A stretch of 62,907 nucleotides of DNA from NCBI GenBank assembly GCA_017420535.1, contig JAFOIV010000015.1:1-62907 (forward strand), given 5' to 3'. Within the stretch, counting starts at the first letter, position 1, and the number at the start of each line of letters is the position of its first letter. The DNA comes from Eubacterium sp. (lineage in GTDB: Bacteria; Bacillota; Clostridia; Lachnospirales; Lachnospiraceae). The notes under the pieces are model-generated. The model worked only from the letters and a program-made list of their open reading frames with translations. It ran no database searches and had not been told where the DNA came from. Below are positions 1 to 62,907 of the stretch, piece by piece. Both the position numbers and the translations under genes were made by a program.

Positions 1-1
1 A

Positions 2-607
2 ATGCTTAGAGCTGGTAAAAGATCAAATGAATTAGGACATGTAGTTCTTCTTGATCCTGTTGGGGCAGGTGCATCAAAGCTTCGAACAGAGACTGCTGAA
101 AAAATTGTAAATGAGATAAAGCTTGATGTTATAAGAGGAAACATTTCAGAGATAAAGACTATAGCAAATGGAATCGGTACAACTCATGGTGTTGATGCGG
201 ACGTAAATGATAAAGTGACAGAAGATAATTTAGATGAGGCTGTAGTATTTGTAAAGAATCTGGCTGATAGAATGGGATGTATCATAGCTATTACCGGAGC
301 TATCGATTTGGTGGCAGATAAAGATAAATGCTATGTTATTAGAAATGGAAGAAGTGAAATGAGTTCAATCACAGGTACAGGTTGCCAGCTTTCGGGACTT
401 ATGACAGCATTTCTCATTGCAAATCCAAAGGAAAAGCTTGAAGCTGCTGCAGCGGCTGTTTGTGCCATGGGAGCAGCAGGAGAGATCGGCTGGTCATATA
501 TGAAAGAGTATGAAGGAAATTCTACATACAGAAATCGTATCATTGATGCGATATTTAATATGGATGGGGATATGCTGGAGAGATACGCAAAGTACGAAAT
601 AAAATAA
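2..607 (+). CDS. thiM: Hydroxyethylthiazole kinase, 5'-truncated by window edge
   Basis: Phosphorylates 4-methyl-5-(2-hydroxyethyl)thiazole for thiamin phosphate assembly in the cytoplasm. The visible 201 residues include a DPVGAGAS block near the start, an IRGNISEI segment, and the ribokinase-like anion-hole region SSITGTGCQLSG near residue 123. ThiM is normally about 260-270 residues, so roughly the first 60 are outside the window and the first visible Met is not the true start. It is followed by thiE, thiD and cytX on the same strand, the usual salvage set. A TPP riboswitch, if present, would lie further upstream and is not visible. Confidence 0.93.
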   Translation: MLRAGKRSNELGHVVLLDPVGAGASKLRTETAEKIVNEIKLDVIRGNISEIKTIANGIGTTHGVDADVNDKVTEDNLDEAVVFVKNLADRMGCIIAITGAIDLVADKDKCYVIRNGRSEMSSITGTGCQLSGLMTAFLIANPKEKLEAAAAAVCAMGAAGEIGWSYMKEYEGNSTYRNRIIDAIFNMDGDMLERYAKYEIK

Positions 608-680
608 TTATGCAGTTATGTGATAGGTGTTTTAGATGGATGCGTAGCAAGATATCAGATGATTTTTGAAGAGGAAAAAA

Positions 681-1349
681 ATGTTAGTTAATGATAATTT
701 TTCAGAAGAAGCTTTAAAAAAGTCGATGCTTCTTTATGGAGTAACAGATCGCCATTGGCTTAAAGAGGAAGAAAAACTTGTTGAAAAGGTGAGACTTGCT
801 CTTTTGGGCGGGGCAACATTTATCCAGTTAAGAGAAAAAAACATGGATAGAGAAGAAATGAAGAAAGAAGCCATTGAAATAAGAGACTTATGCAGAGAGT
901 TTAAAGTTCCATTTGTGGTTAATGATGATGTACTGCTGGCAAAAGAAATAGATGCAGACGGCGTTCATGTTGGACAGGAAGATATGGAAGCTTTAAAGGC
1001 AAGAGAAATCCTGGGAGATGGAAAGATCATTGGAGTTTCTGCCCAGACTGTAGAAGAAGCAATCATTGCTGAAAAAAATGGAGCTACTTATCTTGGTGTT
1101 GGAGCAGTATTTCCAACAGGTTCAAAGGATGATGCGATAATGGTAAGTAAAGATACTCTTAAAGCAATAACTAAGGCAGTATCAATTCCTGTGGTAGCTA
1201 TAGGTGGAATCAGTAAAGAAAATGTTACTGAACTGTCAGGCTGCGGGTTGGATGGAATTTCAGTTATCAGTGCCATTTTTGGACAGGAAGATATAGAAGA
1301 AGCGACTAAAGAACTTAAGAAAGAAACTAAGAAGATCGTAGAATCTTAA
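681..1349 (+). CDS. thiE: Thiamine phosphate synthase
   Basis: Couples HMP-pyrophosphate with thiazole phosphate to give thiamin monophosphate. TIM-barrel landmarks are present in order: FIQLREKN, PFVVNDDVLLA, ADGVHVGQEDM, IGVSAQT, GVGAVFPTGSK and VVAIGGI. The frame opens at a TTG at 666, but the ATG at 681 sits a normal distance after AGAGGAA and gives about 222 residues, the usual family length, so it is preferred. It lies 73 bp after thiM and 102 bp before thiD and probably belongs to the same transcription unit. Confidence 0.94.
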   Translation: MLVNDNFSEEALKKSMLLYGVTDRHWLKEEEKLVEKVRLALLGGATFIQLREKNMDREEMKKEAIEIRDLCREFKVPFVVNDDVLLAKEIDADGVHVGQEDMEALKAREILGDGKIIGVSAQTVEEAIIAEKNGATYLGVGAVFPTGSKDDAIMVSKDTLKAITKAVSIPVVAIGGISKENVTELSGCGLDGISVISAIFGQEDIEEATKELKKETKKIVES

Positions 1350-1451
1350 GTAGATAAATAGTTAATACACGGCTTTATCGGGGGCACCACTTTAAAGTCG
1401 TTTAGCATATAAGCTAAGAAAAGTGCAAATCAAGTTAGGAGGACTTATACT

Positions 1452-2243
1452 ATGTACACAGCACTTACTATCGCTGGAAGTGATTCCAGTGGAGGCGCCG
1501 GAATTCAGGCAGATCTTAAGACCATGATAAGCAACAAGGTCTATGGAATGAGCGCGATCACAGCTCTAACTGCGCAAAATACTACCGGCGTAACAGGGAT
1601 AATGAATGTAACTCCAGATTTCCTGGAGAAAGAGATTGATGCGGTATTTACTGATATTTATCCTGATGCCGTAAAGATCGGAATGGTATCTGATAAGGAA
1701 CTTATCGGAGTCATTGAAAAAAAATTAAAGCAGTATAAAGCAAAAAATATTGTTTTGGATCCTGTAATGGTGGCTACTAGTGGAGCTCGGCTTATAGCAA
1801 ATGATGCAATGGATGCGTTAAAAAATAAGCTTATACCACTGGCGGATGTTATCACACCAAATATTCCAGAAGCTGAGGAATTAGCCGGTTTCAGCATAAA
1901 GTCTGAAACAGATATGGAAAAGGCGGCAGAAGTGATCAGTGAAAAATATGGAAATGTATGTGTTCTCATTAAGGGAGGACATAACTTAAATGATGCAAAT
2001 GATTTCCTATATACAAAAGATAAAAAAGAGTGGTTCAAAGGAAATAGGATAGATAATCCTAATACTCATGGCACAGGTTGTACATTATCATCAGCTATAG
2101 CTTCAAATCTTGCAAAGGGATTTGACATGGTTGAAGCAGTAAAGAGAGCGAAGGATTACATTTCAGGAGCTCTTGCTGCAGGACTTGATCTGGGCAAAGG
2201 CAGTGGACCTATGGATCACGGATTTTTAATCCCGGAAAATTAA
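1452..2243 (+). CDS. thiD: Hydroxymethylpyrimidine/phosphomethylpyrimidine kinase
   Basis: Carries out the two phosphorylations of hydroxymethylpyrimidine that produce HMP-PP for ThiE. It is a ribokinase-fold protein of 263 residues with the N-terminal TIAGSDSSGGAGIQADLK signature, a central DPVMVATSGA block and the C-terminal NTHGTGCTLSS anion-hole motif with its catalytic-type Cys. The ATG follows TAGGAGG by 8 bp. The gene is directly upstream of cytX, a proposed transporter for the same pyrimidine, which supports a salvage role. Confidence 0.95.
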   Translation: MYTALTIAGSDSSGGAGIQADLKTMISNKVYGMSAITALTAQNTTGVTGIMNVTPDFLEKEIDAVFTDIYPDAVKIGMVSDKELIGVIEKKLKQYKAKNIVLDPVMVATSGARLIANDAMDALKNKLIPLADVITPNIPEAEELAGFSIKSETDMEKAAEVISEKYGNVCVLIKGGHNLNDANDFLYTKDKKEWFKGNRIDNPNTHGTGCTLSSAIASNLAKGFDMVEAVKRAKDYISGALAAGLDLGKGSGPMDHGFLIPEN

Positions 2244-2278
2244 CTTGAAGATCAATTAAATATAGGAGATTAAATACT

Positions 2279-3469
2279 ATGGAGAATAAGAAAACCAGCA
2301 CTTTTTCTAATGGCCTTATCTGGTTTGGAGCCGGAGTTTCTCTTGCTGAAATAGTAACAGGAACTTTTGTTGCACCTCTGGGAATGAAAAATGGATTAAT
2401 ATCCATTGTTTTCGGACATGTTATAGGATGTATCCTGCTGTTCTTAGCAGGGCTTATTGGTGGCAGAGAAAAGAAAAGTTCTATGGAATCTGCAGGAATA
2501 GCATTTGGAAACAAAGGTAATATTCTTTTTGCGCTGTTAAATGTACTTCAGCTTGTGGGCTGGACAGGAATTATGATCTATGATGGCGCGGTATCTGCCA
2601 AAGGAATCCTTGATCTTCCAATTTTTATCTGGGCGATCATCATTGGTGGTCTTATAGTTATCTGGATAATAGCAGGACTTAAAGACCTTGGTAAGATAAG
2701 TGTGATAGTAATGGCTGCATTATTTATCCTTACTATTGTTCTTTCAGTTGTAATATTTAGAAATCCTGATGGAGCACATTCAATTTCTGAAAAGATAACT
2801 TTTGGAGCAGCTGTTGAATTATCAGTTGCTATGCCGCTTTCCTGGTTCCCTGTTATAAGTGATTATACAAAGGATGCAGAGAATCCATTTGCGGCAACAC
2901 TTACAAGTTCTGTTGTTTATGGAATGGTGAGTATGTGGATGTTTGTGATTGGAATGGGAGCATCCATTTTTGCCGGAACAGGCGATATTTCCCAGATTTT
3001 GCTTAAATCAGGGCTTGGAGTAGTAGGACTTATCATAATAGTAACTTCAACAGTAACAACAACCTTTCTTGATGCATTTTCAGCAGGAATCTCAGCTGTT
3101 ACGATTCATAAAAAGATCAGCCCTAAATGGGCTGGAGTTGCAGCGGGAGTTTTAGGTACTGTGGGAGCCGCCATTTTCAATATGGATGATATTACAGGAT
3201 TTTTATATCTTATAGGCTCTGTATTTGCACCTATGATCGCTGTTCTTATTGCTGATTATTTTATAATCCGTAAGGATTCTTCTGATAAAAAATTTGATTT
3301 TGTCAGCCTTTTTGTATGGTTTGTAGGCTTTGTAATCTATAGATTTTTGATGAAAATGGATATTCCTGTGGGGAATACTCTGCCTGACATGTTGATAACA
3401 ATCTGTCTTACAGTTTTTGTCGAAATGGTTGTGAAAAAAGTCAATAGAAAGGTTGAAATCTTTGGCTAA
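2279..3469 (+). CDS. cytX: NCS1-family hydroxymethylpyrimidine transporter CytX
   Basis: Predicted inner-membrane permease of the nucleobase:cation symporter-1 family, 396 residues with about 11-12 hydrophobic segments. The N-terminal WFGAGVSLAEIVTGTFVAPLG and the MPLSWFPVISDYT segment are typical of CytX-like members, which comparative genomics assigned to HMP uptake because they occur with thiamin genes. It starts 35 bp after thiD with an AGGAG site, so co-expression is likely. Substrate is inferred from context; cytosine-type substrates cannot be excluded from sequence alone. Confidence 0.85.
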   Translation: MENKKTSTFSNGLIWFGAGVSLAEIVTGTFVAPLGMKNGLISIVFGHVIGCILLFLAGLIGGREKKSSMESAGIAFGNKGNILFALLNVLQLVGWTGIMIYDGAVSAKGILDLPIFIWAIIIGGLIVIWIIAGLKDLGKISVIVMAALFILTIVLSVVIFRNPDGAHSISEKITFGAAVELSVAMPLSWFPVISDYTKDAENPFAATLTSSVVYGMVSMWMFVIGMGASIFAGTGDISQILLKSGLGVVGLIIIVTSTVTTTFLDAFSAGISAVTIHKKISPKWAGVAAGVLGTVGAAIFNMDDITGFLYLIGSVFAPMIAVLIADYFIIRKDSSDKKFDFVSLFVWFVGFVIYRFLMKMDIPVGNTLPDMLITICLTVFVEMVVKKVNRKVEIFG

Positions 3470-3560
3470 TATTCCGCCTTACGAAAGATGCTTCTTTAGT
3501 GTTAAAATGAATATTGCAGTGTTAATATTTGTTTTTGGATGAACAAAAAGGAGTGTTCAG

Positions 3561-4073
3561 ATGTTCAATGTAGGCGATTACGTTGTGTATGGAACTAACG
3601 GAGTTTGCAAAGTTACAAGCATTGGACCAATCGATTGCCCTGGCGTTTCAAGGGAGAGATTATACTATACCATGACGCCATGTTACATCAGAGACAGTTC
3701 TGTATCCACACCTGTTGATAATACCAGGGTTGTTATGAGAAAAGTCATGACAAGGGCTGAGGCTGAAAATCTGATCGACAGAATGGATGAAATTGATGAG
3801 TTAGAAGTCCGTGAGGAAAAAAAGAGAGAGGTAGAATATAAGAGTATTCTCCTTTCGTGTGACCCTGAAGAAATCGTTAGACTCATCAAAGCTATCTCTG
3901 AACGAATTAAGAAGAGGACTGGAGAGGGCAAAAAGATTACAAGTTCTGATTCAAAGTATATCCACATTGCAGAGGATAGCCTGTATGGCGAACTTGCGAT
4001 CGCTCTTGGAATGGAGCGAGATAATGTTGGAGATTATATTAAGTCAAGACTTGAGGAAAAACTTGGAGCATAA
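3561..4073 (+). CDS. CarD/CdnL-type transcriptional regulator
   Basis: 170-residue protein with an N-terminal CarD_CdnL_TRCF-like Tudor domain (FNVGDYVVYGTNGVCKV, then LYYTMTPC) followed by a helical, charged C-terminal half. In characterised members the N-terminal domain contacts the RNA polymerase beta subunit and the C-terminal domain contacts DNA at the promoter to stabilise open complexes. AAGGAG precedes the ATG. The gene appears monocistronic: it lies 91 bp after cytX and is closed by a strong hairpin with a T-run. Confidence 0.88.
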   Translation: MFNVGDYVVYGTNGVCKVTSIGPIDCPGVSRERLYYTMTPCYIRDSSVSTPVDNTRVVMRKVMTRAEAENLIDRMDEIDELEVREEKKREVEYKSILLSCDPEEIVRLIKAISERIKKRTGEGKKITSSDSKYIHIAEDSLYGELAIALGMERDNVGDYIKSRLEEKLGA

Positions 4074-4100
4074 GTAAAACTAAGTTAATCTGTGACGTAG

Positions 4101-4130
4101 AAAAGTCCGGCGAGAGCCGGACTTTTTTAA
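4101..4130 (+). terminator. Rho-independent terminator after the CarD-like gene
   Basis: AGTCCGGC, GAGA loop, GCCGGACT followed by a T-run: a GC-rich perfect stem just downstream of the CarD-like gene and 26 bp before the next start codon. Confidence 0.93.
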
Positions 4131-4155
4131 AAAATAATAAGAAGCAGGAATTAAT

Positions 4156-5580
4156 ATGAATAAAGATGATATTTTCGAAATAGAAATTGAAGATTTAGGA
4201 AATGACGGAGAAGGCATAGGTCACGTTGATGGAATGACTATATTTGTAAAAGATCTATGTCCGGGTGATGTAGCCAAAGTAAAAATAATAAAGGCAAAGA
4301 AGAATTATTGTTATGGCCGTGCTATGGAGATAATCAAGCCTTCGAAACAAAGGGTTGAAGCAAAATGTCCTGTGGCAAGACAGTGCGGTGGTTGTGTTCT
4401 CCAGCATCTTTCTTATGAAGAGCAGTTAAGAAGAAAAGATAAAAAAGTAAGAGATTGTCTTAGCAGGATTGGTGGCATTAAAGATATAGATTCTTACATG
4501 GAGCCACCGGTGGGAATGGAGGATCCATATCATTACAGGAATAAGATGCAGTTCCCTGTAAGACGTAACAAGGAAGGTAAGTGTGTTGTAGGTTTTTATG
4601 CGGGAAGAACCCATAGTATTATTCCTGTGGATTCTTGTGTTATAGGACACAGTGTAAATGACAATATCATTAAGGCAGTTAAGGCTTTTGTAGATAAGTT
4701 TAATATTTCCTGCTATGACGAATTAACAGGAAAAGGATTTCTTAGACACATTTTAACCAGAGTTGGATTTACCACAAATGAACTTATGGTATGTCTTATT
4801 GTTAATGGTGAAAGTCTGCCACATAAGGAAGTCTTTACAGAAATGATAAGTGATGCAGTGGCTGAGTATAATAAAGCAGCTGACAAAAAAGATGATAATT
4901 TTAAAGAGATAATACTTAAATCGATAGTCATCAATATCAATAAGGAAAAGACCAACAGGATCCTGGGCTTTACTTCAAAAACTATTTATGGTGACGGTTT
5001 TATCACAGATTATATCGGGGATGTTAAATTTATGATATCTCCGGAATCATTTTTCCAGGTTAATCCGGTGCAGACTGTTAAATTATACAGTAAAGCTTTG
5101 GAATATGCGGCCCTTACTGGAAATGAAACTGTCTGGGATATGTATTGCGGTATAGGTACAATCTCATTGTTCCTATCTGATAAGGCAAAGAAGGTTTATG
5201 GGGTTGAGATTGTTCCTCAGGCTATTATTGATGCAAAGAAAAATGCAAAGTTAAATAATAGAGATAATATAGAATTTTATACCGGTAAGGCAGAAGATGT
5301 TGTAACCGAAATATATGAAAAGAAGGTTGAAGGATCCACAGCAGACGTGGTTTGTGTTGATCCTCCAAGAAAAGGATGTGATGAGAAACTGCTTAATACC
5401 ATAATTTCTATGGCTCCTAAGAGAGTGGTTTATGTATCATGTGATCCTGCAACTCTCGCAAGGGATGTAAAATTCCTTAGTGAGCATGGTTATGAATTAA
5501 AGAAGGCGGTGGCGTTTGACCAGTTTTCTCATAGTATGCATGTGGAGACTGTGGTTCTGTTGACTAAAGTACATAACTGA
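4156..5580 (+). CDS. rlmD: 23S rRNA (uracil-5-)-methyltransferase, RlmD/RlmC-type
   Basis: Class I SAM-dependent RNA m5U methyltransferase of the TrmA/RlmC/RlmD family, 474 residues. An N-terminal TRAM domain (about residues 1-65) is followed by the Fe-S cysteine set CPVARQCGGC near residue 75. The SAM-binding VWDMYCGIGTISL motif, a VCVDPPRKG motif and the catalytic VSCDPATLARD motif with its nucleophilic Cys lie in the C-terminal half. Firmicutes often carry several paralogues that act on different uridines, so the exact target (U1939, U747 or another) is not decidable here. It is a stand-alone gene bounded by two hairpin terminators. Confidence 0.9.
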   Translation: MNKDDIFEIEIEDLGNDGEGIGHVDGMTIFVKDLCPGDVAKVKIIKAKKNYCYGRAMEIIKPSKQRVEAKCPVARQCGGCVLQHLSYEEQLRRKDKKVRDCLSRIGGIKDIDSYMEPPVGMEDPYHYRNKMQFPVRRNKEGKCVVGFYAGRTHSIIPVDSCVIGHSVNDNIIKAVKAFVDKFNISCYDELTGKGFLRHILTRVGFTTNELMVCLIVNGESLPHKEVFTEMISDAVAEYNKAADKKDDNFKEIILKSIVININKEKTNRILGFTSKTIYGDGFITDYIGDVKFMISPESFFQVNPVQTVKLYSKALEYAALTGNETVWDMYCGIGTISLFLSDKAKKVYGVEIVPQAIIDAKKNAKLNNRDNIEFYTGKAEDVVTEIYEKKVEGSTADVVCVDPPRKGCDEKLLNTIISMAPKRVVYVSCDPATLARDVKFLSEHGYELKKAVAFDQFSHSMHVETVVLLTKVHN

Positions 5581-5610
5581 TAGTGTGAAAATGCTTGAAA
5601 TAAAAAGGCT

Positions 5611-5651
5611 TTTCCGAGGATTTGGACGTGAATCCAGATCCTCGGATTTTC
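5611..5651 (+). terminator. Hairpin terminator after the RNA methyltransferase gene
   Basis: TCCGAGGATTTGGA and TCCAGATCCTCGGA form a 14-bp stem with one mismatch and a 6-nt loop, followed by TTTTCT. It separates the methyltransferase gene from the GntR/ABC promoter. Confidence 0.8.
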
Positions 5652-5701
5652 TACGTTTTAGGAGCTGTAAAGAGGCTAATTTATGACATCCATATTTTCT
5701 T

Positions 5702-5751
5702 TTGACAATTGTATATATAAGTATTATATTGTATATATCTAATATATACAA
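5702..5751 (+). promoter_or_regulatory. Promoter and palindromic operator of the ABC/GntR operon
   Basis: A canonical TTGACA (5702-5707) is followed after 17 bp by TATATT (5725-5730). Overlapping the -10 and start region is a perfect palindrome with 10-bp arms TTGTATATAT (5729-5738) and ATATATACAA (5742-5751) around a 3-nt centre. The last gene of the operon is a YtrA-type GntR repressor, so the palindrome is probably its operator and the operon autoregulated; the pairing is inferred. Confidence 0.8.
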
Positions 5752-5799
5752 TATGAATTATTGATGAAAATGGCGATAAATAGAAAACGGGAGGCCGTA

Positions 5800-6672
5800 A
5801 TGGATTTTGAAAATGCTATAGAGATAAAGGATTTAACTAAAAAGTACGATGGATTCCTTCTTGATAAGGTAAGCTTCAATGTTCCTAAGGGAAGTATAAT
5901 GGGGTTTATCGGACAGAATGGTGCAGGTAAAACAACTACAATTAATTCACTTCTTAATATAATAAACTGGGACGGTGGAGAGATAAGAATTCTGGGACAG
6001 GAGATGCCGGATCATGAATATGAGGTAAAGGAACAGATATCAGCAATATTTGATATGCTTCCATTCAATGATGATCTTTCAGCAAAGCAGTTAAACAGGA
6101 TCATGAGAGGGATCTGGAAAGAGTGGGACAGTGAAAGATTCTCTAAATATCTCGATAGATTCCAGCTTCCATATAAAAAGAAGTTTGGAGAATTCTCAAA
6201 GGGTATGAAAATGAAACTCCAGATAGCAGCGGGGCTTTCGCATAATTCAAAGCTTCTCATAATGGACGAGGCAACTACCGGACTTGATCCGGTTGTAAGA
6301 AATGAGATTCTTGATATTTTCCTTGAATATCTTCAGGACGAGAATAATTCAATACTTATGTCCTCCCACATTACTTCGGATCTGGAGAAGGTGGCGGATA
6401 TGGTTACATTTATCGATAGAGGAAGGATTCTTCTTACTGGAATAAAGGATGAAATACTTGAAAATCATGGGGTCGTTAAATGCTCAAAAAAAGATTTTAA
6501 GGATTTTGAAAGAGAGGATTATATCAGTGCCAGGCTTACAGATTTCGGTGCTGAGATAATGATCAGCGATAGATGGGGAATCGAAAAGAAGTACAGTGGC
6601 GCTGTGATCGATAAGACTACGCTTGAAGAGATAATGCTGTTCTATGTGAATAAAGACAGGGGTACTATATGA
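5800..6672 (+). CDS. ABC transporter ATP-binding protein
   Basis: Cytoplasmic ATPase driving the two membrane proteins encoded next. The Walker A motif GQNGAGKTT, the signature region FSKGMKMKLQIAAGL, Walker B LLIMDEATTGLDP and the H-loop SSH are all present, so it should be active. The frame is open from a TTG at 5761, but the ATG at 5800 lies 5 bp after GGGAGG and gives a normal 290-residue protein, so it is chosen. It overlaps the following gene by 4 bp. The set resembles the YtrBCDEF/BcrA class of exporters and sensors linked to cell-envelope stress; the substrate is unknown. Confidence 0.92.
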   Translation: MDFENAIEIKDLTKKYDGFLLDKVSFNVPKGSIMGFIGQNGAGKTTTINSLLNIINWDGGEIRILGQEMPDHEYEVKEQISAIFDMLPFNDDLSAKQLNRIMRGIWKEWDSERFSKYLDRFQLPYKKKFGEFSKGMKMKLQIAAGLSHNSKLLIMDEATTGLDPVVRNEILDIFLEYLQDENNSILMSSHITSDLEKVADMVTFIDRGRILLTGIKDEILENHGVVKCSKKDFKDFEREDYISARLTDFGAEIMISDRWGIEKKYSGAVIDKTTLEEIMLFYVNKDRGTI

Positions 6673-7442
6673 AACAACTAATGTATAGAAATATATATCT
6701 GATACGAAAAAACATATTGATAACTGCCGCTATTTCAGTTGCTTTATTTCTCGCAGGCGTTTTGATTGCTCTTTCAGCAAGGTTTGGAAATATAGCAAAG
6801 TATGCAGATGATGCTACAGTAAAAGAATGTTTAGATATTTCTACATATTTTGCAATCCTTTCAGGAATAATATTTGCGACTATGGTGGAGCATATTCCGA
6901 ATCTTATAATCTCTGATTATAAAAAGAATTGGAGTGCTTATATCGCTTCTACAGGTGTTAAACCTGCTCTCAGGGTAGGAACAGATTTTGCACTGATTTT
7001 TATAATGAATATTATCAGCTTTTTTATATGGCTTATCTATGATTTTTCAATAAGGCATATTACCGGGATAAAAGAGGTTCATATAATTGAGTCATTAAGT
7101 GGGAACCAGGGAACAATAATAGTAGTGACGATCATATCGGTACTACTTCTCGTTGGTAGTTATATGTCTGTGATGGCTTACATTTTTAAGGGGAAGGATT
7201 CGCTTAAAAAGCAGATTGTCACAGGGGCTCCGATAGTAATACTTTCGCTTACGCCTTTTATTCTTCTTATAGTATTTGAAAGTCTGGATATTTCTATAAT
7301 AAATATGTTAGATAAGGTAAGTGTTTTGTTTGAAAACAAGGCACTTTTTGTGACTATCTTTGTTTGTGATTCTATAGTTATCACTTTTATCTGTTATCTG
7401 ATATCTCTTAGAGCAGTCAGAAAAGAGGGGCGAAAAGTATGA
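6669..7442 (+). CDS. ABC-2-type membrane protein
   Basis: 257-residue hydrophobic protein with about six membrane segments (first at residues 16-36, last near the C-terminus) and an amphipathic N-terminus, MKQLMYRNIYLIRKN. The layout matches permease subunits of ABC-2 exporters. It overlaps the ATPase gene and the next permease gene by 4 bp each, indicating translational coupling within one operon. No specific family was recognised beyond this. Confidence 0.78.
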   Translation: MKQLMYRNIYLIRKNILITAAISVALFLAGVLIALSARFGNIAKYADDATVKECLDISTYFAILSGIIFATMVEHIPNLIISDYKKNWSAYIASTGVKPALRVGTDFALIFIMNIISFFIWLIYDFSIRHITGIKEVHIIESLSGNQGTIIVVTIISVLLLVGSYMSVMAYIFKGKDSLKKQIVTGAPIVILSLTPFILLIVFESLDISIINMLDKVSVLFENKALFVTIFVCDSIVITFICYLISLRAVRKEGRKV

Positions 7443-8230
7443 GAGGACATATATATAAAGATCTATATCTGATCAGGAACAAAACGATATATAGCATAAT
7501 TATGAGTGTGTTCACTATTATATTCGGTTTCGTAATATATCTTTTACCCAGGACAGTACCTGATATGGATGGAATTCCAATGCCTTCTGTATCTTCTTTA
7601 GTTCTTATGCTTGATATATTAATAATCATCAATGCATCAGTTTTATGTAATGAAGTTATAAAAACAGATAAGGAAAGAGTTTGGGGCTATTATGGAGTGG
7701 CTCTTCCTGGCAGTGAGAAATCGGTCGTTGCAGCAAAATATATGACAGTGTTCATTTTGTATTTTATTACATTTCTTATAACGGAACTGCTGGGTGTTAT
7801 TGTGGGACTTTTTGCTAACGAATTAGTGAACTGGTCAATGCCGGTACTGTATATAATTATGTTTGGTGTTTTACTGAGAGCTGTTGAGATGCCACTGGCA
7901 ATCAGATTCGGAGCAGATAAGGCGAATGGAATCCGAATCCTTATGACAACTGTTATTGTTCTTATTATCGGAATCTATCTGGGATTTGGAAATATTGAAT
8001 GGCTTATGGGAGAGAATGGAATATTAAAGAATCTTATAGCAGCTATAGAAGAAGATCAAAATGTTATTGAAACTGCAAAGAATGAGATATCGGGAATTCT
8101 TGCAAAAATGACATATTGGTCGATTATTCTCTCTTCGCTATTTCCTCACGTTGTAGTAATTCTTTACTACATTTCATATCGTGTGTCATGTAAGGTATAT
8201 AAGAAAGGGGTGACGAGAGCGGATGCCTGA
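7439..8230 (+). CDS. Second ABC-2-type membrane protein
   Basis: 263 residues with roughly six predicted membrane helices and the same N-terminal style as its upstream neighbour (RGHIYKDLYLIRNK), so the two are probably paralogous permease subunits forming a heterodimer with the ATPase. It overlaps the previous gene by 4 bp and the following protease gene by 8 bp. Substrate unknown. Confidence 0.78.
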   Translation: MRGHIYKDLYLIRNKTIYSIIMSVFTIIFGFVIYLLPRTVPDMDGIPMPSVSSLVLMLDILIIINASVLCNEVIKTDKERVWGYYGVALPGSEKSVVAAKYMTVFILYFITFLITELLGVIVGLFANELVNWSMPVLYIIMFGVLLRAVEMPLAIRFGADKANGIRILMTTVIVLIIGIYLGFGNIEWLMGENGILKNLIAAIEEDQNVIETAKNEISGILAKMTYWSIILSSLFPHVVVILYYISYRVSCKVYKKGVTRADA

Positions 8231-9188
8231 GACATTAGTTGAATTAGAAAAAACAGATCTGACTGATAAGTGGTATAGAAATCCGGCAGAGTTCAGCAGA
8301 AAGAAAACACTATCTGAGATTGGTGTTTTTCTTTTGATAACATTTGGACTGATGCTCACCTTTGGCTGGAAGGCATATATTATGCCGGGGGAGGATAACG
8401 GAGTGGTAGATCCTGTAAATTTAAATACCGGATTGAAAAACTTCTGCTATTATATAGCCGCCTTTAGTCCGGCTCTCGGCTGTATTACAGCGAGATATAT
8501 ATTCAGGGAAGGTTTTAGGGATGATATACTGTTTCCAAAGTTTACGGGACATTTTAAAGGATATTTACTTGCGTTTATTCTTCCATTAACATGGGGTATA
8601 ATGAACTGCATATTAATAACGGTCGTTTTGGGAACGGGATTTACAGTTAAGGCACCGGGTGGCATTTTGGAGGTTGTTGCAGCACTATTTCAGCAAAGTG
8701 CTATTGGATATATGGCATTTTTCCTGCTTATAGGTGAAGAACTGGGATGGAGAGCGTTTTTGTATGATAAGCTGGAATGCCTTTTTGGACTAAATGCTTC
8801 AATCGTAATAGGAGGAATCATCTGGGGAGTATGGCATCTGCCAGTGCTTATACAAATGGGACTCAATTTTGGGAAGGATGCTCCCGGATTTCCAATTACA
8901 AATGTGCTCTTGATGTGTGTGTTTTGCGTAGTTATTGGTGCTATGCTTCAGATGCTTAGGAAGATGGCGGATTCGGTAGTCGCTCCGATAATAGCACATG
9001 CACTTATTGATACAGTATGTAATGTTATAGCTACGATGTTTTTGTCGGAGAAAATAGTGGATAGTGTACAGTTTAAGATAGGGGGCTGTATGATAGTTTC
9101 ATCGGTGTTGATTGGGATACCGTGCTGGGTTTATATGAATAAGTGCCGGCATATGCGAAATGGTGCTAGGCAAACCTTAAAAAAGTGA
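8223..9188 (+). CDS. CPBP-family intramembrane glutamic/metallo-protease
   Basis: 321-residue membrane protein with the CPBP (Abi, formerly CAAX-protease-like) motifs: GEELGWRAFL (the EExxxR motif), GVWHLPVL and IAHALID. These glutamate and histidine residues form the active site of the Rce1/CPBP fold. It is encoded inside an ABC exporter operon. In Gram-positive bacteria such proteases often accompany exporters of peptides or confer self-immunity, so a role in peptide handling or envelope stress is plausible but unproven. The gene overlaps the preceding permease gene by 8 bp. Confidence 0.88.
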   Translation: MPETLVELEKTDLTDKWYRNPAEFSRKKTLSEIGVFLLITFGLMLTFGWKAYIMPGEDNGVVDPVNLNTGLKNFCYYIAAFSPALGCITARYIFREGFRDDILFPKFTGHFKGYLLAFILPLTWGIMNCILITVVLGTGFTVKAPGGILEVVAALFQQSAIGYMAFFLLIGEELGWRAFLYDKLECLFGLNASIVIGGIIWGVWHLPVLIQMGLNFGKDAPGFPITNVLLMCVFCVVIGAMLQMLRKMADSVVAPIIAHALIDTVCNVIATMFLSEKIVDSVQFKIGGCMIVSSVLIGIPCWVYMNKCRHMRNGARQTLKK

Positions 9189-9209
9189 GTAGTCAGGAAA
9201 AACAAATAA

Positions 9210-9581
9210 ATGGATATAATAATTTCGAATTTATCTAACGATCCGATATACCTTCAGATCGTTAATCAAATAAAAGCAATGATTATGAGTGGAGAGCTTG
9301 CCCCGGGGGAAGCTCTTCCTTCAATGCGTAATCTTGCAATGCAGATGAGGATAAGCCTCATTACTACGAAACGAGCCTATGAAGAACTGGAGAGGGATGG
9401 TTTTATAGAATCCTACACAGGAAAGGGCAGTTTTGTTAAGGCACAGAATAAGGAAATGCTTAGGGAAGAGAGCTTTCGCCAGATAGAGGAACATATCAGC
9501 CAGGCAGTGGACAAGGCAAAACTAAGTGGCATAGAGCTGGATGAATTGCTTGGTATAATGAAGACATTATACATGGAATAA
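9210..9581 (+). CDS. GntR-family repressor, YtrA type
   Basis: 123 residues: an N-terminal GntR winged helix-turn-helix (PIYLQIVNQIKAMIMSGEL, LPSMRNLAMQM, TTKRAYEELERDGFIE) followed by a short helical tail instead of a ligand-binding domain, which is the YtrA subfamily layout. YtrA-type regulators usually repress their own ABC-transporter operon. The perfect palindrome at 5729-5751 upstream of the first gene is the best candidate operator. Confidence 0.9.
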   Translation: MDIIISNLSNDPIYLQIVNQIKAMIMSGELAPGEALPSMRNLAMQMRISLITTKRAYEELERDGFIESYTGKGSFVKAQNKEMLREESFRQIEEHISQAVDKAKLSGIELDELLGIMKTLYME

Positions 9582-9631
9582 GTGGAATTACAGACTGTAG
9601 TAATGTCCACTCCTGTTGATTTTGTTCTTTT
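9581..9631 (+). terminator. Hairpin between convergent GntR and MATE genes
   Basis: AGTGGAATTAC pairs with GTAATGTCCACT (one bulged G) around an 8-nt loop, followed by a T-rich stretch ending in TTCTTTTTT. It lies between two convergent genes and may serve the rightward operon; the T-run is somewhat distant. Confidence 0.55.
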
Positions 9632-11005
9632 TTATTCACAAGAGAGTGGTTCAGCTTCTACATTAAAAAGTTCAGAATTCTTAGAATAGTATGTAAACAT
9701 AAGTAATGCTCCTGCTCCGAACCATGCAATAACATCTGCAAATAAAACACCTTTCTTTCCTACGTAGATTGGAAGCCATGAAGCAACTGCCAGGCGGATA
9801 AGTAATTCTACGATACCAGATACCATTGGAATGAATGTTTTACCACTTCCAAGTAATGCGGCACGATAGGTGTATAATGCATATACCACAAAGAGGAACA
9901 TGCATTGAATTATCAGGTAATAATATGCGGTGCGAAGAATAGTATCATTTAAAGCAGCGGACTGTTCGTTTGTGTTTAAAAACAGGCTAAGGGCGGGCTT
10001 TCCTATCAGTATAAAAACCAAGCTGGAGATTACAGCGAGACTTATATTGATCTTTAAGCAGACTCCAACGCCATGTTTAACACGTTCCATCTTTCTGGCT
10101 CCGAGATTCTGGGCAACATAGGTTCCGAGGGCAACAGAGAAAGATACTCCGGCCTGCTGGATGAGATTCACTAATTTGCTGGTGAGAGATACAGCAGTGG
10201 TAAATACATAGCCGTAGGAATTAACGATGCCCTGCATTATAAGGCCGCCAATGGAAATTACAATATTCTGTGTAGCCAAAGGAAGGCCGGCCTTAAATAA
10301 TTCTTTGGAACATTTGAGGTTAAAAGACCAGTCGCTGGCACATAAATGAAGCACATCCCATTTTTTTATCTTAATGAAACAAACAACGCAGGAAAATACC
10401 TGGGAGATCAATGTAGCTACAGCAACACCGGTAACACCTAAATTAAAGTGAATAACAAATACAGCATCCAAAACAATATTTATTATTGATGAAATGATCA
10501 ATGCTATAAATGCTGTCTGCGTATCTCCTAAAGACCTTAAAATAGAGGACAGCAGGTTGTAAAGCATGGTGATAAAAACTCCAGCTGTTACAATATTTAA
10601 ATATAAAATGGACATATCTATGACATTTTCAGGTGTCTTTAAAATAACCAGCAGATCAGGTATATAAAATAAAGCTGCGACGGTGATGAAGACAGTTAAT
10701 ACAAATGATAAAATGCATGACATAGCAATACTTTTTCTCATTTTGGTATAATCTTTTGCCCCGTATTGCTGTGAGATAATTATAGAAAAACCCTGAGTAA
10801 AACCTGTAAAGATATTAAGGATCAGCCAGTATATCCAGCTGGTGCAGCTGACTGCTGTGAGAGCTTCGGTACTGACGTATCTTCCTAACATCATAGAATC
10901 AACAAGAGTATATGCCTGTTGAATAAGGCTTCCGGCTAGTATTGGAAGGGCAAAAGAGGATAATAATTTTGCTGGTTTTCCGCTGGTCATATCATTTATA
11001 TGCAT
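9632..11005 (-). CDS. MATE-family efflux transporter
   Basis: 457-residue, 12-helix membrane protein of the multidrug and toxin extrusion family. Typical features are the N-terminal GKPAKLLSSFALPILAGSLIQQAYTLVDS segment (in parts: FALPILAGSLIQQAY), a MLGRYVS motif, and the FTQGFSIIISQQYGAKD segment; the second half repeats the fold (GVSFSVALGTYVAQNLGA). The minus-strand ATG follows AGGGGGAA. It probably exports cationic or other toxic compounds by Na+ or H+ antiport; the substrate cannot be inferred. It is divergent from the next gene. Confidence 0.93.
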   Translation of the reverse strand: MHINDMTSGKPAKLLSSFALPILAGSLIQQAYTLVDSMMLGRYVSTEALTAVSCTSWIYWLILNIFTGFTQGFSIIISQQYGAKDYTKMRKSIAMSCILSFVLTVFITVAALFYIPDLLVILKTPENVIDMSILYLNIVTAGVFITMLYNLLSSILRSLGDTQTAFIALIISSIINIVLDAVFVIHFNLGVTGVAVATLISQVFSCVVCFIKIKKWDVLHLCASDWSFNLKCSKELFKAGLPLATQNIVISIGGLIMQGIVNSYGYVFTTAVSLTSKLVNLIQQAGVSFSVALGTYVAQNLGARKMERVKHGVGVCLKINISLAVISSLVFILIGKPALSLFLNTNEQSAALNDTILRTAYYYLIIQCMFLFVVYALYTYRAALLGSGKTFIPMVSGIVELLIRLAVASWLPIYVGKKGVLFADVIAWFGAGALLMFTYYSKNSELFNVEAEPLSCE

Positions 11006-11105
11006 TTTTTATAAATTCCCCCTAGAAATTTTCTTATTTTTATATATAATAGTATACGTGTGTGTGTATGAAAAGTATTTTTTTTATGAATAAGGGGACT
11101 TGGAT

Positions 11106-12734
11106 ATGAAATATATTGTTAACTATGACGAAATAGACAAGTATTGGAAAAATGATTATTTTTTCTGTGAAGATAAAATTCTAGCTACTATGGCCGAGAA
11201 ATTTGGCTGTAAGTATGATCTTATGTTTTCCGGAGCTTTTGATTTTGGATATAACAAAGGACGAAATAAAGAAGTTGGAAGTAATATGGTGGTCAGATAT
11301 TTTGATCAGGATATGTTATTGGAAAAATATTATGGAATCCATATAAACAAATTTGATGAGTCTTATGGCGGAGCTGACTTTTTAGAACGTTCTAAAGAGG
11401 AATTGTTAAAAGGTATACCTACTGCTGTAGAATTAACGAGAGATGGAATATGGGATATTAAGCCTGGAGAAGATTTAGTCGAGGCAACCATCTTTTTACT
11501 TGTGGAGATAACTGATGAAACAGTCACAGTTATTGATCCTCATGAACTTGGAATTAGAAGAGTAGTTTCGAAAGAAATATTTATAAGAAATTTCGCCTGG
11601 GGCGTTACATTCGAATGCGATAAAAATAAAGTTGATAAGGAAATTGATGTAAAAGATTTTCTTAAGTATGTTATCTGCAATTGTCATCGTACACTGATAT
11701 CAAATGAGGGATGCATCGATGCAACTACTATTTTTCCATCAATGCAAAGTGGCAAAGATAATCTTTTACGCCGCAAGGTGGAAGATCCTTATGAAGAAAT
11801 GCTTCAATTTGCAGAGGATGTTCGTTCTATGGATTTTGATGCGGAAATAAATGGATTAGAGAGCGTGTTATTTACACCATTTTATTATGGGCTTTTATAT
11901 ACATATCGTTCTCGCCTTGTATTTACAAAAGCTCTTCGTGAATTAGAGGAAAGAATCCATTTAGATATATTTGAGCCGATAATTGAAAAGCTGATCGTTA
12001 CATCTTCTAAGTGGAATTACCTTAGAATGGTATTTACGAATTGCTACCATAATGGGGGAATGAGCCAGAAGATAAAAGACGAAATGAGCTCGGTTATCAA
12101 AGAGATTGCAGAGATTGAGAAGGTCGTTATGAATGATCTTCAGGAAATGTATGATAGCTTTGATGACTATAAGAAAGAGGTTAATCTTTCAGAACAGTTT
12201 AATACATACTTATTCGATAATGAAAATTGGAAAAGTATAGATGAGGGGAAAGCTGTATATGGAAGATATTATTATGAACCAATAAATGAAGGTGAAGATG
12301 CAAGGGGGAATGGAAACTTTATTTTGCCGGAACCAAACAAAAAGGGGGACAGTCTTGTATGTTTGGGACAAAGGCTTTCCGTTGATGAAGAGATCACTGC
12401 TACTGAATTTAATAATTTCTATCTGTATGGAACAGTCTTATATAACGAGATGATCTACGATTATATGGATATTCTTTACACAGATGGAAGCAAAGAAAAA
12501 GTGCTGATCGGTTTTGATGGTTGGATTGAAAATGATTATAAGCTATGTGGAAGTCTGCAGGCTGTATGGAGGGGAAGAATCATCAAACGAAACAGTAAAG
12601 AAGCACCTGATGTAAGAAGAAAAGCTGTCATTTATGAAAAGAGCTATTCTATCTCAAAGGGTAAAAAGGTGCAGGGATTTGTTTTACCAAATAATCCGTT
12701 CATAAATATAATTAAAATTATATTTACAAAATAA
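11106..12734 (+). CDS. Large protein of unknown function with possible BtrH-like N-terminal domain
   Basis: I do not firmly recognise this 542-residue protein. The N-terminal region, with a Cys-containing FFCEDKILATMAEKFG segment, an LLKGIPTAVEL strand and VTVIDPHELG, has the order of elements seen in the cysteine-peptidase-like BtrH N-terminal domain found in antibiotic and peptide clusters, but the resemblance is weak. The middle (about 240-390) is helical and charged. The C-terminal 150 residues look beta-rich. There is no signal peptide. The ATG at 11106 is preferred over the TTG at 11100 because AGGGGA lies at good distance. It is followed by a glycosyltransferase gene 35 bp away, probably in one operon. 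Confidence 0.5.
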   Translation: MKYIVNYDEIDKYWKNDYFFCEDKILATMAEKFGCKYDLMFSGAFDFGYNKGRNKEVGSNMVVRYFDQDMLLEKYYGIHINKFDESYGGADFLERSKEELLKGIPTAVELTRDGIWDIKPGEDLVEATIFLLVEITDETVTVIDPHELGIRRVVSKEIFIRNFAWGVTFECDKNKVDKEIDVKDFLKYVICNCHRTLISNEGCIDATTIFPSMQSGKDNLLRRKVEDPYEEMLQFAEDVRSMDFDAEINGLESVLFTPFYYGLLYTYRSRLVFTKALRELEERIHLDIFEPIIEKLIVTSSKWNYLRMVFTNCYHNGGMSQKIKDEMSSVIKEIAEIEKVVMNDLQEMYDSFDDYKKEVNLSEQFNTYLFDNENWKSIDEGKAVYGRYYYEPINEGEDARGNGNFILPEPNKKGDSLVCLGQRLSVDEEITATEFNNFYLYGTVLYNEMIYDYMDILYTDGSKEKVLIGFDGWIENDYKLCGSLQAVWRGRIIKRNSKEAPDVRRKAVIYEKSYSISKGKKVQGFVLPNNPFINIIKIIFTK

Positions 12735-12769
12735 AAAAATGAAAGTTAGATGTATTAGGAGGTCCAGGT

Positions 12770-13795
12770 ATGAAAAAAGGAATTTGTACAATTGTATCAT
12801 TAAATTATTTTGCGCAGGCCATGAGTCTGATGAAAAACGTAAAAAAATTTCATCCAGAAGCAGAATTGCATGTTTTACTTGTGGATAGGGTACAGAGTGC
12901 AGAAGTAGAGGAAAAGTTAAAAAAGTATGAGGAGGTTGCAAAGCTTTATACTGTTGAGGAAATAGGAATTCCAGATATGATCAGTATGGCATTTAAGTAT
13001 GATGTAGTAGAGTTAAATACTGCAGTTAAGCCATATTTCATGGAGTTTTTACTTACAGAGTATAATTATGACAACCTTATCTATATTGATGCTGATATTC
13101 TTCTGTTCCACAAAATGGATAGAATATATGAAGAATTAGAGAAACATTCAGTAATCTTAACACCTCATCTTATTTCTGTTGAGGAAGATGTGGATACACG
13201 CATTTCTAAGACACAGGATTTCTTAAGATATGGCATTTATAATCTTGGCTTCATTGCAGTTCGCAATAATGAAGCAGGAAGAGAAGCAGTTCGCTGGTGG
13301 AAACATAAACTTCATGAGAAATGTTATTTAAGCAAAGAAGAATTCCTTGCCTGGGATCAGAAGTGGATGGATTTTGCACCTGCATTATTAGATGATGTCT
13401 ATGTTTTAAGAGATAAGGGACACAATGTGGCATTCTGGAATATTCAGGGAAGGGTTATTTCAGAAAAGAATGGAGAATACTTTGTAAATGATACAATTCC
13501 ACTTATCTTCTATCATTTCAGTCATTATCGTTTAGTAAATAGGGATAAGATAGCAAATGTAGAGCAGAAGACCCGCAGAATATCATTATCTGAGAGAAAG
13601 GATCTTGAACCACTCTTTGATATTTATTATCAGAGTGTAATGGAAAATGACTTTGATTTCTTCAGTAAGATCCCTTATGGATATACTTTCTATGATGATG
13701 GTGAAGTTATCAGTAAGGAAGACAGGGACGCGTATAAGAAGTTATTAGAGATTGGAAAAGTAGGAAAAGAAAATCCATTTGCCATCGCTATATAA
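12770..13795 (+). CDS. Glycosyltransferase, GT8-like (GT-A fold)
   Basis: 341-residue predicted cytoplasmic glycosyltransferase. The N-terminal nucleotide-sugar-binding strand (GICTIVSLNYFAQAMSL), a DNLIYIDADILLF segment containing the DxD metal-binding motif, and the later FYHFSHYRL histidine segment are the order expected for family 8-like GT-A enzymes. It follows the unknown 542-residue protein by 35 bp and has an AGGAGG site, so the two are probably co-expressed. Donor and acceptor are unknown. Confidence 0.8.
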   Translation: MKKGICTIVSLNYFAQAMSLMKNVKKFHPEAELHVLLVDRVQSAEVEEKLKKYEEVAKLYTVEEIGIPDMISMAFKYDVVELNTAVKPYFMEFLLTEYNYDNLIYIDADILLFHKMDRIYEELEKHSVILTPHLISVEEDVDTRISKTQDFLRYGIYNLGFIAVRNNEAGREAVRWWKHKLHEKCYLSKEEFLAWDQKWMDFAPALLDDVYVLRDKGHNVAFWNIQGRVISEKNGEYFVNDTIPLIFYHFSHYRLVNRDKIANVEQKTRRISLSERKDLEPLFDIYYQSVMENDFDFFSKIPYGYTFYDDGEVISKEDRDAYKKLLEIGKVGKENPFAIAI

Positions 13796-13823
13796 TTCAG
13801 AATTAAAAGGACTATTTAATTGA

Positions 13824-14009
13824 ATGCCATGGTTAATTAATAAATTATTATTCGTTTCATGCTGTATGGCATTAGCTTTAGTTGGGTGCGGCGTAGAAAA
13901 GGAAAAGACAACTAAAACTGAAGCAACTGCAACTAATGATGCAGAGAAAGTTTCTGGAGTAACTGATGGAGAACAAGCTACAGACGAAAAATTTAATATA
14001 AAGGACTGA
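13824..14009 (+). CDS. Small predicted lipoprotein
   Basis: 61 residues with a signal peptide ending in the lipobox ALVGC, so the Cys at about residue 22 would be lipidated and the Thr/Glu-rich tail exposed outside the membrane. AAAAGG lies 13 bp upstream of the ATG, a loose fit. A strong terminator follows 15 bp after the stop. Function unknown. A second small lipoprotein with a similar layout is encoded at 14904. Confidence 0.6.
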   Translation: MPWLINKLLFVSCCMALALVGCGVEKEKTTKTEATATNDAEKVSGVTDGEQATDEKFNIKD

Positions 14010-14023
14010 TCATTTTAGTCAGT

Positions 14024-14050
14024 AAAAAACCGGGCATTGCCCGGTTTTTT
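14024..14050 (+). terminator. Rho-independent terminator
   Basis: AAAACCGGGC, ATT loop, GCCCGGTTTTTT: a GC-rich perfect stem with flanking A and T runs, so it can also act on the minus strand for the gene at 14073-14363. Confidence 0.92.
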
Positions 14051-14072
14051 ATGATCTTAAAGTTGTTTTATA

Positions 14073-14363
14073 TTAATTCAAGAACATGTTTATAAAATAC
14101 CCTCCGGCTCCTAGTCCGATTATTGAAAGAATAAGTACAATGATTAAAATGATCTTGATCAGTTTGGCTAGGATTCGCTGCCATTTAACTGGAGAGTTAC
14201 AGTATTTCTTAAATAATCCCGTTGCTCCTCCTATTATCAGTAAGAGTATTGAAAATACCAGTCCTGTAACAGAGGCGATTAGTGTACCTGCCAGCAGTAA
14301 TAAAACAATGACCAAAGCAGGTACCATAAAGAGCAAGAGAATAATAACAAGACACCCGCCCAT
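14073..14363 (-). CDS. Small membrane protein, unknown function
   Basis: 96 residues with three hydrophobic segments (about 4-27, 28-50 and 70-92) separated by a short Lys-rich loop containing a single Cys. The minus-strand ATG follows AAAGGAGG, an excellent ribosome site, which argues that this rather than the overlapping plus-strand frame is real. No family recognised. It lies between two small-protein genes and shares the terminator at 14024-14050. Confidence 0.6.
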   Translation of the reverse strand: MGGCLVIILLLFMVPALVIVLLLLAGTLIASVTGLVFSILLLIIGGATGLFKKYCNSPVKWQRILAKLIKIILIIVLILSIIGLGAGGYFINMFLN

Positions 14364-14471
14364 ATCATTTTTCCTCCTTTAAAAGTATAGTTTCCTAAAA
14401 AATTATAGTATATAATGGCAGAAGGTGTCAAAGACAGATAAATTTAAGCAAAAATAGAAAAGGTGAATGAG

Positions 14472-14813
14472 ATGAATATACAGATCTTTGGAACAAAAAA
14501 ATGCAGCGATACAAGAAAGGCTGAGAGATTTTTTAAGGAACGTGGAATTAAATTTCAATTTGTAGATATGAAAGAAAAGGGTATGAGTAAGGGAGAATTT
14601 AATTCTGTAGCTCAGGTTAATGGTGGTATCGACAATATGATAGATCAAAACTCAAAAGATAAAGACACCCTTTTAATGCTGCAATACATTGCTGAGGAAG
14701 ATAAATTAGAAAAAATATTAGAAAACCCTCAGGTAATAAAGACTCCTGTAGTTAGAAATGGAAAACAGTCTACTCTTGGTTATCAGCCGGAAGTTTGGAA
14801 AAAGTGGAATTAG
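14472..14813 (+). CDS. ArsC/Spx/YffB-family thioredoxin-fold protein
   Basis: 113 residues with the ArsC-like beginning IQIFGTKKCSDTRKAERFFKERGI, the MKEKGMSKGEF segment and a C-terminal TPVVRNGKQSTLGY loop. The family includes glutaredoxin-coupled arsenate reductases, Spx regulators and YffB proteins of unknown role. Only one Cys is in the active-site position (no CxxC), so it is not Spx-like in redox switching. No ars genes are nearby, so arsenate reduction should not be assumed. The ATG at 14472 is preferred over the GTG at 14463 because the latter overlaps the AAAAGGTG ribosome site. Confidence 0.78.
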   Translation: MNIQIFGTKKCSDTRKAERFFKERGIKFQFVDMKEKGMSKGEFNSVAQVNGGIDNMIDQNSKDKDTLLMLQYIAEEDKLEKILENPQVIKTPVVRNGKQSTLGYQPEVWKKWN

Positions 14814-14903
14814 TTTTTAAGTTTTTTTTAAGTTTTTAGCATTATAAATTATCTTGTAACAGGATAATGACACGTTACGAAATATTGTAGGGTGGTGAAG
14901 ATA

Positions 14904-15068
14904 ATGAGAAAAATCATAAATAAGACTTTTGGAATTGGGCTTTCATTATGTTTGATGATGACCATGGCTTTTGGATGTGGTAAGTCAAATAATGCTGTAA
15001 CTGAAAAGAATAGTGATACGGATACTGCAGAAAATAGCACATCAAAAGAAGAATCTACGGAACATTAA
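14904..15068 (+). CDS. Small predicted lipoprotein, possibly truncated by a frameshift
   Basis: 54 residues: Lys/Arg start, a hydrophobic stretch and the lipobox MAFGC, then a Ser/Thr/Glu-rich tail. AGGGTGGTGA precedes the ATG. The reading frame stops at 15066-15068, but an adjacent frame continues open without interruption to 15223 in low-complexity polar sequence; loss of a single G in the GG at 15059-15060 would explain the break. The intact ancestor would be roughly 107 residues. Function unknown. Confidence 0.5.
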   Translation: MRKIINKTFGIGLSLCLMMTMAFGCGKSNNAVTEKNSDTDTAENSTSKEESTEH

Positions 15069-15223
15069 AAGAATTCTGCAAATTAAGAGCCAGCAGTATA
15101 AGATCGCAGTTAACAGGGGAGTTATCAACTCTTACCAGTAGTCAGGAGGAAAGTAAGAAGATAGACGCTTCAAAGATTGATGTTAATGTGATGGGTTCTC
15201 AGGGAAAAGGCAAAGAGAGATAA
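15062..15223 (+). other. Possible out-of-frame remainder of the lipoprotein gene
   Basis: Frame open from before 15062 to a TAA at 15221, encoding a polar segment that begins TLKEFCKLRASSIRSQ and ends GSQGKGKER. It lacks its own start codon and ribosome site, and adding one G near 15060 would join it to the lipoprotein upstream. A chance open frame of this size is possible. Confidence 0.35.
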
Positions 15224-15238
15224 TATAGTGAATATAAG

Positions 15239-15284
15239 AAAAGCATATAAAGACCGTTAATAAGGCTCTTTATATGCTTTTTTT
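15239..15284 (+). terminator. Rho-independent terminator upstream of the NAD salvage operon
   Basis: AAAAGCATATAAAG pairs with CTTTATATGCTTTT, followed by further T residues. Long A/T-rich perfect stem. Confidence 0.85.
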
Positions 15285-15319
15285 ACGTCTTCAAATAATA
15301 AGTTATAAAAAAAATATAA

Positions 15320-15387
15320 TTAAGTATTGACATAATACCTAACTGATGTATAATAAGATCATACTTAAGTATTGAATTAATACTTAA
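15320..15387 (+). promoter_or_regulatory. NAD salvage operon promoter with two NrtR-like palindromes
   Basis: TTGACA (15327-15332), 16-bp spacer and consensus TATAAT (15349-15354). Two copies of the same inverted repeat flank it: TTAAGTATT/AATACCTAA (15320-15342, one mismatch), which contains the -35 box, and TTAAGTATT/AATACTTAA (15365-15387, perfect), at the transcription start region. Both have 9-bp arms and a 5-nt centre beginning GA. The first gene downstream is nrtR, so autoregulation by NrtR is the natural reading. Confidence 0.88.
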
Positions 15388-15400
15388 AAGGAGGAGGAAA

Positions 15401-16225
15401 ATGAAAGAAGCAGTAAATAAGGAAGGCCTTACAGAAGAGGAATTCTTAAAACAGTATAATCCGGGAGATTATAACAGGCCATCTGTAACGGCGGATATAC
15501 TTATTCTTGGAATGAATGAAGATTATTCATCGCTTAAGTTACTTCTCATAAAAAGGGGTAATCATCCTTTCCTTGGATCCTGGGCTTTGCCGGGAGGATT
15601 CGTAGAGGAAGATGAAACAGCTCATCAGGCTGCTAAAAGAGAACTTGAAGAAGAGACAGGACTTACGGGCGTTTATCTCGATCAGATCTATACTTTCTCA
15701 AAACCAAAAAGAGATCCAAGAACCTGGGTGATAACAATTGCATATCTTGCTCTTGTTCCAAATCTTGCAGAGGTTGAAGGAAGGGATGATGCAGCAGACT
15801 GTGCATGGTTCAATCTAAAATTTACAGATAAAGCAATAGAACTTTACAACGAAGAAAGAGATGTGCAGATAGTATATGATCTTCGTAAGGAAAACTTTAG
15901 GAATGGGGCTATAAGATATGAGAATTATATTCCTAGCCTTGTAAGTGAAGAAAGACTTGCATTTGATCATGTAGAGATACTTATTGAAGCGATAAAAAAA
16001 TTAAGAGAACAGATAAATTATAATAATCAGGCATTTTGCCTGGTGGATGAGACATTTACCTTACCTGAACTTCAGGCAGTATATGAGACAGTGCTTGGAA
16101 GACCACTTTATAAGAAGAGTTTTAGAGATATGATAAGTGGCCGGGTGGAAGAAACAGGAAATGATAAAACCTCAAAAACAAAGAGTGGAAGAAAATGTAA
16201 AGAATATAGACTTAAGGAGGAATAG
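15401..16225 (+). CDS. nrtR: NrtR-type transcriptional regulator of NAD metabolism
   Basis: 274 residues: a Nudix-like domain (about 25-160) followed by a winged helix domain with FTLPELQAVYETVLG and RPLYKKSFRDMI. The Nudix box reads GGFVEEDETAHQAAKRELEEETGL, close to a full box (key residues G, E, RE and EE are kept), so residual hydrolase activity is possible, although characterised NrtR proteins mainly sense ADP-ribose-like ligands. Known NrtR proteins repress NAD biosynthesis and salvage operons, and this gene heads exactly such an operon. Strong AGGAGGAGG start signal. Confidence 0.9.
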   Translation: MKEAVNKEGLTEEEFLKQYNPGDYNRPSVTADILILGMNEDYSSLKLLLIKRGNHPFLGSWALPGGFVEEDETAHQAAKRELEEETGLTGVYLDQIYTFSKPKRDPRTWVITIAYLALVPNLAEVEGRDDAADCAWFNLKFTDKAIELYNEERDVQIVYDLRKENFRNGAIRYENYIPSLVSEERLAFDHVEILIEAIKKLREQINYNNQAFCLVDETFTLPELQAVYETVLGRPLYKKSFRDMISGRVEETGNDKTSKTKSGRKCKEYRLKEE

Positions 16226-16228
16226 AAT

Positions 16229-16756
16229 ATGAAGAAAGTTTTAGTTGTAGTTGATATGCAGAATGATTTTATCACAGATGCCCTTAGAAATGAGGATGCA
16301 ATAAAGATCGTTCCATATGTTAAGAAAAAAATAGACGAAGCAGTTGAAAAGGGAGATACTATTATCTATACAAGAGATACTCATGGCGATGACTATATGG
16401 AAACAGAGGAAGGAAAGAATCTTCCGGTTAAGCACTGCATCAAGGGAAGTGAAGGCTGGCAGATCATTCCGGAACTTAATGCAGAAGAAAATGCTGCAAA
16501 GATCATCGATAAAGAAACCTTTGGATCAAGAGATTTAGCAGAGTATTTTAAAGAAAATGCTAATGATATAGATGAAGTAGAATTCATTGGAGTATGTACA
16601 GATATCTGTGTTATCTCAAATGTACTTCTTACAAAGGCAATGATCCCAAATAAGAAGATAATTGTTGATGCAAAGGGATGTGCTGGAGTTACAAAAGAAT
16701 CTCATGATACAGCACTGGCTGCAATGAAGGCTTGTCACATAAAGGTCCTTAATTAA
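16229..16756 (+). CDS. pncA: Nicotinamidase
   Basis: 175-residue isochorismatase-fold hydrolase that deamidates nicotinamide to nicotinate. The catalytic Asp is in VVVDMQNDF, the metal-site region is in YTRDTHGDDY, and the catalytic Cys is in IGVCTDICV, preceded by the family's cis-peptide neighbourhood. Placement between nrtR and pncB/nadE supports nicotinamidase over other isochorismatase-family activities. It starts 4 bp after the nrtR stop with AAGGAGG inside the nrtR end. Confidence 0.88.
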   Translation: MKKVLVVVDMQNDFITDALRNEDAIKIVPYVKKKIDEAVEKGDTIIYTRDTHGDDYMETEEGKNLPVKHCIKGSEGWQIIPELNAEENAAKIIDKETFGSRDLAEYFKENANDIDEVEFIGVCTDICVISNVLLTKAMIPNKKIIVDAKGCAGVTKESHDTALAAMKACHIKVLN

Positions 16757-16769
16757 AGGGAGAAAGAAT

Positions 16770-17291
16770 ATGAAAAAAGTTGGAATCGTATTTGGATGCT
16801 TTATTCCTCTTCATGAGGGACATGTTAAAAGTATGATCGAACCTGCATTAGAACAAAATGACGAGATAATCCTCGGAGTATGTGGATATGATGAGGATAG
16901 AGGTAAGAATTTCATACCTTTTAGAAAAAGAATTGAGCTGATGCAAAAAAAGTATAAGAATAATAAAAAGGTTACCATTTCTGTTGTAGATGATAGAAAG
17001 ATAGGACTGACTGGTACATTTTCAAAGGAAGCATGGCGCATCTGGTCTGATGAATTATTTAAAAATGCAGGCTATGATGAAAATGAGGAAGATAATCTTT
17101 ATACATGGTATACTGGGGAAGACAGCTATATAGAAAAACTGGGAAAGATATTCCCGCATCACAGATTTACAAAGCTGGACAGGGGTGAGATAAATATTTC
17201 CGGTACAGAGATAAGGAATAATACAAAGAAATATATTAATGTAATTGATAAAACATTTAGAGATTATTTAAAAGAGCAAAAACTAATATAA
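16770..17291 (+). CDS. NMN/NaMN adenylyltransferase-like nucleotidyltransferase (NadR/NadM type)
   Basis: 173 residues with the cytidylyltransferase-fold ATP motif GCFIPLHEGH at residues 9-18 and a C-terminal ISGTEIRNN motif, the pair that marks adenylyltransferases. In the order nrtR-pncA-this-pncB-nadE it would convert nicotinate mononucleotide to deamido-NAD, completing the Preiss-Handler route from nicotinamide to NAD. It looks closer to the N-terminal domain of NadR-type enzymes than to NadD; it lacks a ribosylnicotinamide kinase domain. The exact pyridine substrate is inferred from context. Confidence 0.8.
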   Translation: MKKVGIVFGCFIPLHEGHVKSMIEPALEQNDEIILGVCGYDEDRGKNFIPFRKRIELMQKKYKNNKKVTISVVDDRKIGLTGTFSKEAWRIWSDELFKNAGYDENEEDNLYTWYTGEDSYIEKLGKIFPHHRFTKLDRGEINISGTEIRNNTKKYINVIDKTFRDYLKEQKLI

Positions 17292-17308
17292 TTTGGAGGA
17301 AGTGTGTT

Positions 17309-18517
17309 ATGAAGTTACCACAGATAATAAAGAGCTTGTTAGAAACGGATTTATATAAATTCAGTATGGGAATGACAATCTATCATCAGTTCCCATCATA
17401 TACAACAACCTGGACTTTTAAATGCAGAAATAAAGATGTGCATTTTACAAAGGAAATGGTAGAAGAAATAAGAGAGCAGATAAAGGCTTATTGTAATCTC
17501 CATTTTAAAGAGGATGAGCTGGACTATTTAAGAACTATCAAATGGTTAAAACCTGACTATATTGATTTCTTAAGATTATGGCATCCAAGATATGAAGATT
17601 TTGAGATCACAGAAGACGCTGAATGCGGCCTTGCCATCGATGCAAGAGGAACCTGGCTTAATTCATCAATGTATGAGATCCCTACTCTTGCAATAGTAAA
17701 TGAAGTATATTTCAAGATGGCTTATGATTATAATGAATTACTTGAGTCATTTAAGGAGAGACTGGATGCAAAGGTAAAGAGGATCTATGATAATTCAATC
17801 TACCTTGGAACATTTTCAGAGTTCGGACTTCGCCGCAGATTATCTGCAGAGGCTCAGGAACTGGCTGTGCAGAAGCTTTTAGAAGTATCTGAAAGATCTA
17901 GCTCAAACTTCATCGGAACATCAAATGTATATCTGGCAAGAAAGTATAACATCCTTCCAGTTGGTACAATGGCCCATGAATATATCATGTGTGTTGGACA
18001 GGGAGAAAATAAACACAATGCAGCATATTCAAACTGGTATGCCCTTAATGCATGGATAAAGGAATATTCAGTACTTAATGGTATTGCATTAACGGATACT
18101 ATCACAACTGATGTTTTCTTAAAGGATTTCCAGCTTACATTTGCAACAATGTTCAATGGTGTCCGTCATGACTCAGGAGATCCATATGAATGGGGCGAGA
18201 AGATGATCAAGCATTATGAGAGTCTTGGAATAGATCCAAAGACAAAGACACTTCTCTTCTCAGACAGTCTGGACTTTGATAAAGCATCTAAATTATTCTA
18301 TCACTTTAATAACAGGATCAAAGTAGCCTTTGGTATTGGAACTTACATTTCAAATGATACCAAGGTTCCGGCCCTTAATATTGTTATGAAGACAACAGAA
18401 TGTAACGGACATCCTGTTGCAAAGATTTCTGATACACCGGGTAAGGGAATGTGCAAAGATGCTGAATATGTTGATTATCTTGTGCGTACTCTTAAATGGA
18501 GAATGGATCACGAATAA
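17309..18517 (+). CDS. pncB: Nicotinate phosphoribosyltransferase
   Basis: 402 residues, converting nicotinate plus PRPP to nicotinate mononucleotide. Family landmarks are LLETDLYKFSMGM at the N-terminus, LGTFSEFGLRRRLS, PVGTMAHEYIM, TTDVFLKDF and GVRHDSGDPYEWGEK, and LLFSDSLDFDKA. The active-site His is in the HEYIM/HDSGD region. GGAGGAAG precedes the ATG and the gene follows the nucleotidyltransferase by 17 bp. Confidence 0.95.
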   Translation: MKLPQIIKSLLETDLYKFSMGMTIYHQFPSYTTTWTFKCRNKDVHFTKEMVEEIREQIKAYCNLHFKEDELDYLRTIKWLKPDYIDFLRLWHPRYEDFEITEDAECGLAIDARGTWLNSSMYEIPTLAIVNEVYFKMAYDYNELLESFKERLDAKVKRIYDNSIYLGTFSEFGLRRRLSAEAQELAVQKLLEVSERSSSNFIGTSNVYLARKYNILPVGTMAHEYIMCVGQGENKHNAAYSNWYALNAWIKEYSVLNGIALTDTITTDVFLKDFQLTFATMFNGVRHDSGDPYEWGEKMIKHYESLGIDPKTKTLLFSDSLDFDKASKLFYHFNNRIKVAFGIGTYISNDTKVPALNIVMKTTECNGHPVAKISDTPGKGMCKDAEYVDYLVRTLKWRMDHE

Positions 18518-18530
18518 AGGAGATTAAAAA

Positions 18531-19301
18531 ATGCTTAATTTTAATGTAGAAGAAGTAGTAAATAAAGATATCCGGTTTTTAAGGGATTTCTTCAATGGAT
18601 TTTCAGAAAAGTCAGTGGCTGTAATCGGAATCTCAGGAGGTAAGGATTCCACCGTTGCAGCGGCAATGTTAGAGAAAGCACTTGGTAAAGACAGAGTTAT
18701 CGGCGTTATGATGCCTAATGGTGTTCAGGCTGATATCGAAGATTCAAAACAGGTCTGCGAATTCGTTGGGATCAGGAATACAACAGTAAATATCGAGGCA
18801 ATGTTTAATGCAGCCCGGGCAACATTTGAAGCAGATGAGAATATAAAAATAACTCCTCAGCTTTTAACAAATCTGGCACCTCGTCTTAGAATGACTACTC
18901 TTTACGCGGTTGCTCAGGGACAGGAAGTTCCTGCTTTTGTTATCAATACATGTAACCGTTCAGAAGACTACGTTGGATATTCAACAAAATATGGCGATGC
19001 AGCAGGGGATGTTTCAGTGCTTCAGGATCTTCTTGTTACAGAAGTAAGGGCTGTTGGGGATTATTTAGGACTTCCTGAAAGTCTGGTTCATAAGACTCCA
19101 AGTGACGGACTTTGCGGAAAGACAGATGAGGATAACCTTGGATTCACATATGCCCAGCTGGACAGTTATATAATGTGGATCGACCAGGGAATGAAGGGGG
19201 ATTGCCCTATCAGTGCTGAACTTAAGGAAAAGATCGATAGAAAACATGCAGCAAATCTTCACAAATTAAAAACAATTCCTTCATTTGCAAGAAAAAACTA
19301 A
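18531..19301 (+). CDS. nadE: NH3-dependent NAD+ synthetase
   Basis: 256 residues, amidating deamido-NAD with ATP and ammonia. The PP-loop GISGGKDSTVAA, the NTCNRSEDYVGY segment, GDAAGDVSVLQDL and KTPSDGLCGKTDEDNLGFTY are all present. There is no N-terminal nitrilase domain, so ammonia rather than glutamine is expected as donor. It is the last gene of the NrtR operon, 13 bp after pncB, and is followed by a hairpin. Confidence 0.95.
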   Translation: MLNFNVEEVVNKDIRFLRDFFNGFSEKSVAVIGISGGKDSTVAAAMLEKALGKDRVIGVMMPNGVQADIEDSKQVCEFVGIRNTTVNIEAMFNAARATFEADENIKITPQLLTNLAPRLRMTTLYAVAQGQEVPAFVINTCNRSEDYVGYSTKYGDAAGDVSVLQDLLVTEVRAVGDYLGLPESLVHKTPSDGLCGKTDEDNLGFTYAQLDSYIMWIDQGMKGDCPISAELKEKIDRKHAANLHKLKTIPSFARKN

Positions 19302-19337
19302 ATAAGTTATCATTGTATATAGAAATGATAATACTTT

Positions 19338-19366
19338 CTGGCGGCGAAAGCCGCCAGTTTCATTTA
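19338..19366 (+). terminator. Terminator of the NAD salvage operon
   Basis: CTGGCGGC, GAAA tetraloop, GCCGCCAG followed by TTTCATTT. Strong stem, imperfect T-run. Confidence 0.8.
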
Positions 19367-19384
19367 TAAGAAGGGGATAATATA

Positions 19385-20368
19385 GTGTTAAAAAGGGGAT
19401 ATGTAAAACTTGTCATGGCCTTAATGGCCCTTAGTTTAGCGGGTTGTACTCCGAGGGATAAGATTACAGGAGAAATTGCTGATTCACTTACGGAGGCAAA
19501 AAAATTGCCAGAAGAGTACGAAGATGAAAATGAGGAAAAAGAGATGATTAAAAAAGATAATCCAATTCCATTTTCTTATATACCTAATGAGAAAGAGGAC
19601 GGGGATGAAAGAGAGATAGTATGCTGGGGAGACAGCATGACAGAAGGCTACGGCTCAACAGATGGGACAGTTGAGAGAAATGGCATAGTTTATGATATAT
19701 CGGGACTTTCTTATCCGGAAATGCTGGCAGACCTTACAGGACTTCATACATTTAATTTTGGAGTGAGCGGTGCAAATTCCCTTGAAATCTGCATGATGCA
19801 GGGGGCTTATCCTATCGATGAAGAGAATCTGCAAAAGATTACGGCAGATGGAAGAAGTAACAGAATGAGACTTTCGTATGTGAAAGAAGGAAGAGAACAT
19901 CCAGGGGATATACTCATTCTTGAGATAGGAAGTAACGGAGGATGGGATGATGATTATCAGGTTCTTATAGATCAGTATAAGGCCATGATAGAGCATTCTG
20001 GATGCGAGAATTATATTGTAGTTGGAGACACGGATGATATGGGAAATTCGGCTTCCACAAAAGTAGTTGAAGAAGAGGAAGCTTCATATAGTGAGGAAAA
20101 CGGATATGAAGCAATATATGAGACATCCTGGGACAAGGCTTTAAAGGAAGCCTTTGGAGAACACTTCATCAATATTAGAGCATATATATTACAAAATGGC
20201 ATGGAAATGTGTCATCTCACTCCAACTGTTGAAGAAGAATATCAGCTTTCAGCAGGTATGATACCAGACCAGTTAAGAAGCGACTGGACCCATTTTACTT
20301 GCTATGGATATTATGTTCAGGCAGTTGGTATTTATGAAAAAGGCGTGGAACTGGGTTACTGGAAATAG
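19385..20368 (+). CDS. SGNH/GDSL-hydrolase lipoprotein
   Basis: 327 residues exported as a lipoprotein: hydrophobic signal with lipobox LSLAGC, then a charged Glu/Lys linker (about 30-65). The hydrolase domain shows block I GDSMTEG, a GVSGAN segment, EIGSNGGWDDD in the block III position, and the C-terminal DWTHFTCYG carrying the catalytic Asp and His. Such enzymes are esterases acting on acyl groups of polysaccharides or lipids; being followed by phosphorylase genes suggests glycan deacetylation, but that is inference. The start is a GTG 10 bp after AAGGGG. Confidence 0.78.
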   Translation: MLKRGYVKLVMALMALSLAGCTPRDKITGEIADSLTEAKKLPEEYEDENEEKEMIKKDNPIPFSYIPNEKEDGDEREIVCWGDSMTEGYGSTDGTVERNGIVYDISGLSYPEMLADLTGLHTFNFGVSGANSLEICMMQGAYPIDEENLQKITADGRSNRMRLSYVKEGREHPGDILILEIGSNGGWDDDYQVLIDQYKAMIEHSGCENYIVVGDTDDMGNSASTKVVEEEEASYSEENGYEAIYETSWDKALKEAFGEHFINIRAYILQNGMEMCHLTPTVEEEYQLSAGMIPDQLRSDWTHFTCYGYYVQAVGIYEKGVELGYWK

Positions 20369-20389
20369 GCTTATTTTTCGCGGGAGAAA

Positions 20390-20454
20390 TTGGAAACGTT
20401 ATCAATTAAAAATGGTTCATAATTTTGATAAGAGTTTCATAAATGTGATATAGT
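20390..20454 (+). promoter_or_regulatory. Cre-like catabolite site and promoter of the GH94 gene
   Basis: TTGGAAACGTTATCAA at 20390-20405 matches the CcpA cre consensus WTGNNARCGNWWWCAW at every position. About 20 bp downstream lies a promoter candidate, TTGATA (20425-20430), 18-bp spacer, TATAGT (20449-20454). A cre upstream of the -35 box can mean CcpA activation or a related LacI-family repressor. Confidence 0.7.
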
Positions 20455-20521
20455 TTTTAACTTCGATTTAGTAATTTTAGAATTGAGGGCAGAGCACCAA
20501 TTCAGATAAATCGGAGGAAAC

Positions 20522-23215
20522 ATGGATAAGATAAGAATTTTAGATTCAAATGGTACATTTCAGCTTGATAGGGCAGAAGATTATAATTATCTCTTCTTTC
20601 CTATTGCCGGTTGTTGTGGGCTTAAAGGAGCTGTAACTCCAAATCTTGGAGGAGATTCAAAAATAGCTCAGGAATCATTTTTACTTGAACCCGTCAGTGT
20701 TGAAAATCTTCATAATAACAGAAGTACAAGAAATGTCTGGTGCCTTACAGAGGGTAAGAAACCCTGGTCCCTTACAGGTAATTCTGCAGAGGCTGAAAAT
20801 GACAGATTTACTGAATGCCAGGAAGAAAGTTCAGTTACAGCAGGTTTCTTATGGCATAAGATAAATAGAAAAAGAAAAGACAGATCATTATCTTCAGAGA
20901 TAACATCATTTGTTCCATGGAATGCAAATGTGGAGATAATGATGGTAAAGATATCTAATGAAACAAGCGAAGCTATGGATATAAGAATTGTCAGTGCCAC
21001 TCCTATCTATGGAAGAAGTGCAGATAATTTAAGAGATCATAGAAATGTTACATCCATGCTTCATCGTATCAATATCGTGGATAACGGTGTCGTAGTAAAA
21101 CCAACCATGTCTTTTGATGAGAGAGGACATGCGTTGAATCATACGGTTTATTATTCATTTGGAACAGATGAAAATGGTAATAAACCGGAAGGTTTTATCC
21201 CAACAGTTGAAAACTTCATAGGAGAAGGCGGAACATTTACACATCCTAAGGCTATATATAAGGATTTAGACAGTGTGATGGCTGGAAATGGCGCTAGCTT
21301 TGAAGGAAGAGAAGCCTGTGGAACTATATGTTTTAGGAAAGCGACACTTCCTCCATATGGATCACTTAATTACGTGGTGATGATGGGAGTGGCTGAGGAT
21401 ACTGAGAACCTTAACCTTATCACTGAAAAATATGGAAGCCTCAGTAAGGCAACGGCTGCTTTAAATGAAACTAAGGAATATTGGAAAGAGAAGGCCAATG
21501 TAGCTTTTGATACAGGAAATATTCAATATGATAACTTCCTTAAATGGGTAAGCTTTCAGCCTTTTCTTAGGGCAATATACGGCTGCAGTTTCCTTCCTTA
21601 TCACGATTATGGTCGTGGTGGAAGAGGTTGGAGAGATTTATGGCAGGACTGCCTGTCTTTACTTATTATGGATCCGTCAGATGTACGCTTTAATCTCCTC
21701 AATAATATTAAAGGTGTAAGAATCGATGGAACCAATGCTACGATCATTGGTTCAAAGCCGGGAGAATTTATAGCAGATAGAAATGGTATCCAGAGAGTAT
21801 GGATGGATCATGGAGTATGGCCATTTAAGACTATCCTTTTCTATATAGATCAGACTGGAGATACTGAGATCCTGTCTCAGCCGGCCACATACTTTAAGGA
21901 TGCAGCAAGTCTTAGAGCAGAGGGACTTGATGAGGCCTGGAATATAGAACAGGGCTCAAATCTCCTTAATAGAAACGGGGAGATATATCAGGGAACAGTG
22001 CTGGAGCATATTCTTGTGCAGCATGTCATTTCTTTCTTTGAAGTGGGAGAACATGGAATGCTTAGACTCAGGGGAGCTGACTGGAATGATGCCCTTGATA
22101 TGGCAGATGAAAACGGCGAAAGCGTGGCATTTACTGCTGCCTATGCAGGTAATATGGGAGAACTGGCAAAGCTTTTAAAGAAACTGGCTGGTTCTGGAAT
22201 GAAAACAGTAAAGATATTTAAAGAATTAGCGGATATCCTGGAAAAATATGCAATCAATCTTTCTATTGCAGAAAAGAAGGAGATACTTAAAGGTTATCTG
22301 TCAGGTGTAAAACATGACATTTCCGGTGAACAGCTGGAGTTTGATACATTGAAACTGGCTGAGATTTTGGGATCAATGAGAGAAAGCCTTATGGAAGCAA
22401 TAATTAAAAATGAGTGGCTTTCTGAATCAGATGATATAGGCTGGTTCAACAGTTATTATGATAACAGTAAGAATAAGGTTGAGAGAGTAGCGACAGAGGG
22501 AAAAGATGCTCGCATGATGCTTACAGGACAGGTATTTACTATCATGAGTGGATATCTTGGAAAGAAGCATATTGAAGCGATATGCCGTGCGGCAGATAAA
22601 TATCTCTATAAGAAAGAAATCGGCGGATATAGACTAAATACTGATTTTAAGGAAGTAAAGACAGATTTGGGAAGAATGTTCGGCTTTAGTTATGGAGATA
22701 AAGAAAATGGAGCAGTATTCTCCCATATGGCAGTAATGTATGCAGCGGCTCTTTATAGCCAGGGATTTAGTCATGAAGGATTTAAGGTGCTTAAATCTCT
22801 TGCGGATACTGCTATGGATTTTGATACATCATTTATTTATCCAGGTATACCTGAATATTTCAGGGCAGACGGAAGAGGAATGTATCATTATCTTACCGGG
22901 GCAGCCAGCTGGTATCTTATGACTATGGTGACAGAGGTATTTGGTGTAAGAGGGGATTTTGGAAATCTTCTTATTGATCCAAAACTTGTAAGAGAACAGT
23001 TCAGTGATGAAGGAAAAGCTTCCATCAGCCTTACATTTGCAGGAAAGAAGCTGGAGATAAGATTCATAAATGATGATCTTTTAGATGTAGGAGAATACTC
23101 TGTAAGTTCTATAAAGATCGATGATGAATTATTCTCAGAAAATGTAATCGATAAAAATACATTAAGCAGACTTAGCAATGAAAATGTGACAGTTATTGAA
23201 GTTATTCTTAAATGA
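20522..23215 (+). CDS. GH94 phosphorylase, long form (laminaribiose/beta-glucan phosphorylase-like)
   Basis: 897-residue inverting phosphorylase of family GH94, expected in the cytoplasm, cleaving a beta-linked disaccharide or oligosaccharide with phosphate. The catalytic Asp lies in RGADWNDALDM; the active-site region GYGxxD equivalent is HDYGRGGRGWRDLWQD, and HGVWPFKT follows. An extra block of about 50 residues near 590-650 and the N-terminal layout (TPNLGGDSK, VSVENLHNN) separate it from typical cellobiose phosphorylases and recall the laminaribiose/beta-1,3-oligoglucan group. Specificity is not decidable from motifs. It has a cre-like site upstream and a second GH94 gene downstream. Confidence 0.8.
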   Translation: MDKIRILDSNGTFQLDRAEDYNYLFFPIAGCCGLKGAVTPNLGGDSKIAQESFLLEPVSVENLHNNRSTRNVWCLTEGKKPWSLTGNSAEAENDRFTECQEESSVTAGFLWHKINRKRKDRSLSSEITSFVPWNANVEIMMVKISNETSEAMDIRIVSATPIYGRSADNLRDHRNVTSMLHRINIVDNGVVVKPTMSFDERGHALNHTVYYSFGTDENGNKPEGFIPTVENFIGEGGTFTHPKAIYKDLDSVMAGNGASFEGREACGTICFRKATLPPYGSLNYVVMMGVAEDTENLNLITEKYGSLSKATAALNETKEYWKEKANVAFDTGNIQYDNFLKWVSFQPFLRAIYGCSFLPYHDYGRGGRGWRDLWQDCLSLLIMDPSDVRFNLLNNIKGVRIDGTNATIIGSKPGEFIADRNGIQRVWMDHGVWPFKTILFYIDQTGDTEILSQPATYFKDAASLRAEGLDEAWNIEQGSNLLNRNGEIYQGTVLEHILVQHVISFFEVGEHGMLRLRGADWNDALDMADENGESVAFTAAYAGNMGELAKLLKKLAGSGMKTVKIFKELADILEKYAINLSIAEKKEILKGYLSGVKHDISGEQLEFDTLKLAEILGSMRESLMEAIIKNEWLSESDDIGWFNSYYDNSKNKVERVATEGKDARMMLTGQVFTIMSGYLGKKHIEAICRAADKYLYKKEIGGYRLNTDFKEVKTDLGRMFGFSYGDKENGAVFSHMAVMYAAALYSQGFSHEGFKVLKSLADTAMDFDTSFIYPGIPEYFRADGRGMYHYLTGAASWYLMTMVTEVFGVRGDFGNLLIDPKLVREQFSDEGKASISLTFAGKKLEIRFINDDLLDVGEYSVSSIKIDDELFSENVIDKNTLSRLSNENVTVIEVILK

Positions 23216-23316
23216 TACAGGCATTAATGCTTCACATATATTGAATAATAGGATAAAATAAAAACACACACAGCACACAACACACAAATTTAATTAAAAA
23301 GGAAGGGATTAACAAC

Positions 23317-25722
23317 ATGAATTACGGTTTTTTTGATGCAAAGAACAGGGAATATGTGATCACTAGACCTGACACACCTGCTCCTTGGGCAAATTATCTT
23401 GGATCTCCTGAATATGGTGCACTTATCTCAGGAAATGCAGGAGGTTACAGCTTTAGAAAATCTGGAGCTGATGGAAGAATACTCAGATATGTATTTAACG
23501 GACTTGATGAGCCGGGAAGATATCTCTATATCAGAGACAATGCTGATAAGGATTACTGGTCAGTATCATGGAAACCGGTCTGCAAAGAATTAGATCAGTT
23601 TAAAACCAAGACTCGTCATGGACTTGGTTATTCAATCTTTGAAACAGAATATAAGAATATTAAGGCAGAAGCTTCATACTATGTACCTAAGGATAAGACA
23701 TATGAAGTATGGGAGCTTACTGTAAAAAATGATTCAGATGTAGATAGAGATCTTACTCTTACAGGTTATGCTGAATTCACAAATCATGATAATTATGAGC
23801 AGGATCAGGTTAATCTTCAGTATTCAAGATTTATCACCAGAACAAAATTTGAAGAAAACCGTATCATGCATATACTTCATGGAAATCTTGATTCACAGGA
23901 TGAAGAAGTAGATAAAAAAGTTGTTACTAAGAGATTCTTCGGACTTGTGGGTTCAAAAGTTGATTCCTTCACAGGAGATAGAGATACATTCCTTGGATGT
24001 GGAAGAAGATATGGAAATCCTATGGGCGTAGCTGAAGGAGATTTAAAAAATGTGGAAGGCTTTAATGAATATAACTGTGGAGCTCTTTCAACTAAGATAG
24101 TCCTTAAGCCGGGTGAGTCAAAGACTGTAGCATTTTTACTGGGAATGCATTATTCAAAAGAAGCTGCTGTTATCCTTTCAGGCTATGATGATGTTAAGGC
24201 AGTTTGTGATAGAGAGATAAATGAACTTAAAGATGAGTGGGAAGACAGATTAAAAGGTCTTCAGGTTAATACACCAGATGAAGATTTCAATGTAATGATC
24301 AATACATGGAATGCCTATAACTGCTTTATGACATTTATCTGGTCAAGAGCTGCTTCATTTGTTTATTGCGGACTTAGAAATGGATATGGCTATCGTGATA
24401 CAGTTCAGGATATTCAGGGTATCATTCATTTGAAGCCTGAGATGGCAAAAGAGAAAATCCGTTTCATGCTGTCAGCACAGGTTGATAATGGTGGAGGACT
24501 TCCACTTGTTAAATTTACACATAATCCGGGACATGAGGATACCCCTGATGATGAATCATATGTAAGATCAACAGGTCATCCGGCCTATAGAGCAGATGAT
24601 GCTTTATGGCTTTTTCCAACAATTTATAAATATATCGCTGAATCAGGAGATCTGGCATTTTTTGATGAAGATATCCTCTATGCCAATAAGGATCATGGAA
24701 CAGTTTATGATCACTTAAAGAGAGCAATCCAGTTCTCATTTGATCATCTTGGCCCTCACAATATGCCGGCTGGTCTTTATGCTGACTGGAATGACTGCCT
24801 TAGACTTGGAAAGAATGGCGAATCAACATTCGTAGCATTACAGTTCTATTATGCTCTCAGCATGATGGAAGAGATTGCAGATTATAAGAAGGATGAGGAA
24901 TACAAAGCTTTCGCATCTAAGAAGAAGGAAGAATTAAAAGAGATCATTAATAAATGCTGCTGGAATGAAGACAGATTTACAAGAGGCTATACAGAAGCTG
25001 GTGAAGTTATCGGAGAAAGAACAGCTCCGGAAGCTAACATGTGGCTTAATCCTCAGAGCTGGTCTGTTATCAGCGGACTTGCAACAAAAGAGCAGGCAGA
25101 AGCTGCTATGGAGAATGTAAACAGCAGACTTAATTCTGATTTTGGTGCAGCTCTTATGGATCCTCCATATCACAGCCATGCATTTGAAGGAGCTCTTGGA
25201 GTTATCTACAATCAGGGTACTAAGGAAAATGCAGGTATCTTCTCACAGACTCAGGGATGGCTGATCCTTGCAGAATCTCTTTTAGGACATGGTAACAGAG
25301 CATATCAGTATTATCATGAGAACTGTCCTGCATCACAGAATGATAAGGCAGAAGTAAGACGTCTTGAGCCATATTGCTATGGACAGTTTACAGAAGGACC
25401 TAAGAGTATCCATTTTGGAAGAAGCCATGTTCATTGGCTTACAGGAACAGCTTCAACAGTAATGGTTGGTTCAGTTGAGGGTATCCTTGGACTCAGACCT
25501 GATCTTTATGGTCTTCGCCTTGCTCCAAGTATCTCATCTGAATGGGAAAGCTTTACTATGGATAAGATATTCAGAGGAAAGAAGTTAAATATCACAGTTC
25601 TTAATCCTGACAAGAAGGAATCAGGCTTTACATCTCTTAAGGTTAATGGTGAAGAGATGAAAGAGGGATATATTCCTGCTGATATCCTTAAGGATGAGAA
25701 CGAAATCATCTATACAATGTAA
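23317..25722 (+). CDS. GH94 phosphorylase (cellobiose or chitobiose phosphorylase type)
   Basis: 801-residue GH94 enzyme starting NYGFFDAKNREYVITRPDTP, with NYLG, NAGGYSF, RHGLGYS, GYRDTVQDIQG, the catalytic LYADWNDCLRLG segment, and a C-terminal RSHVHWLTGTAST region. The RPDTPAPWANYLG start resembles N,N'-diacetylchitobiose phosphorylase, while overall length fits both that and cellobiose phosphorylase. Energetically it conserves a glycosidic bond as hexose-1-phosphate. It follows the long GH94 gene by 101 bp of A/C-rich leader, and a strong terminator follows. Confidence 0.85.
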   Translation: MNYGFFDAKNREYVITRPDTPAPWANYLGSPEYGALISGNAGGYSFRKSGADGRILRYVFNGLDEPGRYLYIRDNADKDYWSVSWKPVCKELDQFKTKTRHGLGYSIFETEYKNIKAEASYYVPKDKTYEVWELTVKNDSDVDRDLTLTGYAEFTNHDNYEQDQVNLQYSRFITRTKFEENRIMHILHGNLDSQDEEVDKKVVTKRFFGLVGSKVDSFTGDRDTFLGCGRRYGNPMGVAEGDLKNVEGFNEYNCGALSTKIVLKPGESKTVAFLLGMHYSKEAAVILSGYDDVKAVCDREINELKDEWEDRLKGLQVNTPDEDFNVMINTWNAYNCFMTFIWSRAASFVYCGLRNGYGYRDTVQDIQGIIHLKPEMAKEKIRFMLSAQVDNGGGLPLVKFTHNPGHEDTPDDESYVRSTGHPAYRADDALWLFPTIYKYIAESGDLAFFDEDILYANKDHGTVYDHLKRAIQFSFDHLGPHNMPAGLYADWNDCLRLGKNGESTFVALQFYYALSMMEEIADYKKDEEYKAFASKKKEELKEIINKCCWNEDRFTRGYTEAGEVIGERTAPEANMWLNPQSWSVISGLATKEQAEAAMENVNSRLNSDFGAALMDPPYHSHAFEGALGVIYNQGTKENAGIFSQTQGWLILAESLLGHGNRAYQYYHENCPASQNDKAEVRRLEPYCYGQFTEGPKSIHFGRSHVHWLTGTASTVMVGSVEGILGLRPDLYGLRLAPSISSEWESFTMDKIFRGKKLNITVLNPDKKESGFTSLKVNGEEMKEGYIPADILKDENEIIYTM

Positions 25723-25730
25723 TTAATTTA

Positions 25731-25769
25731 AGGCACTTTCTAAAAAATGTTTTAGAAAGTGCCTTTTTT
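25731..25769 (+). terminator. Rho-independent terminator after the GH94 pair
   Basis: AGGCACTTTCTAAAA and TTTTAGAAAGTGCCT form a 15-bp perfect stem with a tiny loop, followed by TTTTT. Confidence 0.93.
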
Positions 25770-25828
25770 CGGTTATAATAGCAGAGACGTGATAAACTTT
25801 GCTGTATAGTCGAAGGAGATAAAGTAAG

Positions 25829-27199
25829 ATGGGGAAATATAAAGGACTGATGTTTAAGGTGGCAACGTCTGTTATTGTGTTTTCAAGCTTTGCCATGATA
25901 CTGGTGATATATATTTCGCTTAGACGAGATATAAAAGAAAATGATAGAAACGGCGCAGTAGTAATAAATATAAGGAATGTAGAAGAAGAGAGCAGTATCA
26001 TCACTGAACTTGCCACGGACATGATAAAAGAAGAGACTGCTATCGGCGAGATAAAAACTAAAGACTTTACATATTCATTTAATCCCAAGGCTTTTACTAA
26101 AGGGATGATACTGCTTGACGAGGAAAGCATAATGAATATGAGAATAGAAGATAAGATAAGTCATATGACTCTAGAAGAAAAAGTCGGCCAGATGTTTTTC
26201 GTTGGTGTTGATGGAATATCAGGGGTAAAGGGAACCCTTAATGTTGATGATAAATTCAAAGAAAAACTCCATGATTTTCCGGTTGGAGGAGTGATAATAT
26301 TTGGAAAAAATATATCCAGTGAAGATCAGTTAAAGAAACTGAATGCGGACCTTATGGCGGAGGGGGCTTTAAAAAATATCCCACTATTTATCGGAATAGA
26401 CGAAGAAGGGGGAAGTATCACAAGGATTTCTTCAAAAGAGGGCTTTGATGATATAAAAAACGTTGGTGATATGAAGAATATAGGAAATTCCGGGGATCTT
26501 CATAATTCCTATGATGCAGCGGTTTATATCGCAGATTATCTTAAAGAATATAATATAAACCTGGATTTTGCTCCAGTTGCAGATATAAATAGCAATCCAA
26601 AGAATCCTATAATAGGTGACAGGGCTTTTGGTTCTGATCCAAAGGAAGTTTCTGATATGGTGGAAGCCTTTAGAAAAGGGCTTAATGATGAAGGGGTTGC
26701 ATCATGTATCAAGCACTTCCCGGGGCATGGAGATACAGAGACAGATTCTCATAAGGGGATTGCTGTTTCCAACCGTACTTTAGATGAATTAAAGGAAAAT
26801 GAATTTGTGCCATATTATAGAGCTATTGAAAATGATGTAGATATGATAATGGTTGCTCATATCTGTGTTCCTAAGGTTACAGGAGACCAGACTCCGGCAT
26901 CACTTTCTAAAACTGTTGTAACAGATATACTTAGAAATGAATTGGGATATGATGGTGTTGTGATAACTGACGCAATGGATATGAAAGCAATAACTGATTA
27001 TTACGGACAGGGTGAGGCGGCGCGCCTTGCCGTAGATGCCGGATGCGATTTTATCCTTGAATCCCAGGTATGTGGTGAGGCATATAATACAGTACTGGGG
27101 GCGGTTTATGCTGGTGAGATTTCTGAGGAAAGGATAGACCAGTCTGTCAGGAGGATATTAAGACTTAAATATAAATATAATAAAGAGGTTTTTGAATGA
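25829..27199 (+). CDS. nagZ: Membrane-anchored GH3 beta-N-acetylhexosaminidase, NagZ-like
   Basis: 456 residues with an uncleaved N-terminal membrane anchor (about 12-32), a linker, and a single (alpha/beta)8 GH3 domain from about residue 105. The NagZ-specific KHFPGHGDTETDSH motif supplies the His/Asp acid-base dyad, and VVITDAMDMKAI carries the catalytic nucleophile Asp. It should remove non-reducing GlcNAc from peptidoglycan fragments or chitin-like saccharides outside the cell. AAGGAG precedes the ATG, and the stop overlaps the next gene's start. Confidence 0.9.
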   Translation: MGKYKGLMFKVATSVIVFSSFAMILVIYISLRRDIKENDRNGAVVINIRNVEEESSIITELATDMIKEETAIGEIKTKDFTYSFNPKAFTKGMILLDEESIMNMRIEDKISHMTLEEKVGQMFFVGVDGISGVKGTLNVDDKFKEKLHDFPVGGVIIFGKNISSEDQLKKLNADLMAEGALKNIPLFIGIDEEGGSITRISSKEGFDDIKNVGDMKNIGNSGDLHNSYDAAVYIADYLKEYNINLDFAPVADINSNPKNPIIGDRAFGSDPKEVSDMVEAFRKGLNDEGVASCIKHFPGHGDTETDSHKGIAVSNRTLDELKENEFVPYYRAIENDVDMIMVAHICVPKVTGDQTPASLSKTVVTDILRNELGYDGVVITDAMDMKAITDYYGQGEAARLAVDAGCDFILESQVCGEAYNTVLGAVYAGEISEERIDQSVRRILRLKYKYNKEVFE

Positions 27200-28152
27200 A
27201 GATAGTAGTACTTGAAGCGGATTCAGTAGGAACTGATGTAAAATGGGATCCTTTAAAAGAATTTGGCGAAGTGATCCTTTATAATTCAACTCCCAATGAA
27301 AAAATAGCAGAGAGAATAGAGGACGCAGATATAGTCTGTGCCAATAAATGCATACTTAATGAGACCTCCCTTGGTGGTGCGGACAATCTAAAACTTATCG
27401 CAGAAGCTGCTACGGGATATAACAATATTGATATAGATTACTGCATGAAGAAGGGGATTGCAGTTTCTAATGTGAGCGGATATTCAACAGAAGCAGTGGC
27501 ACAGCATACCTTTGCATTACTGCTTTCACTTAATAATAAACTTGAGTATTATTCGGATTTTGTTAATTCAGGAGAATATTCAAAGCAAAAATCCTTCTGC
27601 AATATAAGCAATGTATTTCATGATCTGTCAGGAAAGACCATCGGTATAATTGGACTTGGAAATATAGGCAGAAGTGTAGCAGAAATCGCAAAAGCCTTTG
27701 GAATGAAGGTGATCTATCACTCTGTAAGTGGAAATAAGCAGGACGTTGAATATGAGATGACAGGTTTAGGTGAACTGCTGGAAAGATCTGATGTAGTATC
27801 TATTCATGCACCACTTAATGAAAAGACCAGGGGACTTATTGACAGTGCAGCATTTAAAAAGATGAAAAAATCTGCAATACTTATAAATGTTGGCAGAGGG
27901 CCTATTGTTGTGGAAGAAGATTTAGTAAATGCTTTAAATGCTGGAGATATCATGGCAGCAGGAATTGATGTCTACTCGAAAGAACCATTGTCAGATGAAA
28001 GCCCATTGCTTTATATAAAAGATAAAAATAAGCTTCTTCTTACACCGCATCAGGCCTGGGGAAGTTATGAAGCAAGAGCAAGACTTGTTATGGAGATTTC
28101 GGATAATATAAGAGAATTCCTTAAAGGGAATAAAAGAAATCGTATTGTTTAG
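27196..28152 (+). CDS. D-isomer-specific 2-hydroxyacid dehydrogenase
   Basis: 318-residue NAD(P)-dependent dehydrogenase. The nucleotide-binding GLGNIGRSVAEIAKAFGMK, the INVGRGPIVVEEDLV segment with its active-site Arg neighbourhood, and PHQAWGSYEAR with the catalytic His are present. Members reduce glyoxylate, hydroxypyruvate or other 2-ketoacids; the substrate is not predictable here. The start codon overlaps the NagZ stop (ATGA), suggesting coupling, though a metabolic link is not obvious. Confidence 0.9.
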   Translation: MKIVVLEADSVGTDVKWDPLKEFGEVILYNSTPNEKIAERIEDADIVCANKCILNETSLGGADNLKLIAEAATGYNNIDIDYCMKKGIAVSNVSGYSTEAVAQHTFALLLSLNNKLEYYSDFVNSGEYSKQKSFCNISNVFHDLSGKTIGIIGLGNIGRSVAEIAKAFGMKVIYHSVSGNKQDVEYEMTGLGELLERSDVVSIHAPLNEKTRGLIDSAAFKKMKKSAILINVGRGPIVVEEDLVNALNAGDIMAAGIDVYSKEPLSDESPLLYIKDKNKLLLTPHQAWGSYEARARLVMEISDNIREFLKGNKRNRIV

Positions 28153-28177
28153 ATTAAGTATAGAAAGGTGGAATAAT

Positions 28178-28816
28178 ATGGATAAGAGTAAGAAGACATT
28201 TTATAAAAATCAGGCAGAAACAATAATAAAAAAATTAGAGCCAAGAAAGATGAAAGGGTATTATTGTGAGAATCTTAAAGAGGCAGAGAAATTAGTGCTT
28301 TCACTTGTGGGTGAAGGAGAAAAGAAAATAGCCTATGGCGGTTCCATGACAATAGATAATTCAGAAATAAAAGCAAAACTTGAGAATGCTGGACATAAAC
28401 TAATAAAGAGAGAGAACTATAAAACAGAGGAAGAAATTGAAGAACTGAACAGTCTTACAATAAATGCAGATACATTTCTTATGAGTACTAATGCTATTAC
28501 TCTTGATGGTGAACTCATCAATATAGATGGCAGAGGAAACAGAGTATGCTATCTTATATATGGTCCAAAACAGGTAATAATTGTGGCAGGTATGAATAAG
28601 GTTGTAAGTGATATTCCATCAGGAATAGCGAGAATAAAGAACTTTTCCTCACCTGCCAATACAGTTCGTTTAAATTGTGATACTCCATGCAGCACCACGG
28701 GAAGATGCGGCAATTGTTTAACAAATACAATATGCTGTGAAGAAGTTATAACAAGAGCTTCCCGGGTACCGGATAGAATAAAAGTTATTCTTGTAGGTGA
28801 AGAATTAGGTTACTAA
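28178..28816 (+). CDS. LUD-domain (DUF162, LutC-like) protein
   Basis: 212-residue protein of the lactate-utilisation LutC/YkgG fold: KIAYGGSMTI, TFLMSTNAITLDGELINIDG, and GPKQVIIVAGMNKV are characteristic. A Cys-rich tail (TPCSTTGRCGNC then ICCEE) could bind a metal or Fe-S cluster. No LutA or LutB genes are adjacent, so a lactate role is not supported by context. The ATG at 28178 follows AAAGGTGG and is preferred to the TTG at 28145. Its stop overlaps the end of the convergent MocR gene. Confidence 0.85.
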   Translation: MDKSKKTFYKNQAETIIKKLEPRKMKGYYCENLKEAEKLVLSLVGEGEKKIAYGGSMTIDNSEIKAKLENAGHKLIKRENYKTEEEIEELNSLTINADTFLMSTNAITLDGELINIDGRGNRVCYLIYGPKQVIIVAGMNKVVSDIPSGIARIKNFSSPANTVRLNCDTPCSTTGRCGNCLTNTICCEEVITRASRVPDRIKVILVGEELGY

Positions 28817-30222
28817 TCTTCATGGGATGGAAATAATAAAGAGGCGATGGTTTCGCATACTTCTGGCATTTTTTCCATATCTAAATTTGAATAATTGATT
28901 ATAAAATAATGATCGCTGGATTTATCTTCTGTTTGAAAATACTGAGATAAAGGGGCGATCTTTATTTTGTTCTTTAAAAGTCTTGTATAAACAGTTTTAT
29001 CTGAAAGGGAGGTATCAAGTTTTATCAGGAAATGAAGCCCTGATTCATTATCTATTATATTAAAATGTCCCTGTAGTGAACTGTTAATAAGGATTTCTTT
29101 TAATTCTTCTCTTTGTTTTGAGTAATATAACCTCATACGGTTAATATGTTTTTCAAAATATCCCTGTTTTATAAAGGCAGCTAAAGTATACTGCTCAAAA
29201 TTAGATACCGTACAGGAATAAAAAGAAAGCTTTTTATAATATTGGCTGGCAAGACTACAAGGAAGTACCATGTAACTTATTCTAATGGTAGGTGAAAGAG
29301 ATTTTGAAAAAGTATTTATGTAGATTACTTTTTCCCTTTGATCCATGGAAAATAGCGTTGGAATAGGTTTTCCATTAGTCCTGAATTCACTGTCGTAATC
29401 ATCCTCAATTATAAAGCGGTCATTGGAACGGGAAGCCCATTCAAGTATTTCGTAGCGTCTGCTGGCAGGCATGGTTATTCCTGTAGGAAAATGATGATTA
29501 GGGCAAATGTGGACTACAGAAGCTTTGGAATGGTTTAAGGCGTTAATTGAGATTCCGTTATCGTCCATATCCAGATATTTACATTTGGTATGGTATTGAG
29601 AATAGATTTTTGAAAGCTTATCATATCCGGGATTCTCTGTAGAGTATAGTTTGTCAAAGCCTAATAGTTGCAGAATAAGACTATATAAATACTCTGTTCC
29701 GGCTCCTATTACAATCTGATCAGGAGAGACAGACATGCCACGAAAAGAAGAAAGATGACTGGAAATGGCACTTCTAAGCTCGTAGGTACCATTTCCAGGG
29801 CATACTTCCATCAGTTCACGTTCTAAGTTAGAGATTGTCTGTCTGGAAAGTTTTGCCCATATAGAGAATGGAAAGCTGTAAGGGTTAATTATATTGCTGG
29901 ATAGGTCAATATCAATATCTTCTTTTGCAGGAAGATCAACTGGGTGTTTTATGCCAGAATGTTTTTCGGTAGGCTTTAAACTTTGAATCTTTGATACATA
30001 ATAACCACTTCTCGGTTTAGAATAAACAAAACCTTCAGAAAGCAGCAGGTCGTAAGCGTTTTGAATGGTTATTATACTGACACCATTATTTTCGGCGAAA
30101 GTTCTTTTTGAGGGAAGTTTCTCGTTTGATTTTAAGTTTCCTGACAAAATATCACTTTTGATAAACTCGTAAGCTTGCAGATATAAAGGCTTTTTTTTAT
30201 CTTTAAAATTATAGGTTAACAT
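28813..30222 (-). CDS. MocR-type regulator (GntR HTH fused to aminotransferase domain)
   Basis: 469 residues: GntR winged helix (PLYLQAYEFIKSDILSGNLK, LPSKRTFAENN) joined by a linker to a fold-type I aminotransferase-like domain. PLP-pocket motifs FIIEDDYDSEF and YINTFSKSLSP are intact, the latter with the internal aldimine Lys. MocR proteins such as PdxR and GabR sense PLP or PLP adducts. The frame is open to 30315, but the ATG at 30222 has GGAG 9 bp upstream and starts directly at the HTH, so it is chosen. It is divergent from the giant adhesin gene. Confidence 0.9.
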   Translation of the reverse strand: MLTYNFKDKKKPLYLQAYEFIKSDILSGNLKSNEKLPSKRTFAENNGVSIITIQNAYDLLLSEGFVYSKPRSGYYVSKIQSLKPTEKHSGIKHPVDLPAKEDIDIDLSSNIINPYSFPFSIWAKLSRQTISNLERELMEVCPGNGTYELRSAISSHLSSFRGMSVSPDQIVIGAGTEYLYSLILQLLGFDKLYSTENPGYDKLSKIYSQYHTKCKYLDMDDNGISINALNHSKASVVHICPNHHFPTGITMPASRRYEILEWASRSNDRFIIEDDYDSEFRTNGKPIPTLFSMDQREKVIYINTFSKSLSPTIRISYMVLPCSLASQYYKKLSFYSCTVSNFEQYTLAAFIKQGYFEKHINRMRLYYSKQREELKEILINSSLQGHFNIIDNESGLHFLIKLDTSLSDKTVYTRLLKNKIKIAPLSQYFQTEDKSSDHYFIINYSNLDMEKMPEVCETIASLLFPSHED

Positions 30223-30273
30223 AAGTGCACTCCTATCTGGTATTATTGAACACTCTAAAAATGCATAAATAAA

Positions 30274-30304
30274 TAATATCAGATCAGTATAATACCTGAT
30301 ATTA
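30274..30304. promoter_or_regulatory. Inverted repeat upstream of the MocR gene
   Basis: Perfect 9-bp arms TAATATCAG (30274-30282) and CTGATATTA (30296-30304) separated by 13 bp, overlapping the likely minus-strand -10 TATTAT. A plausible autoregulatory site for the MocR protein; inferred from position. Confidence 0.5.
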
Positions 30305-30383
30305 GTGCAATGCAATATGGCAAAATATAGGAAACTGCTATGGAAAATTGGTTGAAAATGTATATATTCTAAAGAGTTTTATG

Positions 30384-30418
30384 TTGATTACATATGTAAT
30401 CTACTATATAATGTAATC
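30384..30418 (+). promoter_or_regulatory. Promoter of the giant adhesin gene with palindromic site
   Basis: TTGATT (30384-30389), 17-bp spacer, consensus TATAAT (30407-30412). The perfect 16-bp palindrome GATTACATATGTAATC (30386-30401) occupies the -35/spacer, and its half-site ATGTAATC recurs at 30411-30418. The start codon is about 105 bp downstream. Confidence 0.7.
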
Positions 30419-30516
30419 TGTTTTAGTATAGGGTAACTCTGCTTTGTGTCCGGAAAATATAATGAAAACCGGATTTTATCTTATAGACAATAAACTAATG
30501 GGAAAGAGGAGAAACT

Positions 30517-33500
30517 ATGGAGACCCAAAAGCGTTTCAAACTTACGGGTAGGCGCATTATTGCCATACTTATGGCTCTTTTAATGTGTTTTACTATCATT
30601 GTTCCTGCGGGAGGCGGGGGTAATGGATTGGGATGGGTTAATGCCCAGACTGAAGATGTTGGTAATGCCAGCTCCGGAAAACTTGTAAGGTTTACAACTA
30701 TTACCTTAAAAGATGTTACTACCGGAGAATTAATTGTAGAAAAAGGTATTCCAACGGGTAACAGAGTTAATGAAAATGATAATGTTACCATAATGTTTGA
30801 ATTTTTAATTGGTGAGATGGATACAATTGAAAAGGATGAAAATGGTAACTATCTTACATTCTCTACAGAGGTAAATACTTCTGGCGGAAGATTAAAAGAG
30901 ACTGGTTCAGATTACCTTCCTGATACAGGTAATTCAAACAGAGATATGGGTGATTGGTCTCTTACCAGCGATGGAAAATTAACTGTAAATATTAATGATA
31001 AAGGCGCTGACTCTGCTGCAGAGCAGGGTAACGGTTATGTATTCCTTAAAGGAACAGGTAAGTCTATCTGGGTAACCTGGGAAGGAAAACTTGATTTCTC
31101 TGGCGTAGAAGATGCAGAAACAGGTGAAGGAATGATTGACGTAATTGTTGCTGGAGAAAAAACAGCAGTTCCTGTTAATCTTGATGACAATAATATTTCT
31201 GTTTCTAAAAAAATAAACCAGAAAGATGGTAATGATGTTTATTATGATAAAAAATCAGGAAAATATTTTGTTGATTATCAGATAAATGTAAAAACAGATA
31301 AAGGATATGCACTTATTAATTCTATTGAAGATAAAGCAGGTACAACAATTGGTGATGACTTTTATAATCTTCAGATATCTTTAAAAAATGCCTCTGGAAG
31401 TGTATCAAAAATAGATGGCGTAACATTAGCTGATTTAAATACAGCCATAAGAACAGATGAAGAACTTATCATTACCTATTCAAGGGAAGTTAAACCTGAT
31501 TTCTTAAATGGCTCAGATAAGTATTATGATTCAGATGGAAGTCGTACAAATAAAGCTATAGTGCATGGTAGAACAAATCATGATACAAAGGTTTCTCCAG
31601 AATCCAGTCCTGTTATTTATTCAAATTCTTCTCCTGCTATTGGAAAAAAAGGAGAGTATGAAAATGGAAAAATTAACTGGACATGTTATATAGAAATTCC
31701 GAAGGACTCAGGAATTAGTGTTAAAACAATAGAAGATGAGATTTCTCATACTATAACACCAAATACAGCCACAGATGGAAATATTGGGGCTGCTCCTTCA
31801 AATATAAAAAATATTGCAAACTGGAATCAGGTTTCTGACAATCCTATTAGATATGAATATAGTTACTCTACTGATGTAAGTGAACTTCTTCTTGAAGAAA
31901 AAAATATAAAAGCAGCTCTTATAAAGAATGAGCTTAATGTTGTATTTAGAGATCAGAATGGCGAAGAAGTTACAAGATATATAGCGCCGGTTGTGGAAGT
32001 TAATCCTGGGACGGGAGAGTCAATTCATACATCTAAGGCTACAGTTCAAAAAACATTTGAGGAATATAATAAGTTTAAACAGGTTTCAACTAAATATAGA
32101 CTTTTAAAGTGGGAGATAACTGTAACAACTCCTTCTGAAGAAGACTGGAATGATTTAAGTTATATAGATCTTATTGATGATCCTCATACAAAATGGCTGC
32201 ATCAATACCTGGCAAGAAGGGTTGAACTTCAGGATGGAACTCTTCTTTATTCAGATTCAGGCTTCAATAGAGGACAGTCAAGTAATACAGGTTATTTTAC
32301 AGATGAAGGTAAGAAATATTTTGACACTTCACTTGCTGAAGCAGACAAAACTCAATATCCTTTTGATATAAAAAATGGTTGTTTAAAACTTAGATTAAAG
32401 AAAGATAATCTCAGTCCTGAGAAGGATTATACATTTGTTGTATATACACGTGTTACAGATGATTCAAAACTTAGTACAAGATCCTTTAAAAATACGGCTA
32501 AGGTTTTAACAACTTTTAAGGACACACTTACAGTTGAAGAGGATGAAGATGATACAGCTGAATCAGGAGTGCTTAAAACAACTGAAAAGTTCGGTGAACC
32601 AGTTGGTAAAGGTGGAGAAGTAGAATATACTGTTACATTTGATCTTGGTGCATATGCAAAAAAATTACATATGCAAAATAGAACACTTTATCCAAATGAT
32701 AAGATCGTTTTCTATGATGAGATAAAAAATGGCTACCTTGAATATGTTCCAGATTCTGCAGTGTTATCCTGTGATATGTTCCAAAATGAAAATTATAGGA
32801 TACCATATTTAGAATTTACAGGTAATCTGGAAGTGTCAACCGATGGAGGTAAAACAACATTTACTTACACCATGACAGATGAGTTGATGAAACTTTTTGA
32901 TTACACCACTGGTACTTTCACATATCATGGCTCACAATTTAATCCAATCCTTAAAATAAATTATCTTGCAAAACTGACTGATGAGGAAGCAAGAGAACTT
33001 ACTCTTTCTGAAGAAAAAGAAAATAACTATAGTAATGAAGTTAAAGTTTCTTATAATGGTGTGGTTGTAGGTCAGGATACTGAAGATGTATTTTTAACAG
33101 CAAATAAAGTACTTGATAAACAGTATGTTCATCAGGGAGCAAAATTAACATACACAGTAACAGTTAATCCGGATGCGGTTAAATTTAATGATGATGGGTC
33201 AAGACTTTATGCAAAGGATATAGCCGGAGCTAACTTAAGAATCATAAAGAATAGTATAAAAGTTTCTGATGAAAACGGAGAACTTGAAATTGGTTCTGGA
33301 AAAAATCAGTATGATTATAAGATTGAAAAAGACCAGAATGGCGATAATGTATTAAAGTTTGATATACCTGATGGTAAAGCTCTTACAATTACATATTCAG
33401 CGCTTATTGACGTTGCAGGTAATATAATTCAGCCAACAGACAGAGTTGCTAATACTTTCTATTTATATAAGCATAAAGATGTAATGGAGATTGACAGAGT

Positions 33501-36500
33501 AAGTAAAAGTATTGAATCAGGTGATTTCGTTCAGGATTCAGGTGGTTCAAGTGCAAGAGCAACAGTAAGACTGTCAAAAGTATGGTTTAACGGACAAAAA
33601 TATGTTTCTCTTAGTGATTGTAAGTTTGAATTATACGAATGTCGTGTGAAAGATGGCATAGTTTTAATTGGCGATAGAGTATCATTTAATAGAGATAATA
33701 ATATTTATATGGCCAACGTTGATGGTGCTAATACTGAAATTTCAATTGCTGAAGAAGGTATAAGTGTTAAGGAACTTGACTTTGCAAAGTTATACCTTTT
33801 ACATGAAACAGAAGCACCTAATCCGCTTAATAAAACAGATTACTACTTTATAGTTTCAAATGACTCCGGAAATGATGATTCACTTAAGATAACTGATGAA
33901 CAGTTTAAGGAAAAGTATCTTAATGTGACTGATGAAGATGGAAATAGCGTTAAGATCAATAGATATAAAGATTCTAATGCAGAATTTGAAATCGAAGACT
34001 TTGTTGAGTTTGAATTACAGGCTAAGAAGACGGTAGTATTTGACAATGGAAATCCTGCTCCGATGGGTACATACACATTTGAGGTTAATGAAGTTGATTC
34101 TGACTCAGTAGATGCAGCTTATATTGATGATGGTTATACTGCATCAAAGCAGAATGATGCTGATGGAAATGTGGATTTTGATCCTATCAGGATCACTATG
34201 ACAAGTGATGAAGAGTATTATTACTACAAGGTTTCTGAGGATGGTTCATCTCTTCCTACAGGTACGACAGGTGATGATACATTCTATATAATCACAATGC
34301 ATGTAAAGAGAAATGATTCCGGTGAATTTGTGCATGAACTTGCTTACGTAAAATATGCAAAGGATGAAATCTCTGGTGAATATATAGGAACGCCAGTTTC
34401 TGCAGATGAAATTAAATTTAACAATATTGTAGAAAGTGGTGACGCAGGTTCTATTCAGATCTCTAAGAAGATTAAGATCGATGGAACAGATAAGACAAGT
34501 CTTTTTGAAGATAAGGAATATCTCTTTACAGTAAAAGACTCAAAAAATAATTATTATGATGTAGACGGCAATAAGTCATCTGACGAAGTAACGGTTGCTG
34601 TTAAAGCAGGAGAGACTGTTACTATCGGTGGCCTTAAACCGGGTGAATATACAGTTGTTGAAAAAGAAAGCAGCACGCCTCTTCTGGAATATAGATATAA
34701 GGGCCTAAATATTGATCCACTTTTAGGAGAAGTAACTGTTGTTAAGGATGAAATAGCTAATGTCGTAGCAGTGAATAATTACGAGACAAAGACTGCTCCA
34801 GTAAAGATCATTAAGAAGGATGTTGAAGATAAGAAGCTTCTTGGAGGGGCAGTATTTGAATTAACAGGAACAGGTCTTTCAGAAGCGGTTACTAAGGCAA
34901 CTATTTCAGCTACCGGAGAAGTTACATTTGATGAGCTTCTTTATGGAGGAACATATGAACTTAAGGAAGTAAAGGCGCCGGATGGATATGCTCTGTCTGC
35001 TTCTTCTCCTTGGACAATCAAGGTTTCTGATTCCGGGGTTGTAACGATCCAGGGAAATGGTGAAGAACATGCAAGTGTTTATACATCAGCTGGCTTTGTT
35101 GTGTACAATAAAAAAGCAGCATCAAAGCTTACTATAACAAAGTCATTTTCAGGTGACGTATATGATAGTGATAAGGAAGTTGTACATTTCCTTGTCCTGG
35201 ATGAAGCTGGGAAAGTAGTTAAAGATTTTCATTATTCTGAAATGGAAGATGGAAAGATGACTTTGGATTTGGTACCTGGTAAGTATACTGTTATAGAGGA
35301 ACCAAATGGCAGGGAAGGATATACTATTAAGACAACTTATTCCGTTGATTCAGACTATGAAGAAGGTATTGTCTTAAAAACAGCTTATACAGATGATGGA
35401 GTAAAGATTGACCTCGTTAACGATGATAACATGATAGTATCATTTAAGAATGTCTATTCAAGAGATACTGGAAATATCAAGATAACAAAGAAATTTGTTG
35501 ATGCCAATAATAATACTATTGATATTTCTTCTTTAACTGAAAAACAGAAGAAATATATCAAGTTCATAATTATCGGACCAGATGACTATAATGGAAAAGG
35601 TTTTAGGGAGGTATCACTCCTTGATTTTGATAATCTTACATATGAAGAGAAGAATGTCCCAACGGGTGAATATGTTATTATCGAGAGTTGGCCAAATGGA
35701 GTCAAGGTGGATGGATATGAATTCGATGATTATGTAGTTAGCAAAAAGGTGAATGGCCAAACATCCAGTGAAGACACGATAATGCTTGGAAAAGGCGATT
35801 CAGCGGAATTCCTTTTTGATAACATATTCGATACAGGTAAAGGCGAGATTTCAATAACAAAGATCATTAAGATTGATGGAGAAGATAAGTCAGATCTTTA
35901 TTCAGATAAGGCCTATTATTTCACAGTTAAAGATGATTTATATTATTACGATGCAGCCGGTAATAAGTCGGAATCTGAGGTTAAGATACCTGTTAAAGCA
36001 GGAGAAGAGGTTAAGGTTAAAAATCTTGAGCCAAATACATATACAGTGGCTGAGGCAGAAGATGGAACAGCGCTTGGTGATTACAGATTTGAAGGAGTTA
36101 CTCTTTCACCTGAAACAGGGGATGTAGTTGTTGGAGCAGGAACAACAGTAGGGGTTACAGCAACAAATGATTATGTAACCAAGACTGCAGCAATAAAGCT
36201 CATTAAGAAGGACGCAAAGGATAAGACTACAACTCTTGGTGGAGCTAAGTTTGAATTAACAGGAACAGGCATTGAGACAACGCAAAAGATCACTCTTAAT
36301 GCAAATGGTGAAGTAGAATTCGACAATCTTCTTTATGGTGGAACATACGAACTTAAAGAAGTAGAAGCCCCTGAGGATTATGTGATCTCAAAATCATCAC
36401 CATGGACAGTAAATGTTGCATCTAATGGTGTTGTAACGATCAAAGGAGCTGATGAAGATTCATTTAAGACATATACATCAGCAGGTTACGAGATCTTTAA

Positions 36501-39500
36501 CGAGAAGCCGGAAGCAGTTATTACTGTAGCAAAGACTTTCGAAGGTACAGCAGATGATTCTATAAAGAATAATGTTAAGTTCCTTGTTAGTGATAAGGAT
36601 GGTAAGACAGTTGCAGAGTTTACATATGCTGATATGACAGATGGAAAGAAGGATATAGCAGTTAAGCCTGGAAAGTACACTGTCAGTGAAGAGGCAGCAG
36701 ATGTTTCCGGATACACAGTTACAAGAAAGTATTCAGTTGATTCAAGTGTTGATGAAAAAGATGTTGCTGAAAAAGAATATGTGGGTGATGCTGTTAGTCT
36801 TGATGTATCAGATAAAGAAGAGGTAACAGTAGCATTTAAGAATGATTATGTAAAAGATACTGGTAATCTCAAGATTACAAAGAAGTTTATAAATGTTGAT
36901 GATAATTCATCAATCGATATCAGTAAATTAACTGATGCTGAAAAGGCAAAGGTTATTTTTGAAATCGAAGGACCTGATTCATTTGATGAGATCATCACAT
37001 TAAAAGATTTTTCATCAGATTTTACTTATACTTTTGAAAATATTCCTGTTGGGGAATATACAATTACTGAGGATAATCAGCTGACAGATACAAAAGAGTA
37101 TACATTTGTTGATTATGTAGTAAGTTATAAAGATGGTGAATCAGAAATTGAGCCTGACTTTAATAAAGTTAAAGTTACAAAGAATTCTACAACAGAATCT
37201 ACAGTAACTAATGCTTATGAGAAGAAGATGGCAGTGCTTGCTGTTTCAAAGACATTTGAAGGAACTGTAAGCGAAACAGATAAGAATAAGGTTGCTTTTG
37301 AAATTTATGATGCTGAGAGTAAATTATACGCAGCTTTTACATATGAAGATATGGAATCTGGTATAAAGACACTTGAAGTGCTTCCTGGAGAATATACTGT
37401 TAAGGAAGCAGCTAATGATATTAAAGGCATTACTATTTCAAAATCTTATAAGGTTGAATCCAGCGATTCAGACCATAATGCATCAGGGACATACACAGCT
37501 TCTGGAGTTACTGTTACACTTGCTAATAAAGAAAAGGCAGAAGTAGCATTTAATAATAATTATGTAAGAGACAGTGGAAAACTTGAAATCACCAAGGTTT
37601 TTGCCAACGGAGATGAGACAGTTGATATTAGTGGTCTTACAGATGAAGAAAAAGCGTCAGTAAAATTCACTATTACAGGTCCTGCAGATTACGAAACAAA
37701 GACAATCTCACTTCTTGATTTCGATAGTGATATGAAGTATCAGGAGACAAATGTTCCTACAGGTAATTATAAGGTTACTGAAACAGGAGCTGATGGACTT
37801 AAGATTTCTGGATATACTTTCGTATCTTCAAAGGTGGGAATGAAGGATGGAACAGCAGTTCCTGATGAAGGTGCAGTGCTTGCTAAGGATGAGACTGTAA
37901 GCTTTAAAGTAGTAAATAAATATTCAAGAAAAGCTTACATTGTAGTATCTAAAGCGGTTTCGGGAGATTATACAAATCTTACTGATGCAGAAAAGAAAAA
38001 TATAAAGTTTACTGTTAAGGATGCATCTGAAAATGAAGTAGCAAGCTTTACTCTTTATGAGATGGTAGATTCAAAGAAGACTATTGAAGTTGAGCCTGAT
38101 AAGGAATATTTCGTAGTTGAGAGTGCTACAGATCTTATAAACTACAAGCTTTCTGCTACATATGAAAGAAAGTCAGATTTAGACAGTACAAATAATATAA
38201 GTGCGGTATATACTATTGGCGATAAGGTAGCTACAAACACTGTTCATGCAGCGGAGACTGTAACTGTTAAGTTTACTAATAGTTATACAAGTAAAAAAGG
38301 AAGCCTTGTTATAAAGAAGAATTTACTTCTCGATAATGAGGAAAAGAAAGATAATACTAAAGAGTTTGTCTTTAATGTAAGAAATAAGGAAACAGGAATT
38401 TTTTATAACAAGGTTGCAACTGCATCAGAAAAACCACAGGATATAAAGGTTGCTGCAGGTAGCACAGTTACAATTGAAGACCTTCCTGTTGGAACTTATG
38501 AAATTACAGAAGTAACAGATAAGAATCCTGAAATTGAAGGATATACATATCAGACAACAAAGGTAGGAACAGAAGAGAAGGTTGTAGCTGAAGTTACAGT
38601 TAAGGATGGCCTTACTAATGATCCTGCAGAAGTATCATTTATTAATGAATATACTCGTGATAAGGGATATTTACAGATTGTTAAGTCTTTTGAAGATGAA
38701 AATGGAAAAGCAATTGACGAATCAAGTGTTGATAAGTCAAAGATCAGCTTTACTATTACAGGACCTGACGGATATGAAAAGACAGTAGCTTACAGCGAAT
38801 TTACAGATGGTAAGTATCTTCTTACTAATATCAACACAGGTAACTACAGTATTAAGGAAACAGTAAGCGATGGTTCAGTGGAAAATTACACCATTAGCAC
38901 AAACCTTAGTACTATGTCAAAGAAAGATGTAGCAGTTACAAGTGATACAACTGAAATTGCTGAATTAAAGAATGTTTATACTCGTGATAAGGGTAAGTTA
39001 AAGATTAAGAAGAGCTTCTCATTTACAAAGATTGATGGAAGCGAGGCTAATCCTTCTCTTACTGATGAAATAAAGGAAAACATTAAGTTTACTATTACAG
39101 GACCAGATGACTACAGTTTAGTAGTAACATATAAGGATTTCACTAATGGTGAATATGAGGTTTCAGGTCTTGCAGCTGGTACATATTCTGTTAAAGAAAC
39201 AGGTTATGATACTGAAAAATTAATTGAAAATTATTCATTCGTTACTGATTCATCAGATGTGGCTGTGAAGTCAGATCTTAATGTAACAGCAACAAATGAA
39301 CCTGTAGCAACATTTAAGAATGTATATACAGAAGATTATGGATACCTTAATATCAGGAAGACTGTAAAGGTAGACAGCGACAGTGACATTTCAAATGCAG
39401 ATAGCAACATAGTTGATAAGACATTTAAGATTACTGTTAAGAATGCTGATGGCAAATATGTTTCAGCTGAAGTTGATACAAATAATAATGCAGTTCTTAA

Positions 39501-42500
39501 GGACAACAAGAATGATGCAGTAATCAGCATTAAGAATGGTGAAGACCTTACACTTGGAAGACTTGCAGCTGGTGTATATACAGTTGAAGAAGATAAGGAC
39601 GCAGCTCTTGCAGGAGACAGTGAAACAGCTGGTATAACACTTAAAGATCTGTATGGACTTGATGTAACAGGAACTGGTGAAGTTACTGTTTCAAAAGAAA
39701 ATGCAGCAAGTGGCAGCCCTGCAAAGACAGAAGTTGTAAATAATTATCTTACAAGAAAATTTGTAAAGATTATAAAGACTGATCTTGAAGGTAATAAGCT
39801 TAGCGGTGCTAAGTTAGAGATCCTTTCATCTGATGGAACAACTGTCGTTGACAGCTGGACATCTGATAAGGATAAAGATTACTTTATAACAGGTCTTGAG
39901 GCCGGAAAGACATATATTCTTAAGGAGACAGTAGCTCCAAATGGATATAAGATTACAACAGATTCTACTTTCTCATTTGATGATGAAGGAAGAGTAACTG
40001 TAAATGGTGCAGCATCTTTAACAACTGAAGGTAAGATTCAGACTATACTTGTTAAGGATGAAGCAACAAAGGTTAGCATTAGTAAAGTGGATGTTACAAA
40101 TGAAAAGGAACTTGAAGGCGCAACAATCCAGATTCTTGACGAAAATGGAAATGTAGTAGAACTTAATGGTAAAAAGGCAGAATGGGTATCAACAAATGAG
40201 CCTCATGTAATTGAAGGACTTGATGTTGAAAAAACATATACTTTAAGAGAAACAGTTGCACCAGAAGGTTACACTATTGCAACAGATACAAAGTTTGAGC
40301 TTAATGCAGACGGAACTGTTAACAAGACAAAGACTACAACAAAGACTAACAGCGAGGGTGTACTTCTTATTGAAGATAAGAAGACATCAGTAAAGATTAG
40401 CAAGGTGGATATTGCAAACGGAAAAGAAGTTGAAGGAGCAACAATCCAGATCCTTGATAAAGATGGCAATGTTGTAAAAGTTGATGGTGAAAGACTTGAG
40501 TGGGTATCAACAAAGACACCTCATGAAATAAAAGGTCTTGCAACAGGAAAGACATATACATTAAAAGAAGTTATTGCCCCAGAAGGCTATACAATTGCAA
40601 CAGAGACTGAGTTTGAGCTTAATGCAGACGGAACTATTAATACATCAAAAACAACTGCATCTATTAATGATGACGGCGTGCTTCTTGTTGAAGATGACAA
40701 GATATCAGTAAAGATTAGTAAAGTTGATGTTGTTGGTGGCGCTGAAATTGAAGGAGCAACAATTCAGATCCTTGATAAGGATGGAAATGTTGTAAGAGTT
40801 AACGGTAAAAAACTTGAGTGGGTATCAAGCAATAAGCCTTATATCATTTCAGGACTTTCTTCAGGAGAGACATATACCTTAAGAGAAACAGTTGCACCTG
40901 ATGGATATACAGTAGCAACAGATACTACATTTGTATTAAAGGCTGATGGAACTGTTGATAAGGAAAGAACAACAACTAAGACTGATAGCAAGGGCGTTCT
41001 TCTTGTAGAAGATAAGATGACATCTGTAAAGATCAGTAAAGTTGATGTTACTAATAATGAGGAACTTGAAGGAGCAACAATCCAGATTCTTGATGAAAAT
41101 GGAAATGTTGTTGTAGCAAATGGTGAGACTCTCGAATGGGTATCAACTAAGACACCTAAGGAAATTAAGGGACTTGCAGTTGGAAAGACATATACCTTAA
41201 GAGAAACAGCAGCGCCAGCAGGATATAAAGTTGCAACAGATACAAAGTTTGAACTTAATCTTGATGGAACTATTAATACAGTAAATACTACAGCATATAC
41301 TGCTGATGGAGTAATATTCGTTAATGATAGTCTTACATCTGTAAAGATTAGTAAGAAAGATATTACTAACGGAGAAGAGCTTGAAGGAGCAACAATCCAG
41401 ATTCTTGATGAAAACGGAAAGATTGTTACTATAAATGGTGAAAAGATAGAGTGGGTATCAACTAAGGAAGCTCATGAAATCAAGGGACTCGAAACAAAGA
41501 AGAAGTACATCCTTCGTGAAACAGTAGCGCCGGATGGATACGCTATTACAACAGATACTTATTTCGAGTTAAATGCTGATGGAACTGTTAATCAAGATGC
41601 AACTACAACAAATACTGACAAGGGTGTTCTTCTTGTAGAAGATAAGATGACTTCAGTTAAGATAAGCAAGGTGGATATTGCTGGCGGAGAAGAAATCGAA
41701 GGAGCAACAATCCAGATCCTTGATGAAAATGAAAATATTGTTACTATAAATGGTGAAAAGATAGAGTGGGTTTCAACTAAGGAAGCTCATGAAATCAAGG
41801 GACTTGAAACAAAGAAGAAGTATATCCTTCGTGAAACAATAGCACCGGATGGATATAGTATTGCAACAGATACTTACTTCGAGTTAAAGGCTGACGGAAC
41901 TGTTAATACAGATAAGACAACTTCAAAGATAACAGATGAAGAAAGTAATTCACTTGTAATCGAGGATGAACTTACAAATGTTTATATCAGTAAGAGAGAT
42001 ATAAGCGGTGAGGTAATTCTTAAGGGAGCTGTTATCCAGATCTTAAATGCTGATAAGACAGTAGCAAAAGATAAGGATGGAAATGAAATAGAATTCACAA
42101 CAACAGAAGATGAGTTCTACAAGATTTCAGGACTTACAGTTGGAAAGAATTATTATATTCATGAAGCAAAAGCTCCAGAAGGATATAAACTTACAGCTGA
42201 TGTAAGCTTCTATCTTAATAAGAATGGACAGGTTGAATTTAATGGTTCAACAAAGGAAGTTTCTGGTAATACAGTAATGTTACTGAAAGATGCAGTTACA
42301 GAACTTAACTTCACTAAGGTAGGAAGCGTTAATGAAGATTGCTCAGACAATCCAAATGAAACTACTCCACTTGAAGGTGTTGAATTTACAGCAGAACTTC
42401 TTGATAATGATGGAAATGTTCAGACTGGTGAAAAAGCTTATAAAGCAGTAGCAGTTTCAAATAATATGGGTACAGTTGTATTTAACAATCTCCCAGCAGG

Positions 42501-43521
42501 TGATTATATCATCAGAGAGACAGCAACAATTGATTCATATAAGTTATCAGATAATAGCTACTATGCACATGTAAGTGATGCTGAAGATGCTGTATTTGAA
42601 GGCCTTACTACAGACTTTGAAGGTACAGACAAGGTACAGAACAATACAGTTGTTAACAACAAATATAAGACTGACATCAAGCTTCAGAAGGTTTCAGAAG
42701 CTGATCCTGATGTTAAGTTACCAGGTTCAATCTATGAGCTTTCAAAAGAAGTTGAAGATGAAGAAGGTAATAAGAGTCGCGTTGTTGTTGCAATTGCAAA
42801 GACTGGAATTGATGGTGTTCTCATTCTTAAGGGAGTATTTGCTGATGTAGAATATACTCTTACAGAAGTTGAATCACCTAATGGTTATTATGTTTCAAAG
42901 AATCCTATAAAGGTTTCATTTAAGGTTGTACCGGATCCAGAAGATCCAAGTAAGAATGAAGTTGTATTTGATACAGATTCATTTGATAGTGGTGATGGAA
43001 CTGCAACAATAGATGAAAATGGAAATGTTACATGGTTAGAGCCAGTAACTATCGTTAGATTTGCTAAGTTAGACGAAGCAGGTAACCATCTTTCAGGAGC
43101 AACTCTTCAGGTTGTTGATGAAAATGGCGATGTTGTAGTTGGACCATGGCTTTCAACTGAAGAGGACTATGAAGTATCTGGATTATTTGATGCAAACGAT
43201 GACAAGACATATAAGCTTGTTGAAGTTTCAGCACCAAAGGGATATGAAGTAGCAGCCCCAGTTGAGTTCAAGGTGGACGATAAGAAGATTGGACCTGATG
43301 AGAATTATGTTATTACAGTAAGTATGACAGATAAGAAGAGTAATACACCAGGTACACCACATAAGTCTGATACACCTGAAACACCAAATGATAATCCAGG
43401 CAATAATCCACAGACAGGAGATGATTCACCAATTATCCCTGTTGCAGGACTTATGCTTGTATCATTTACAGGACTTTTCATTATAGGAAAGAAAAAGAGA
43501 AACAAAAGAAAAGCTAATTAA
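30517..43521 (+). CDS. Giant CnaB/SpaA-repeat surface adhesin with NPQTG anchor
   Basis: 4334 residues. An N-terminal signal peptide (RRIIAILMALLMCFTIIVPA, cleavage probably after VNA near residue 43) is followed by a non-repetitive region to about residue 1308 likely to hold the adhesive domains. Residues 1309 to about 3080 consist of four recurring beta-sandwich module types, each ending in a variant of FKNVYTRD. Eight CnaB-type modules follow (3082-3927), then three divergent ones, a Pro/Thr spacer, and NPQTG (4297-4301) with membrane helix and Lys/Arg tail. Lys in KISKxD, Glu in LRETVAPEGY and an Asp/Asn at each module end suggest autocatalytic isopeptide bonds. No sortase gene is in the window. 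Monocistronic, GAGGAG start signal. Confidence 0.92.
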   Translation: METQKRFKLTGRRIIAILMALLMCFTIIVPAGGGGNGLGWVNAQTEDVGNASSGKLVRFTTITLKDVTTGELIVEKGIPTGNRVNENDNVTIMFEFLIGEMDTIEKDENGNYLTFSTEVNTSGGRLKETGSDYLPDTGNSNRDMGDWSLTSDGKLTVNINDKGADSAAEQGNGYVFLKGTGKSIWVTWEGKLDFSGVEDAETGEGMIDVIVAGEKTAVPVNLDDNNISVSKKINQKDGNDVYYDKKSGKYFVDYQINVKTDKGYALINSIEDKAGTTIGDDFYNLQISLKNASGSVSKIDGVTLADLNTAIRTDEELIITYSREVKPDFLNGSDKYYDSDGSRTNKAIVHGRTNHDTKVSPESSPVIYSNSSPAIGKKGEYENGKINWTCYIEIPKDSGISVKTIEDEISHTITPNTATDGNIGAAPSNIKNIANWNQVSDNPIRYEYSYSTDVSELLLEEKNIKAALIKNELNVVFRDQNGEEVTRYIAPVVEVNPGTGESIHTSKATVQKTFEEYNKFKQVSTKYRLLKWEITVTTPSEEDWNDLSYIDLIDDPHTKWLHQYLARRVELQDGTLLYSDSGFNRGQSSNTGYFTDEGKKYFDTSLAEADKTQYPFDIKNGCLKLRLKKDNLSPEKDYTFVVYTRVTDDSKLSTRSFKNTAKVLTTFKDTLTVEEDEDDTAESGVLKTTEKFGEPVGKGGEVEYTVTFDLGAYAKKLHMQNRTLYPNDKIVFYDEIKNGYLEYVPDSAVLSCDMFQNENYRIPYLEFTGNLEVSTDGGKTTFTYTMTDELMKLFDYTTGTFTYHGSQFNPILKINYLAKLTDEEARELTLSEEKENNYSNEVKVSYNGVVVGQDTEDVFLTANKVLDKQYVHQGAKLTYTVTVNPDAVKFNDDGSRLYAKDIAGANLRIIKNSIKVSDENGELEIGSGKNQYDYKIEKDQNGDNVLKFDIPDGKALTITYSALIDVAGNIIQPTDRVANTFYLYKHKDVMEIDRVSKSIESGDFVQDSGGSSARATVRLSKVWFNGQKYVSLSDCKFELYECRVKDGIVLIGDRVSFNRDNNIYMANVDGANTEISIAEEGISVKELDFAKLYLLHETEAPNPLNKTDYYFIVSNDSGNDDSLKITDEQFKEKYLNVTDEDGNSVKINRYKDSNAEFEIEDFVEFELQAKKTVVFDNGNPAPMGTYTFEVNEVDSDSVDAAYIDDGYTASKQNDADGNVDFDPIRITMTSDEEYYYYKVSEDGSSLPTGTTGDDTFYIITMHVKRNDSGEFVHELAYVKYAKDEISGEYIGTPVSADEIKFNNIVESGDAGSIQISKKIKIDGTDKTSLFEDKEYLFTVKDSKNNYYDVDGNKSSDEVTVAVKAGETVTIGGLKPGEYTVVEKESSTPLLEYRYKGLNIDPLLGEVTVVKDEIANVVAVNNYETKTAPVKIIKKDVEDKKLLGGAVFELTGTGLSEAVTKATISATGEVTFDELLYGGTYELKEVKAPDGYALSASSPWTIKVSDSGVVTIQGNGEEHASVYTSAGFVVYNKKAASKLTITKSFSGDVYDSDKEVVHFLVLDEAGKVVKDFHYSEMEDGKMTLDLVPGKYTVIEEPNGREGYTIKTTYSVDSDYEEGIVLKTAYTDDGVKIDLVNDDNMIVSFKNVYSRDTGNIKITKKFVDANNNTIDISSLTEKQKKYIKFIIIGPDDYNGKGFREVSLLDFDNLTYEEKNVPTGEYVIIESWPNGVKVDGYEFDDYVVSKKVNGQTSSEDTIMLGKGDSAEFLFDNIFDTGKGEISITKIIKIDGEDKSDLYSDKAYYFTVKDDLYYYDAAGNKSESEVKIPVKAGEEVKVKNLEPNTYTVAEAEDGTALGDYRFEGVTLSPETGDVVVGAGTTVGVTATNDYVTKTAAIKLIKKDAKDKTTTLGGAKFELTGTGIETTQKITLNANGEVEFDNLLYGGTYELKEVEAPEDYVISKSSPWTVNVASNGVVTIKGADEDSFKTYTSAGYEIFNEKPEAVITVAKTFEGTADDSIKNNVKFLVSDKDGKTVAEFTYADMTDGKKDIAVKPGKYTVSEEAADVSGYTVTRKYSVDSSVDEKDVAEKEYVGDAVSLDVSDKEEVTVAFKNDYVKDTGNLKITKKFINVDDNSSIDISKLTDAEKAKVIFEIEGPDSFDEIITLKDFSSDFTYTFENIPVGEYTITEDNQLTDTKEYTFVDYVVSYKDGESEIEPDFNKVKVTKNSTTESTVTNAYEKKMAVLAVSKTFEGTVSETDKNKVAFEIYDAESKLYAAFTYEDMESGIKTLEVLPGEYTVKEAANDIKGITISKSYKVESSDSDHNASGTYTASGVTVTLANKEKAEVAFNNNYVRDSGKLEITKVFANGDETVDISGLTDEEKASVKFTITGPADYETKTISLLDFDSDMKYQETNVPTGNYKVTETGADGLKISGYTFVSSKVGMKDGTAVPDEGAVLAKDETVSFKVVNKYSRKAYIVVSKAVSGDYTNLTDAEKKNIKFTVKDASENEVASFTLYEMVDSKKTIEVEPDKEYFVVESATDLINYKLSATYERKSDLDSTNNISAVYTIGDKVATNTVHAAETVTVKFTNSYTSKKGSLVIKKNLLLDNEEKKDNTKEFVFNVRNKETGIFYNKVATASEKPQDIKVAAGSTVTIEDLPVGTYEITEVTDKNPEIEGYTYQTTKVGTEEKVVAEVTVKDGLTNDPAEVSFINEYTRDKGYLQIVKSFEDENGKAIDESSVDKSKISFTITGPDGYEKTVAYSEFTDGKYLLTNINTGNYSIKETVSDGSVENYTISTNLSTMSKKDVAVTSDTTEIAELKNVYTRDKGKLKIKKSFSFTKIDGSEANPSLTDEIKENIKFTITGPDDYSLVVTYKDFTNGEYEVSGLAAGTYSVKETGYDTEKLIENYSFVTDSSDVAVKSDLNVTATNEPVATFKNVYTEDYGYLNIRKTVKVDSDSDISNADSNIVDKTFKITVKNADGKYVSAEVDTNNNAVLKDNKNDAVISIKNGEDLTLGRLAAGVYTVEEDKDAALAGDSETAGITLKDLYGLDVTGTGEVTVSKENAASGSPAKTEVVNNYLTRKFVKIIKTDLEGNKLSGAKLEILSSDGTTVVDSWTSDKDKDYFITGLEAGKTYILKETVAPNGYKITTDSTFSFDDEGRVTVNGAASLTTEGKIQTILVKDEATKVSISKVDVTNEKELEGATIQILDENGNVVELNGKKAEWVSTNEPHVIEGLDVEKTYTLRETVAPEGYTIATDTKFELNADGTVNKTKTTTKTNSEGVLLIEDKKTSVKISKVDIANGKEVEGATIQILDKDGNVVKVDGERLEWVSTKTPHEIKGLATGKTYTLKEVIAPEGYTIATETEFELNADGTINTSKTTASINDDGVLLVEDDKISVKISKVDVVGGAEIEGATIQILDKDGNVVRVNGKKLEWVSSNKPYIISGLSSGETYTLRETVAPDGYTVATDTTFVLKADGTVDKERTTTKTDSKGVLLVEDKMTSVKISKVDVTNNEELEGATIQILDENGNVVVANGETLEWVSTKTPKEIKGLAVGKTYTLRETAAPAGYKVATDTKFELNLDGTINTVNTTAYTADGVIFVNDSLTSVKISKKDITNGEELEGATIQILDENGKIVTINGEKIEWVSTKEAHEIKGLETKKKYILRETVAPDGYAITTDTYFELNADGTVNQDATTTNTDKGVLLVEDKMTSVKISKVDIAGGEEIEGATIQILDENENIVTINGEKIEWVSTKEAHEIKGLETKKKYILRETIAPDGYSIATDTYFELKADGTVNTDKTTSKITDEESNSLVIEDELTNVYISKRDISGEVILKGAVIQILNADKTVAKDKDGNEIEFTTTEDEFYKISGLTVGKNYYIHEAKAPEGYKLTADVSFYLNKNGQVEFNGSTKEVSGNTVMLLKDAVTELNFTKVGSVNEDCSDNPNETTPLEGVEFTAELLDNDGNVQTGEKAYKAVAVSNNMGTVVFNNLPAGDYIIRETATIDSYKLSDNSYYAHVSDAEDAVFEGLTTDFEGTDKVQNNTVVNNKYKTDIKLQKVSEADPDVKLPGSIYELSKEVEDEEGNKSRVVVAIAKTGIDGVLILKGVFADVEYTLTEVESPNGYYVSKNPIKVSFKVVPDPEDPSKNEVVFDTDSFDSGDGTATIDENGNVTWLEPVTIVRFAKLDEAGNHLSGATLQVVDENGDVVVGPWLSTEEDYEVSGLFDANDDKTYKLVEVSAPKGYEVAAPVEFKVDDKKIGPDENYVITVSMTDKKSNTPGTPHKSDTPETPNDNPGNNPQTGDDSPIIPVAGLMLVSFTGLFIIGKKKRNKRKAN
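34441..37215 (+). repeat. Tandem duplicated four-module block in the adhesin
   Basis: Four module types occur in order A-B-C-D at about 34441-35835 and again at about 35836-37215. Diagnostic starts are SIQISKKIKIDG/EISITKIIKIDG (A), VKIIKKDVEDK/IKLIKKDAKDK (B), LTITKSFSGD/ITVAKTFEGT (C) and NIKITKKFVD/NLKITKKFIN (D). Further C, D and A-type modules continue to about 39750 in another order. Confidence 0.8.
40066..42297 (+). repeat. Seven tandem 105-108-residue CnaB modules in the adhesin
   Basis: Module starts at 40066, 40384, 40702, 41020, 41335, 41650 and 41974. Nearly all share KISKxD, EGATIQILD, EWVST, an ETVAPEGY-like motif and a terminal VEDK. The fifth and sixth are almost identical over their centres, indicating recent duplication. 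The module before them (39760-40065) is a more diverged relative. Confidence 0.9.
43405..43419 (+). other. NPQTG cell-wall sorting signal
   Basis: Encodes NPQTG at residues 4297-4301, followed by Asp-Asp-Ser, a hydrophobic helix of about 20 residues and KKKRNKRK. This is the standard sortase substrate layout. NPxT motifs are typical for class B-type sortases, for instance in clostridia, rather than the LPxTG of class A. Confidence 0.85.
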
Positions 43522-43532
43522 TTAGCCACTTT

Positions 43533-43565
43533 AAGGCATAGGGTTTTCCCCTATGCCTTTTTTTA
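43533..43565 (+). terminator. Rho-independent terminator of the adhesin gene
   Basis: AAGGCATAGGG, TTTT loop region, CCCTATGCCTT followed by TTTTTT, 12 bp after the adhesin stop codon. Confidence 0.93.
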
Positions 43566-43642
43566 TATGAATAATTCTTTGAGTCAGGGGGCAGCTTAGA
43601 TAATGGAAAATATCCCTTATAGGCTAAGATTATAATTAAGCC

Positions 43643-43671
43643 TTGAAACAAAGACGTTTAATATATATAAT
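43643..43671 (+). promoter_or_regulatory. Promoter candidate for metY
   Basis: TTGAAA (43643-43648), 17-bp spacer and consensus TATAAT (43666-43671), about 85 bp before the start codon. The leader does not contain a recognisable S-box or other riboswitch. Confidence 0.6.
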
Positions 43672-43755
43672 TACTTTAGTTAAATAGAGTTTAAAATAAA
43701 TATTTGCTTTGAGATTTATTTTGGAATTATTGAAAACAAAGCAAAAGGAGGAAAA

Positions 43756-45033
43756 ATGAGACAGGAAACAAAATGTATTCAGGCTGGATATATGCCTAAA
43801 AATGGCGAGTCAAGAATGATACCTATCATTCAGAGTACAACATTTAAGTATGATACAAGTGAAGATATGGGTAAACTTTTTGACCTTGAAGCAGAAGGCT
43901 ATTTCTATACAAGACTTCAGAATCCTACAAATGATTATGTAGCTGCAAAGATTGCATCACTTGAAGGTGGTACAGCTGCAATGCTTACATCATCAGGTCA
44001 GGCTGCATCTTTCTTCTCAGTATTTAATATTGCAAATGCAGGAGATCATGTTATAGCATCAGCATCTATCTATGGCGGAACATTTAATCTTTTTAATGTA
44101 ACTATGAAGAAGATGGGAATTGATTTTACATTTGTAGATCCTGACTGTACAGATGAAGAACTTGAAGCTGCATTTAAGCCTAATACGAAGGCAGTTTTTG
44201 GTGAGACTATTGCAAATCCTGCTCTCATTGTATTTGATATAGAAAGATTCGCAAATGCTGCACATAAACATGGAGTTCCTCTTATCGTTGATAATACTTT
44301 TGCAACTCCTATAAACTGCAGACCATTTGAATTTGGGGCAGATATTGTTATTCATTCAACAACAAAGTATATGGATGGACATGATGCATCAGTTGGTGGT
44401 GTTATTGTTGATTCTGGTAAGTTTGATTGGATGGCTCATAAAGACAAATTCCCTGGACTTACAACTCCTGATGAGTCTTACCATGGAATTACATATGCTG
44501 AAAAATTTGGAAATGCAGGGGCATTTATTACAAAGTGTACTGCTCAGTTAATGAGAGATTTAGGAGCTATTCAGGCTCCAATGAATGCATATTTACTTAA
44601 CCTTGGACTTGAGTCTCTGGCAGTAAGAATGGAAAGACATTGCAGCAATGCCCAGAAGGTAGCTGAATTCCTTGAAGGAAATGATAAAGTTGCCTGGGTT
44701 AATTATCCTGGACTTGAGTCAAATAAATATTATGAAAGAGCAAAGAAATATCTTCCTAATGGAACTTGTGGTGTTGTATCTTTCGGTGTTAAGGGCGGAA
44801 GAAAGGCTGCAGAAGAATTTATGAAGCATCTTAAGGTAGCTATTATTGCTACACATGTTGCAGATGCTCATACCTGTGTCCTTCATCCAGCTTCATCAAC
44901 ACATAGACAGCTTACAGACGAAGAGCTTGTTAAAGGTGGAGTGCTTCCAGATCTTATCAGACTTTCTGTTGGTATTGAAAATGTGGATGATATTATCGAA
45001 GACATTCAGCAGGCATTAGATGCAGTAAAATAA
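43756..45033 (+). CDS. metY: O-acetylhomoserine aminocarboxypropyltransferase
   Basis: 425-residue PLP-dependent enzyme of the Cys/Met metabolism family, making homocysteine (or methionine) from O-acetylhomoserine and a sulfur nucleophile. Landmarks: STTFKYDTSEDM, YFYTRLQNPTNDYVAAKIASLEGG, TSSGQAA, GGTFNLF, VDNTFATPINCRP, and the PLP-lysine motif IHSTTKYMDGHD. The C-terminal HPASSTHRQLTDEEL and RLSVGIENVDDI complete the family pattern. AAGGAGG precedes the ATG. It is monocistronic with an exceptionally long terminator stem. Confidence 0.94.
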   Translation: MRQETKCIQAGYMPKNGESRMIPIIQSTTFKYDTSEDMGKLFDLEAEGYFYTRLQNPTNDYVAAKIASLEGGTAAMLTSSGQAASFFSVFNIANAGDHVIASASIYGGTFNLFNVTMKKMGIDFTFVDPDCTDEELEAAFKPNTKAVFGETIANPALIVFDIERFANAAHKHGVPLIVDNTFATPINCRPFEFGADIVIHSTTKYMDGHDASVGGVIVDSGKFDWMAHKDKFPGLTTPDESYHGITYAEKFGNAGAFITKCTAQLMRDLGAIQAPMNAYLLNLGLESLAVRMERHCSNAQKVAEFLEGNDKVAWVNYPGLESNKYYERAKKYLPNGTCGVVSFGVKGGRKAAEEFMKHLKVAIIATHVADAHTCVLHPASSTHRQLTDEELVKGGVLPDLIRLSVGIENVDDIIEDIQQALDAVK

Positions 45034-45047
45034 TATATCTTTAATAT

Positions 45048-45100
45048 AAAAGAGCAATATTCCCGGGTTATGTGCAGCCCGGGAATATTGCTCTTTTTTT
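45048..45100 (+). terminator. Long-stem terminator after metY
   Basis: A perfect 20-bp stem, AAAAGAGCAATATTCCCGGG (45048-45067) against its complement at 45078-45097, with a 10-nt loop and T-run. Confidence 0.95.
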
Positions 45101-45104
45101 GCCA

Positions 45105-45197
45105 TTACTTACTTTTAGGATAGTATATTACAAAAAAGTGCATACTTGTAATAGGTATTAATTTTGAGTATAAATAATACTTGTTTGTTCGAACAAA
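45105..45197 (+). promoter_or_regulatory. Nitroreductase promoter region, copy A of a duplicated regulatory element
   Basis: Contains upstream TTACTTAC (45105-45112), an inverted repeat TATTACAA (45126-45133)/TTGTAATA (45146-45153) covering a -35 TTGTAA, a 17-bp spacer, a -10 TATAAA (45169-45174) and the perfect palindrome TTTGTTCGAACAAA (45184-45197). The first 76 bp align without gaps to 46344-46419, upstream of the peptide operon, at 61 positions. Probably the binding target of the HxlR-type regulator encoded nearby. Confidence 0.8.
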
Positions 45198-45236
45198 GCA
45201 ACGTCGGTATATATTAAGAAGCGAGGAAAGTATATA

Positions 45237-45755
45237 ATGGATTTTTTATCATTAGCAAAGCAGCGTTGTTCTGTAAGAAAATATAAGAAGGATGCAGTTG
45301 AAGCAGAAAAGTTAGAAAAGTTACTTGAGGCTGCACGTGTTGCTCCTACAGCAGCAAATATGCAGTCACACAGACTTTTAGTTGTTAAGAGTGAAGAAGG
45401 CTTAGCAAAGCTTTCTAAGGACGTAAATTTCCACGGTGCACCACTTGCCATCGTAGTATGTGGTGATCATTCAGAAGTTTTCGTACGTCCATTTGATATG
45501 AAGGATATGGTGGATGTAGATGCAACAATCGTTGCAGATCACATTGTATTAGAAGCTGAAGATTTAGGACTTAGCACATGCTGGCTTACATATTTTGAGC
45601 CATCAGTAATAAGAAAGGAATTTAATATTCCTAAGAACCTTGAGCCGGTAGCTATCATTGCTGTTGGTTATGCGGCTTCTGCAAAGACATCTCCTGACAG
45701 ACATGCATTTGACAGAAAAGAAGTAAGTGAATTTGTTTTTAATGAAACATTTTAA
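45237..45755 (+). CDS. Nitroreductase-family flavoprotein
   Basis: 172 residues, FMN-dependent NAD(P)H oxidoreductase fold. It begins DFLSLAKQRCSVRKYKKDAV, followed by ARVAPTAANMQSHRLLVV with FMN-phosphate contacts, a DMVDVDATIVADHIVLEAEDLGL helix (in parts: VADHIVLEAEDLG) and STCWLTYFEP. The C-terminal PVAIIAVGYA is also typical. Such enzymes reduce nitro compounds, quinones or enones and are often controlled by redox-sensing HxlR regulators; one is encoded convergently. The start has GCGAGGAAAG upstream. Its promoter is shared in sequence with the peptide operon. Confidence 0.9.
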   Translation: MDFLSLAKQRCSVRKYKKDAVEAEKLEKLLEAARVAPTAANMQSHRLLVVKSEEGLAKLSKDVNFHGAPLAIVVCGDHSEVFVRPFDMKDMVDVDATIVADHIVLEAEDLGLSTCWLTYFEPSVIRKEFNIPKNLEPVAIIAVGYAASAKTSPDRHAFDRKEVSEFVFNETF

Positions 45756-45775
45756 TGAATAAATAATAGATATTA

Positions 45776-45799
45776 AAGGGGGCTTAAGCCCCCTTATTT
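45776..45799. terminator. Bidirectional terminator between nitroreductase and HxlR genes
   Basis: AAGGGGGC, TTAA, GCCCCCTT: perfect, fully symmetrical hairpin between convergent genes; tails are AT-rich on both sides. Confidence 0.8.
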
Positions 45800-46160
45800 A
45801 TATTAACTTAAGTTTATTTGGACATATAGTAGAATGAATAGCTGTTTTACTTAGATAATCAGCTCCCCAGGAACACATTGAATTAAGAACCGGTATTAAA
45901 GTTTTTCCAAATTCTGAAAGAGAATATTCTACTTTTGGAGGCACAATTGGATAAACCCTGCGGATAAGAAGGCCATCATATTCTAATTCTCTTAATTGAG
46001 CTGTTAATACCTTTGGTGTTGCATTTGGAATAAGTCTGCTAAGCTCGTTGAATCTTAGTGTTTTGTTGATAAGGTGCCAAATGATCAATGCTTTATATTT
46101 TCCGCCTATCAATTGAATAGTTGCTTCTACAGGACATTTGTATGTCTGACAAGTTTTCAC
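45798..46160 (-). CDS. HxlR-type winged-helix regulator
   Basis: 120 residues with HxlR/DUF24 landmarks: CPVEATIQLIGGKYKALIIWHL, LRFNELSRLIPNATPKVLTAQLRELE, DGLLIRRVYPIVPPKVEYSLSEFG (each partly quoted: GGKYKALIIWHL, PPKVEYSLSEFG). Cysteines at residues 4 and 9 correspond to the N-terminal redox-sensing Cys of YodB/HypR-like members. The start is GTG, 7 bp after AGGAGG. It lies between two operons with near-identical promoter regions, the nitroreductase gene and the peptide locus, and is the obvious candidate to control both. Confidence 0.9.
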   Translation of the reverse strand: MKTCQTYKCPVEATIQLIGGKYKALIIWHLINKTLRFNELSRLIPNATPKVLTAQLRELEYDGLLIRRVYPIVPPKVEYSLSEFGKTLIPVLNSMCSWGADYLSKTAIHSTICPNKLKLI

Positions 46161-46186
46161 GCAAGTTACCTCCTGATTGAAATGTG

Positions 46187-46232
46187 TATCTAATAGTAAT
46201 TTTTCATTTGTTCAATTGTTGGTTACTAGATA
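46187..46232 (-). promoter_or_regulatory. Candidate autoregulatory inverted repeat of the HxlR gene
   Basis: TATCTAATAGTAA (46187-46199) and TTACTAGATA (46223-46232) form an imperfect inverted repeat just upstream of the HxlR start. The interval 46161-46470 holds no gene; besides this repeat it contains the divergent promoter of the peptide operon and AT-rich sequence. Confidence 0.35.
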
Positions 46233-46343
46233 TTATTTAAAGTATGCTCAAACATAATAAATTAATTATATAAAATAAAAAAAGAATATCAAGGGGTTAA
46301 ACGTATAACCTGTTTAGTTATTATTTTAAGAAGGAATGTAGCC

Positions 46344-46431
46344 TTACTTACCTTTAAGATAGTTAATTACGAAAAAGTGCGTACTTGTAATAGAATTCAT
46401 TTTATACTACAAATAATACATGTTCGAACAT
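46344..46431 (+). promoter_or_regulatory. Peptide-operon promoter region, copy B of the duplicated element
   Basis: TTACTTAC (46344-46351), a degraded version of the inverted repeat around the -35 TTGTAA (46385-46390), 17-bp spacer, -10 TACAAA (46408-46413), then the perfect palindrome ATGTTCGAACAT (46420-46431). Order and spacing match copy A at 45105-45197; downstream similarity continues through CAACGT to the ribosome-binding region. Confidence 0.8.
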
Positions 46432-46470
46432 ATCAACGTTGATGTATTTTATAAGATAGGAGGAAAACAA

Positions 46471-46587
46471 ATGGAAAGACCAGAGTATGTAAATGGCTTT
46501 ACTTGCTCAATTTCTCTTGCGTTAGCGTCGGCTATAATTCCAAGTGGATTATGGTTAGCGTGCGGATATGTTATGGTAGCGGCTTAA
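46471..46587 (+). CDS. Putative RiPP precursor peptide
   Basis: 38 codons starting 7 bp after TAGGAGG at the head of an operon with a radical SAM maturase, TldD/TldE-like peptidases and an ABC exporter. The peptide has a short polar start (MERPEYVNGF) followed by a hydrophobic Ala/Ser/Leu/Ile-rich core with two cysteines at residues 12 and 31, a central IIPSGLW turn, and a VMVAA end. The size, position and composition suggest a precursor whose cysteines are joined in thioether links by the radical SAM enzyme (sactipeptide-like). I do not recognise it as a known class. No double-Gly leader is present. Modification and bioactivity are inference. Confidence 0.72.
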   Translation: MERPEYVNGFTCSISLALASAIIPSGLWLACGYVMVAA

Positions 46588-46606
46588 TAAAGAGATTGTA
46601 AGGAAG

Positions 46607-46640
46607 GATGTGTGTCGCAAGATGCACATCTTATTTTATT
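46607..46640 (+). terminator. Attenuator-like hairpin between precursor and maturase genes
   Basis: GATGTGTGTC (46607-46616) and GATGCACATC (46621-46630) form a 10-bp stem with two wobble pairs and a GCAA loop, followed by TTATTTTATT. It would partly terminate transcription after the precursor, giving more peptide mRNA than maturase mRNA, as in many bacteriocin operons. Confidence 0.55.
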
Positions 46641-46662
46641 AATTTATGAGGTGATAGTTGAT

Positions 46663-47964
46663 ATGTATCCTGTATTAAATGAAATGATTTATTTAGAAAA
46701 AAAACAACCAACTTATTCGGATTTTTCTATTAAATATAATGGAATGGATTTGAAATTTTCTGTTAATAACACAGCAGCCGATATTTTGGAATTGTGCAAT
46801 GGAGAGAATTCTATAGCCGATATTGTAGATTCTTTGGCTGAAAAATTTAATGAAGATATAAATAAAGTATATTTATTTGTGAATGAATTTATAGAAAATT
46901 CAGTAAAGATAGGTAATGTAATAATAAGGAGTGAGGTATCACAAAAAAGAGAATTACAGATAATAGGAACTAGTGATTATTGGTCGTTGGATTTGGTGTC
47001 TATAGAGTTAACATATACTTGTCCTCTTAATTGCAGACATTGTTACGCGAATGCGGGAAAAGGAAATTTTATATCATACGATTTGGTTGATAAGATTTTA
47101 ACAGAATGTAAAGAATTTGGGAAACCGCAGATTCAGCTTACTGGAGGGGAACCGTTAACACATCCGGATTTTTTTAGAATAGTAAAGAAGGCCGTAGACA
47201 ATGATTTTAATGTGGTTATTTTTACAAGTGGATATATTGACAATGAGACTATTATTAATAAAATAATGAAATTTCCAAGAGAAAGGGTTTCGTTTCAAAT
47301 AAGTGTTGATGGTCTTGAAGAATATCATAACAGATTTAGAGGGAGAAGTGATGCGTTTAGAACGACAGAGAACTTTATAAAGAAATTATGCAAAATGGGG
47401 TTTCGAGTTACAACAGCAACATGCATAGATGATTAAGAATATGATGAGTTATATACATTAGTTTGCAGGATGAGAAAAAACGGAGTGAGATTAATGAGAT
47501 TTAGTCCGCTTATGAATAAGGGGAGGGCTCATAATATTGATAAAAAAATATGTTTTAAAAATGATATACAGCCAATGATAGCAAAATTAGCCATGGAATT
47601 TAATTCTGATGAATTTAGAGTATTGTATTTTGAAGAAGGAGAAGAGAATATAAATTTTAAATATAAAAATAATTGTGGCTTGGGACAAAATATAATTAGA
47701 GTTGCTCCTAATGGTGATGTTTATCCGTGTTTGCTGACTAATATTAAATATTCTAATGTGAAAAATGAGGCGTTAAAGGAAATACAAAAAAAGTATAGCA
47801 GATTGTGGGAAAAGGTATATAGTCCAGCAGAGAAAATCTGTAAAGATTGTGTTGAAAGAAAGAACTGTGGTCGGTGCGTAAGTATGGGATTGGATAAATG
47901 TGACAAAAATGAAAGCTTTTTTTTAAAGAGTATTTCTAGCATTTCAAAAATGATTGGTGAATAA
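46663..47964 (+). pseudogene. Radical SAM/SPASM peptide maturase with PqqD-like domain, interrupted by in-frame TAA
   Basis: 434 codons including one internal TAA at 47434-47436. Residues 15-85 form a PqqD-like RiPP recognition domain (AADILELCNGENSIADIV). The radical SAM core begins ELTYTCPLNCRHCYANAG, with CxxxCxxC at Cys120, Cys124 and Cys127, and has an LTGGEPLTHPDF motif. The SPASM part starts NNCGLGQNIIRVAPNGDVYPC and continues with CKDCVERKNCGRC for auxiliary Fe-S clusters. The frame is the same on both sides of the stop (TCIDD, stop, EYDELYTLV), so a single substitution such as GAA or CAA to TAA explains it. The start ATG follows GAGGTGAT. If full length, it would crosslink the upstream peptide. 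Confidence 0.85.
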
Positions 47965-47966
47965 AA

Positions 47967-49121
47967 ATGACAGTAATTGAAAATAAATATGAACGAAAAA
48001 TACGATATGAAAATGCCAATACGGCAGCAGAAGAAAAAATTATTTCAGGATTAATTGAAAAAAAAGACGATCTCATAAAAAAGACAGAAAAAAGGATAGA
48101 TGTAGAATTTTTTGATCAGATAAGGATATTTAAAGGTAATAATGATGAATTATATACAGTCTTCGATAAAATGTATAAAGCATGTGAATTTTATGATAAA
48201 AAATTTGCTGCGATAGTAACTCAAGAGCTTCGAGAGGTGTCATGGTGCGAAGGAAAAAAGAAGACAGATATTAAGAATGTAATACGAATAATGGTGCATC
48301 AAAATAATTCGGATTGTAAATATAGGGATATTCCATTCTTTTCAAATAAAAAAAGATTGAATGAAATTATGTTGAAAGAATTGAGCGAATTGTTGGATGA
48401 TTCAAAATGCAGCTATAAAGAATTTAAAGGAGGAAAAATGGATGTTATTTTTTCTCCGCGAGCAGCGGCTTATTTTGTACATGAAATCCTGGGGCATCCT
48501 TTAGAACTTGATTTGATAAGTACAAACAAATCGATATATAAAGAAAAGAATATAGATGAAAAAATAATGCCAGAATATATAAATGTTTCTGAATGCCCAG
48601 AGGATACTAGGCAAATAGGAATGATTTATGGGGATTATGACGATGAGGGAAAAGATTTAATTAATACGGATATTATTAAAGGCGGAGTGCTTGTTAGTCC
48701 TATAACATATAAAAGATGCAGTGAGATGAAAAGAGAAACATTAAATAGAATGCATAATTTTATTTTGAGGCCAAATGAAAGTGGATGTTCTTTGGATAGA
48801 ATAATTGCAAGAAGTTCAAATGCAATAGTAATAGATGATGTTTTATATGGTTATTATAATCTGGCTATGGGAGATTTTATGCTTTATTGTGGTAAGTCAA
48901 GAAGAGTTAAAAATGGAGAGGTGGTAAGTTACCATTTCGGTGTACGAATAAATGAAAAAATATTGGAATTAAAGAATATTATTAAAGAAATTGGGAATGA
49001 TTACAACGCTACTTTGGGCTTTTGCTCGAAACAAAATCAGATAATTACTGTAGGAATGGGGGCGCCGTCTATGGTTTTATCAGATATTAACGTAACAGGG
49101 GGAAGTGAAAATGTTATATGA
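47967..49121 (+). CDS. TldD-type zinc metallopeptidase
   Basis: 384 residues, a compact member of the TldD/PmbA family. The zinc-binding HEILGH (residues 172-177) sits in VHEILGHPLELD, matching the family's HExxxH plus downstream acidic residue. The C-terminal half keeps the typical beta-rich end (VGMGAPSMVLSDINVTGG). Escherichia coli TldD/TldE form a heterodimeric peptidase that removes the leader of microcin B17; a second, TldE-like gene follows and overlaps by 11 bp, so leader removal from the 38-residue peptide is the natural hypothesis. It follows the maturase gene by 2 bp with GGTGA as ribosome site. Confidence 0.87.
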   Translation: MTVIENKYERKIRYENANTAAEEKIISGLIEKKDDLIKKTEKRIDVEFFDQIRIFKGNNDELYTVFDKMYKACEFYDKKFAAIVTQELREVSWCEGKKKTDIKNVIRIMVHQNNSDCKYRDIPFFSNKKRLNEIMLKELSELLDDSKCSYKEFKGGKMDVIFSPRAAAYFVHEILGHPLELDLISTNKSIYKEKNIDEKIMPEYINVSECPEDTRQIGMIYGDYDDEGKDLINTDIIKGGVLVSPITYKRCSEMKRETLNRMHNFILRPNESGCSLDRIIARSSNAIVIDDVLYGYYNLAMGDFMLYCGKSRRVKNGEVVSYHFGVRINEKILELKNIIKEIGNDYNATLGFCSKQNQIITVGMGAPSMVLSDINVTGGSENVI

Positions 49122-50320
49122 AAAGATATTAATAGATCAAGGTGTTGAAAAGTTTTGGTTAATAAAACACAAGATTGATAGATATGTATGTTCTTTTGTT
49201 AATGGTGTTAGAAGAATTGAAGAGACAGAAGATCGAATAAATGAATTATTTTTTATAAAGAATAATAATTTGTATAAGATAGCGTTTGGTATTATTGATG
49301 ATGATAGCTTGTTTAAAGAACTAATTGATAAATCTGTAAAAAATTCTAAATTTACAGTAAAAAATCCGCTAATTAAATTACCATCAATAAAAGCGCCAGA
49401 TATTTGTAAAGAGAAAATATTTTATTTCAATGAATGCAAAAGAATAATTGATTCAGAACTAAAAAAAAGTTAGTAATCCTAGTATTCAGCTAAAATTTGA
49501 CATGTCTGTTGATAATTCTTTTCTGTATTATGAAAGGAAAAAAGTATCAAAAACAATAAGCGAAAATAATCTTGAGATATTGGATTTTGAACGGATGGAT
49601 TATAAAAAATATGATAATCTTAAAATTAAACCAGGTTTTTTAGAAAAAGTAATAAATTCTGATTCTCAAAATGATATTATTCAAAATGAAGAATTATTTG
49701 TAGACGTATGTGAAGCAAAATATATGAGAATAGATTCAAAAGTTTTTTCGGAAGTTCTTATTATTTTAGAGGAAGCATTTAAGGGTTTTTTTGTAATGAA
49801 TAATCAATCATTTATTAAAAAAAATGATTTTGGAAAAGCAATATGTAACGAAAAAATAAGCATAAAGAAAGTGGTCAATAATTATGTGTTTGACTCTGAA
49901 GGGATGGAATGTAAAAATAAATATTTAATTAAAAAAGGAATCCTAGAAAACTGTTTAAATAATATTTATACTGCATCTGTGTTGAAATTAGAGCCAGGAG
50001 ATAGTGTATATAATTATGAACTTGGAAATCATGTTATTGGGGCTAAAAAATTAATTATGGAATATGATAAGTGTAGGGAGATCGTTCCAGAAGCAGATAT
50101 TTATATCGTTCAGATTAAAAAAGACACTATATCTTTTGACTTCGATAGTGGTTATTTTCAAGCAGTTTTTATTGGTAAAGAAAAAAACAAGAAAATAAGA
50201 TATATGATGAGATGTAATATAATAGATTTGTTAAATAGTATAGTAGCTGTTATAGATAATAATTATGATACAGATAGTTATGAAAAAGATGTTATACTTG
50301 ATTTAGGTAAACTAAAGTGA
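49111..50320 (+). pseudogene. TldE/PmbA-like peptidase partner, split by a frameshift at an A8 run
   Basis: Two pieces: 120 residues from the ATG at 49111 to a TAG at 49471-49473, and about 280 residues in the next frame ending at 50320. Removing one A from the run of eight at 49461-49468 joins them as SELKK-VSNPSIQLKFDMSVDNSF, giving about 402 residues, the right size for a partner of the 384-residue TldD. The second half keeps the family's late strands (ASVLKLEPGDS, NHVIGAKKL, SFDFDSGYFQAVF). It lacks HExxxH, as TldE proteins do. A single-base insertion, a sequencing error, or slippage on the homopolymer are all possible. An ATG at 49502 could start the second piece separately but has no convincing ribosome site. 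Confidence 0.72.
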
Positions 50321-50330
50321 GGCGTGATAT

Positions 50331-51590
50331 ATGTATCGAGTGATGATAAAAAAAGAATTAAAATCAATTCTGTATTCAAAAAAAATTTTAATATCTATTG
50401 CTTTTGCCTGTTTATATATGCTGATTCTTGATATTGTGGCGGTTCTACCATTTTCTACGCCGATATTTAATATTGGTATAGGTCGTATGCTTAAAGGCTT
50501 TAGCCTTATAGGAGCGTTTCTTTGTTCTGAGATTATTTTTTATTCCATGATAGATGAAAATCGTTATAAGACGTGGGATATTATAAAATTAAGTAAAATA
50601 TCGATTAATAAGATCATTCTATCAAAGATATTCGTTCCGACAACAATATCGATTACGGTTATTTATATAAGTGCCTTTATAAATAATATTGGAAAAAAAT
50701 TTGTGGATGAGCTATATTACGTTCCTTTTTTGAATCTAAAATACTTTTTTATAATATTTTTTTGTTCATTAGGGGTTCAGCTTTTTAGCATGGGGAGATG
50801 TGCCAACAGAGAAGAAATGTTCGCTAATACAGATTATGTTTCATGCGTATTCAATCTATTATATGTGATTGTTTTTTGGATGGAAGAATTAATAGGTGTA
50901 TATACTGTATTGCTTTCTATGTTACTTACGGTAATTGCTTATTTATATACATTAAAAAAATTTGTCCGGATGTCTGATGAAAAAAGAAAAAGACTATATT
51001 ATTATCGGATTAAAAAAGAAGGTAAAATTGAGGCGTTTTTTGCAAGAGAGATGGGGCGCTTACTGGCAAATAAAAAGGGATTAATAAAATTAGCAGGAGT
51101 TTTTGCCTGTTCTCCATTTATTTTTAACATACCATATAAGAATATTGTAAAGCTTATATTATTTATGGTTTTATCCTTTCAAATACTTATAACTATTGTT
51201 TTAGATATTAATCTAGAATCTATATTTTCTGAGAAAAAAGAAAATATGGAAGATGTTTTAGCAGTAGCGGGAATATCAAAGAAGATTAATTATTTGTATT
51301 CTGCAAAGTTCTCTATTATAATAACTGGTCTTGTGTTTGTATTAATGGCTATTCTAAATATAATACTGTTTTTCATGAATAAATCTGTTGTGGGTATATG
51401 GATAGTGATGGTAGGCTTTTTGATCACTTCTATTTTTTCTTTAATTTATACCTGTTTATATACAAGTAGACATTTTTTAGACTTGAAGGATGTTAAATTA
51501 ATAAGGAAGAATGTTACTATTTGTTCAGCAGTGATTTATTTGTTGGTATGTGGCATTCTATATTGTCTTAAAGGGGGAATTATTTTATGA
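50331..51590 (+). CDS. ABC transporter permease of the peptide locus
   Basis: 419-residue membrane protein with about 10-12 hydrophobic segments in two halves separated by a charged stretch (around residues 210-245, rich in Lys/Arg/Tyr). The arrangement suits a single-chain ABC-2-like exporter that pairs with the ATPase gene overlapping its end by 4 bp. Being fifth in the peptide operon, export of, or self-protection from, the mature peptide is inferred. Codon use is A-rich with many AAA and ATA codons, like the rest of the locus. Confidence 0.75.
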   Translation: MYRVMIKKELKSILYSKKILISIAFACLYMLILDIVAVLPFSTPIFNIGIGRMLKGFSLIGAFLCSEIIFYSMIDENRYKTWDIIKLSKISINKIILSKIFVPTTISITVIYISAFINNIGKKFVDELYYVPFLNLKYFFIIFFCSLGVQLFSMGRCANREEMFANTDYVSCVFNLLYVIVFWMEELIGVYTVLLSMLLTVIAYLYTLKKFVRMSDEKRKRLYYYRIKKEGKIEAFFAREMGRLLANKKGLIKLAGVFACSPFIFNIPYKNIVKLILFMVLSFQILITIVLDINLESIFSEKKENMEDVLAVAGISKKINYLYSAKFSIIITGLVFVLMAILNIILFFMNKSVVGIWIVMVGFLITSIFSLIYTCLYTSRHFLDLKDVKLIRKNVTICSAVIYLLVCGILYCLKGGIIL

Positions 51591-52186
51591 AAGATATGAT
51601 GATAAAGGCGGATGAGATTTCTTTTGCATATCCTGGAGGAGAAGAGATCATTTCTGATTTTTCCTATGAGTTTAGTGCTAATAAGTCTTATATCATATGT
51701 GGAGAAAATGGATGTGGTAAGACTACTATTACAAGACTTCTCCTTGGACTTTTAAAACCTGATAGTGGAAAAATAGAAAAGAGTGATGGGGCAGTCATTT
51801 CTTATGTTCCAGATAATAATGGAATGTATGAGAACCTGACATTAAAGGATAATATCCTTTTTCGTTTAGGTATATATAATAAGAAATTTAAAGATATAGA
51901 GAAAAAATATAGTGACTGGATGAAAAAGTTCAGGCTTGTTAACTATACCGAAACCCTGGTAAAAGATCTTTCTCTAGGAACTAAGAAAAAGGTGGCATTA
52001 TTATGTGCCATGTTGGTAGAACCAGATATCATCTTCCTTGATGAACCTACAGGGGGACTGGATTTTGGGGCCCAGAAAGAGCTCATCAAAATGCTTAATG
52101 TAATAAAGGATTATACCATGATAATCACAGTTACTCATGATGATTATTTTATTAAAAACTTTGAAAGTGAAATGATCTATCTTTAA
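51587..52186 (+). CDS. ABC transporter ATP-binding protein of the peptide locus
   Basis: 199 residues, short but complete ABC ATPase: Walker A GENGCGKTT, a Q-loop-equivalent region SYVPDNNGMYENLT, signature LSLGTKKKVALL, Walker B IIFLDEPTGGLDF, and switch His in VTHDD. The signature is LSLGT rather than LSGGQ, a common variant in peptide exporters. Start overlaps the permease gene. It is the last gene of the operon; a bidirectional hairpin follows before convergent mgtE. Confidence 0.9.
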   Translation: MKDMMIKADEISFAYPGGEEIISDFSYEFSANKSYIICGENGCGKTTITRLLLGLLKPDSGKIEKSDGAVISYVPDNNGMYENLTLKDNILFRLGIYNKKFKDIEKKYSDWMKKFRLVNYTETLVKDLSLGTKKKVALLCAMLVEPDIIFLDEPTGGLDFGAQKELIKMLNVIKDYTMIITVTHDDYFIKNFESEMIYL

Positions 52187-52296
52187 TCCTAAAAACTAAT
52201 AAACCAGCTCCAATATAATAAAAGATATGTAAATCATCCCTCAAATGAGCAATAGTGATGGACTGAAAAAGTATCCATACCCAGCCAAAAAATAAT

Positions 52297-52370
52297 AAAA
52301 GACGCGAAAAGAATTCCTCCAAAGGGCATTTTTAGCCCGCTGGAGGAATCCTTTTCGCGTCTTATTTATT
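52297..52370. terminator. Long bidirectional terminator between the peptide locus and mgtE
   Basis: AAGACGCGAAAAG then ATTCCTCCA pair with TGGAGGAAT then CTTTTCGCGTCTT (single mismatch), with an inner GGGC/GCCC stem and A/T-rich tails both ways. The rest of 52187-52409 shows nothing recognisable. Confidence 0.85.
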
Positions 52371-52409
52371 TTGGCGTCCCTTCGTTCATTATATTTGGGT
52401 GTTCGTCTG

Positions 52410-53762
52410 TTAGTTAATATGCAGGATGAGCTTCGCAATATTAAAGTACAGCAGAAGTGATACCGCATCAACTATAGTTGTTATAAATGGACTGGCCATT
52501 ACTGCCGGATCAAGCTTTATCTTCTTTGCAAGTATAGGAAGTGTACAACCTACAAATTTTGCTACGATAACAACAAAGAAGAGAGTTCCACATACAGTAA
52601 GTGCGATCATTACTTTGATCCTGTCAATCAGGATAAGTTTTATAAAGTTAGCTACGGCTAAAGTGATACCGCAAAGTAATGCTACAAGAAGTTCTTTTCC
52701 CTGGATCTTAAAGATATCTTCAAAGTGGATCTCGTCAAGTGAGATACCACGCACGATAGAAACTGAAGCCTGCTGACCTGAATTTCCGCCGGTATCCATA
52801 AGCATTGGAATGTAGCTTGTAAGAACTACATAAGTTGCGAGAGCTGCTTCAAAATGTGAAATGATAGCTCCTGTAAATGTAGCCGAGATCATAAGAAGAA
52901 GCAGCCAAGGTATACGCTTCTTATAAGTCTCTAAAACGCTGGTCTTCATATATGGTTTATCAGAAGGTGTGATAGCGTTCATGATTTCGATATCTTCAGT
53001 ATTTTCTTCCTGAATTACGTCGATTACGTCATCGAAGGTTATAATACCAACAAGACGTTTCTCTTTATCAACAACTGGAAGAGCAAGGAAGTTATATTTA
53101 TCAAAGGTATGCGCAACTTCTTCCTGGTCATCTAAAGTGTTAACATAGATAGCATTTTCTTCCATGATATCTGAGATCTTTGCATCCCGGGAAGAAAGAA
53201 GAAGATCTTTAACTGTTACGATACCTATCAGTTCTTTCTTTAAGTTGGTAACATAGCAGGTATAAATGGTCTCCTTATCAACGCCTACTTTTCTGATGCG
53301 GTCAAAAGACTGCTTTACAGTCATAGACTCTTCAAGTCTTACATACTCGGTGGTCATGATGCTGCCGGCACTGTCCTCAGGATACTTTAAAAGTTCGTTG
53401 ATCTCGCGACGAGTCACCGGATCAGTAGCTTTAAGAATACGTTTTACCACATTGGCAGGCATTTCTTCGATCATATCAACAGTATCATCTAAGAAAAGGT
53501 TATCAATGATATAATTAAGTTCCTTATCAGAGAAGGCTGAAATTAATTGCTCCTGGGTATCTGACTCCAGATAAGAAAATGTGTCAGCAGCCAGCTCTTT
53601 GGGGAGGATCCTAAAGGCGATAGGAAGCTGTTCTGCGTCAAGTTCGCTTATTATTTCAGCTAGATCGGCTTCATTTTGTTCGGCAAGGATTTCTCTTGCT
53701 TCATGAAGTTTCCTTTCAGTGATGAGTTGTTTTAAGTTTTCGATGTTGAATTCAACTGTCAT
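52410..53762 (-). CDS. mgtE: Magnesium transporter MgtE
   Basis: 450-residue Mg2+ channel. An N-terminal superhelical domain (about 1-125), two CBS domains (about 130-255: TTEYVRLEESMTVKQSF and the GIVTVKDLL, GIITFDDVIDVI strands) and five C-terminal membrane helices with the pore-lining TGGNSGQQAS segment are present. The N and CBS domains sense cytosolic Mg2+ and close the pore. The ATG at 53762 has AGGAG at correct distance, whereas the GTG at 53771 would sit on the ribosome site. Expression is probably monocistronic, after the dut terminator. Confidence 0.94.
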   Translation of the reverse strand: MTVEFNIENLKQLITERKLHEAREILAEQNEADLAEIISELDAEQLPIAFRILPKELAADTFSYLESDTQEQLISAFSDKELNYIIDNLFLDDTVDMIEEMPANVVKRILKATDPVTRREINELLKYPEDSAGSIMTTEYVRLEESMTVKQSFDRIRKVGVDKETIYTCYVTNLKKELIGIVTVKDLLLSSRDAKISDIMEENAIYVNTLDDQEEVAHTFDKYNFLALPVVDKEKRLVGIITFDDVIDVIQEENTEDIEIMNAITPSDKPYMKTSVLETYKKRIPWLLLLMISATFTGAIISHFEAALATYVVLTSYIPMLMDTGGNSGQQASVSIVRGISLDEIHFEDIFKIQGKELLVALLCGITLAVANFIKLILIDRIKVMIALTVCGTLFFVVIVAKFVGCTLPILAKKIKLDPAVMASPFITTIVDAVSLLLYFNIAKLILHIN

Positions 53763-53783
53763 TTTACTCACACTCCTTTCTCA

Positions 53784-53816
53784 AATAAAAAACGCCGGGA
53801 ATAAAATCTCGGCGTT
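53784..53816 (-). terminator. Terminator of dut on the minus strand
   Basis: Read on the minus strand: AACGCCGAGA, loop, TCCCGGCGTT followed by TTTTATTT. Lies 25 bp beyond the dut stop. Confidence 0.85.
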
Positions 53817-53840
53817 AGGATCAGAATTCATATTTAAAAG

Positions 53841-54290
53841 TTATTTTCTGCCTGTAGAACCAAAACCACCGGCACCTCGCTCTGTCTCTGAGAGCTCATC
53901 TACTTCATTAAAGATGCCCATGATATATGGTGTGATGACAAGCTGCGCAATTCTTTCATTAGGTTCAATCTCTGCATCAACCTTAGAATGATTATGGAGC
54001 GCAACCATAACTTCTCCGCGGTAATCTGAATCTATAACACCGACTTTATTTGCGGGGGCAAGCCCCTTTTTACTGGCAAGACCACTTCTTGCATATATAA
54101 GACCTGCATATCCTTCAGGTAATTCAAGAGAAATACCAGTTGGTATCATAACAGTCTCACTGGCTTTCACAATAACAGCGCTGTCAACACAGGCATAAAG
54201 GTCTGCACCGGCAGCGTTAATAGACCCGTAAGTCGGGATAGTAGCGTTAGGTTTTATTCTTTTGATATTAACTGGAATCTTCTCTACCAT
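53841..54290 (-). CDS. dut: dUTP diphosphatase
   Basis: 149-residue trimeric dUTPase that keeps uracil out of DNA and supplies dUMP. All five family motifs are visible: AAGADLYA (motif 1), LIYARSGLASKKGL (2), VGVIDSDYRGEV (3), ERIAQLVI (4) and RGAGGFGSTGR (5, the C-terminal arm closing the active site). It lies 91 bp after nrdG on the same strand, a sensible pairing for deoxynucleotide metabolism. Confidence 0.96.
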   Translation of the reverse strand: MVEKIPVNIKRIKPNATIPTYGSINAAGADLYACVDSAVIVKASETVMIPTGISLELPEGYAGLIYARSGLASKKGLAPANKVGVIDSDYRGEVMVALHNHSKVDAEIEPNERIAQLVITPYIMGIFNEVDELSETERGAGGFGSTGRK

Positions 54291-54381
54291 TTTTTTTCCT
54301 TCTATAAATAATAGTATAAATAGTTTTTAATTCTGAGATATCTTACAAATTGACTGCTTCGTATCTTGACAGGTATCAGTA

Positions 54382-54915
54382 TTAAAGTGTTTCTTGTTCA
54401 TCCCACAGAACAACGTTTCCCGCGGCTCTGGTTTTGTTCATATCAATGATACGTTGATTGGATGAACCTCTGAAACGAAGAGTGATATCTTTTTTATCTA
54501 TTTCAAAACGTCCGTCAACTAATACGTCAATTAGATTAATCAGAGACTTTGTCTCAGGCACCTTCTGTATCATATCACACATTATCTCTTTTTCAAAGTC
54601 ATATCCGGTAAAACACCAGATGGTTTTGTCGGGATAAACCGATTTTACTTTCTTTATCAGAGAAAGAATTGCTCCCTGATTAGCAGGATCAAGGGGTTCT
54701 CCTCCAAGAAGAGTGAGTCCTTTGATATGAACAGGTGACATGGAATCTAATATTTCTTTGATGGTTTCTTCCGTAAAAGGTGTCCCATAATTAAAATCCC
54801 AGGCTATCTCATTAAAACAACCTTTACAATGGTGGTTGCAGCCTGAAACGAAAAGAGAAACTCTTACACCTGGACCATTTGCTATATCATTCTTTTTTAT
54901 TGCTGCATATTTCAT
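54382..54915 (-). CDS. nrdG: Anaerobic ribonucleotide reductase activating protein
   Basis: 177-residue radical SAM activase that installs the glycyl radical on NrdD. The cluster motif is in FVSGCNHHCKGCFNEIAWDF (CxxxCxxC), followed by the GGEPLDPANQG motif. It implies strictly or facultatively anaerobic growth. NrdD is not in the window, which is less usual since the two are commonly adjacent. AAAGGA precedes the ATG. Confidence 0.93.
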   Translation of the reverse strand: MKYAAIKKNDIANGPGVRVSLFVSGCNHHCKGCFNEIAWDFNYGTPFTEETIKEILDSMSPVHIKGLTLLGGEPLDPANQGAILSLIKKVKSVYPDKTIWCFTGYDFEKEIMCDMIQKVPETKSLINLIDVLVDGRFEIDKKDITLRFRGSSNQRIIDMNKTRAAGNVVLWDEQETL

Positions 54916-55073
54916 GATAATCCTTTCAAGGGTGTATATGTTAAATCCTGTTTCGTATTATAACATAATTAAAGCATAAATCTCTTTATTTTTTGCTATT
55001 AATGTGCTATAAAAATAAGGTGGCGTTTTTGAATGTCCATAGACTTATATTATTCAATTGAGAGGGAATTAAA

Positions 55074-56177
55074 ATGAGACTTAAGAAAATAAGTGCTATG
55101 CTGGTTTCAGCTATGTGTGTAGCATTACTTTCAGGTTGTAGTATTGGTTCTGCAGATTCAAAGACATCTGTAGATATGAAAAAGAGATATAATAGTTATG
55201 TAACACTTGGTGATTATTCTAAGATCTATTATGAGCCAGTTCATACAGAGGTTACAGATGAGGATATTCAGAAAGATATTGATTCACTTGTTTCATCAAA
55301 GAAGACAAAGGCTCAGATTAAAGATAGAGTTGCAACAATGGGTGATGCAGTAAACATTGACTACGTTGGAACAATTGATGGTGTAGCATTTGATGGTGGA
55401 AATACTAATGGCGCAGGTACTCAGCTTGTACTTGGAAGCCAGAGCTATATTGATACATTTGAGCAGCAGATCGCTGGTCATAAGCCAGGGGATGAGTTTG
55501 ATGTAACTGTTACATTCCCAAGCGATTACGGCGCAGCTAACCTTGCAGGTAAGCAGGCTGTATTTGCAACCAAGCTTAATTATATTGAAGGTGAAGAAAT
55601 CACACCTAAGTATGATGATGCTTTTGTAGCTTCAAATACAGATTATAAGACAACAGCTGAATATGAAGAAGCAATGAGAAAAAAACATGAAGAGACTAAT
55701 TCAGCAAGTGATGCTTCAACAAATGAAGAAGCTATCCTTCAGAGCGTTATCGATAGTTCTATAGTAGGAAAGTATCCTGAAAAAGATTTAAAGACAAAGA
55801 TTGACTCAATTCAGGGAAGCATTCAGGATCTTGCTGATTCAAATGGCGTTGATGTAAACAGCGTAGTTACCATGTATGGTTATGCCAGTATCGATGATTT
55901 CAAGAGTAACATTGCTGACAATGTAAAGAAAGAATTTACCAGAAGAATCGTTGTATGTGCTATTGCTTATAATGAAAAGATTACATGTTCTGATGATGAG
56001 GCAGATGCAATAATCCAGAATATGCTTAAATCATCAGGATATACAGATGTAGATGCTTTAAATAAGGCATATGGTTATTCAAAGGAAGATTATTATTATA
56101 GCGTACTTGAGCATAAGGTAATTGATTTCCTTAAGACAAAGGCAGTTGCAAGTCCTAGTGATGCTCCTGCAAAATAA
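55074..56177 (+). CDS. FKBP/trigger-factor-like peptidyl-prolyl isomerase lipoprotein
   Basis: 367 residues. Lipobox LLSGC near residue 22 marks an exported lipoprotein. An FKBP domain follows (about 75-175: VNIDYVGTIDGVAFDGG, FEQQIAGHKPGD, VTFPSDYG), then a helical region resembling the trigger-factor C-terminal chaperone domain (about 180-355). The arrangement suggests an extracytoplasmic foldase helping secreted enzymes and surface proteins such as the adhesin encoded earlier. The gene is monocistronic with a strong terminator. Confidence 0.88.
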   Translation: MRLKKISAMLVSAMCVALLSGCSIGSADSKTSVDMKKRYNSYVTLGDYSKIYYEPVHTEVTDEDIQKDIDSLVSSKKTKAQIKDRVATMGDAVNIDYVGTIDGVAFDGGNTNGAGTQLVLGSQSYIDTFEQQIAGHKPGDEFDVTVTFPSDYGAANLAGKQAVFATKLNYIEGEEITPKYDDAFVASNTDYKTTAEYEEAMRKKHEETNSASDASTNEEAILQSVIDSSIVGKYPEKDLKTKIDSIQGSIQDLADSNGVDVNSVVTMYGYASIDDFKSNIADNVKKEFTRRIVVCAIAYNEKITCSDDEADAIIQNMLKSSGYTDVDALNKAYGYSKEDYYYSVLEHKVIDFLKTKAVASPSDAPAK

Positions 56178-56188
56178 TTAAAAAGTTG

Positions 56189-56231
56189 AAATGTGGTTGT
56201 CACGTAAATTCTTGACAACCACATTTTTTTT
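56189..56231 (+). terminator. Rho-independent terminator after the FKBP lipoprotein gene
   Basis: AATGTGGTTGTCA and TGACAACCACATT form a 13-bp perfect stem with a 10-nt loop and a run of eight T. Confidence 0.95.
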
Positions 56232-56265
56232 GTGATACTATTATTTAGTGACTGTAATTTTATAA

Positions 56266-56349
56266 GCAGCTGTGGCGGAATTGGCATACGCGCATGATTC
56301 AGGTTCATGTCCACGCAAGTGGGTTCGGGTTCAAGTCCCGTCAGCTGCA
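56266..56349 (+). tRNA. tRNA-Leu (anticodon CAG)
   Basis: 84 nt. Acceptor GCAGCTG pairs with CAGCTGC, discriminator A. The anticodon stem CATGA/TCATG encloses loop TTCAGGT with anticodon CAG at 56300-56302. A long variable arm (CCAC/GTGG) marks a class II tRNA, and the T arm has GGGTTCAAGTCCC. CCA is not encoded. Confidence 0.95.
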
Positions 56350-56427
56350 CTTAACGTGTATGAACGATCATCAGTCGCAATTTGGCTGATCAAACATATT
56401 CGATCAATTAAGAAAGGATTTTAGGAT

Positions 56428-56910
56428 ATGGCTGAGGAAAAGAAAAATATTCTTACCTATGAAGGTTTAAAACAGTTGGAGGATGAACTCCAGAATTTAA
56501 AGGTCTTCAGACGTAGAGAAGTAGCTCAGAAGATTAAAGAAGCTCGTGAGCAGGGCGACTTATCAGAAAACGCTGAGTACGATGCAGCTAGAGATGAACA
56601 GCGTGAAATTGAAAATCGTATTGCAGAGATTGAAAAAATCTTAAAGAACGTAGAAGTTGCTGATGAGGGTTCAACAAATACTGAAACAATCAACTTTGGT
56701 TGTACTGTACGTTTTGAAAATCTTGAAACACATGAGGAATTTACATATAAGCTCGTTGGTTCAACTGAATCAGATGTTCTTAATGGACGTGTTTCAAACG
56801 AATCACCTATAGGCTCTAAGCTTATCGGTTCAAAGACTGGTCAGGTTATCACTATCGAAGCACCTAAGGGAACATTTAACTATAAGATTCTTGACTTCAA
56901 GAGAAACTAA
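56428..56910 (+). CDS. greA: Transcription elongation factor GreA
   Basis: 160 residues. The N-terminal coiled coil (about 8-75: GLKQLEDELQNLKVFRRREV, AREQGDLSENAEYDAARDEQ) carries the conserved acidic tip that enters the RNA polymerase secondary channel to stimulate cleavage of backtracked RNA. The C-terminal FKBP-like domain ends in VGSTESD, SPIGSKLIG and KTGQVITI. It precedes lysS, an arrangement common in clostridia, but a terminator hairpin separates the two. Confidence 0.96.
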   Translation: MAEEKKNILTYEGLKQLEDELQNLKVFRRREVAQKIKEAREQGDLSENAEYDAARDEQREIENRIAEIEKILKNVEVADEGSTNTETINFGCTVRFENLETHEEFTYKLVGSTESDVLNGRVSNESPIGSKLIGSKTGQVITIEAPKGTFNYKILDFKRN

Positions 56911-56932
56911 TCCAGTATTATTATGAAAATTG

Positions 56933-56964
56933 CAGGGGTGCCAGCTATAAGGCATCCCTTTTTT
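56933..56964 (+). terminator. Hairpin terminator between greA and lysS
   Basis: AGGGGTGCC and GGCATCCCT pair (one wobble) around a short loop, followed by TTTTTT. Confidence 0.85.
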
Positions 56965-56992
56965 AAAGTATATTTAGTAGGAGGAAGCACTA

Positions 56993-59002
56993 ATGGCACA
57001 GGAAACAAATCCACAGGACGTAAACCAGTTAAGACAGGTCCGTAGAGACAAACTTGCAGAGCTTCAGGCAGCAGGTAAGGATCCATTTCAGATCACTAAG
57101 TTTGATGTTACATATCATACACAGGAGATCAAGGATAAATTTGATTTGATTGAGACAGTTCTTAAACAGGATGAAGAGGGAAAGAATATCGTTCCTTCAT
57201 TTGATGAGATTCCTGAAGACAAAATAGTAGTTATCGCAGGTCGTCTTATGTCAAAACGTGTCATGGGTAAGGCTTCATTTGGTAATGTTCAGGATAGAGA
57301 TGGAAATATCCAGATCTATGTTTCAAAGAATGACCTGGGTGAAGAGAACTATACAGGTTTCAAGCGTATGGATATCGGTGATATCGTTGGTGTTAAGGGA
57401 TTTGTGTTCAGAACAAAGACAGGAGAAATCTCAATCCACTGTAAGGAAGTAACACTTCTTTCAAAGAGCTTACAGATCCTTCCAGAGAAGTTCCATGGGC
57501 TTACAAATACAGATATCCGTTATAGACAGAGATATGTTGACCTTATCATGAATAAGGATTCTAAGGAAGTATTCCTTAAGAGATCAAAGATCTTAAGAGA
57601 AATCAGAAACTTCCTTGACGGAAGAGACTTTATTGAAGTTGAGACACCAATGCTTGTTGAAAATGCAGGTGGTGCAGCAGCTCGTCCATTTGAGACTCAT
57701 TATAATGCGCTTGATGAGGACAGAAGACTTAGAATTTCTCTTGAGCTTTACTTAAAGAGACTTATTGTTGGTGGTCTTGAAAGAGTATTCGAGATCGGCC
57801 GTGTATTCAGAAATGAAGGCGTAGATACAAAGCATAATCCAGAGTTCACACTTATGGAGCTCTATCAGGCATATACAGATTACAATGGAATGATGGAACT
57901 TACAGAGTCAATGTTCAGATACCTTGCTGAAAAGGTAAATGGCTCTACTACTGTAATGTATGATGGTCATGAGATTGACCTTGGCAAGCCATTCCGTCGT
58001 CTTACAATGATCGAGGCTATTAAGGAAGAGACAGGTATTGATTTTGATGCTGTTGAAACAGATGAAGAAGCAAAGAAGATTGCTTGCGAGCATCATGTTC
58101 AGTACGAAGACAGACATAAGAAGGGTGATATCGTAAATCTCTTCTTCGATGAGTTCTGTGAGGATAAGATGATCCAGCCTACATTTATCTGTGATCACCC
58201 AATCGAGATCTCACCTCTTACAAAGAAGAAGCCAGAAGATCCAACTAAGGTAGAAAGATTTGAACTTTATATAAATGGTTGGGAAATGTGTAATGCTTAT
58301 TCAGAGCTTAACGATCCTATCGATCAGCGTGAAAGATTTGCAGCTCAGGATGCTCTTGCAGATGCAGGTGATGAAGAAGCTAACCACACAGATGAAGATT
58401 TCCTTAACGCTCTTGAAGTTGGTATGCCACCTACAGGCGGTATCGGATACGGTATTGACCGTCTTACAATGCTTCTTACAGGAGCACCAGCCATCCGTGA
58501 TGTAATCCTCTTCCCGACTCTTAAGAGTACACAGAAGAGTGCTGCATCAAATGCTGATGCTAAGGAAGAAGTTAAGGCTGAGGAAGCAAAGACAGGATTC
58601 TTCACACCAAATGAAAAGATTGATTTCAGCAATGTAAAGATTGAGCCTCTTTTTGAGGAAGCAGTTGATTTTGAGACATTCTCAAAGTCAGATTTCAGAG
58701 CTGTAAAGGTTAAGGATTGCGTTGCAGTTCCTAAGTCAAAGAAGTTACTTCAGTTTACACTTGACGATGGAACAGGAAAGGACAGAACTATCCTTTCAGG
58801 AATCCATGCCTTCTATGAGCCAGAAGAACTTATCGGAAAGACTCTTATTGCTATCACAAATCTTCCACCAAGAGCTATGATGGGCATTGAGTCATGCGGT
58901 ATGCTCCTTTCAGCTGTAAGCGAATTTAAGGAGGGAGAGGGTGAAGAACTTCATCTTCTTATGGTTGATAACCACATTCCTGCTGGTGCAAAGCTTTATT
59001 AA
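56993..59002 (+). CDS. lysS: Lysyl-tRNA synthetase (class II) fused to C-terminal tRNA-binding domain
   Basis: 669 residues against about 490-500 for ordinary LysS. N-terminal OB-fold anticodon-binding domain (about 60-165: [19 protein letters not shown]), then the class II core with motif 2 [21 protein letters not shown] (in part) and motif 3 [15 protein letters not shown]. An acidic Ala/Glu linker (about 515-535) leads to an extra C-terminal domain of the EMAP-II/Trbp111 type ([36 protein letters not shown]), normally seen at the end of MetRS. It should enhance tRNA binding. AGGAGG start signal. Confidence 0.95.
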
Positions 59003-59027
59003 TTCAGATAATTATATAGAATGATCA

Positions 59028-59079
59028 AAGTCCCGTATTTATCAGTTATTGAAAGACTGGTGAATGCGGGATTTTTTTC
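59028..59079 (+). terminator. Terminator after lysS
   Basis: TCCCGTATTTATCAGT pairs with ACTGGTGAATGCGGGA (wobbles and small mismatches), followed by TTTTTTT. Confidence 0.8.
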
Positions 59080-59242
59080 AGGTTAAAGAAGACAGATTTG
59101 AACTTAAAGAATTTGTTCGGGAGTTGATAATGTTCGTTTAATGTACAAAAGTGTGCATTCGAGACAAATGAAACAGCGTTTCCAGAACGTTTTTGTGAAA
59201 ACTGCATGAAAAAAATTTTGGGAATATGTAAAAAATGAAAAT

Positions 59243-59347
59243 TGACGTGAAATATTTCACATGATAAGGTAGTAAACAGTTAAACGTTTAAGCAGTAGTA
59301 ACAAAAAGCTACTGCTTTAGTTTGACAAAGAGACTTAAGCGTTTAAG
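59243..59347 (+). promoter_or_regulatory. Amylase promoter region with three palindromic sites
   Basis: TTGACG (59243-59248) leads into the perfect palindrome GTGAAATATTTCAC (59247-59260). Downstream are TTAAACGTTTAA (59280-59291, perfect) and CTTAAGCGTTTAAG (59334-59347, one mismatch), which share the CG-centred core of LacI-family operators. Between them AAGCAGTAG/CTACTGCTT (59290-59316) forms a 9-bp hairpin. A TTGACA also occurs at 59322. Together this implies carbohydrate-responsive control. The remaining 59080-59240 shows nothing recognisable. Confidence 0.65.
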
Positions 59348-59369
59348 TGGTAGGAAGGAGAAAATAAGA

Positions 59370-61502
59370 ATGAATGTATTAAAAAAGTTAGGTGCATTGG
59401 CGTTAGTTTCCGCAATGACATTATCGAGTTTTCCAATTGCTCAGGTAGAGGCTAAGGAAGATTCAGAAGTTTCAAACACAGCAGGGTATTCAACAGACGT
59501 AATTTATCAGATCGTAACAGACCGTTTCTTGGATGGGGACGGTTCTAATAATCCATCAGGAGCGATTTTTGATAAGTATAATCCAAAGAAATATCATGGT
59601 GGAGATTGGGCAGGTATTACACAAAAGATTAACGACGGATATTTCAGTAACATGGGTGTTACAGCACTTTGGATTTCTTCACCAGTTGAAAATCTTATGA
59701 TAATGGATCCAAGTAACGGTTGTGCTTCATATCATGGATATTGGGGTAAGGATTTCTTCCGTACAAACTCTGCTTTCGGATCAATGGAAGATTTTCAGAC
59801 ATTACTTGATACAGCTCATGCAAATGGAATTAAGATTGTTATCGATTTTGCACCTAATCATACTTCTACAGCAGAATATAAGGGCTACACATTCCCAGAA
59901 GATGGTGCACTTTATAGAGATGGAGCATTTGTTGGATCATTTTCAAATGATACACAGGGAATCTTCAATCATGAAGAGTGGACAGATTTCTCATCTCTCG
60001 AGAACAGCACATACCACAGCATGTATGGTTTAGCTGATTTAAATCAGATGAATTCAACAGTTGATGGTTATCTTAAGGATGCAATCGATAAGTGGCTTGA
60101 TATGGGCGTTGATGGTATCCGTGTAGATGCTGTTAAGCATATGCCACAGGGATGGCAGACAAACTGGCTCAGTGATATCTATGAAGAGCATGATGTATTT
60201 GTATTTGGTGAGTGGTACAACGGTGGTACTGCAAATGATCCAGAGATGACAAATTTTGCTAATAATAGTGGTATGAGTCTTCTTGATTTCCGTTATGCTA
60301 ATGCAGTTAGAAATGCCATTGGTGAAGAGTCATCTTCAATGCAGGATCTCTATGATGTAATGGTAGCTACAGAAAATGATTACAATGAAGTAAATGATCA
60401 GGTTACATTTATTGATAATCATGATATGAGCCGTTTTATGACACTTAGTAATAATAACCAGGCTAGTGTTAATCAGGCATATGTAATGCTTCTTACATCA
60501 CGTGGTGTACCAACAATCTATTATGGTTCAGAACAGTATCTTACTGGTGGTGCAGATCCTGAAAACAGAGGAGACATGACATCATTTAATACAAACACAA
60601 CAGCTTATCAGATAATTTCAAAGCTTGCTCCACTTCGTAAGAGCAATGCGGCCCTTGCATATGGTACTAGTATAGAAAAATGGGTTAATGACGATGTATT
60701 AATCTATGAGCGTCAGTTTGGTAACGATGTTGTACTTACAGCTGTAAACAGAAATGAAAATGTAAGCTATAATATCACAGGCCTTTATACTGATTTACCA
60801 GCAGGCAGCTATTCAGATGAGTTGGATGGTATCTTAAATGGAGAGACTATCACTGTAAATGCTAAGGGTGCTGTATCAAACTTCACACTTAATGGTGGTG
60901 AATGCGCAGTATGGACATATACAACAAATGATCAGGATGTTAATATTGGTAATGTTGATCCTGGTATGGGCGTAGCTGGAAATAAGATTTCTATTTCAGG
61001 ACGTGGTTTCGGAAATACAGAGGGCAGCGTATATTTTGGAGATACAAGTGCTACAGTAGTAGATTGGTCAGATTCTCTTATCGAAGTTCAGATCCCAGAA
61101 GTAGCTGGTGGAAAATATACAATCACAGTTAATTCAGCTAACGGCGGTTCAGATACATTTGATGGATTTAAGGTTCTTACAGCTCCTCAGGTAGCTACAA
61201 GATTCTACGTTAATAACGCAGAAACAAATTACGGCCAGTCAGTATATATTGTCGGTAATTGTGAAGAACTTGGAAACTGGAACCCAGATAAGGCAGTTGG
61301 ATATTTATTTAATAGTACAGGAAGTATCGCAACTTACCCAACATGGTTCTTTGATGTCAGCGTTCCAGCAGGTACAACAATTGAGTATAAGTACATCAAG
61401 AAAGATAGTGCTGGAAATGTAGTTTGGGAAAGTGGTGCAAACCATGTATATACAACAGTAACAAATGGAACTGGTGTTGTAGTAGATAACTTTAATAATT
61501 AA
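59370..61502 (+). CDS. Secreted GH13 cyclomaltodextrin glucanotransferase-type amylase with CBM20
   Basis: 710 residues from the ATG at 59370, which follows GGAAGGAG; the frame extends up to a TTG at 59322 but that lacks a site. Signal peptide with cleavage near VEA-KE (28). The GH13 barrel has Asp253 (DGIRVDAVKHM) as nucleophile, Glu281 (FGEWYN) as acid/base and Asp352 (FIDNHDM). The order A/B, C, an IPT/TIG D domain (GNKISISGRGFGNTEG) and a C-terminal CBM20 starch-binding domain (YIVGNCEELGNWN) is the five-domain CGTase architecture. It acts on starch outside the cell; cyclodextrin formation versus maltogenic hydrolysis cannot be settled here. Confidence 0.9.
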   Translation: MNVLKKLGALALVSAMTLSSFPIAQVEAKEDSEVSNTAGYSTDVIYQIVTDRFLDGDGSNNPSGAIFDKYNPKKYHGGDWAGITQKINDGYFSNMGVTALWISSPVENLMIMDPSNGCASYHGYWGKDFFRTNSAFGSMEDFQTLLDTAHANGIKIVIDFAPNHTSTAEYKGYTFPEDGALYRDGAFVGSFSNDTQGIFNHEEWTDFSSLENSTYHSMYGLADLNQMNSTVDGYLKDAIDKWLDMGVDGIRVDAVKHMPQGWQTNWLSDIYEEHDVFVFGEWYNGGTANDPEMTNFANNSGMSLLDFRYANAVRNAIGEESSSMQDLYDVMVATENDYNEVNDQVTFIDNHDMSRFMTLSNNNQASVNQAYVMLLTSRGVPTIYYGSEQYLTGGADPENRGDMTSFNTNTTAYQIISKLAPLRKSNAALAYGTSIEKWVNDDVLIYERQFGNDVVLTAVNRNENVSYNITGLYTDLPAGSYSDELDGILNGETITVNAKGAVSNFTLNGGECAVWTYTTNDQDVNIGNVDPGMGVAGNKISISGRGFGNTEGSVYFGDTSATVVDWSDSLIEVQIPEVAGGKYTITVNSANGGSDTFDGFKVLTAPQVATRFYVNNAETNYGQSVYIVGNCEELGNWNPDKAVGYLFNSTGSIATYPTWFFDVSVPAGTTIEYKYIKKDSAGNVVWESGANHVYTTVTNGTGVVVDNFNN

Positions 61503-61508
61503 TTTTTC

Positions 61509-61541
61509 TGGCTGTCGCGCATTTGTGCGGCAGCTTTTTTT
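61509..61541 (+). terminator. Terminator after the amylase gene
   Basis: GGCTGTCGCGC and GTGCGGCAGC pair with wobbles around ATTT, followed by TTTTTTT. Confidence 0.85.
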
Positions 61542-61549
61542 ATGTTCTT

Positions 61550-61598
61550 TTAATCCTTTTTAATCTTTCTTTAATCTTAGATGAAAGATCCATTAATC
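61550..61598 (+). promoter_or_regulatory. Phased TTAATC direct repeats
   Basis: TTAATC begins at 61550, 61560, 61571 and 61593: spacings of 10, 11 and 22 bp place all copies on one helix face. Response regulators of the OmpR/PhoB class bind such direct repeats. Candidate activator site for the gene at 61667. Confidence 0.4.
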
Positions 61599-61666
61599 TT
61601 CGTGATTTATCTTAATACATGTAAACAAGATACACGTTCCTGAGAAAGGGAGAAAGGGATAATAAT

Positions 61667-62254
61667 ATGGATAATTTTGAAAAAGTAGAAAGATTAAGAG
61701 AAAAGGCAGATGTAACTTATGATGAGGCTAAAAGAGCATTGGAAGCATGTAACTGGGATATGCTTGATGCCTTGATATATCTTGAAACATTAGGTAAGGT
61801 AAAAAAATCTTCAGTTACAACTTATCATTCATCAAAGGCTGAGGAAGAAAAGCTTCATGATGTTGAAAAAACAGTAAGGGATGAGGAAAGAAAGGAAAAA
61901 GAAGAGATTTGTAAGAAAAAGATAAAGAACGGTTGGGAGAAGTTCATAAGAGTATGTACAGATAATCATTTTGTTGTAAAACATAAGGAAAAGAAAGTTA
62001 TAGATATTCCTCTTGGAGCAGCGCTTGTAATCTTTGCCTTAGGATGGCATGTATTACTGATCCTTATGCTTATTTCACTTTTCTTTGATTACAAATATAA
62101 TATTGTAGGAAAGAATGATCTAAAGACTGTTAACAGTGCTATGGATAAAGTTAAAGAAACAGCGGATAGATTAAAGAAGGACTTTGCAGAAAGCACAGAA
62201 AAGAGTGAAGAAGAAAATAAAGAAGATAAAGAAGATAAGAAAGAAGAACTCTAA
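61667..62254 (+). CDS. UBA-like/DUF4342 membrane protein
   Basis: 195 residues. The N-terminal 45 residues have the UBA/TS-N-like DUF4342 helical fold (VERLREKADVTYDEAKRALE, CNWDMLDALIYLE). A coiled, highly charged segment follows, then a hydrophobic segment (about 110-145) within the DUF4342 core (VIDIPLGAALVIFALGWHVL), and a Lys/Glu-rich tail. Function is unknown for the family. GGGAGAAAGGG precedes the ATG. It is monocistronic with a symmetrical terminator. Confidence 0.8.
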   Translation: MDNFEKVERLREKADVTYDEAKRALEACNWDMLDALIYLETLGKVKKSSVTTYHSSKAEEEKLHDVEKTVRDEERKEKEEICKKKIKNGWEKFIRVCTDNHFVVKHKEKKVIDIPLGAALVIFALGWHVLLILMLISLFFDYKYNIVGKNDLKTVNSAMDKVKETADRLKKDFAESTEKSEEENKEDKEDKKEEL

Positions 62255-62265
62255 GATGAAGAAAG

Positions 62266-62299
62266 AAGAGGGGCTGCAAATGATTGCAGCCCCTCTTTT
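62266..62299. terminator. Bidirectional terminator
   Basis: AAGAGGGGCTGCAA and TTGCAGCCCCTCTT, 14-bp perfect stem with a 6-nt-or-smaller loop between convergent genes. Confidence 0.93.
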
Positions 62300-62334
62300 A
62301 GTTTACGCATTTCAAAAGATAATTAAGTATTTAA

Positions 62335-62907
62335 TTATTCAACAGTGTAATCAAATGTTGAACCGATAGAACCATTTCCGCTTATTCCAAATTCAATAAA
62401 CTGGCCCTTTGAAAGAGTTGAATTCCAAGACATTGGAGTGAGTACATAGTAATCGCCTTCTTCAGCAACATTTATGCACCAGTTTGAAGAGATATTTAAC
62501 TGATCTTTCTTGATCTTTATAGAATAATCAGTCATATCCTTATCTGTGTTATTAGTTAACTTAAAGCTTACTGTATATCCGTCGCCCCAGTTGTTGATAG
62601 TATATGTCAGATCCTTGTTATCAGATGTGGAAACCGGCTTCTCATCAGGTAAATGATCAGGAATATTAACCGGGTTTGGAGTTACAACAGGCTCTTCATA
62701 TGTGATTCTGTCAGTTGAAGCAACCCAGCCGGAAATTGAGATATTTCCTTTCTTTCCGACAAATGTAATAGAGTGTACATCGGAGATACTATCCATTTCT
62801 CCTGAGAATAATACATATTCTCCATTTGTGTCTGTGAGGTTGATAGTGCCAAGCTTTTCTCCAGCAGGACCACCGAGTCTTACTTCAAGTTCGCCTTCGC
62901 CTTCTGA
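62335..62907 (-). CDS. Secreted carbohydrate-active protein, C-terminal part (CBM6 and CBM2-like modules)
   Basis: The frame is open to the right edge; about 190 C-terminal residues are visible. The first 58 resemble the end of a CBM6 module (ELEVRLGGPAGEKLGTINL, SITFVGKKGNISISGW). A Pro/Thr linker follows, and then a beta-sandwich domain of about 90 residues resembling CBM2 (YTINNWGDGYTVSFKLTNNT, SWNSTLSKGQFIEFGISG) ends the protein. A catalytic glycoside hydrolase domain is expected outside the window. The internal Met at 62796 is not the start. Confidence 0.75.
   Translation of the reverse strand, partial: SEGEGELEVRLGGPAGEKLGTINLTDTNGEYVLFSGEMDSISDVHSITFVGKKGNISISGWVASTDRITYEEPVVTPNPVNIPDHLPDEKPVSTSDNKDLTYTINNWGDGYTVSFKLTNNTDKDMTDYSIKIKKDQLNISSNWCINVAEEGDYYVLTPMSWNSTLSKGQFIEFGISGNGSIGSTFDYTVE

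Follow-up and report, generated by a model that had tools for sequence, protein, structure and literature searches.

A putative decayed RiPP operon of radical SAM-TldD/TldE type, with likeness to sactipeptide systems, in a Eubacterium genome

A single row of genes in Eubacterium sp. (positions 46471-52186 of contig JAFOIV010000015.1, whose full 62,907 nucleotides are called the window here) encodes a short peptide, a PqqD-radical SAM-SPASM enzyme, TldD, TldE and two ABC transporter proteins (Table 1). We interpret it, with somewhat more confidence than doubt, as the remains of a RiPP operon whose type, radical SAM-TldD/TldE, recurs elsewhere and comes closest to sactipeptide systems. The preliminary description of this DNA had listed the same genes, with two cysteines in the peptide; open reading frames and Pfam searches confirm the list, the permease being recognised by its hydrophobic stretches and its overlap with the ATPase gene. 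Because the radical SAM gene contains an in-frame stop and TldE a frameshift, this copy is probably a relic. With maturase and TldE both broken, the peptide product is probably no longer made in this genome. The two breaks were not stated in the preliminary description, whose wording "intact orthologous maturase" hints at them. A distantly related bacterium, G985, has the same set of genes in an undamaged operon (locus L053: 40-aa Cys peptide, PqqD-radical SAM-SPASM, ABC ATPase, permease, TldD, TldE), and the pairing therefore looks recurring and little studied.

Table 1. Features of the locus and its upstream neighbourhood (window coordinates)
Feature	Position	Strand	Remarks
Promoter-sized repeat, copy 1	45105..45216	+	5' of nitroreductase gene; direct repeats D1, D2
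Nitroreductase-type gene, 172 aa	45237..45755	+	70% DNA identity to G351 gene divergent from HxlR
HxlR-type regulator gene	45798..46160	-	divergent from peptide operon; PF01638 HxlR 4e-32
Promoter-sized repeat, copy 2	46344..46451	+	5' of peptide gene; likely promoter/operator
Candidate precursor peptide, 38 aa	46471..46587	+	MERPEYVNGFTCSISLALASAIIPSGLWLACGYVMVAA; AGGAGG-N7-ATG, strong ribosome site
Stem-loop with T-rich tail	46605..46632	+	separates peptide and maturase genes; probably a partial terminator
Maturase N-terminal piece (PqqD + radical SAM)	46663..47436	+	closes at in-frame TAA 47434-47436
Maturase remainder past stop	47437..47964	+	SPASM domain in ORF 47470-47964
TldD-type metalloprotease, 384 aa	47967..49121	+	HEILGH; PF19289 (TldD/PmbA C-terminal domain) 4e-31
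TldE-like partner	49105..50320	+	two pieces, 49105-49473 and 49502-50320; frame change near A-run
ABC permease-like membrane protein	50331..51590	+	about 11 hydrophobic stretches; overlaps ATPase gene
ABC transporter ATPase	51587..52186	+	ABC_tran PF00005 1e-24

The maturase presumably starts at ATG 46663, although the ORF list opens at GTG 46612, because its L053 relative likewise opens with MYP. The frame 46612-47436 contains PqqD (PF05402, 4e-8) and Radical_SAM (PF04055, 1e-21) domains, and the frame 47470-47964 a SPASM domain (PF13186, 1e-7; TIGR04085, 30.1 bits against a cut-off of 27). Two genes by design are ruled out here, since homology to another radical SAM relative, L023, runs on past the stop (E 4e-6). 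The CX3CX2C motif reads CPLNCRHC in the N-terminal piece and CPLICRHC in L053; the PqqD-like and SPASM domains pass their cut-offs in both loci, distributed over two pieces in the window and joined in a single protein in L053. Among solved structures, the N-terminal piece matches SkfB best (6efn, E 4e-14). Its NCBIfam scores, which are those of half a protein, stay under the curated cut-offs for SkfB (59.9 of 300) and AlbA (52.7 of 850), and the top model among the matches listed is heme b synthase (72.4 bits). The L053 enzyme, 34% identical to that of the window, is closest to the SkfB model (157.3 bits, next NCBIfam model 123), also under curated cut-offs (SkfB 157.3 of 300, AlbA 103.4 of 850).

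The TldD-type protein keeps the HExxxH motif and the remote Cys ligand: His172, His177 and Cys353 occupy the three metal-ligand positions, Glu173 is also in place, and the best solved relative is E. coli TldD (5nj5, E 2e-5). HExxxH is absent from the translated pieces of the broken partner. The frame of the latter changes close to an A-run at about 49465; PF19289 is recognised in the second piece (1e-16), and the first has no Pfam match. TldD trees place the window protein on a long branch without settled position. TldD searches returned no useful relative from viral contigs; from genome contigs, one gave 408 pattern matches with no relatives among them and a further one 45 matches with two distant TldD relatives, next to which a motif inspection revealed no evident radical SAM maturase. 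In the operon proteins, Pfam and the listed NCBIfam matches point to no peptidase besides TldD/TldE and to none of AlbE/AlbF type. No YcaO was found in nine translations (eight from the operon, and HxlR) by Pfam or among the NCBIfam matches listed, and the Pfam scan of these nine gave no B12-binding or MNIO-type match. The permease has no confident family match above cut-off in NCBIfam or Pfam. Plasmids searched with the permease, phages searched with the locus DNA and Rfam searched over 43000-55000 yielded nothing useful.

The candidate precursor has its cysteines at positions 12 and 31. In the window's intergenic DNA (5243 bp), it is one of two ORFs of 25-60 aa preceded by a strong ribosome site. 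The stem-loop that follows is unusually stable (fold z -3.84; none of 200 shuffles equally stable); since the stem-loops of L053 and L023 lack a T-rich tail, the terminator-like form is the window's only. The window and L053 peptides have an MxxPxY motif and a YV-rich end in common. The preliminary description named a conserved two-Cys peptide family as support for its claim, and such a family is not demonstrated by these shared elements: the L053 peptide has three Cys in its 40 residues, and an alignment as good as that of the pair arises in 773 of 5000 shuffles, for which reason their homology was dropped as a proven claim. The 38-aa ORF might be a leader ORF or a chance frame, the enzymes of the relic having acted on something else. 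The broken state of two operon genes, the shuffle result, the plasmids without peptide homologue (matches to peptide queries, that of the window included, all had E > 1) and a comparable short ORF somewhere in three of eight control loci would agree with this, but a strong ribosome site, a stem-loop of its own and a comparable Cys peptide at the same place in L053 speak for a substrate, and we regard a non-substrate ORF as quite unlikely.

The check proposed in the preliminary description, to look upstream in related operons for a short ORF coding for a Cys peptide, is borne out by L053, and further cases accompany it. Four of the eight TldD/TldE pairs of G985 adjoin radical SAM genes, three of these four with short peptide genes, and in further radical SAM-TldD/E operons, too, there are genes for short peptides behind strong ribosome sites. 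In L060, L062 and L064 a B12-type radical SAM enzyme is paired with TldD. L015 combines a PapB-like radical SAM enzyme with SPASM, TldD, a Trp repeat peptide and SDR-type genes; because the protein in the position of TldE has no TldD/E match, it is counted as radical SAM plus TldD only. An Anaerococcus plasmid encodes a 29% identical enzyme downstream of a Cys-rich 41-aa peptide. The L023 relative lacks CX3CX2C, and no TldD lies in the 19.5 kb covered around it; TldD is likewise missing from the stretches viewed around the relatives L050 and L025. Viral contigs searched with the L053 radical SAM gave no relative, and a search with alignment A6 gave two weak ones. The L053 TldD scores higher with nine unlinked or other TldDs than with that of the window, so common descent of the radical SAM-TldD pairing is not established.

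The association of TldD with PapB-like (L015) and B12-type (L060, L062, L064, biphenomycin) enzymes would also suit a radical SAM RiPP with another bond (ether, C-C, cyclophane or D-residue) whose leader is still trimmed by TldD/E, as would the closest listed NCBIfam model of the N-terminal piece, which is not a sactipeptide family. The L053 enzyme is, however, clearly nearest to SkfB, and Cys is present in the window peptide as well as in that of L053, and we hold this alternative to be unlikely, if worth bearing in mind. On sequence grounds, a sactipeptide-like system remains the most likely reading. It is supported by the family content and the intact L053 operon, by the SkfB matches of the L053 enzyme and of the window N-terminal piece, by the ribosome site of the peptide, the stem-loop and the TldD metal ligands, and by the Anaerococcus relative together with the four G985 pairs. 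Against it stand the peptide match, no better than many shuffles, maturase scores under curated cut-offs, the TldD-less relatives L023, L050 and L025, and the higher scores of the L053 TldD with other TldDs than with that of the window.

In the sactipeptide-like system that we propose, the 38-aa peptide would be the precursor, its short charged start serving as leader and some 30 hydrophobic residues as core. The PqqD-like domain of the maturase would hold the leader, and its radical SAM and SPASM part would form the cross-link in the core, most likely joining Cys sulfur to an alpha carbon in the manner of SkfB and AlbA. TldD/TldE would then digest the leader as far as the cross-linked core, replacing AlbE/AlbF, and the ABC pair would export the product or protect the producer. 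Like the window, SkfB and subtilosin A (AlbA) systems have a maturase with PqqD/RRE-type, radical SAM and SPASM domains and an ABC transporter; the window differs in its TldD/TldE, where subtilosin A has AlbE/AlbF, in its two-Cys peptide and in maturase scores under the curated cut-offs. In the window and in L053 a Cys-containing putative substrate adjoins the maturase. Microcin B17 is a product of YcaO-type azole chemistry. Its heterodimeric TldD/E with His, His and Cys ligands resembles that of the window (described in part of PMC5810440), but is encoded outside the cluster, as the relevant part of a review states (PMC10885120). According to the same part, about 15 residues are required to reach the TldD/E active site; the window peptide has only 11 ahead of its first Cys, which counts against the sactipeptide reading. 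A small Cys peptide with short leader is shared with sactipeptide systems, as outlined in part of PMC5100339.

The preliminary description did not recognise radical SAM-SPASM plus TldD/TldE without YcaO as a described class. As far as the cited parts of two reports go (PMC12257519, PMC12707348), biphenomycin clusters (pbs, bpm/bip) already pair a TldD-type protease with a radical SAM enzyme of the B12 kind, with no YcaO reported, which weakens that claim and also weighs against the sactipeptide reading. By the same parts, however, these clusters differ in B12 radical SAM, MNIO, hydroxylases, another precursor and one self-sufficient TldD without TldE. An in-cluster, dedicated TldD/E-like pair (Amm12/Amm13) is described for the ammosamide (pearlin) cluster, which differs in its PEARL chemistry and in a dipeptide freed C-terminally (part of PMC12715798).

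Radical SAM with dedicated TldD/TldE may, as we tentatively suggest at slightly less than even chances, be a recurring kind of RiPP operon that came together more than once and is largely undescribed in the open PMC papers searched, with TldD/E as general protease trimming to the cross-link and several operons possible per genome. Its enzyme subtypes would vary (SkfB-like with SPASM, PapB-like with SPASM, B12-type), as would the precursors (hydrophobic Cys peptides, Trp repeat peptide, others), and four such operons are seen in G985. If this is true, a radical SAM gene beside TldD and TldE would be a simple genome-mining handle, reaching products not targeted by searches for YcaO or named sactipeptide maturases, and some of the many TldD/E pairs without assigned function would gain a testable role. 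The window's own copy is broken and its value is therefore that of a pointer; the question can be tested directly on the intact operon L053.

A duplicated promoter region is common to the peptide operon and the neighbouring nitroreductase gene: stretches of 45105-45216 recur in 46344-46451 (D1, 81 nt, 80%; D2, 31 nt, 81%), and the repeat core also sits between the HxlR and nitroreductase genes of genome G351 (38 of 47 bases). The 172-aa product we take to be a nitroreductase by its sequence. The HxlR-type protein is closest to RrpA in NCBIfam (101 bits, under its cut-off of 185). The peptide operon is probably under control of this adjacent regulator, and the nitroreductase-type gene probably belongs to the same regulon. 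Such redox-type neighbours with a promoter region in common, the PqqD fusion, the SDR-type genes of L015 and the small product freed by TldD/E in ammosamide (part of PMC12715798) could point to a peptide-derived redox cofactor of PQQ or mycofactocin logic, for which TldD/E would cut the precursor to a small modified residue. The long hydrophobic core, the ABC pair and the lack of a dehydrogenase among the operon proteins scanned with Pfam make this very unlikely.

The locus is more A/T-rich than its neighbours, as the preliminary description had noted: G+C is 26-31% in 1-kb windows from 46001 to 52000 and 35-39% in the flanks (two windows before, three after). Acquisition, which that description proposed, is not established. 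The stretch 45148-52410, nitroreductase and HxlR included, is absent from two same-genus genomes, but some of the nitroreductase promoter region is still present in them; these genomes may therefore as well have lost the stretch as this one gained it. Recent insertion as the sole reading of the A/T-rich island is ruled out by the same-genus and G351 comparisons. Position 46344, at which the preliminary description opened the locus, is the first base of the second promoter-sized repeat.

The gene content proposed in the preliminary description, a 38-residue peptide followed by a PqqD-radical SAM-SPASM maturase, TldD, TldE and a two-gene ABC exporter, is present in that order according to the ORF list and Pfam. 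PqqD, Radical_SAM and SPASM were found across two pieces of the maturase and ABC_tran in the ATPase; TldD and the second of the TldE pieces each matched the TldD/PmbA C-terminal domain. Two genes of the operon are broken, the maturase by an in-frame TAA (47434-47436) and TldE by a frame change near 49465. Sequence downstream of the TAA still aligns with a relative of the maturase in another genome (locus L023 of G604; 26% over 73 residues, E 4e-6), so that the maturase represents a single interrupted gene; the same match rules out two separate genes. TldD retains HExxxH and a remote cysteine, the metal ligands described for E. coli TldD (PMC5810440). A second, ordinary TldD/E pair lies on another contig of the same genome, with no radical SAM neighbour.

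Features of the operon on the forward strand
Feature	Position	Strand	Remark
Candidate peptide ORF, 38 codons	start 46471	+	AGGAGG seven bases 5' of ATG
Stem-loop	46605-46632	+	between peptide ORF and maturase
Radical SAM maturase gene	likely start ATG 46663; ORF as listed from GTG 46612	+	L053 relative likewise starts MYP
TldD, TldE, permease and ATPase genes	in that order 3' of maturase	+	ORF list and sequence

The 5243 intergenic bp of the window contain two ORFs in the 25-60 aa range that have a strong ribosome site, and the peptide gene is one of them. The stem-loop behind it has a T-rich tail and exceeds 200 of 200 shuffled sequences in stability (z -3.84), as expected for a precursor made in excess. 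Stem-loops immediately 5' of the radical SAM gene are found also in L023 and in L053, a locus of genome G985 (z -5.44 and -3.79, respectively); both lack the T tail.

Matches were counted in overlapping samples, all of which take in the window's own genome. TldD matches occur in 4 of 299 same-family (E 1e-8), 1 of 61 same-genus (E 1e-6) and 7 of 391 same-class genomes (E 1e-10), matches to the N-terminal maturase piece in 4 of 391 same-class (E 1e-22), 1 of 397 same-family (E 1e-24) and 2 of 319 same-phylum genomes (E 1e-26). The best TldD match outside the window's genome, in G714, is 26% identical, and two genome-contig scans with narrow patterns revealed no close TldD relative.

The same-phylum search with the N piece led to G985, where L053 presents an intact operon of like content, with the predicted short cysteine-containing peptide gene upstream of the maturase. 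Integrase- and transposase-type genes precede it. The peptide (40 aa, MNTPAYKGKKIAGCVGCAVVGLNPGLVSFPCIPWYVAAAV) has a strong ribosome site; the PqqD-rSAM-SPASM protein (437 aa, CPLICRHC) is 34% identical to the window N piece and 28% to the C piece, and the row continues with ABC ATPase, permease, TldD and TldE. The ABC pair thus stands before TldD/E in L053, whereas it follows them in the window, and BLAST finds no match between the two permeases. Both peptides have an MxxPxY motif and a YV-rich end. Their alignment was equalled by 773 of 5000 shuffles; the peptides agree in place and kind, but neither their homology nor the anticipated conserved peptide family is demonstrated.

Radical SAM trees of 10 rows group the window with L023 and L053, with support (89/87 for full rows, 92/90 for the first 300 residues) below the starred level of the tree program. 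Among 12 other TldDs, the window TldD scores highest with that of L053 (91 bits, next 72). As nine other TldDs score above the window's with the L053 protein (122-197 bits), common descent of the whole radical SAM-TldD/E pairing is not established. A radical SAM relative without the protease also exists, since no TldD was found in the 19.5 kb covered at L023. The L023 protein lacks CX3CX2C, and we regard it as a decayed or repurposed relative; at this locus (6639-10462), its gene is preceded by a possible peptide ORF of 17 aa and by a response regulator/histidine kinase-like pair.

A domain search of four genomes gave 16 TldD/E matches in G985, forming eight pairs. Radical SAM genes share the gene row in 4 of the 8 (L053, L060, L062, L064); none was seen at the loci of the remaining pairs (L058, L059, L061, L063). 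L060 and L062 each encode four Pfam-confirmed radical SAM proteins, and L064 encodes one. The B12-binding cut-off was passed by one of them in L062 and one in L064, and one L060 protein matched this domain below it. Because radical SAM subtypes differ between loci, the pairing seems to have been assembled repeatedly. On Parabacteroides distasonis plasmid NZ_OY725834.1 (L007, 6032-10116), a radical SAM/SPASM gene is followed by adjoining TldD and TldE; the TldD N terminus, MNINRRDFIKTGG, resembles a twin-arginine signal. In G714 (L015, 4593-14630), an operon flanked on both sides by recombinase genes encodes a 44-aa Trp-repeat peptide (C-terminal end DWAATADWAATANWAATSDWAE), two SDR-type proteins (one tested), a radical SAM/SPASM enzyme closest to PapB (208 bits, cut-off 340), TldD and an MFS transporter. 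Its 353-aa protein in the place of TldE gave no TldD/E match, and a 429-aa protein matched M14 only weakly. G714 has a further divergent TldD (HEIIGH; L065, 6196-10303) about 18 kb from that of L015, accompanied by TldE and an ABC pair; no radical SAM gene was seen there.

Intergenic 25-60 aa ORFs with a strong ribosome site occur in 5 of 6 radical SAM-TldD loci (window, L053, L060, L062 and L015, not L064) and in 3 of 8 TldD/E loci without radical SAM (L058, L065 and L067; none in L016, L059, L061, L063 and L066), small numbers from stretches of unequal length, with L007 left out. We see the contrast more in where the ORFs lie: they head the radical SAM operon or stand inside it. The short peptide genes of L060 and L062 are unrelated in sequence.

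We read the window operon as working like a radical SAM RiPP system; membership among sactipeptides is not shown. The best model for the L053 maturase is SkfB (157 bits, next 123; cut-off 300). SkfB (6efn, E 4e-14) is also the best solved structure for the window N piece, for which the nearest NCBIfam model is heme b synthase (72 bits; SkfB 60, AlbA 53). A 29% identical Anaerococcus plasmid enzyme, which is preceded by a Cys-rich 41-aa peptide, scores best with the AlbA model (101 bits, cut-off 850). Subtilosin has a leader of seven residues, putative proteases AlbE/AlbF and a putative ABC transporter, AlbC (PMC5100339). By analogy, the window peptide would have a leader of approximately MERPEYVN and a two-Cys core some 30 residues long, both the cut and any bridge pattern being putative. 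TldD/E are described as digesting from the N terminus until a modification blocks them, and reaching their active site takes about 15 N-terminal residues (PMC10885120). Leader trimming by TldD/E is therefore a weakened reading, as only 11 residues precede the first cysteine.

The opinion that this is not a described class holds in part. Searches of open PMC papers found none that describes a TldD/TldE pair accompanying a PqqD-rSAM-SPASM enzyme. Radical SAM together with TldD is already known from biphenomycin clusters, which, unlike the window, employ a B12 enzyme together with an MNIO and have just one TldD (PMC12257519, PMC12707348), and TldD/E within a RiPP cluster from ammosamide (PMC12715798).

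The sequence preceding the peptide gene (46344-46451) is an 80% copy of that preceding a nitroreductase-type gene (45105-45216). Besides the window's own, G351 is the sole genome of 61 from the genus to match both this gene and the HxlR-type regulator gene, and it carries the repeat core (38/47 bases) between the two, which are divergent there. Because of this arrangement, the repeat copy 5' of the peptide and the divergent HxlR gene of the window, the peptide operon probably belongs to the HxlR regulon. Two further genomes of the genus, G308 and G342, share the mgtE flank (91% identical) and lack 45148-52410, with about 225-250 bp of repeat-like DNA in its place. The left side was compared in these two and not in the third relative, G351 (L040). 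Since both retain 43 bases from the start of the repeat copy 5' of the nitroreductase gene, loss in these genomes is as likely as gain in the window, and the suggested acquisition fits the data no better than deletion. The repeat-like DNA (L038, about 11881-12129, in G342; L039, about 3097-3323, in G308) contains internal direct and inverted copies and resembles a small mobile, non-coding repeat.

Elsewhere in the window, two GH94 family proteins are encoded side by side (20522-25722, +), the first with only partial matches to the catalytic and supersandwich domains. A single 4334-aa ORF (30517-43521, +) encodes a giant surface or pilin-like protein, in which 13 stretches match the SpaA prealbumin-like domain and a DUF5979 domain is also present.
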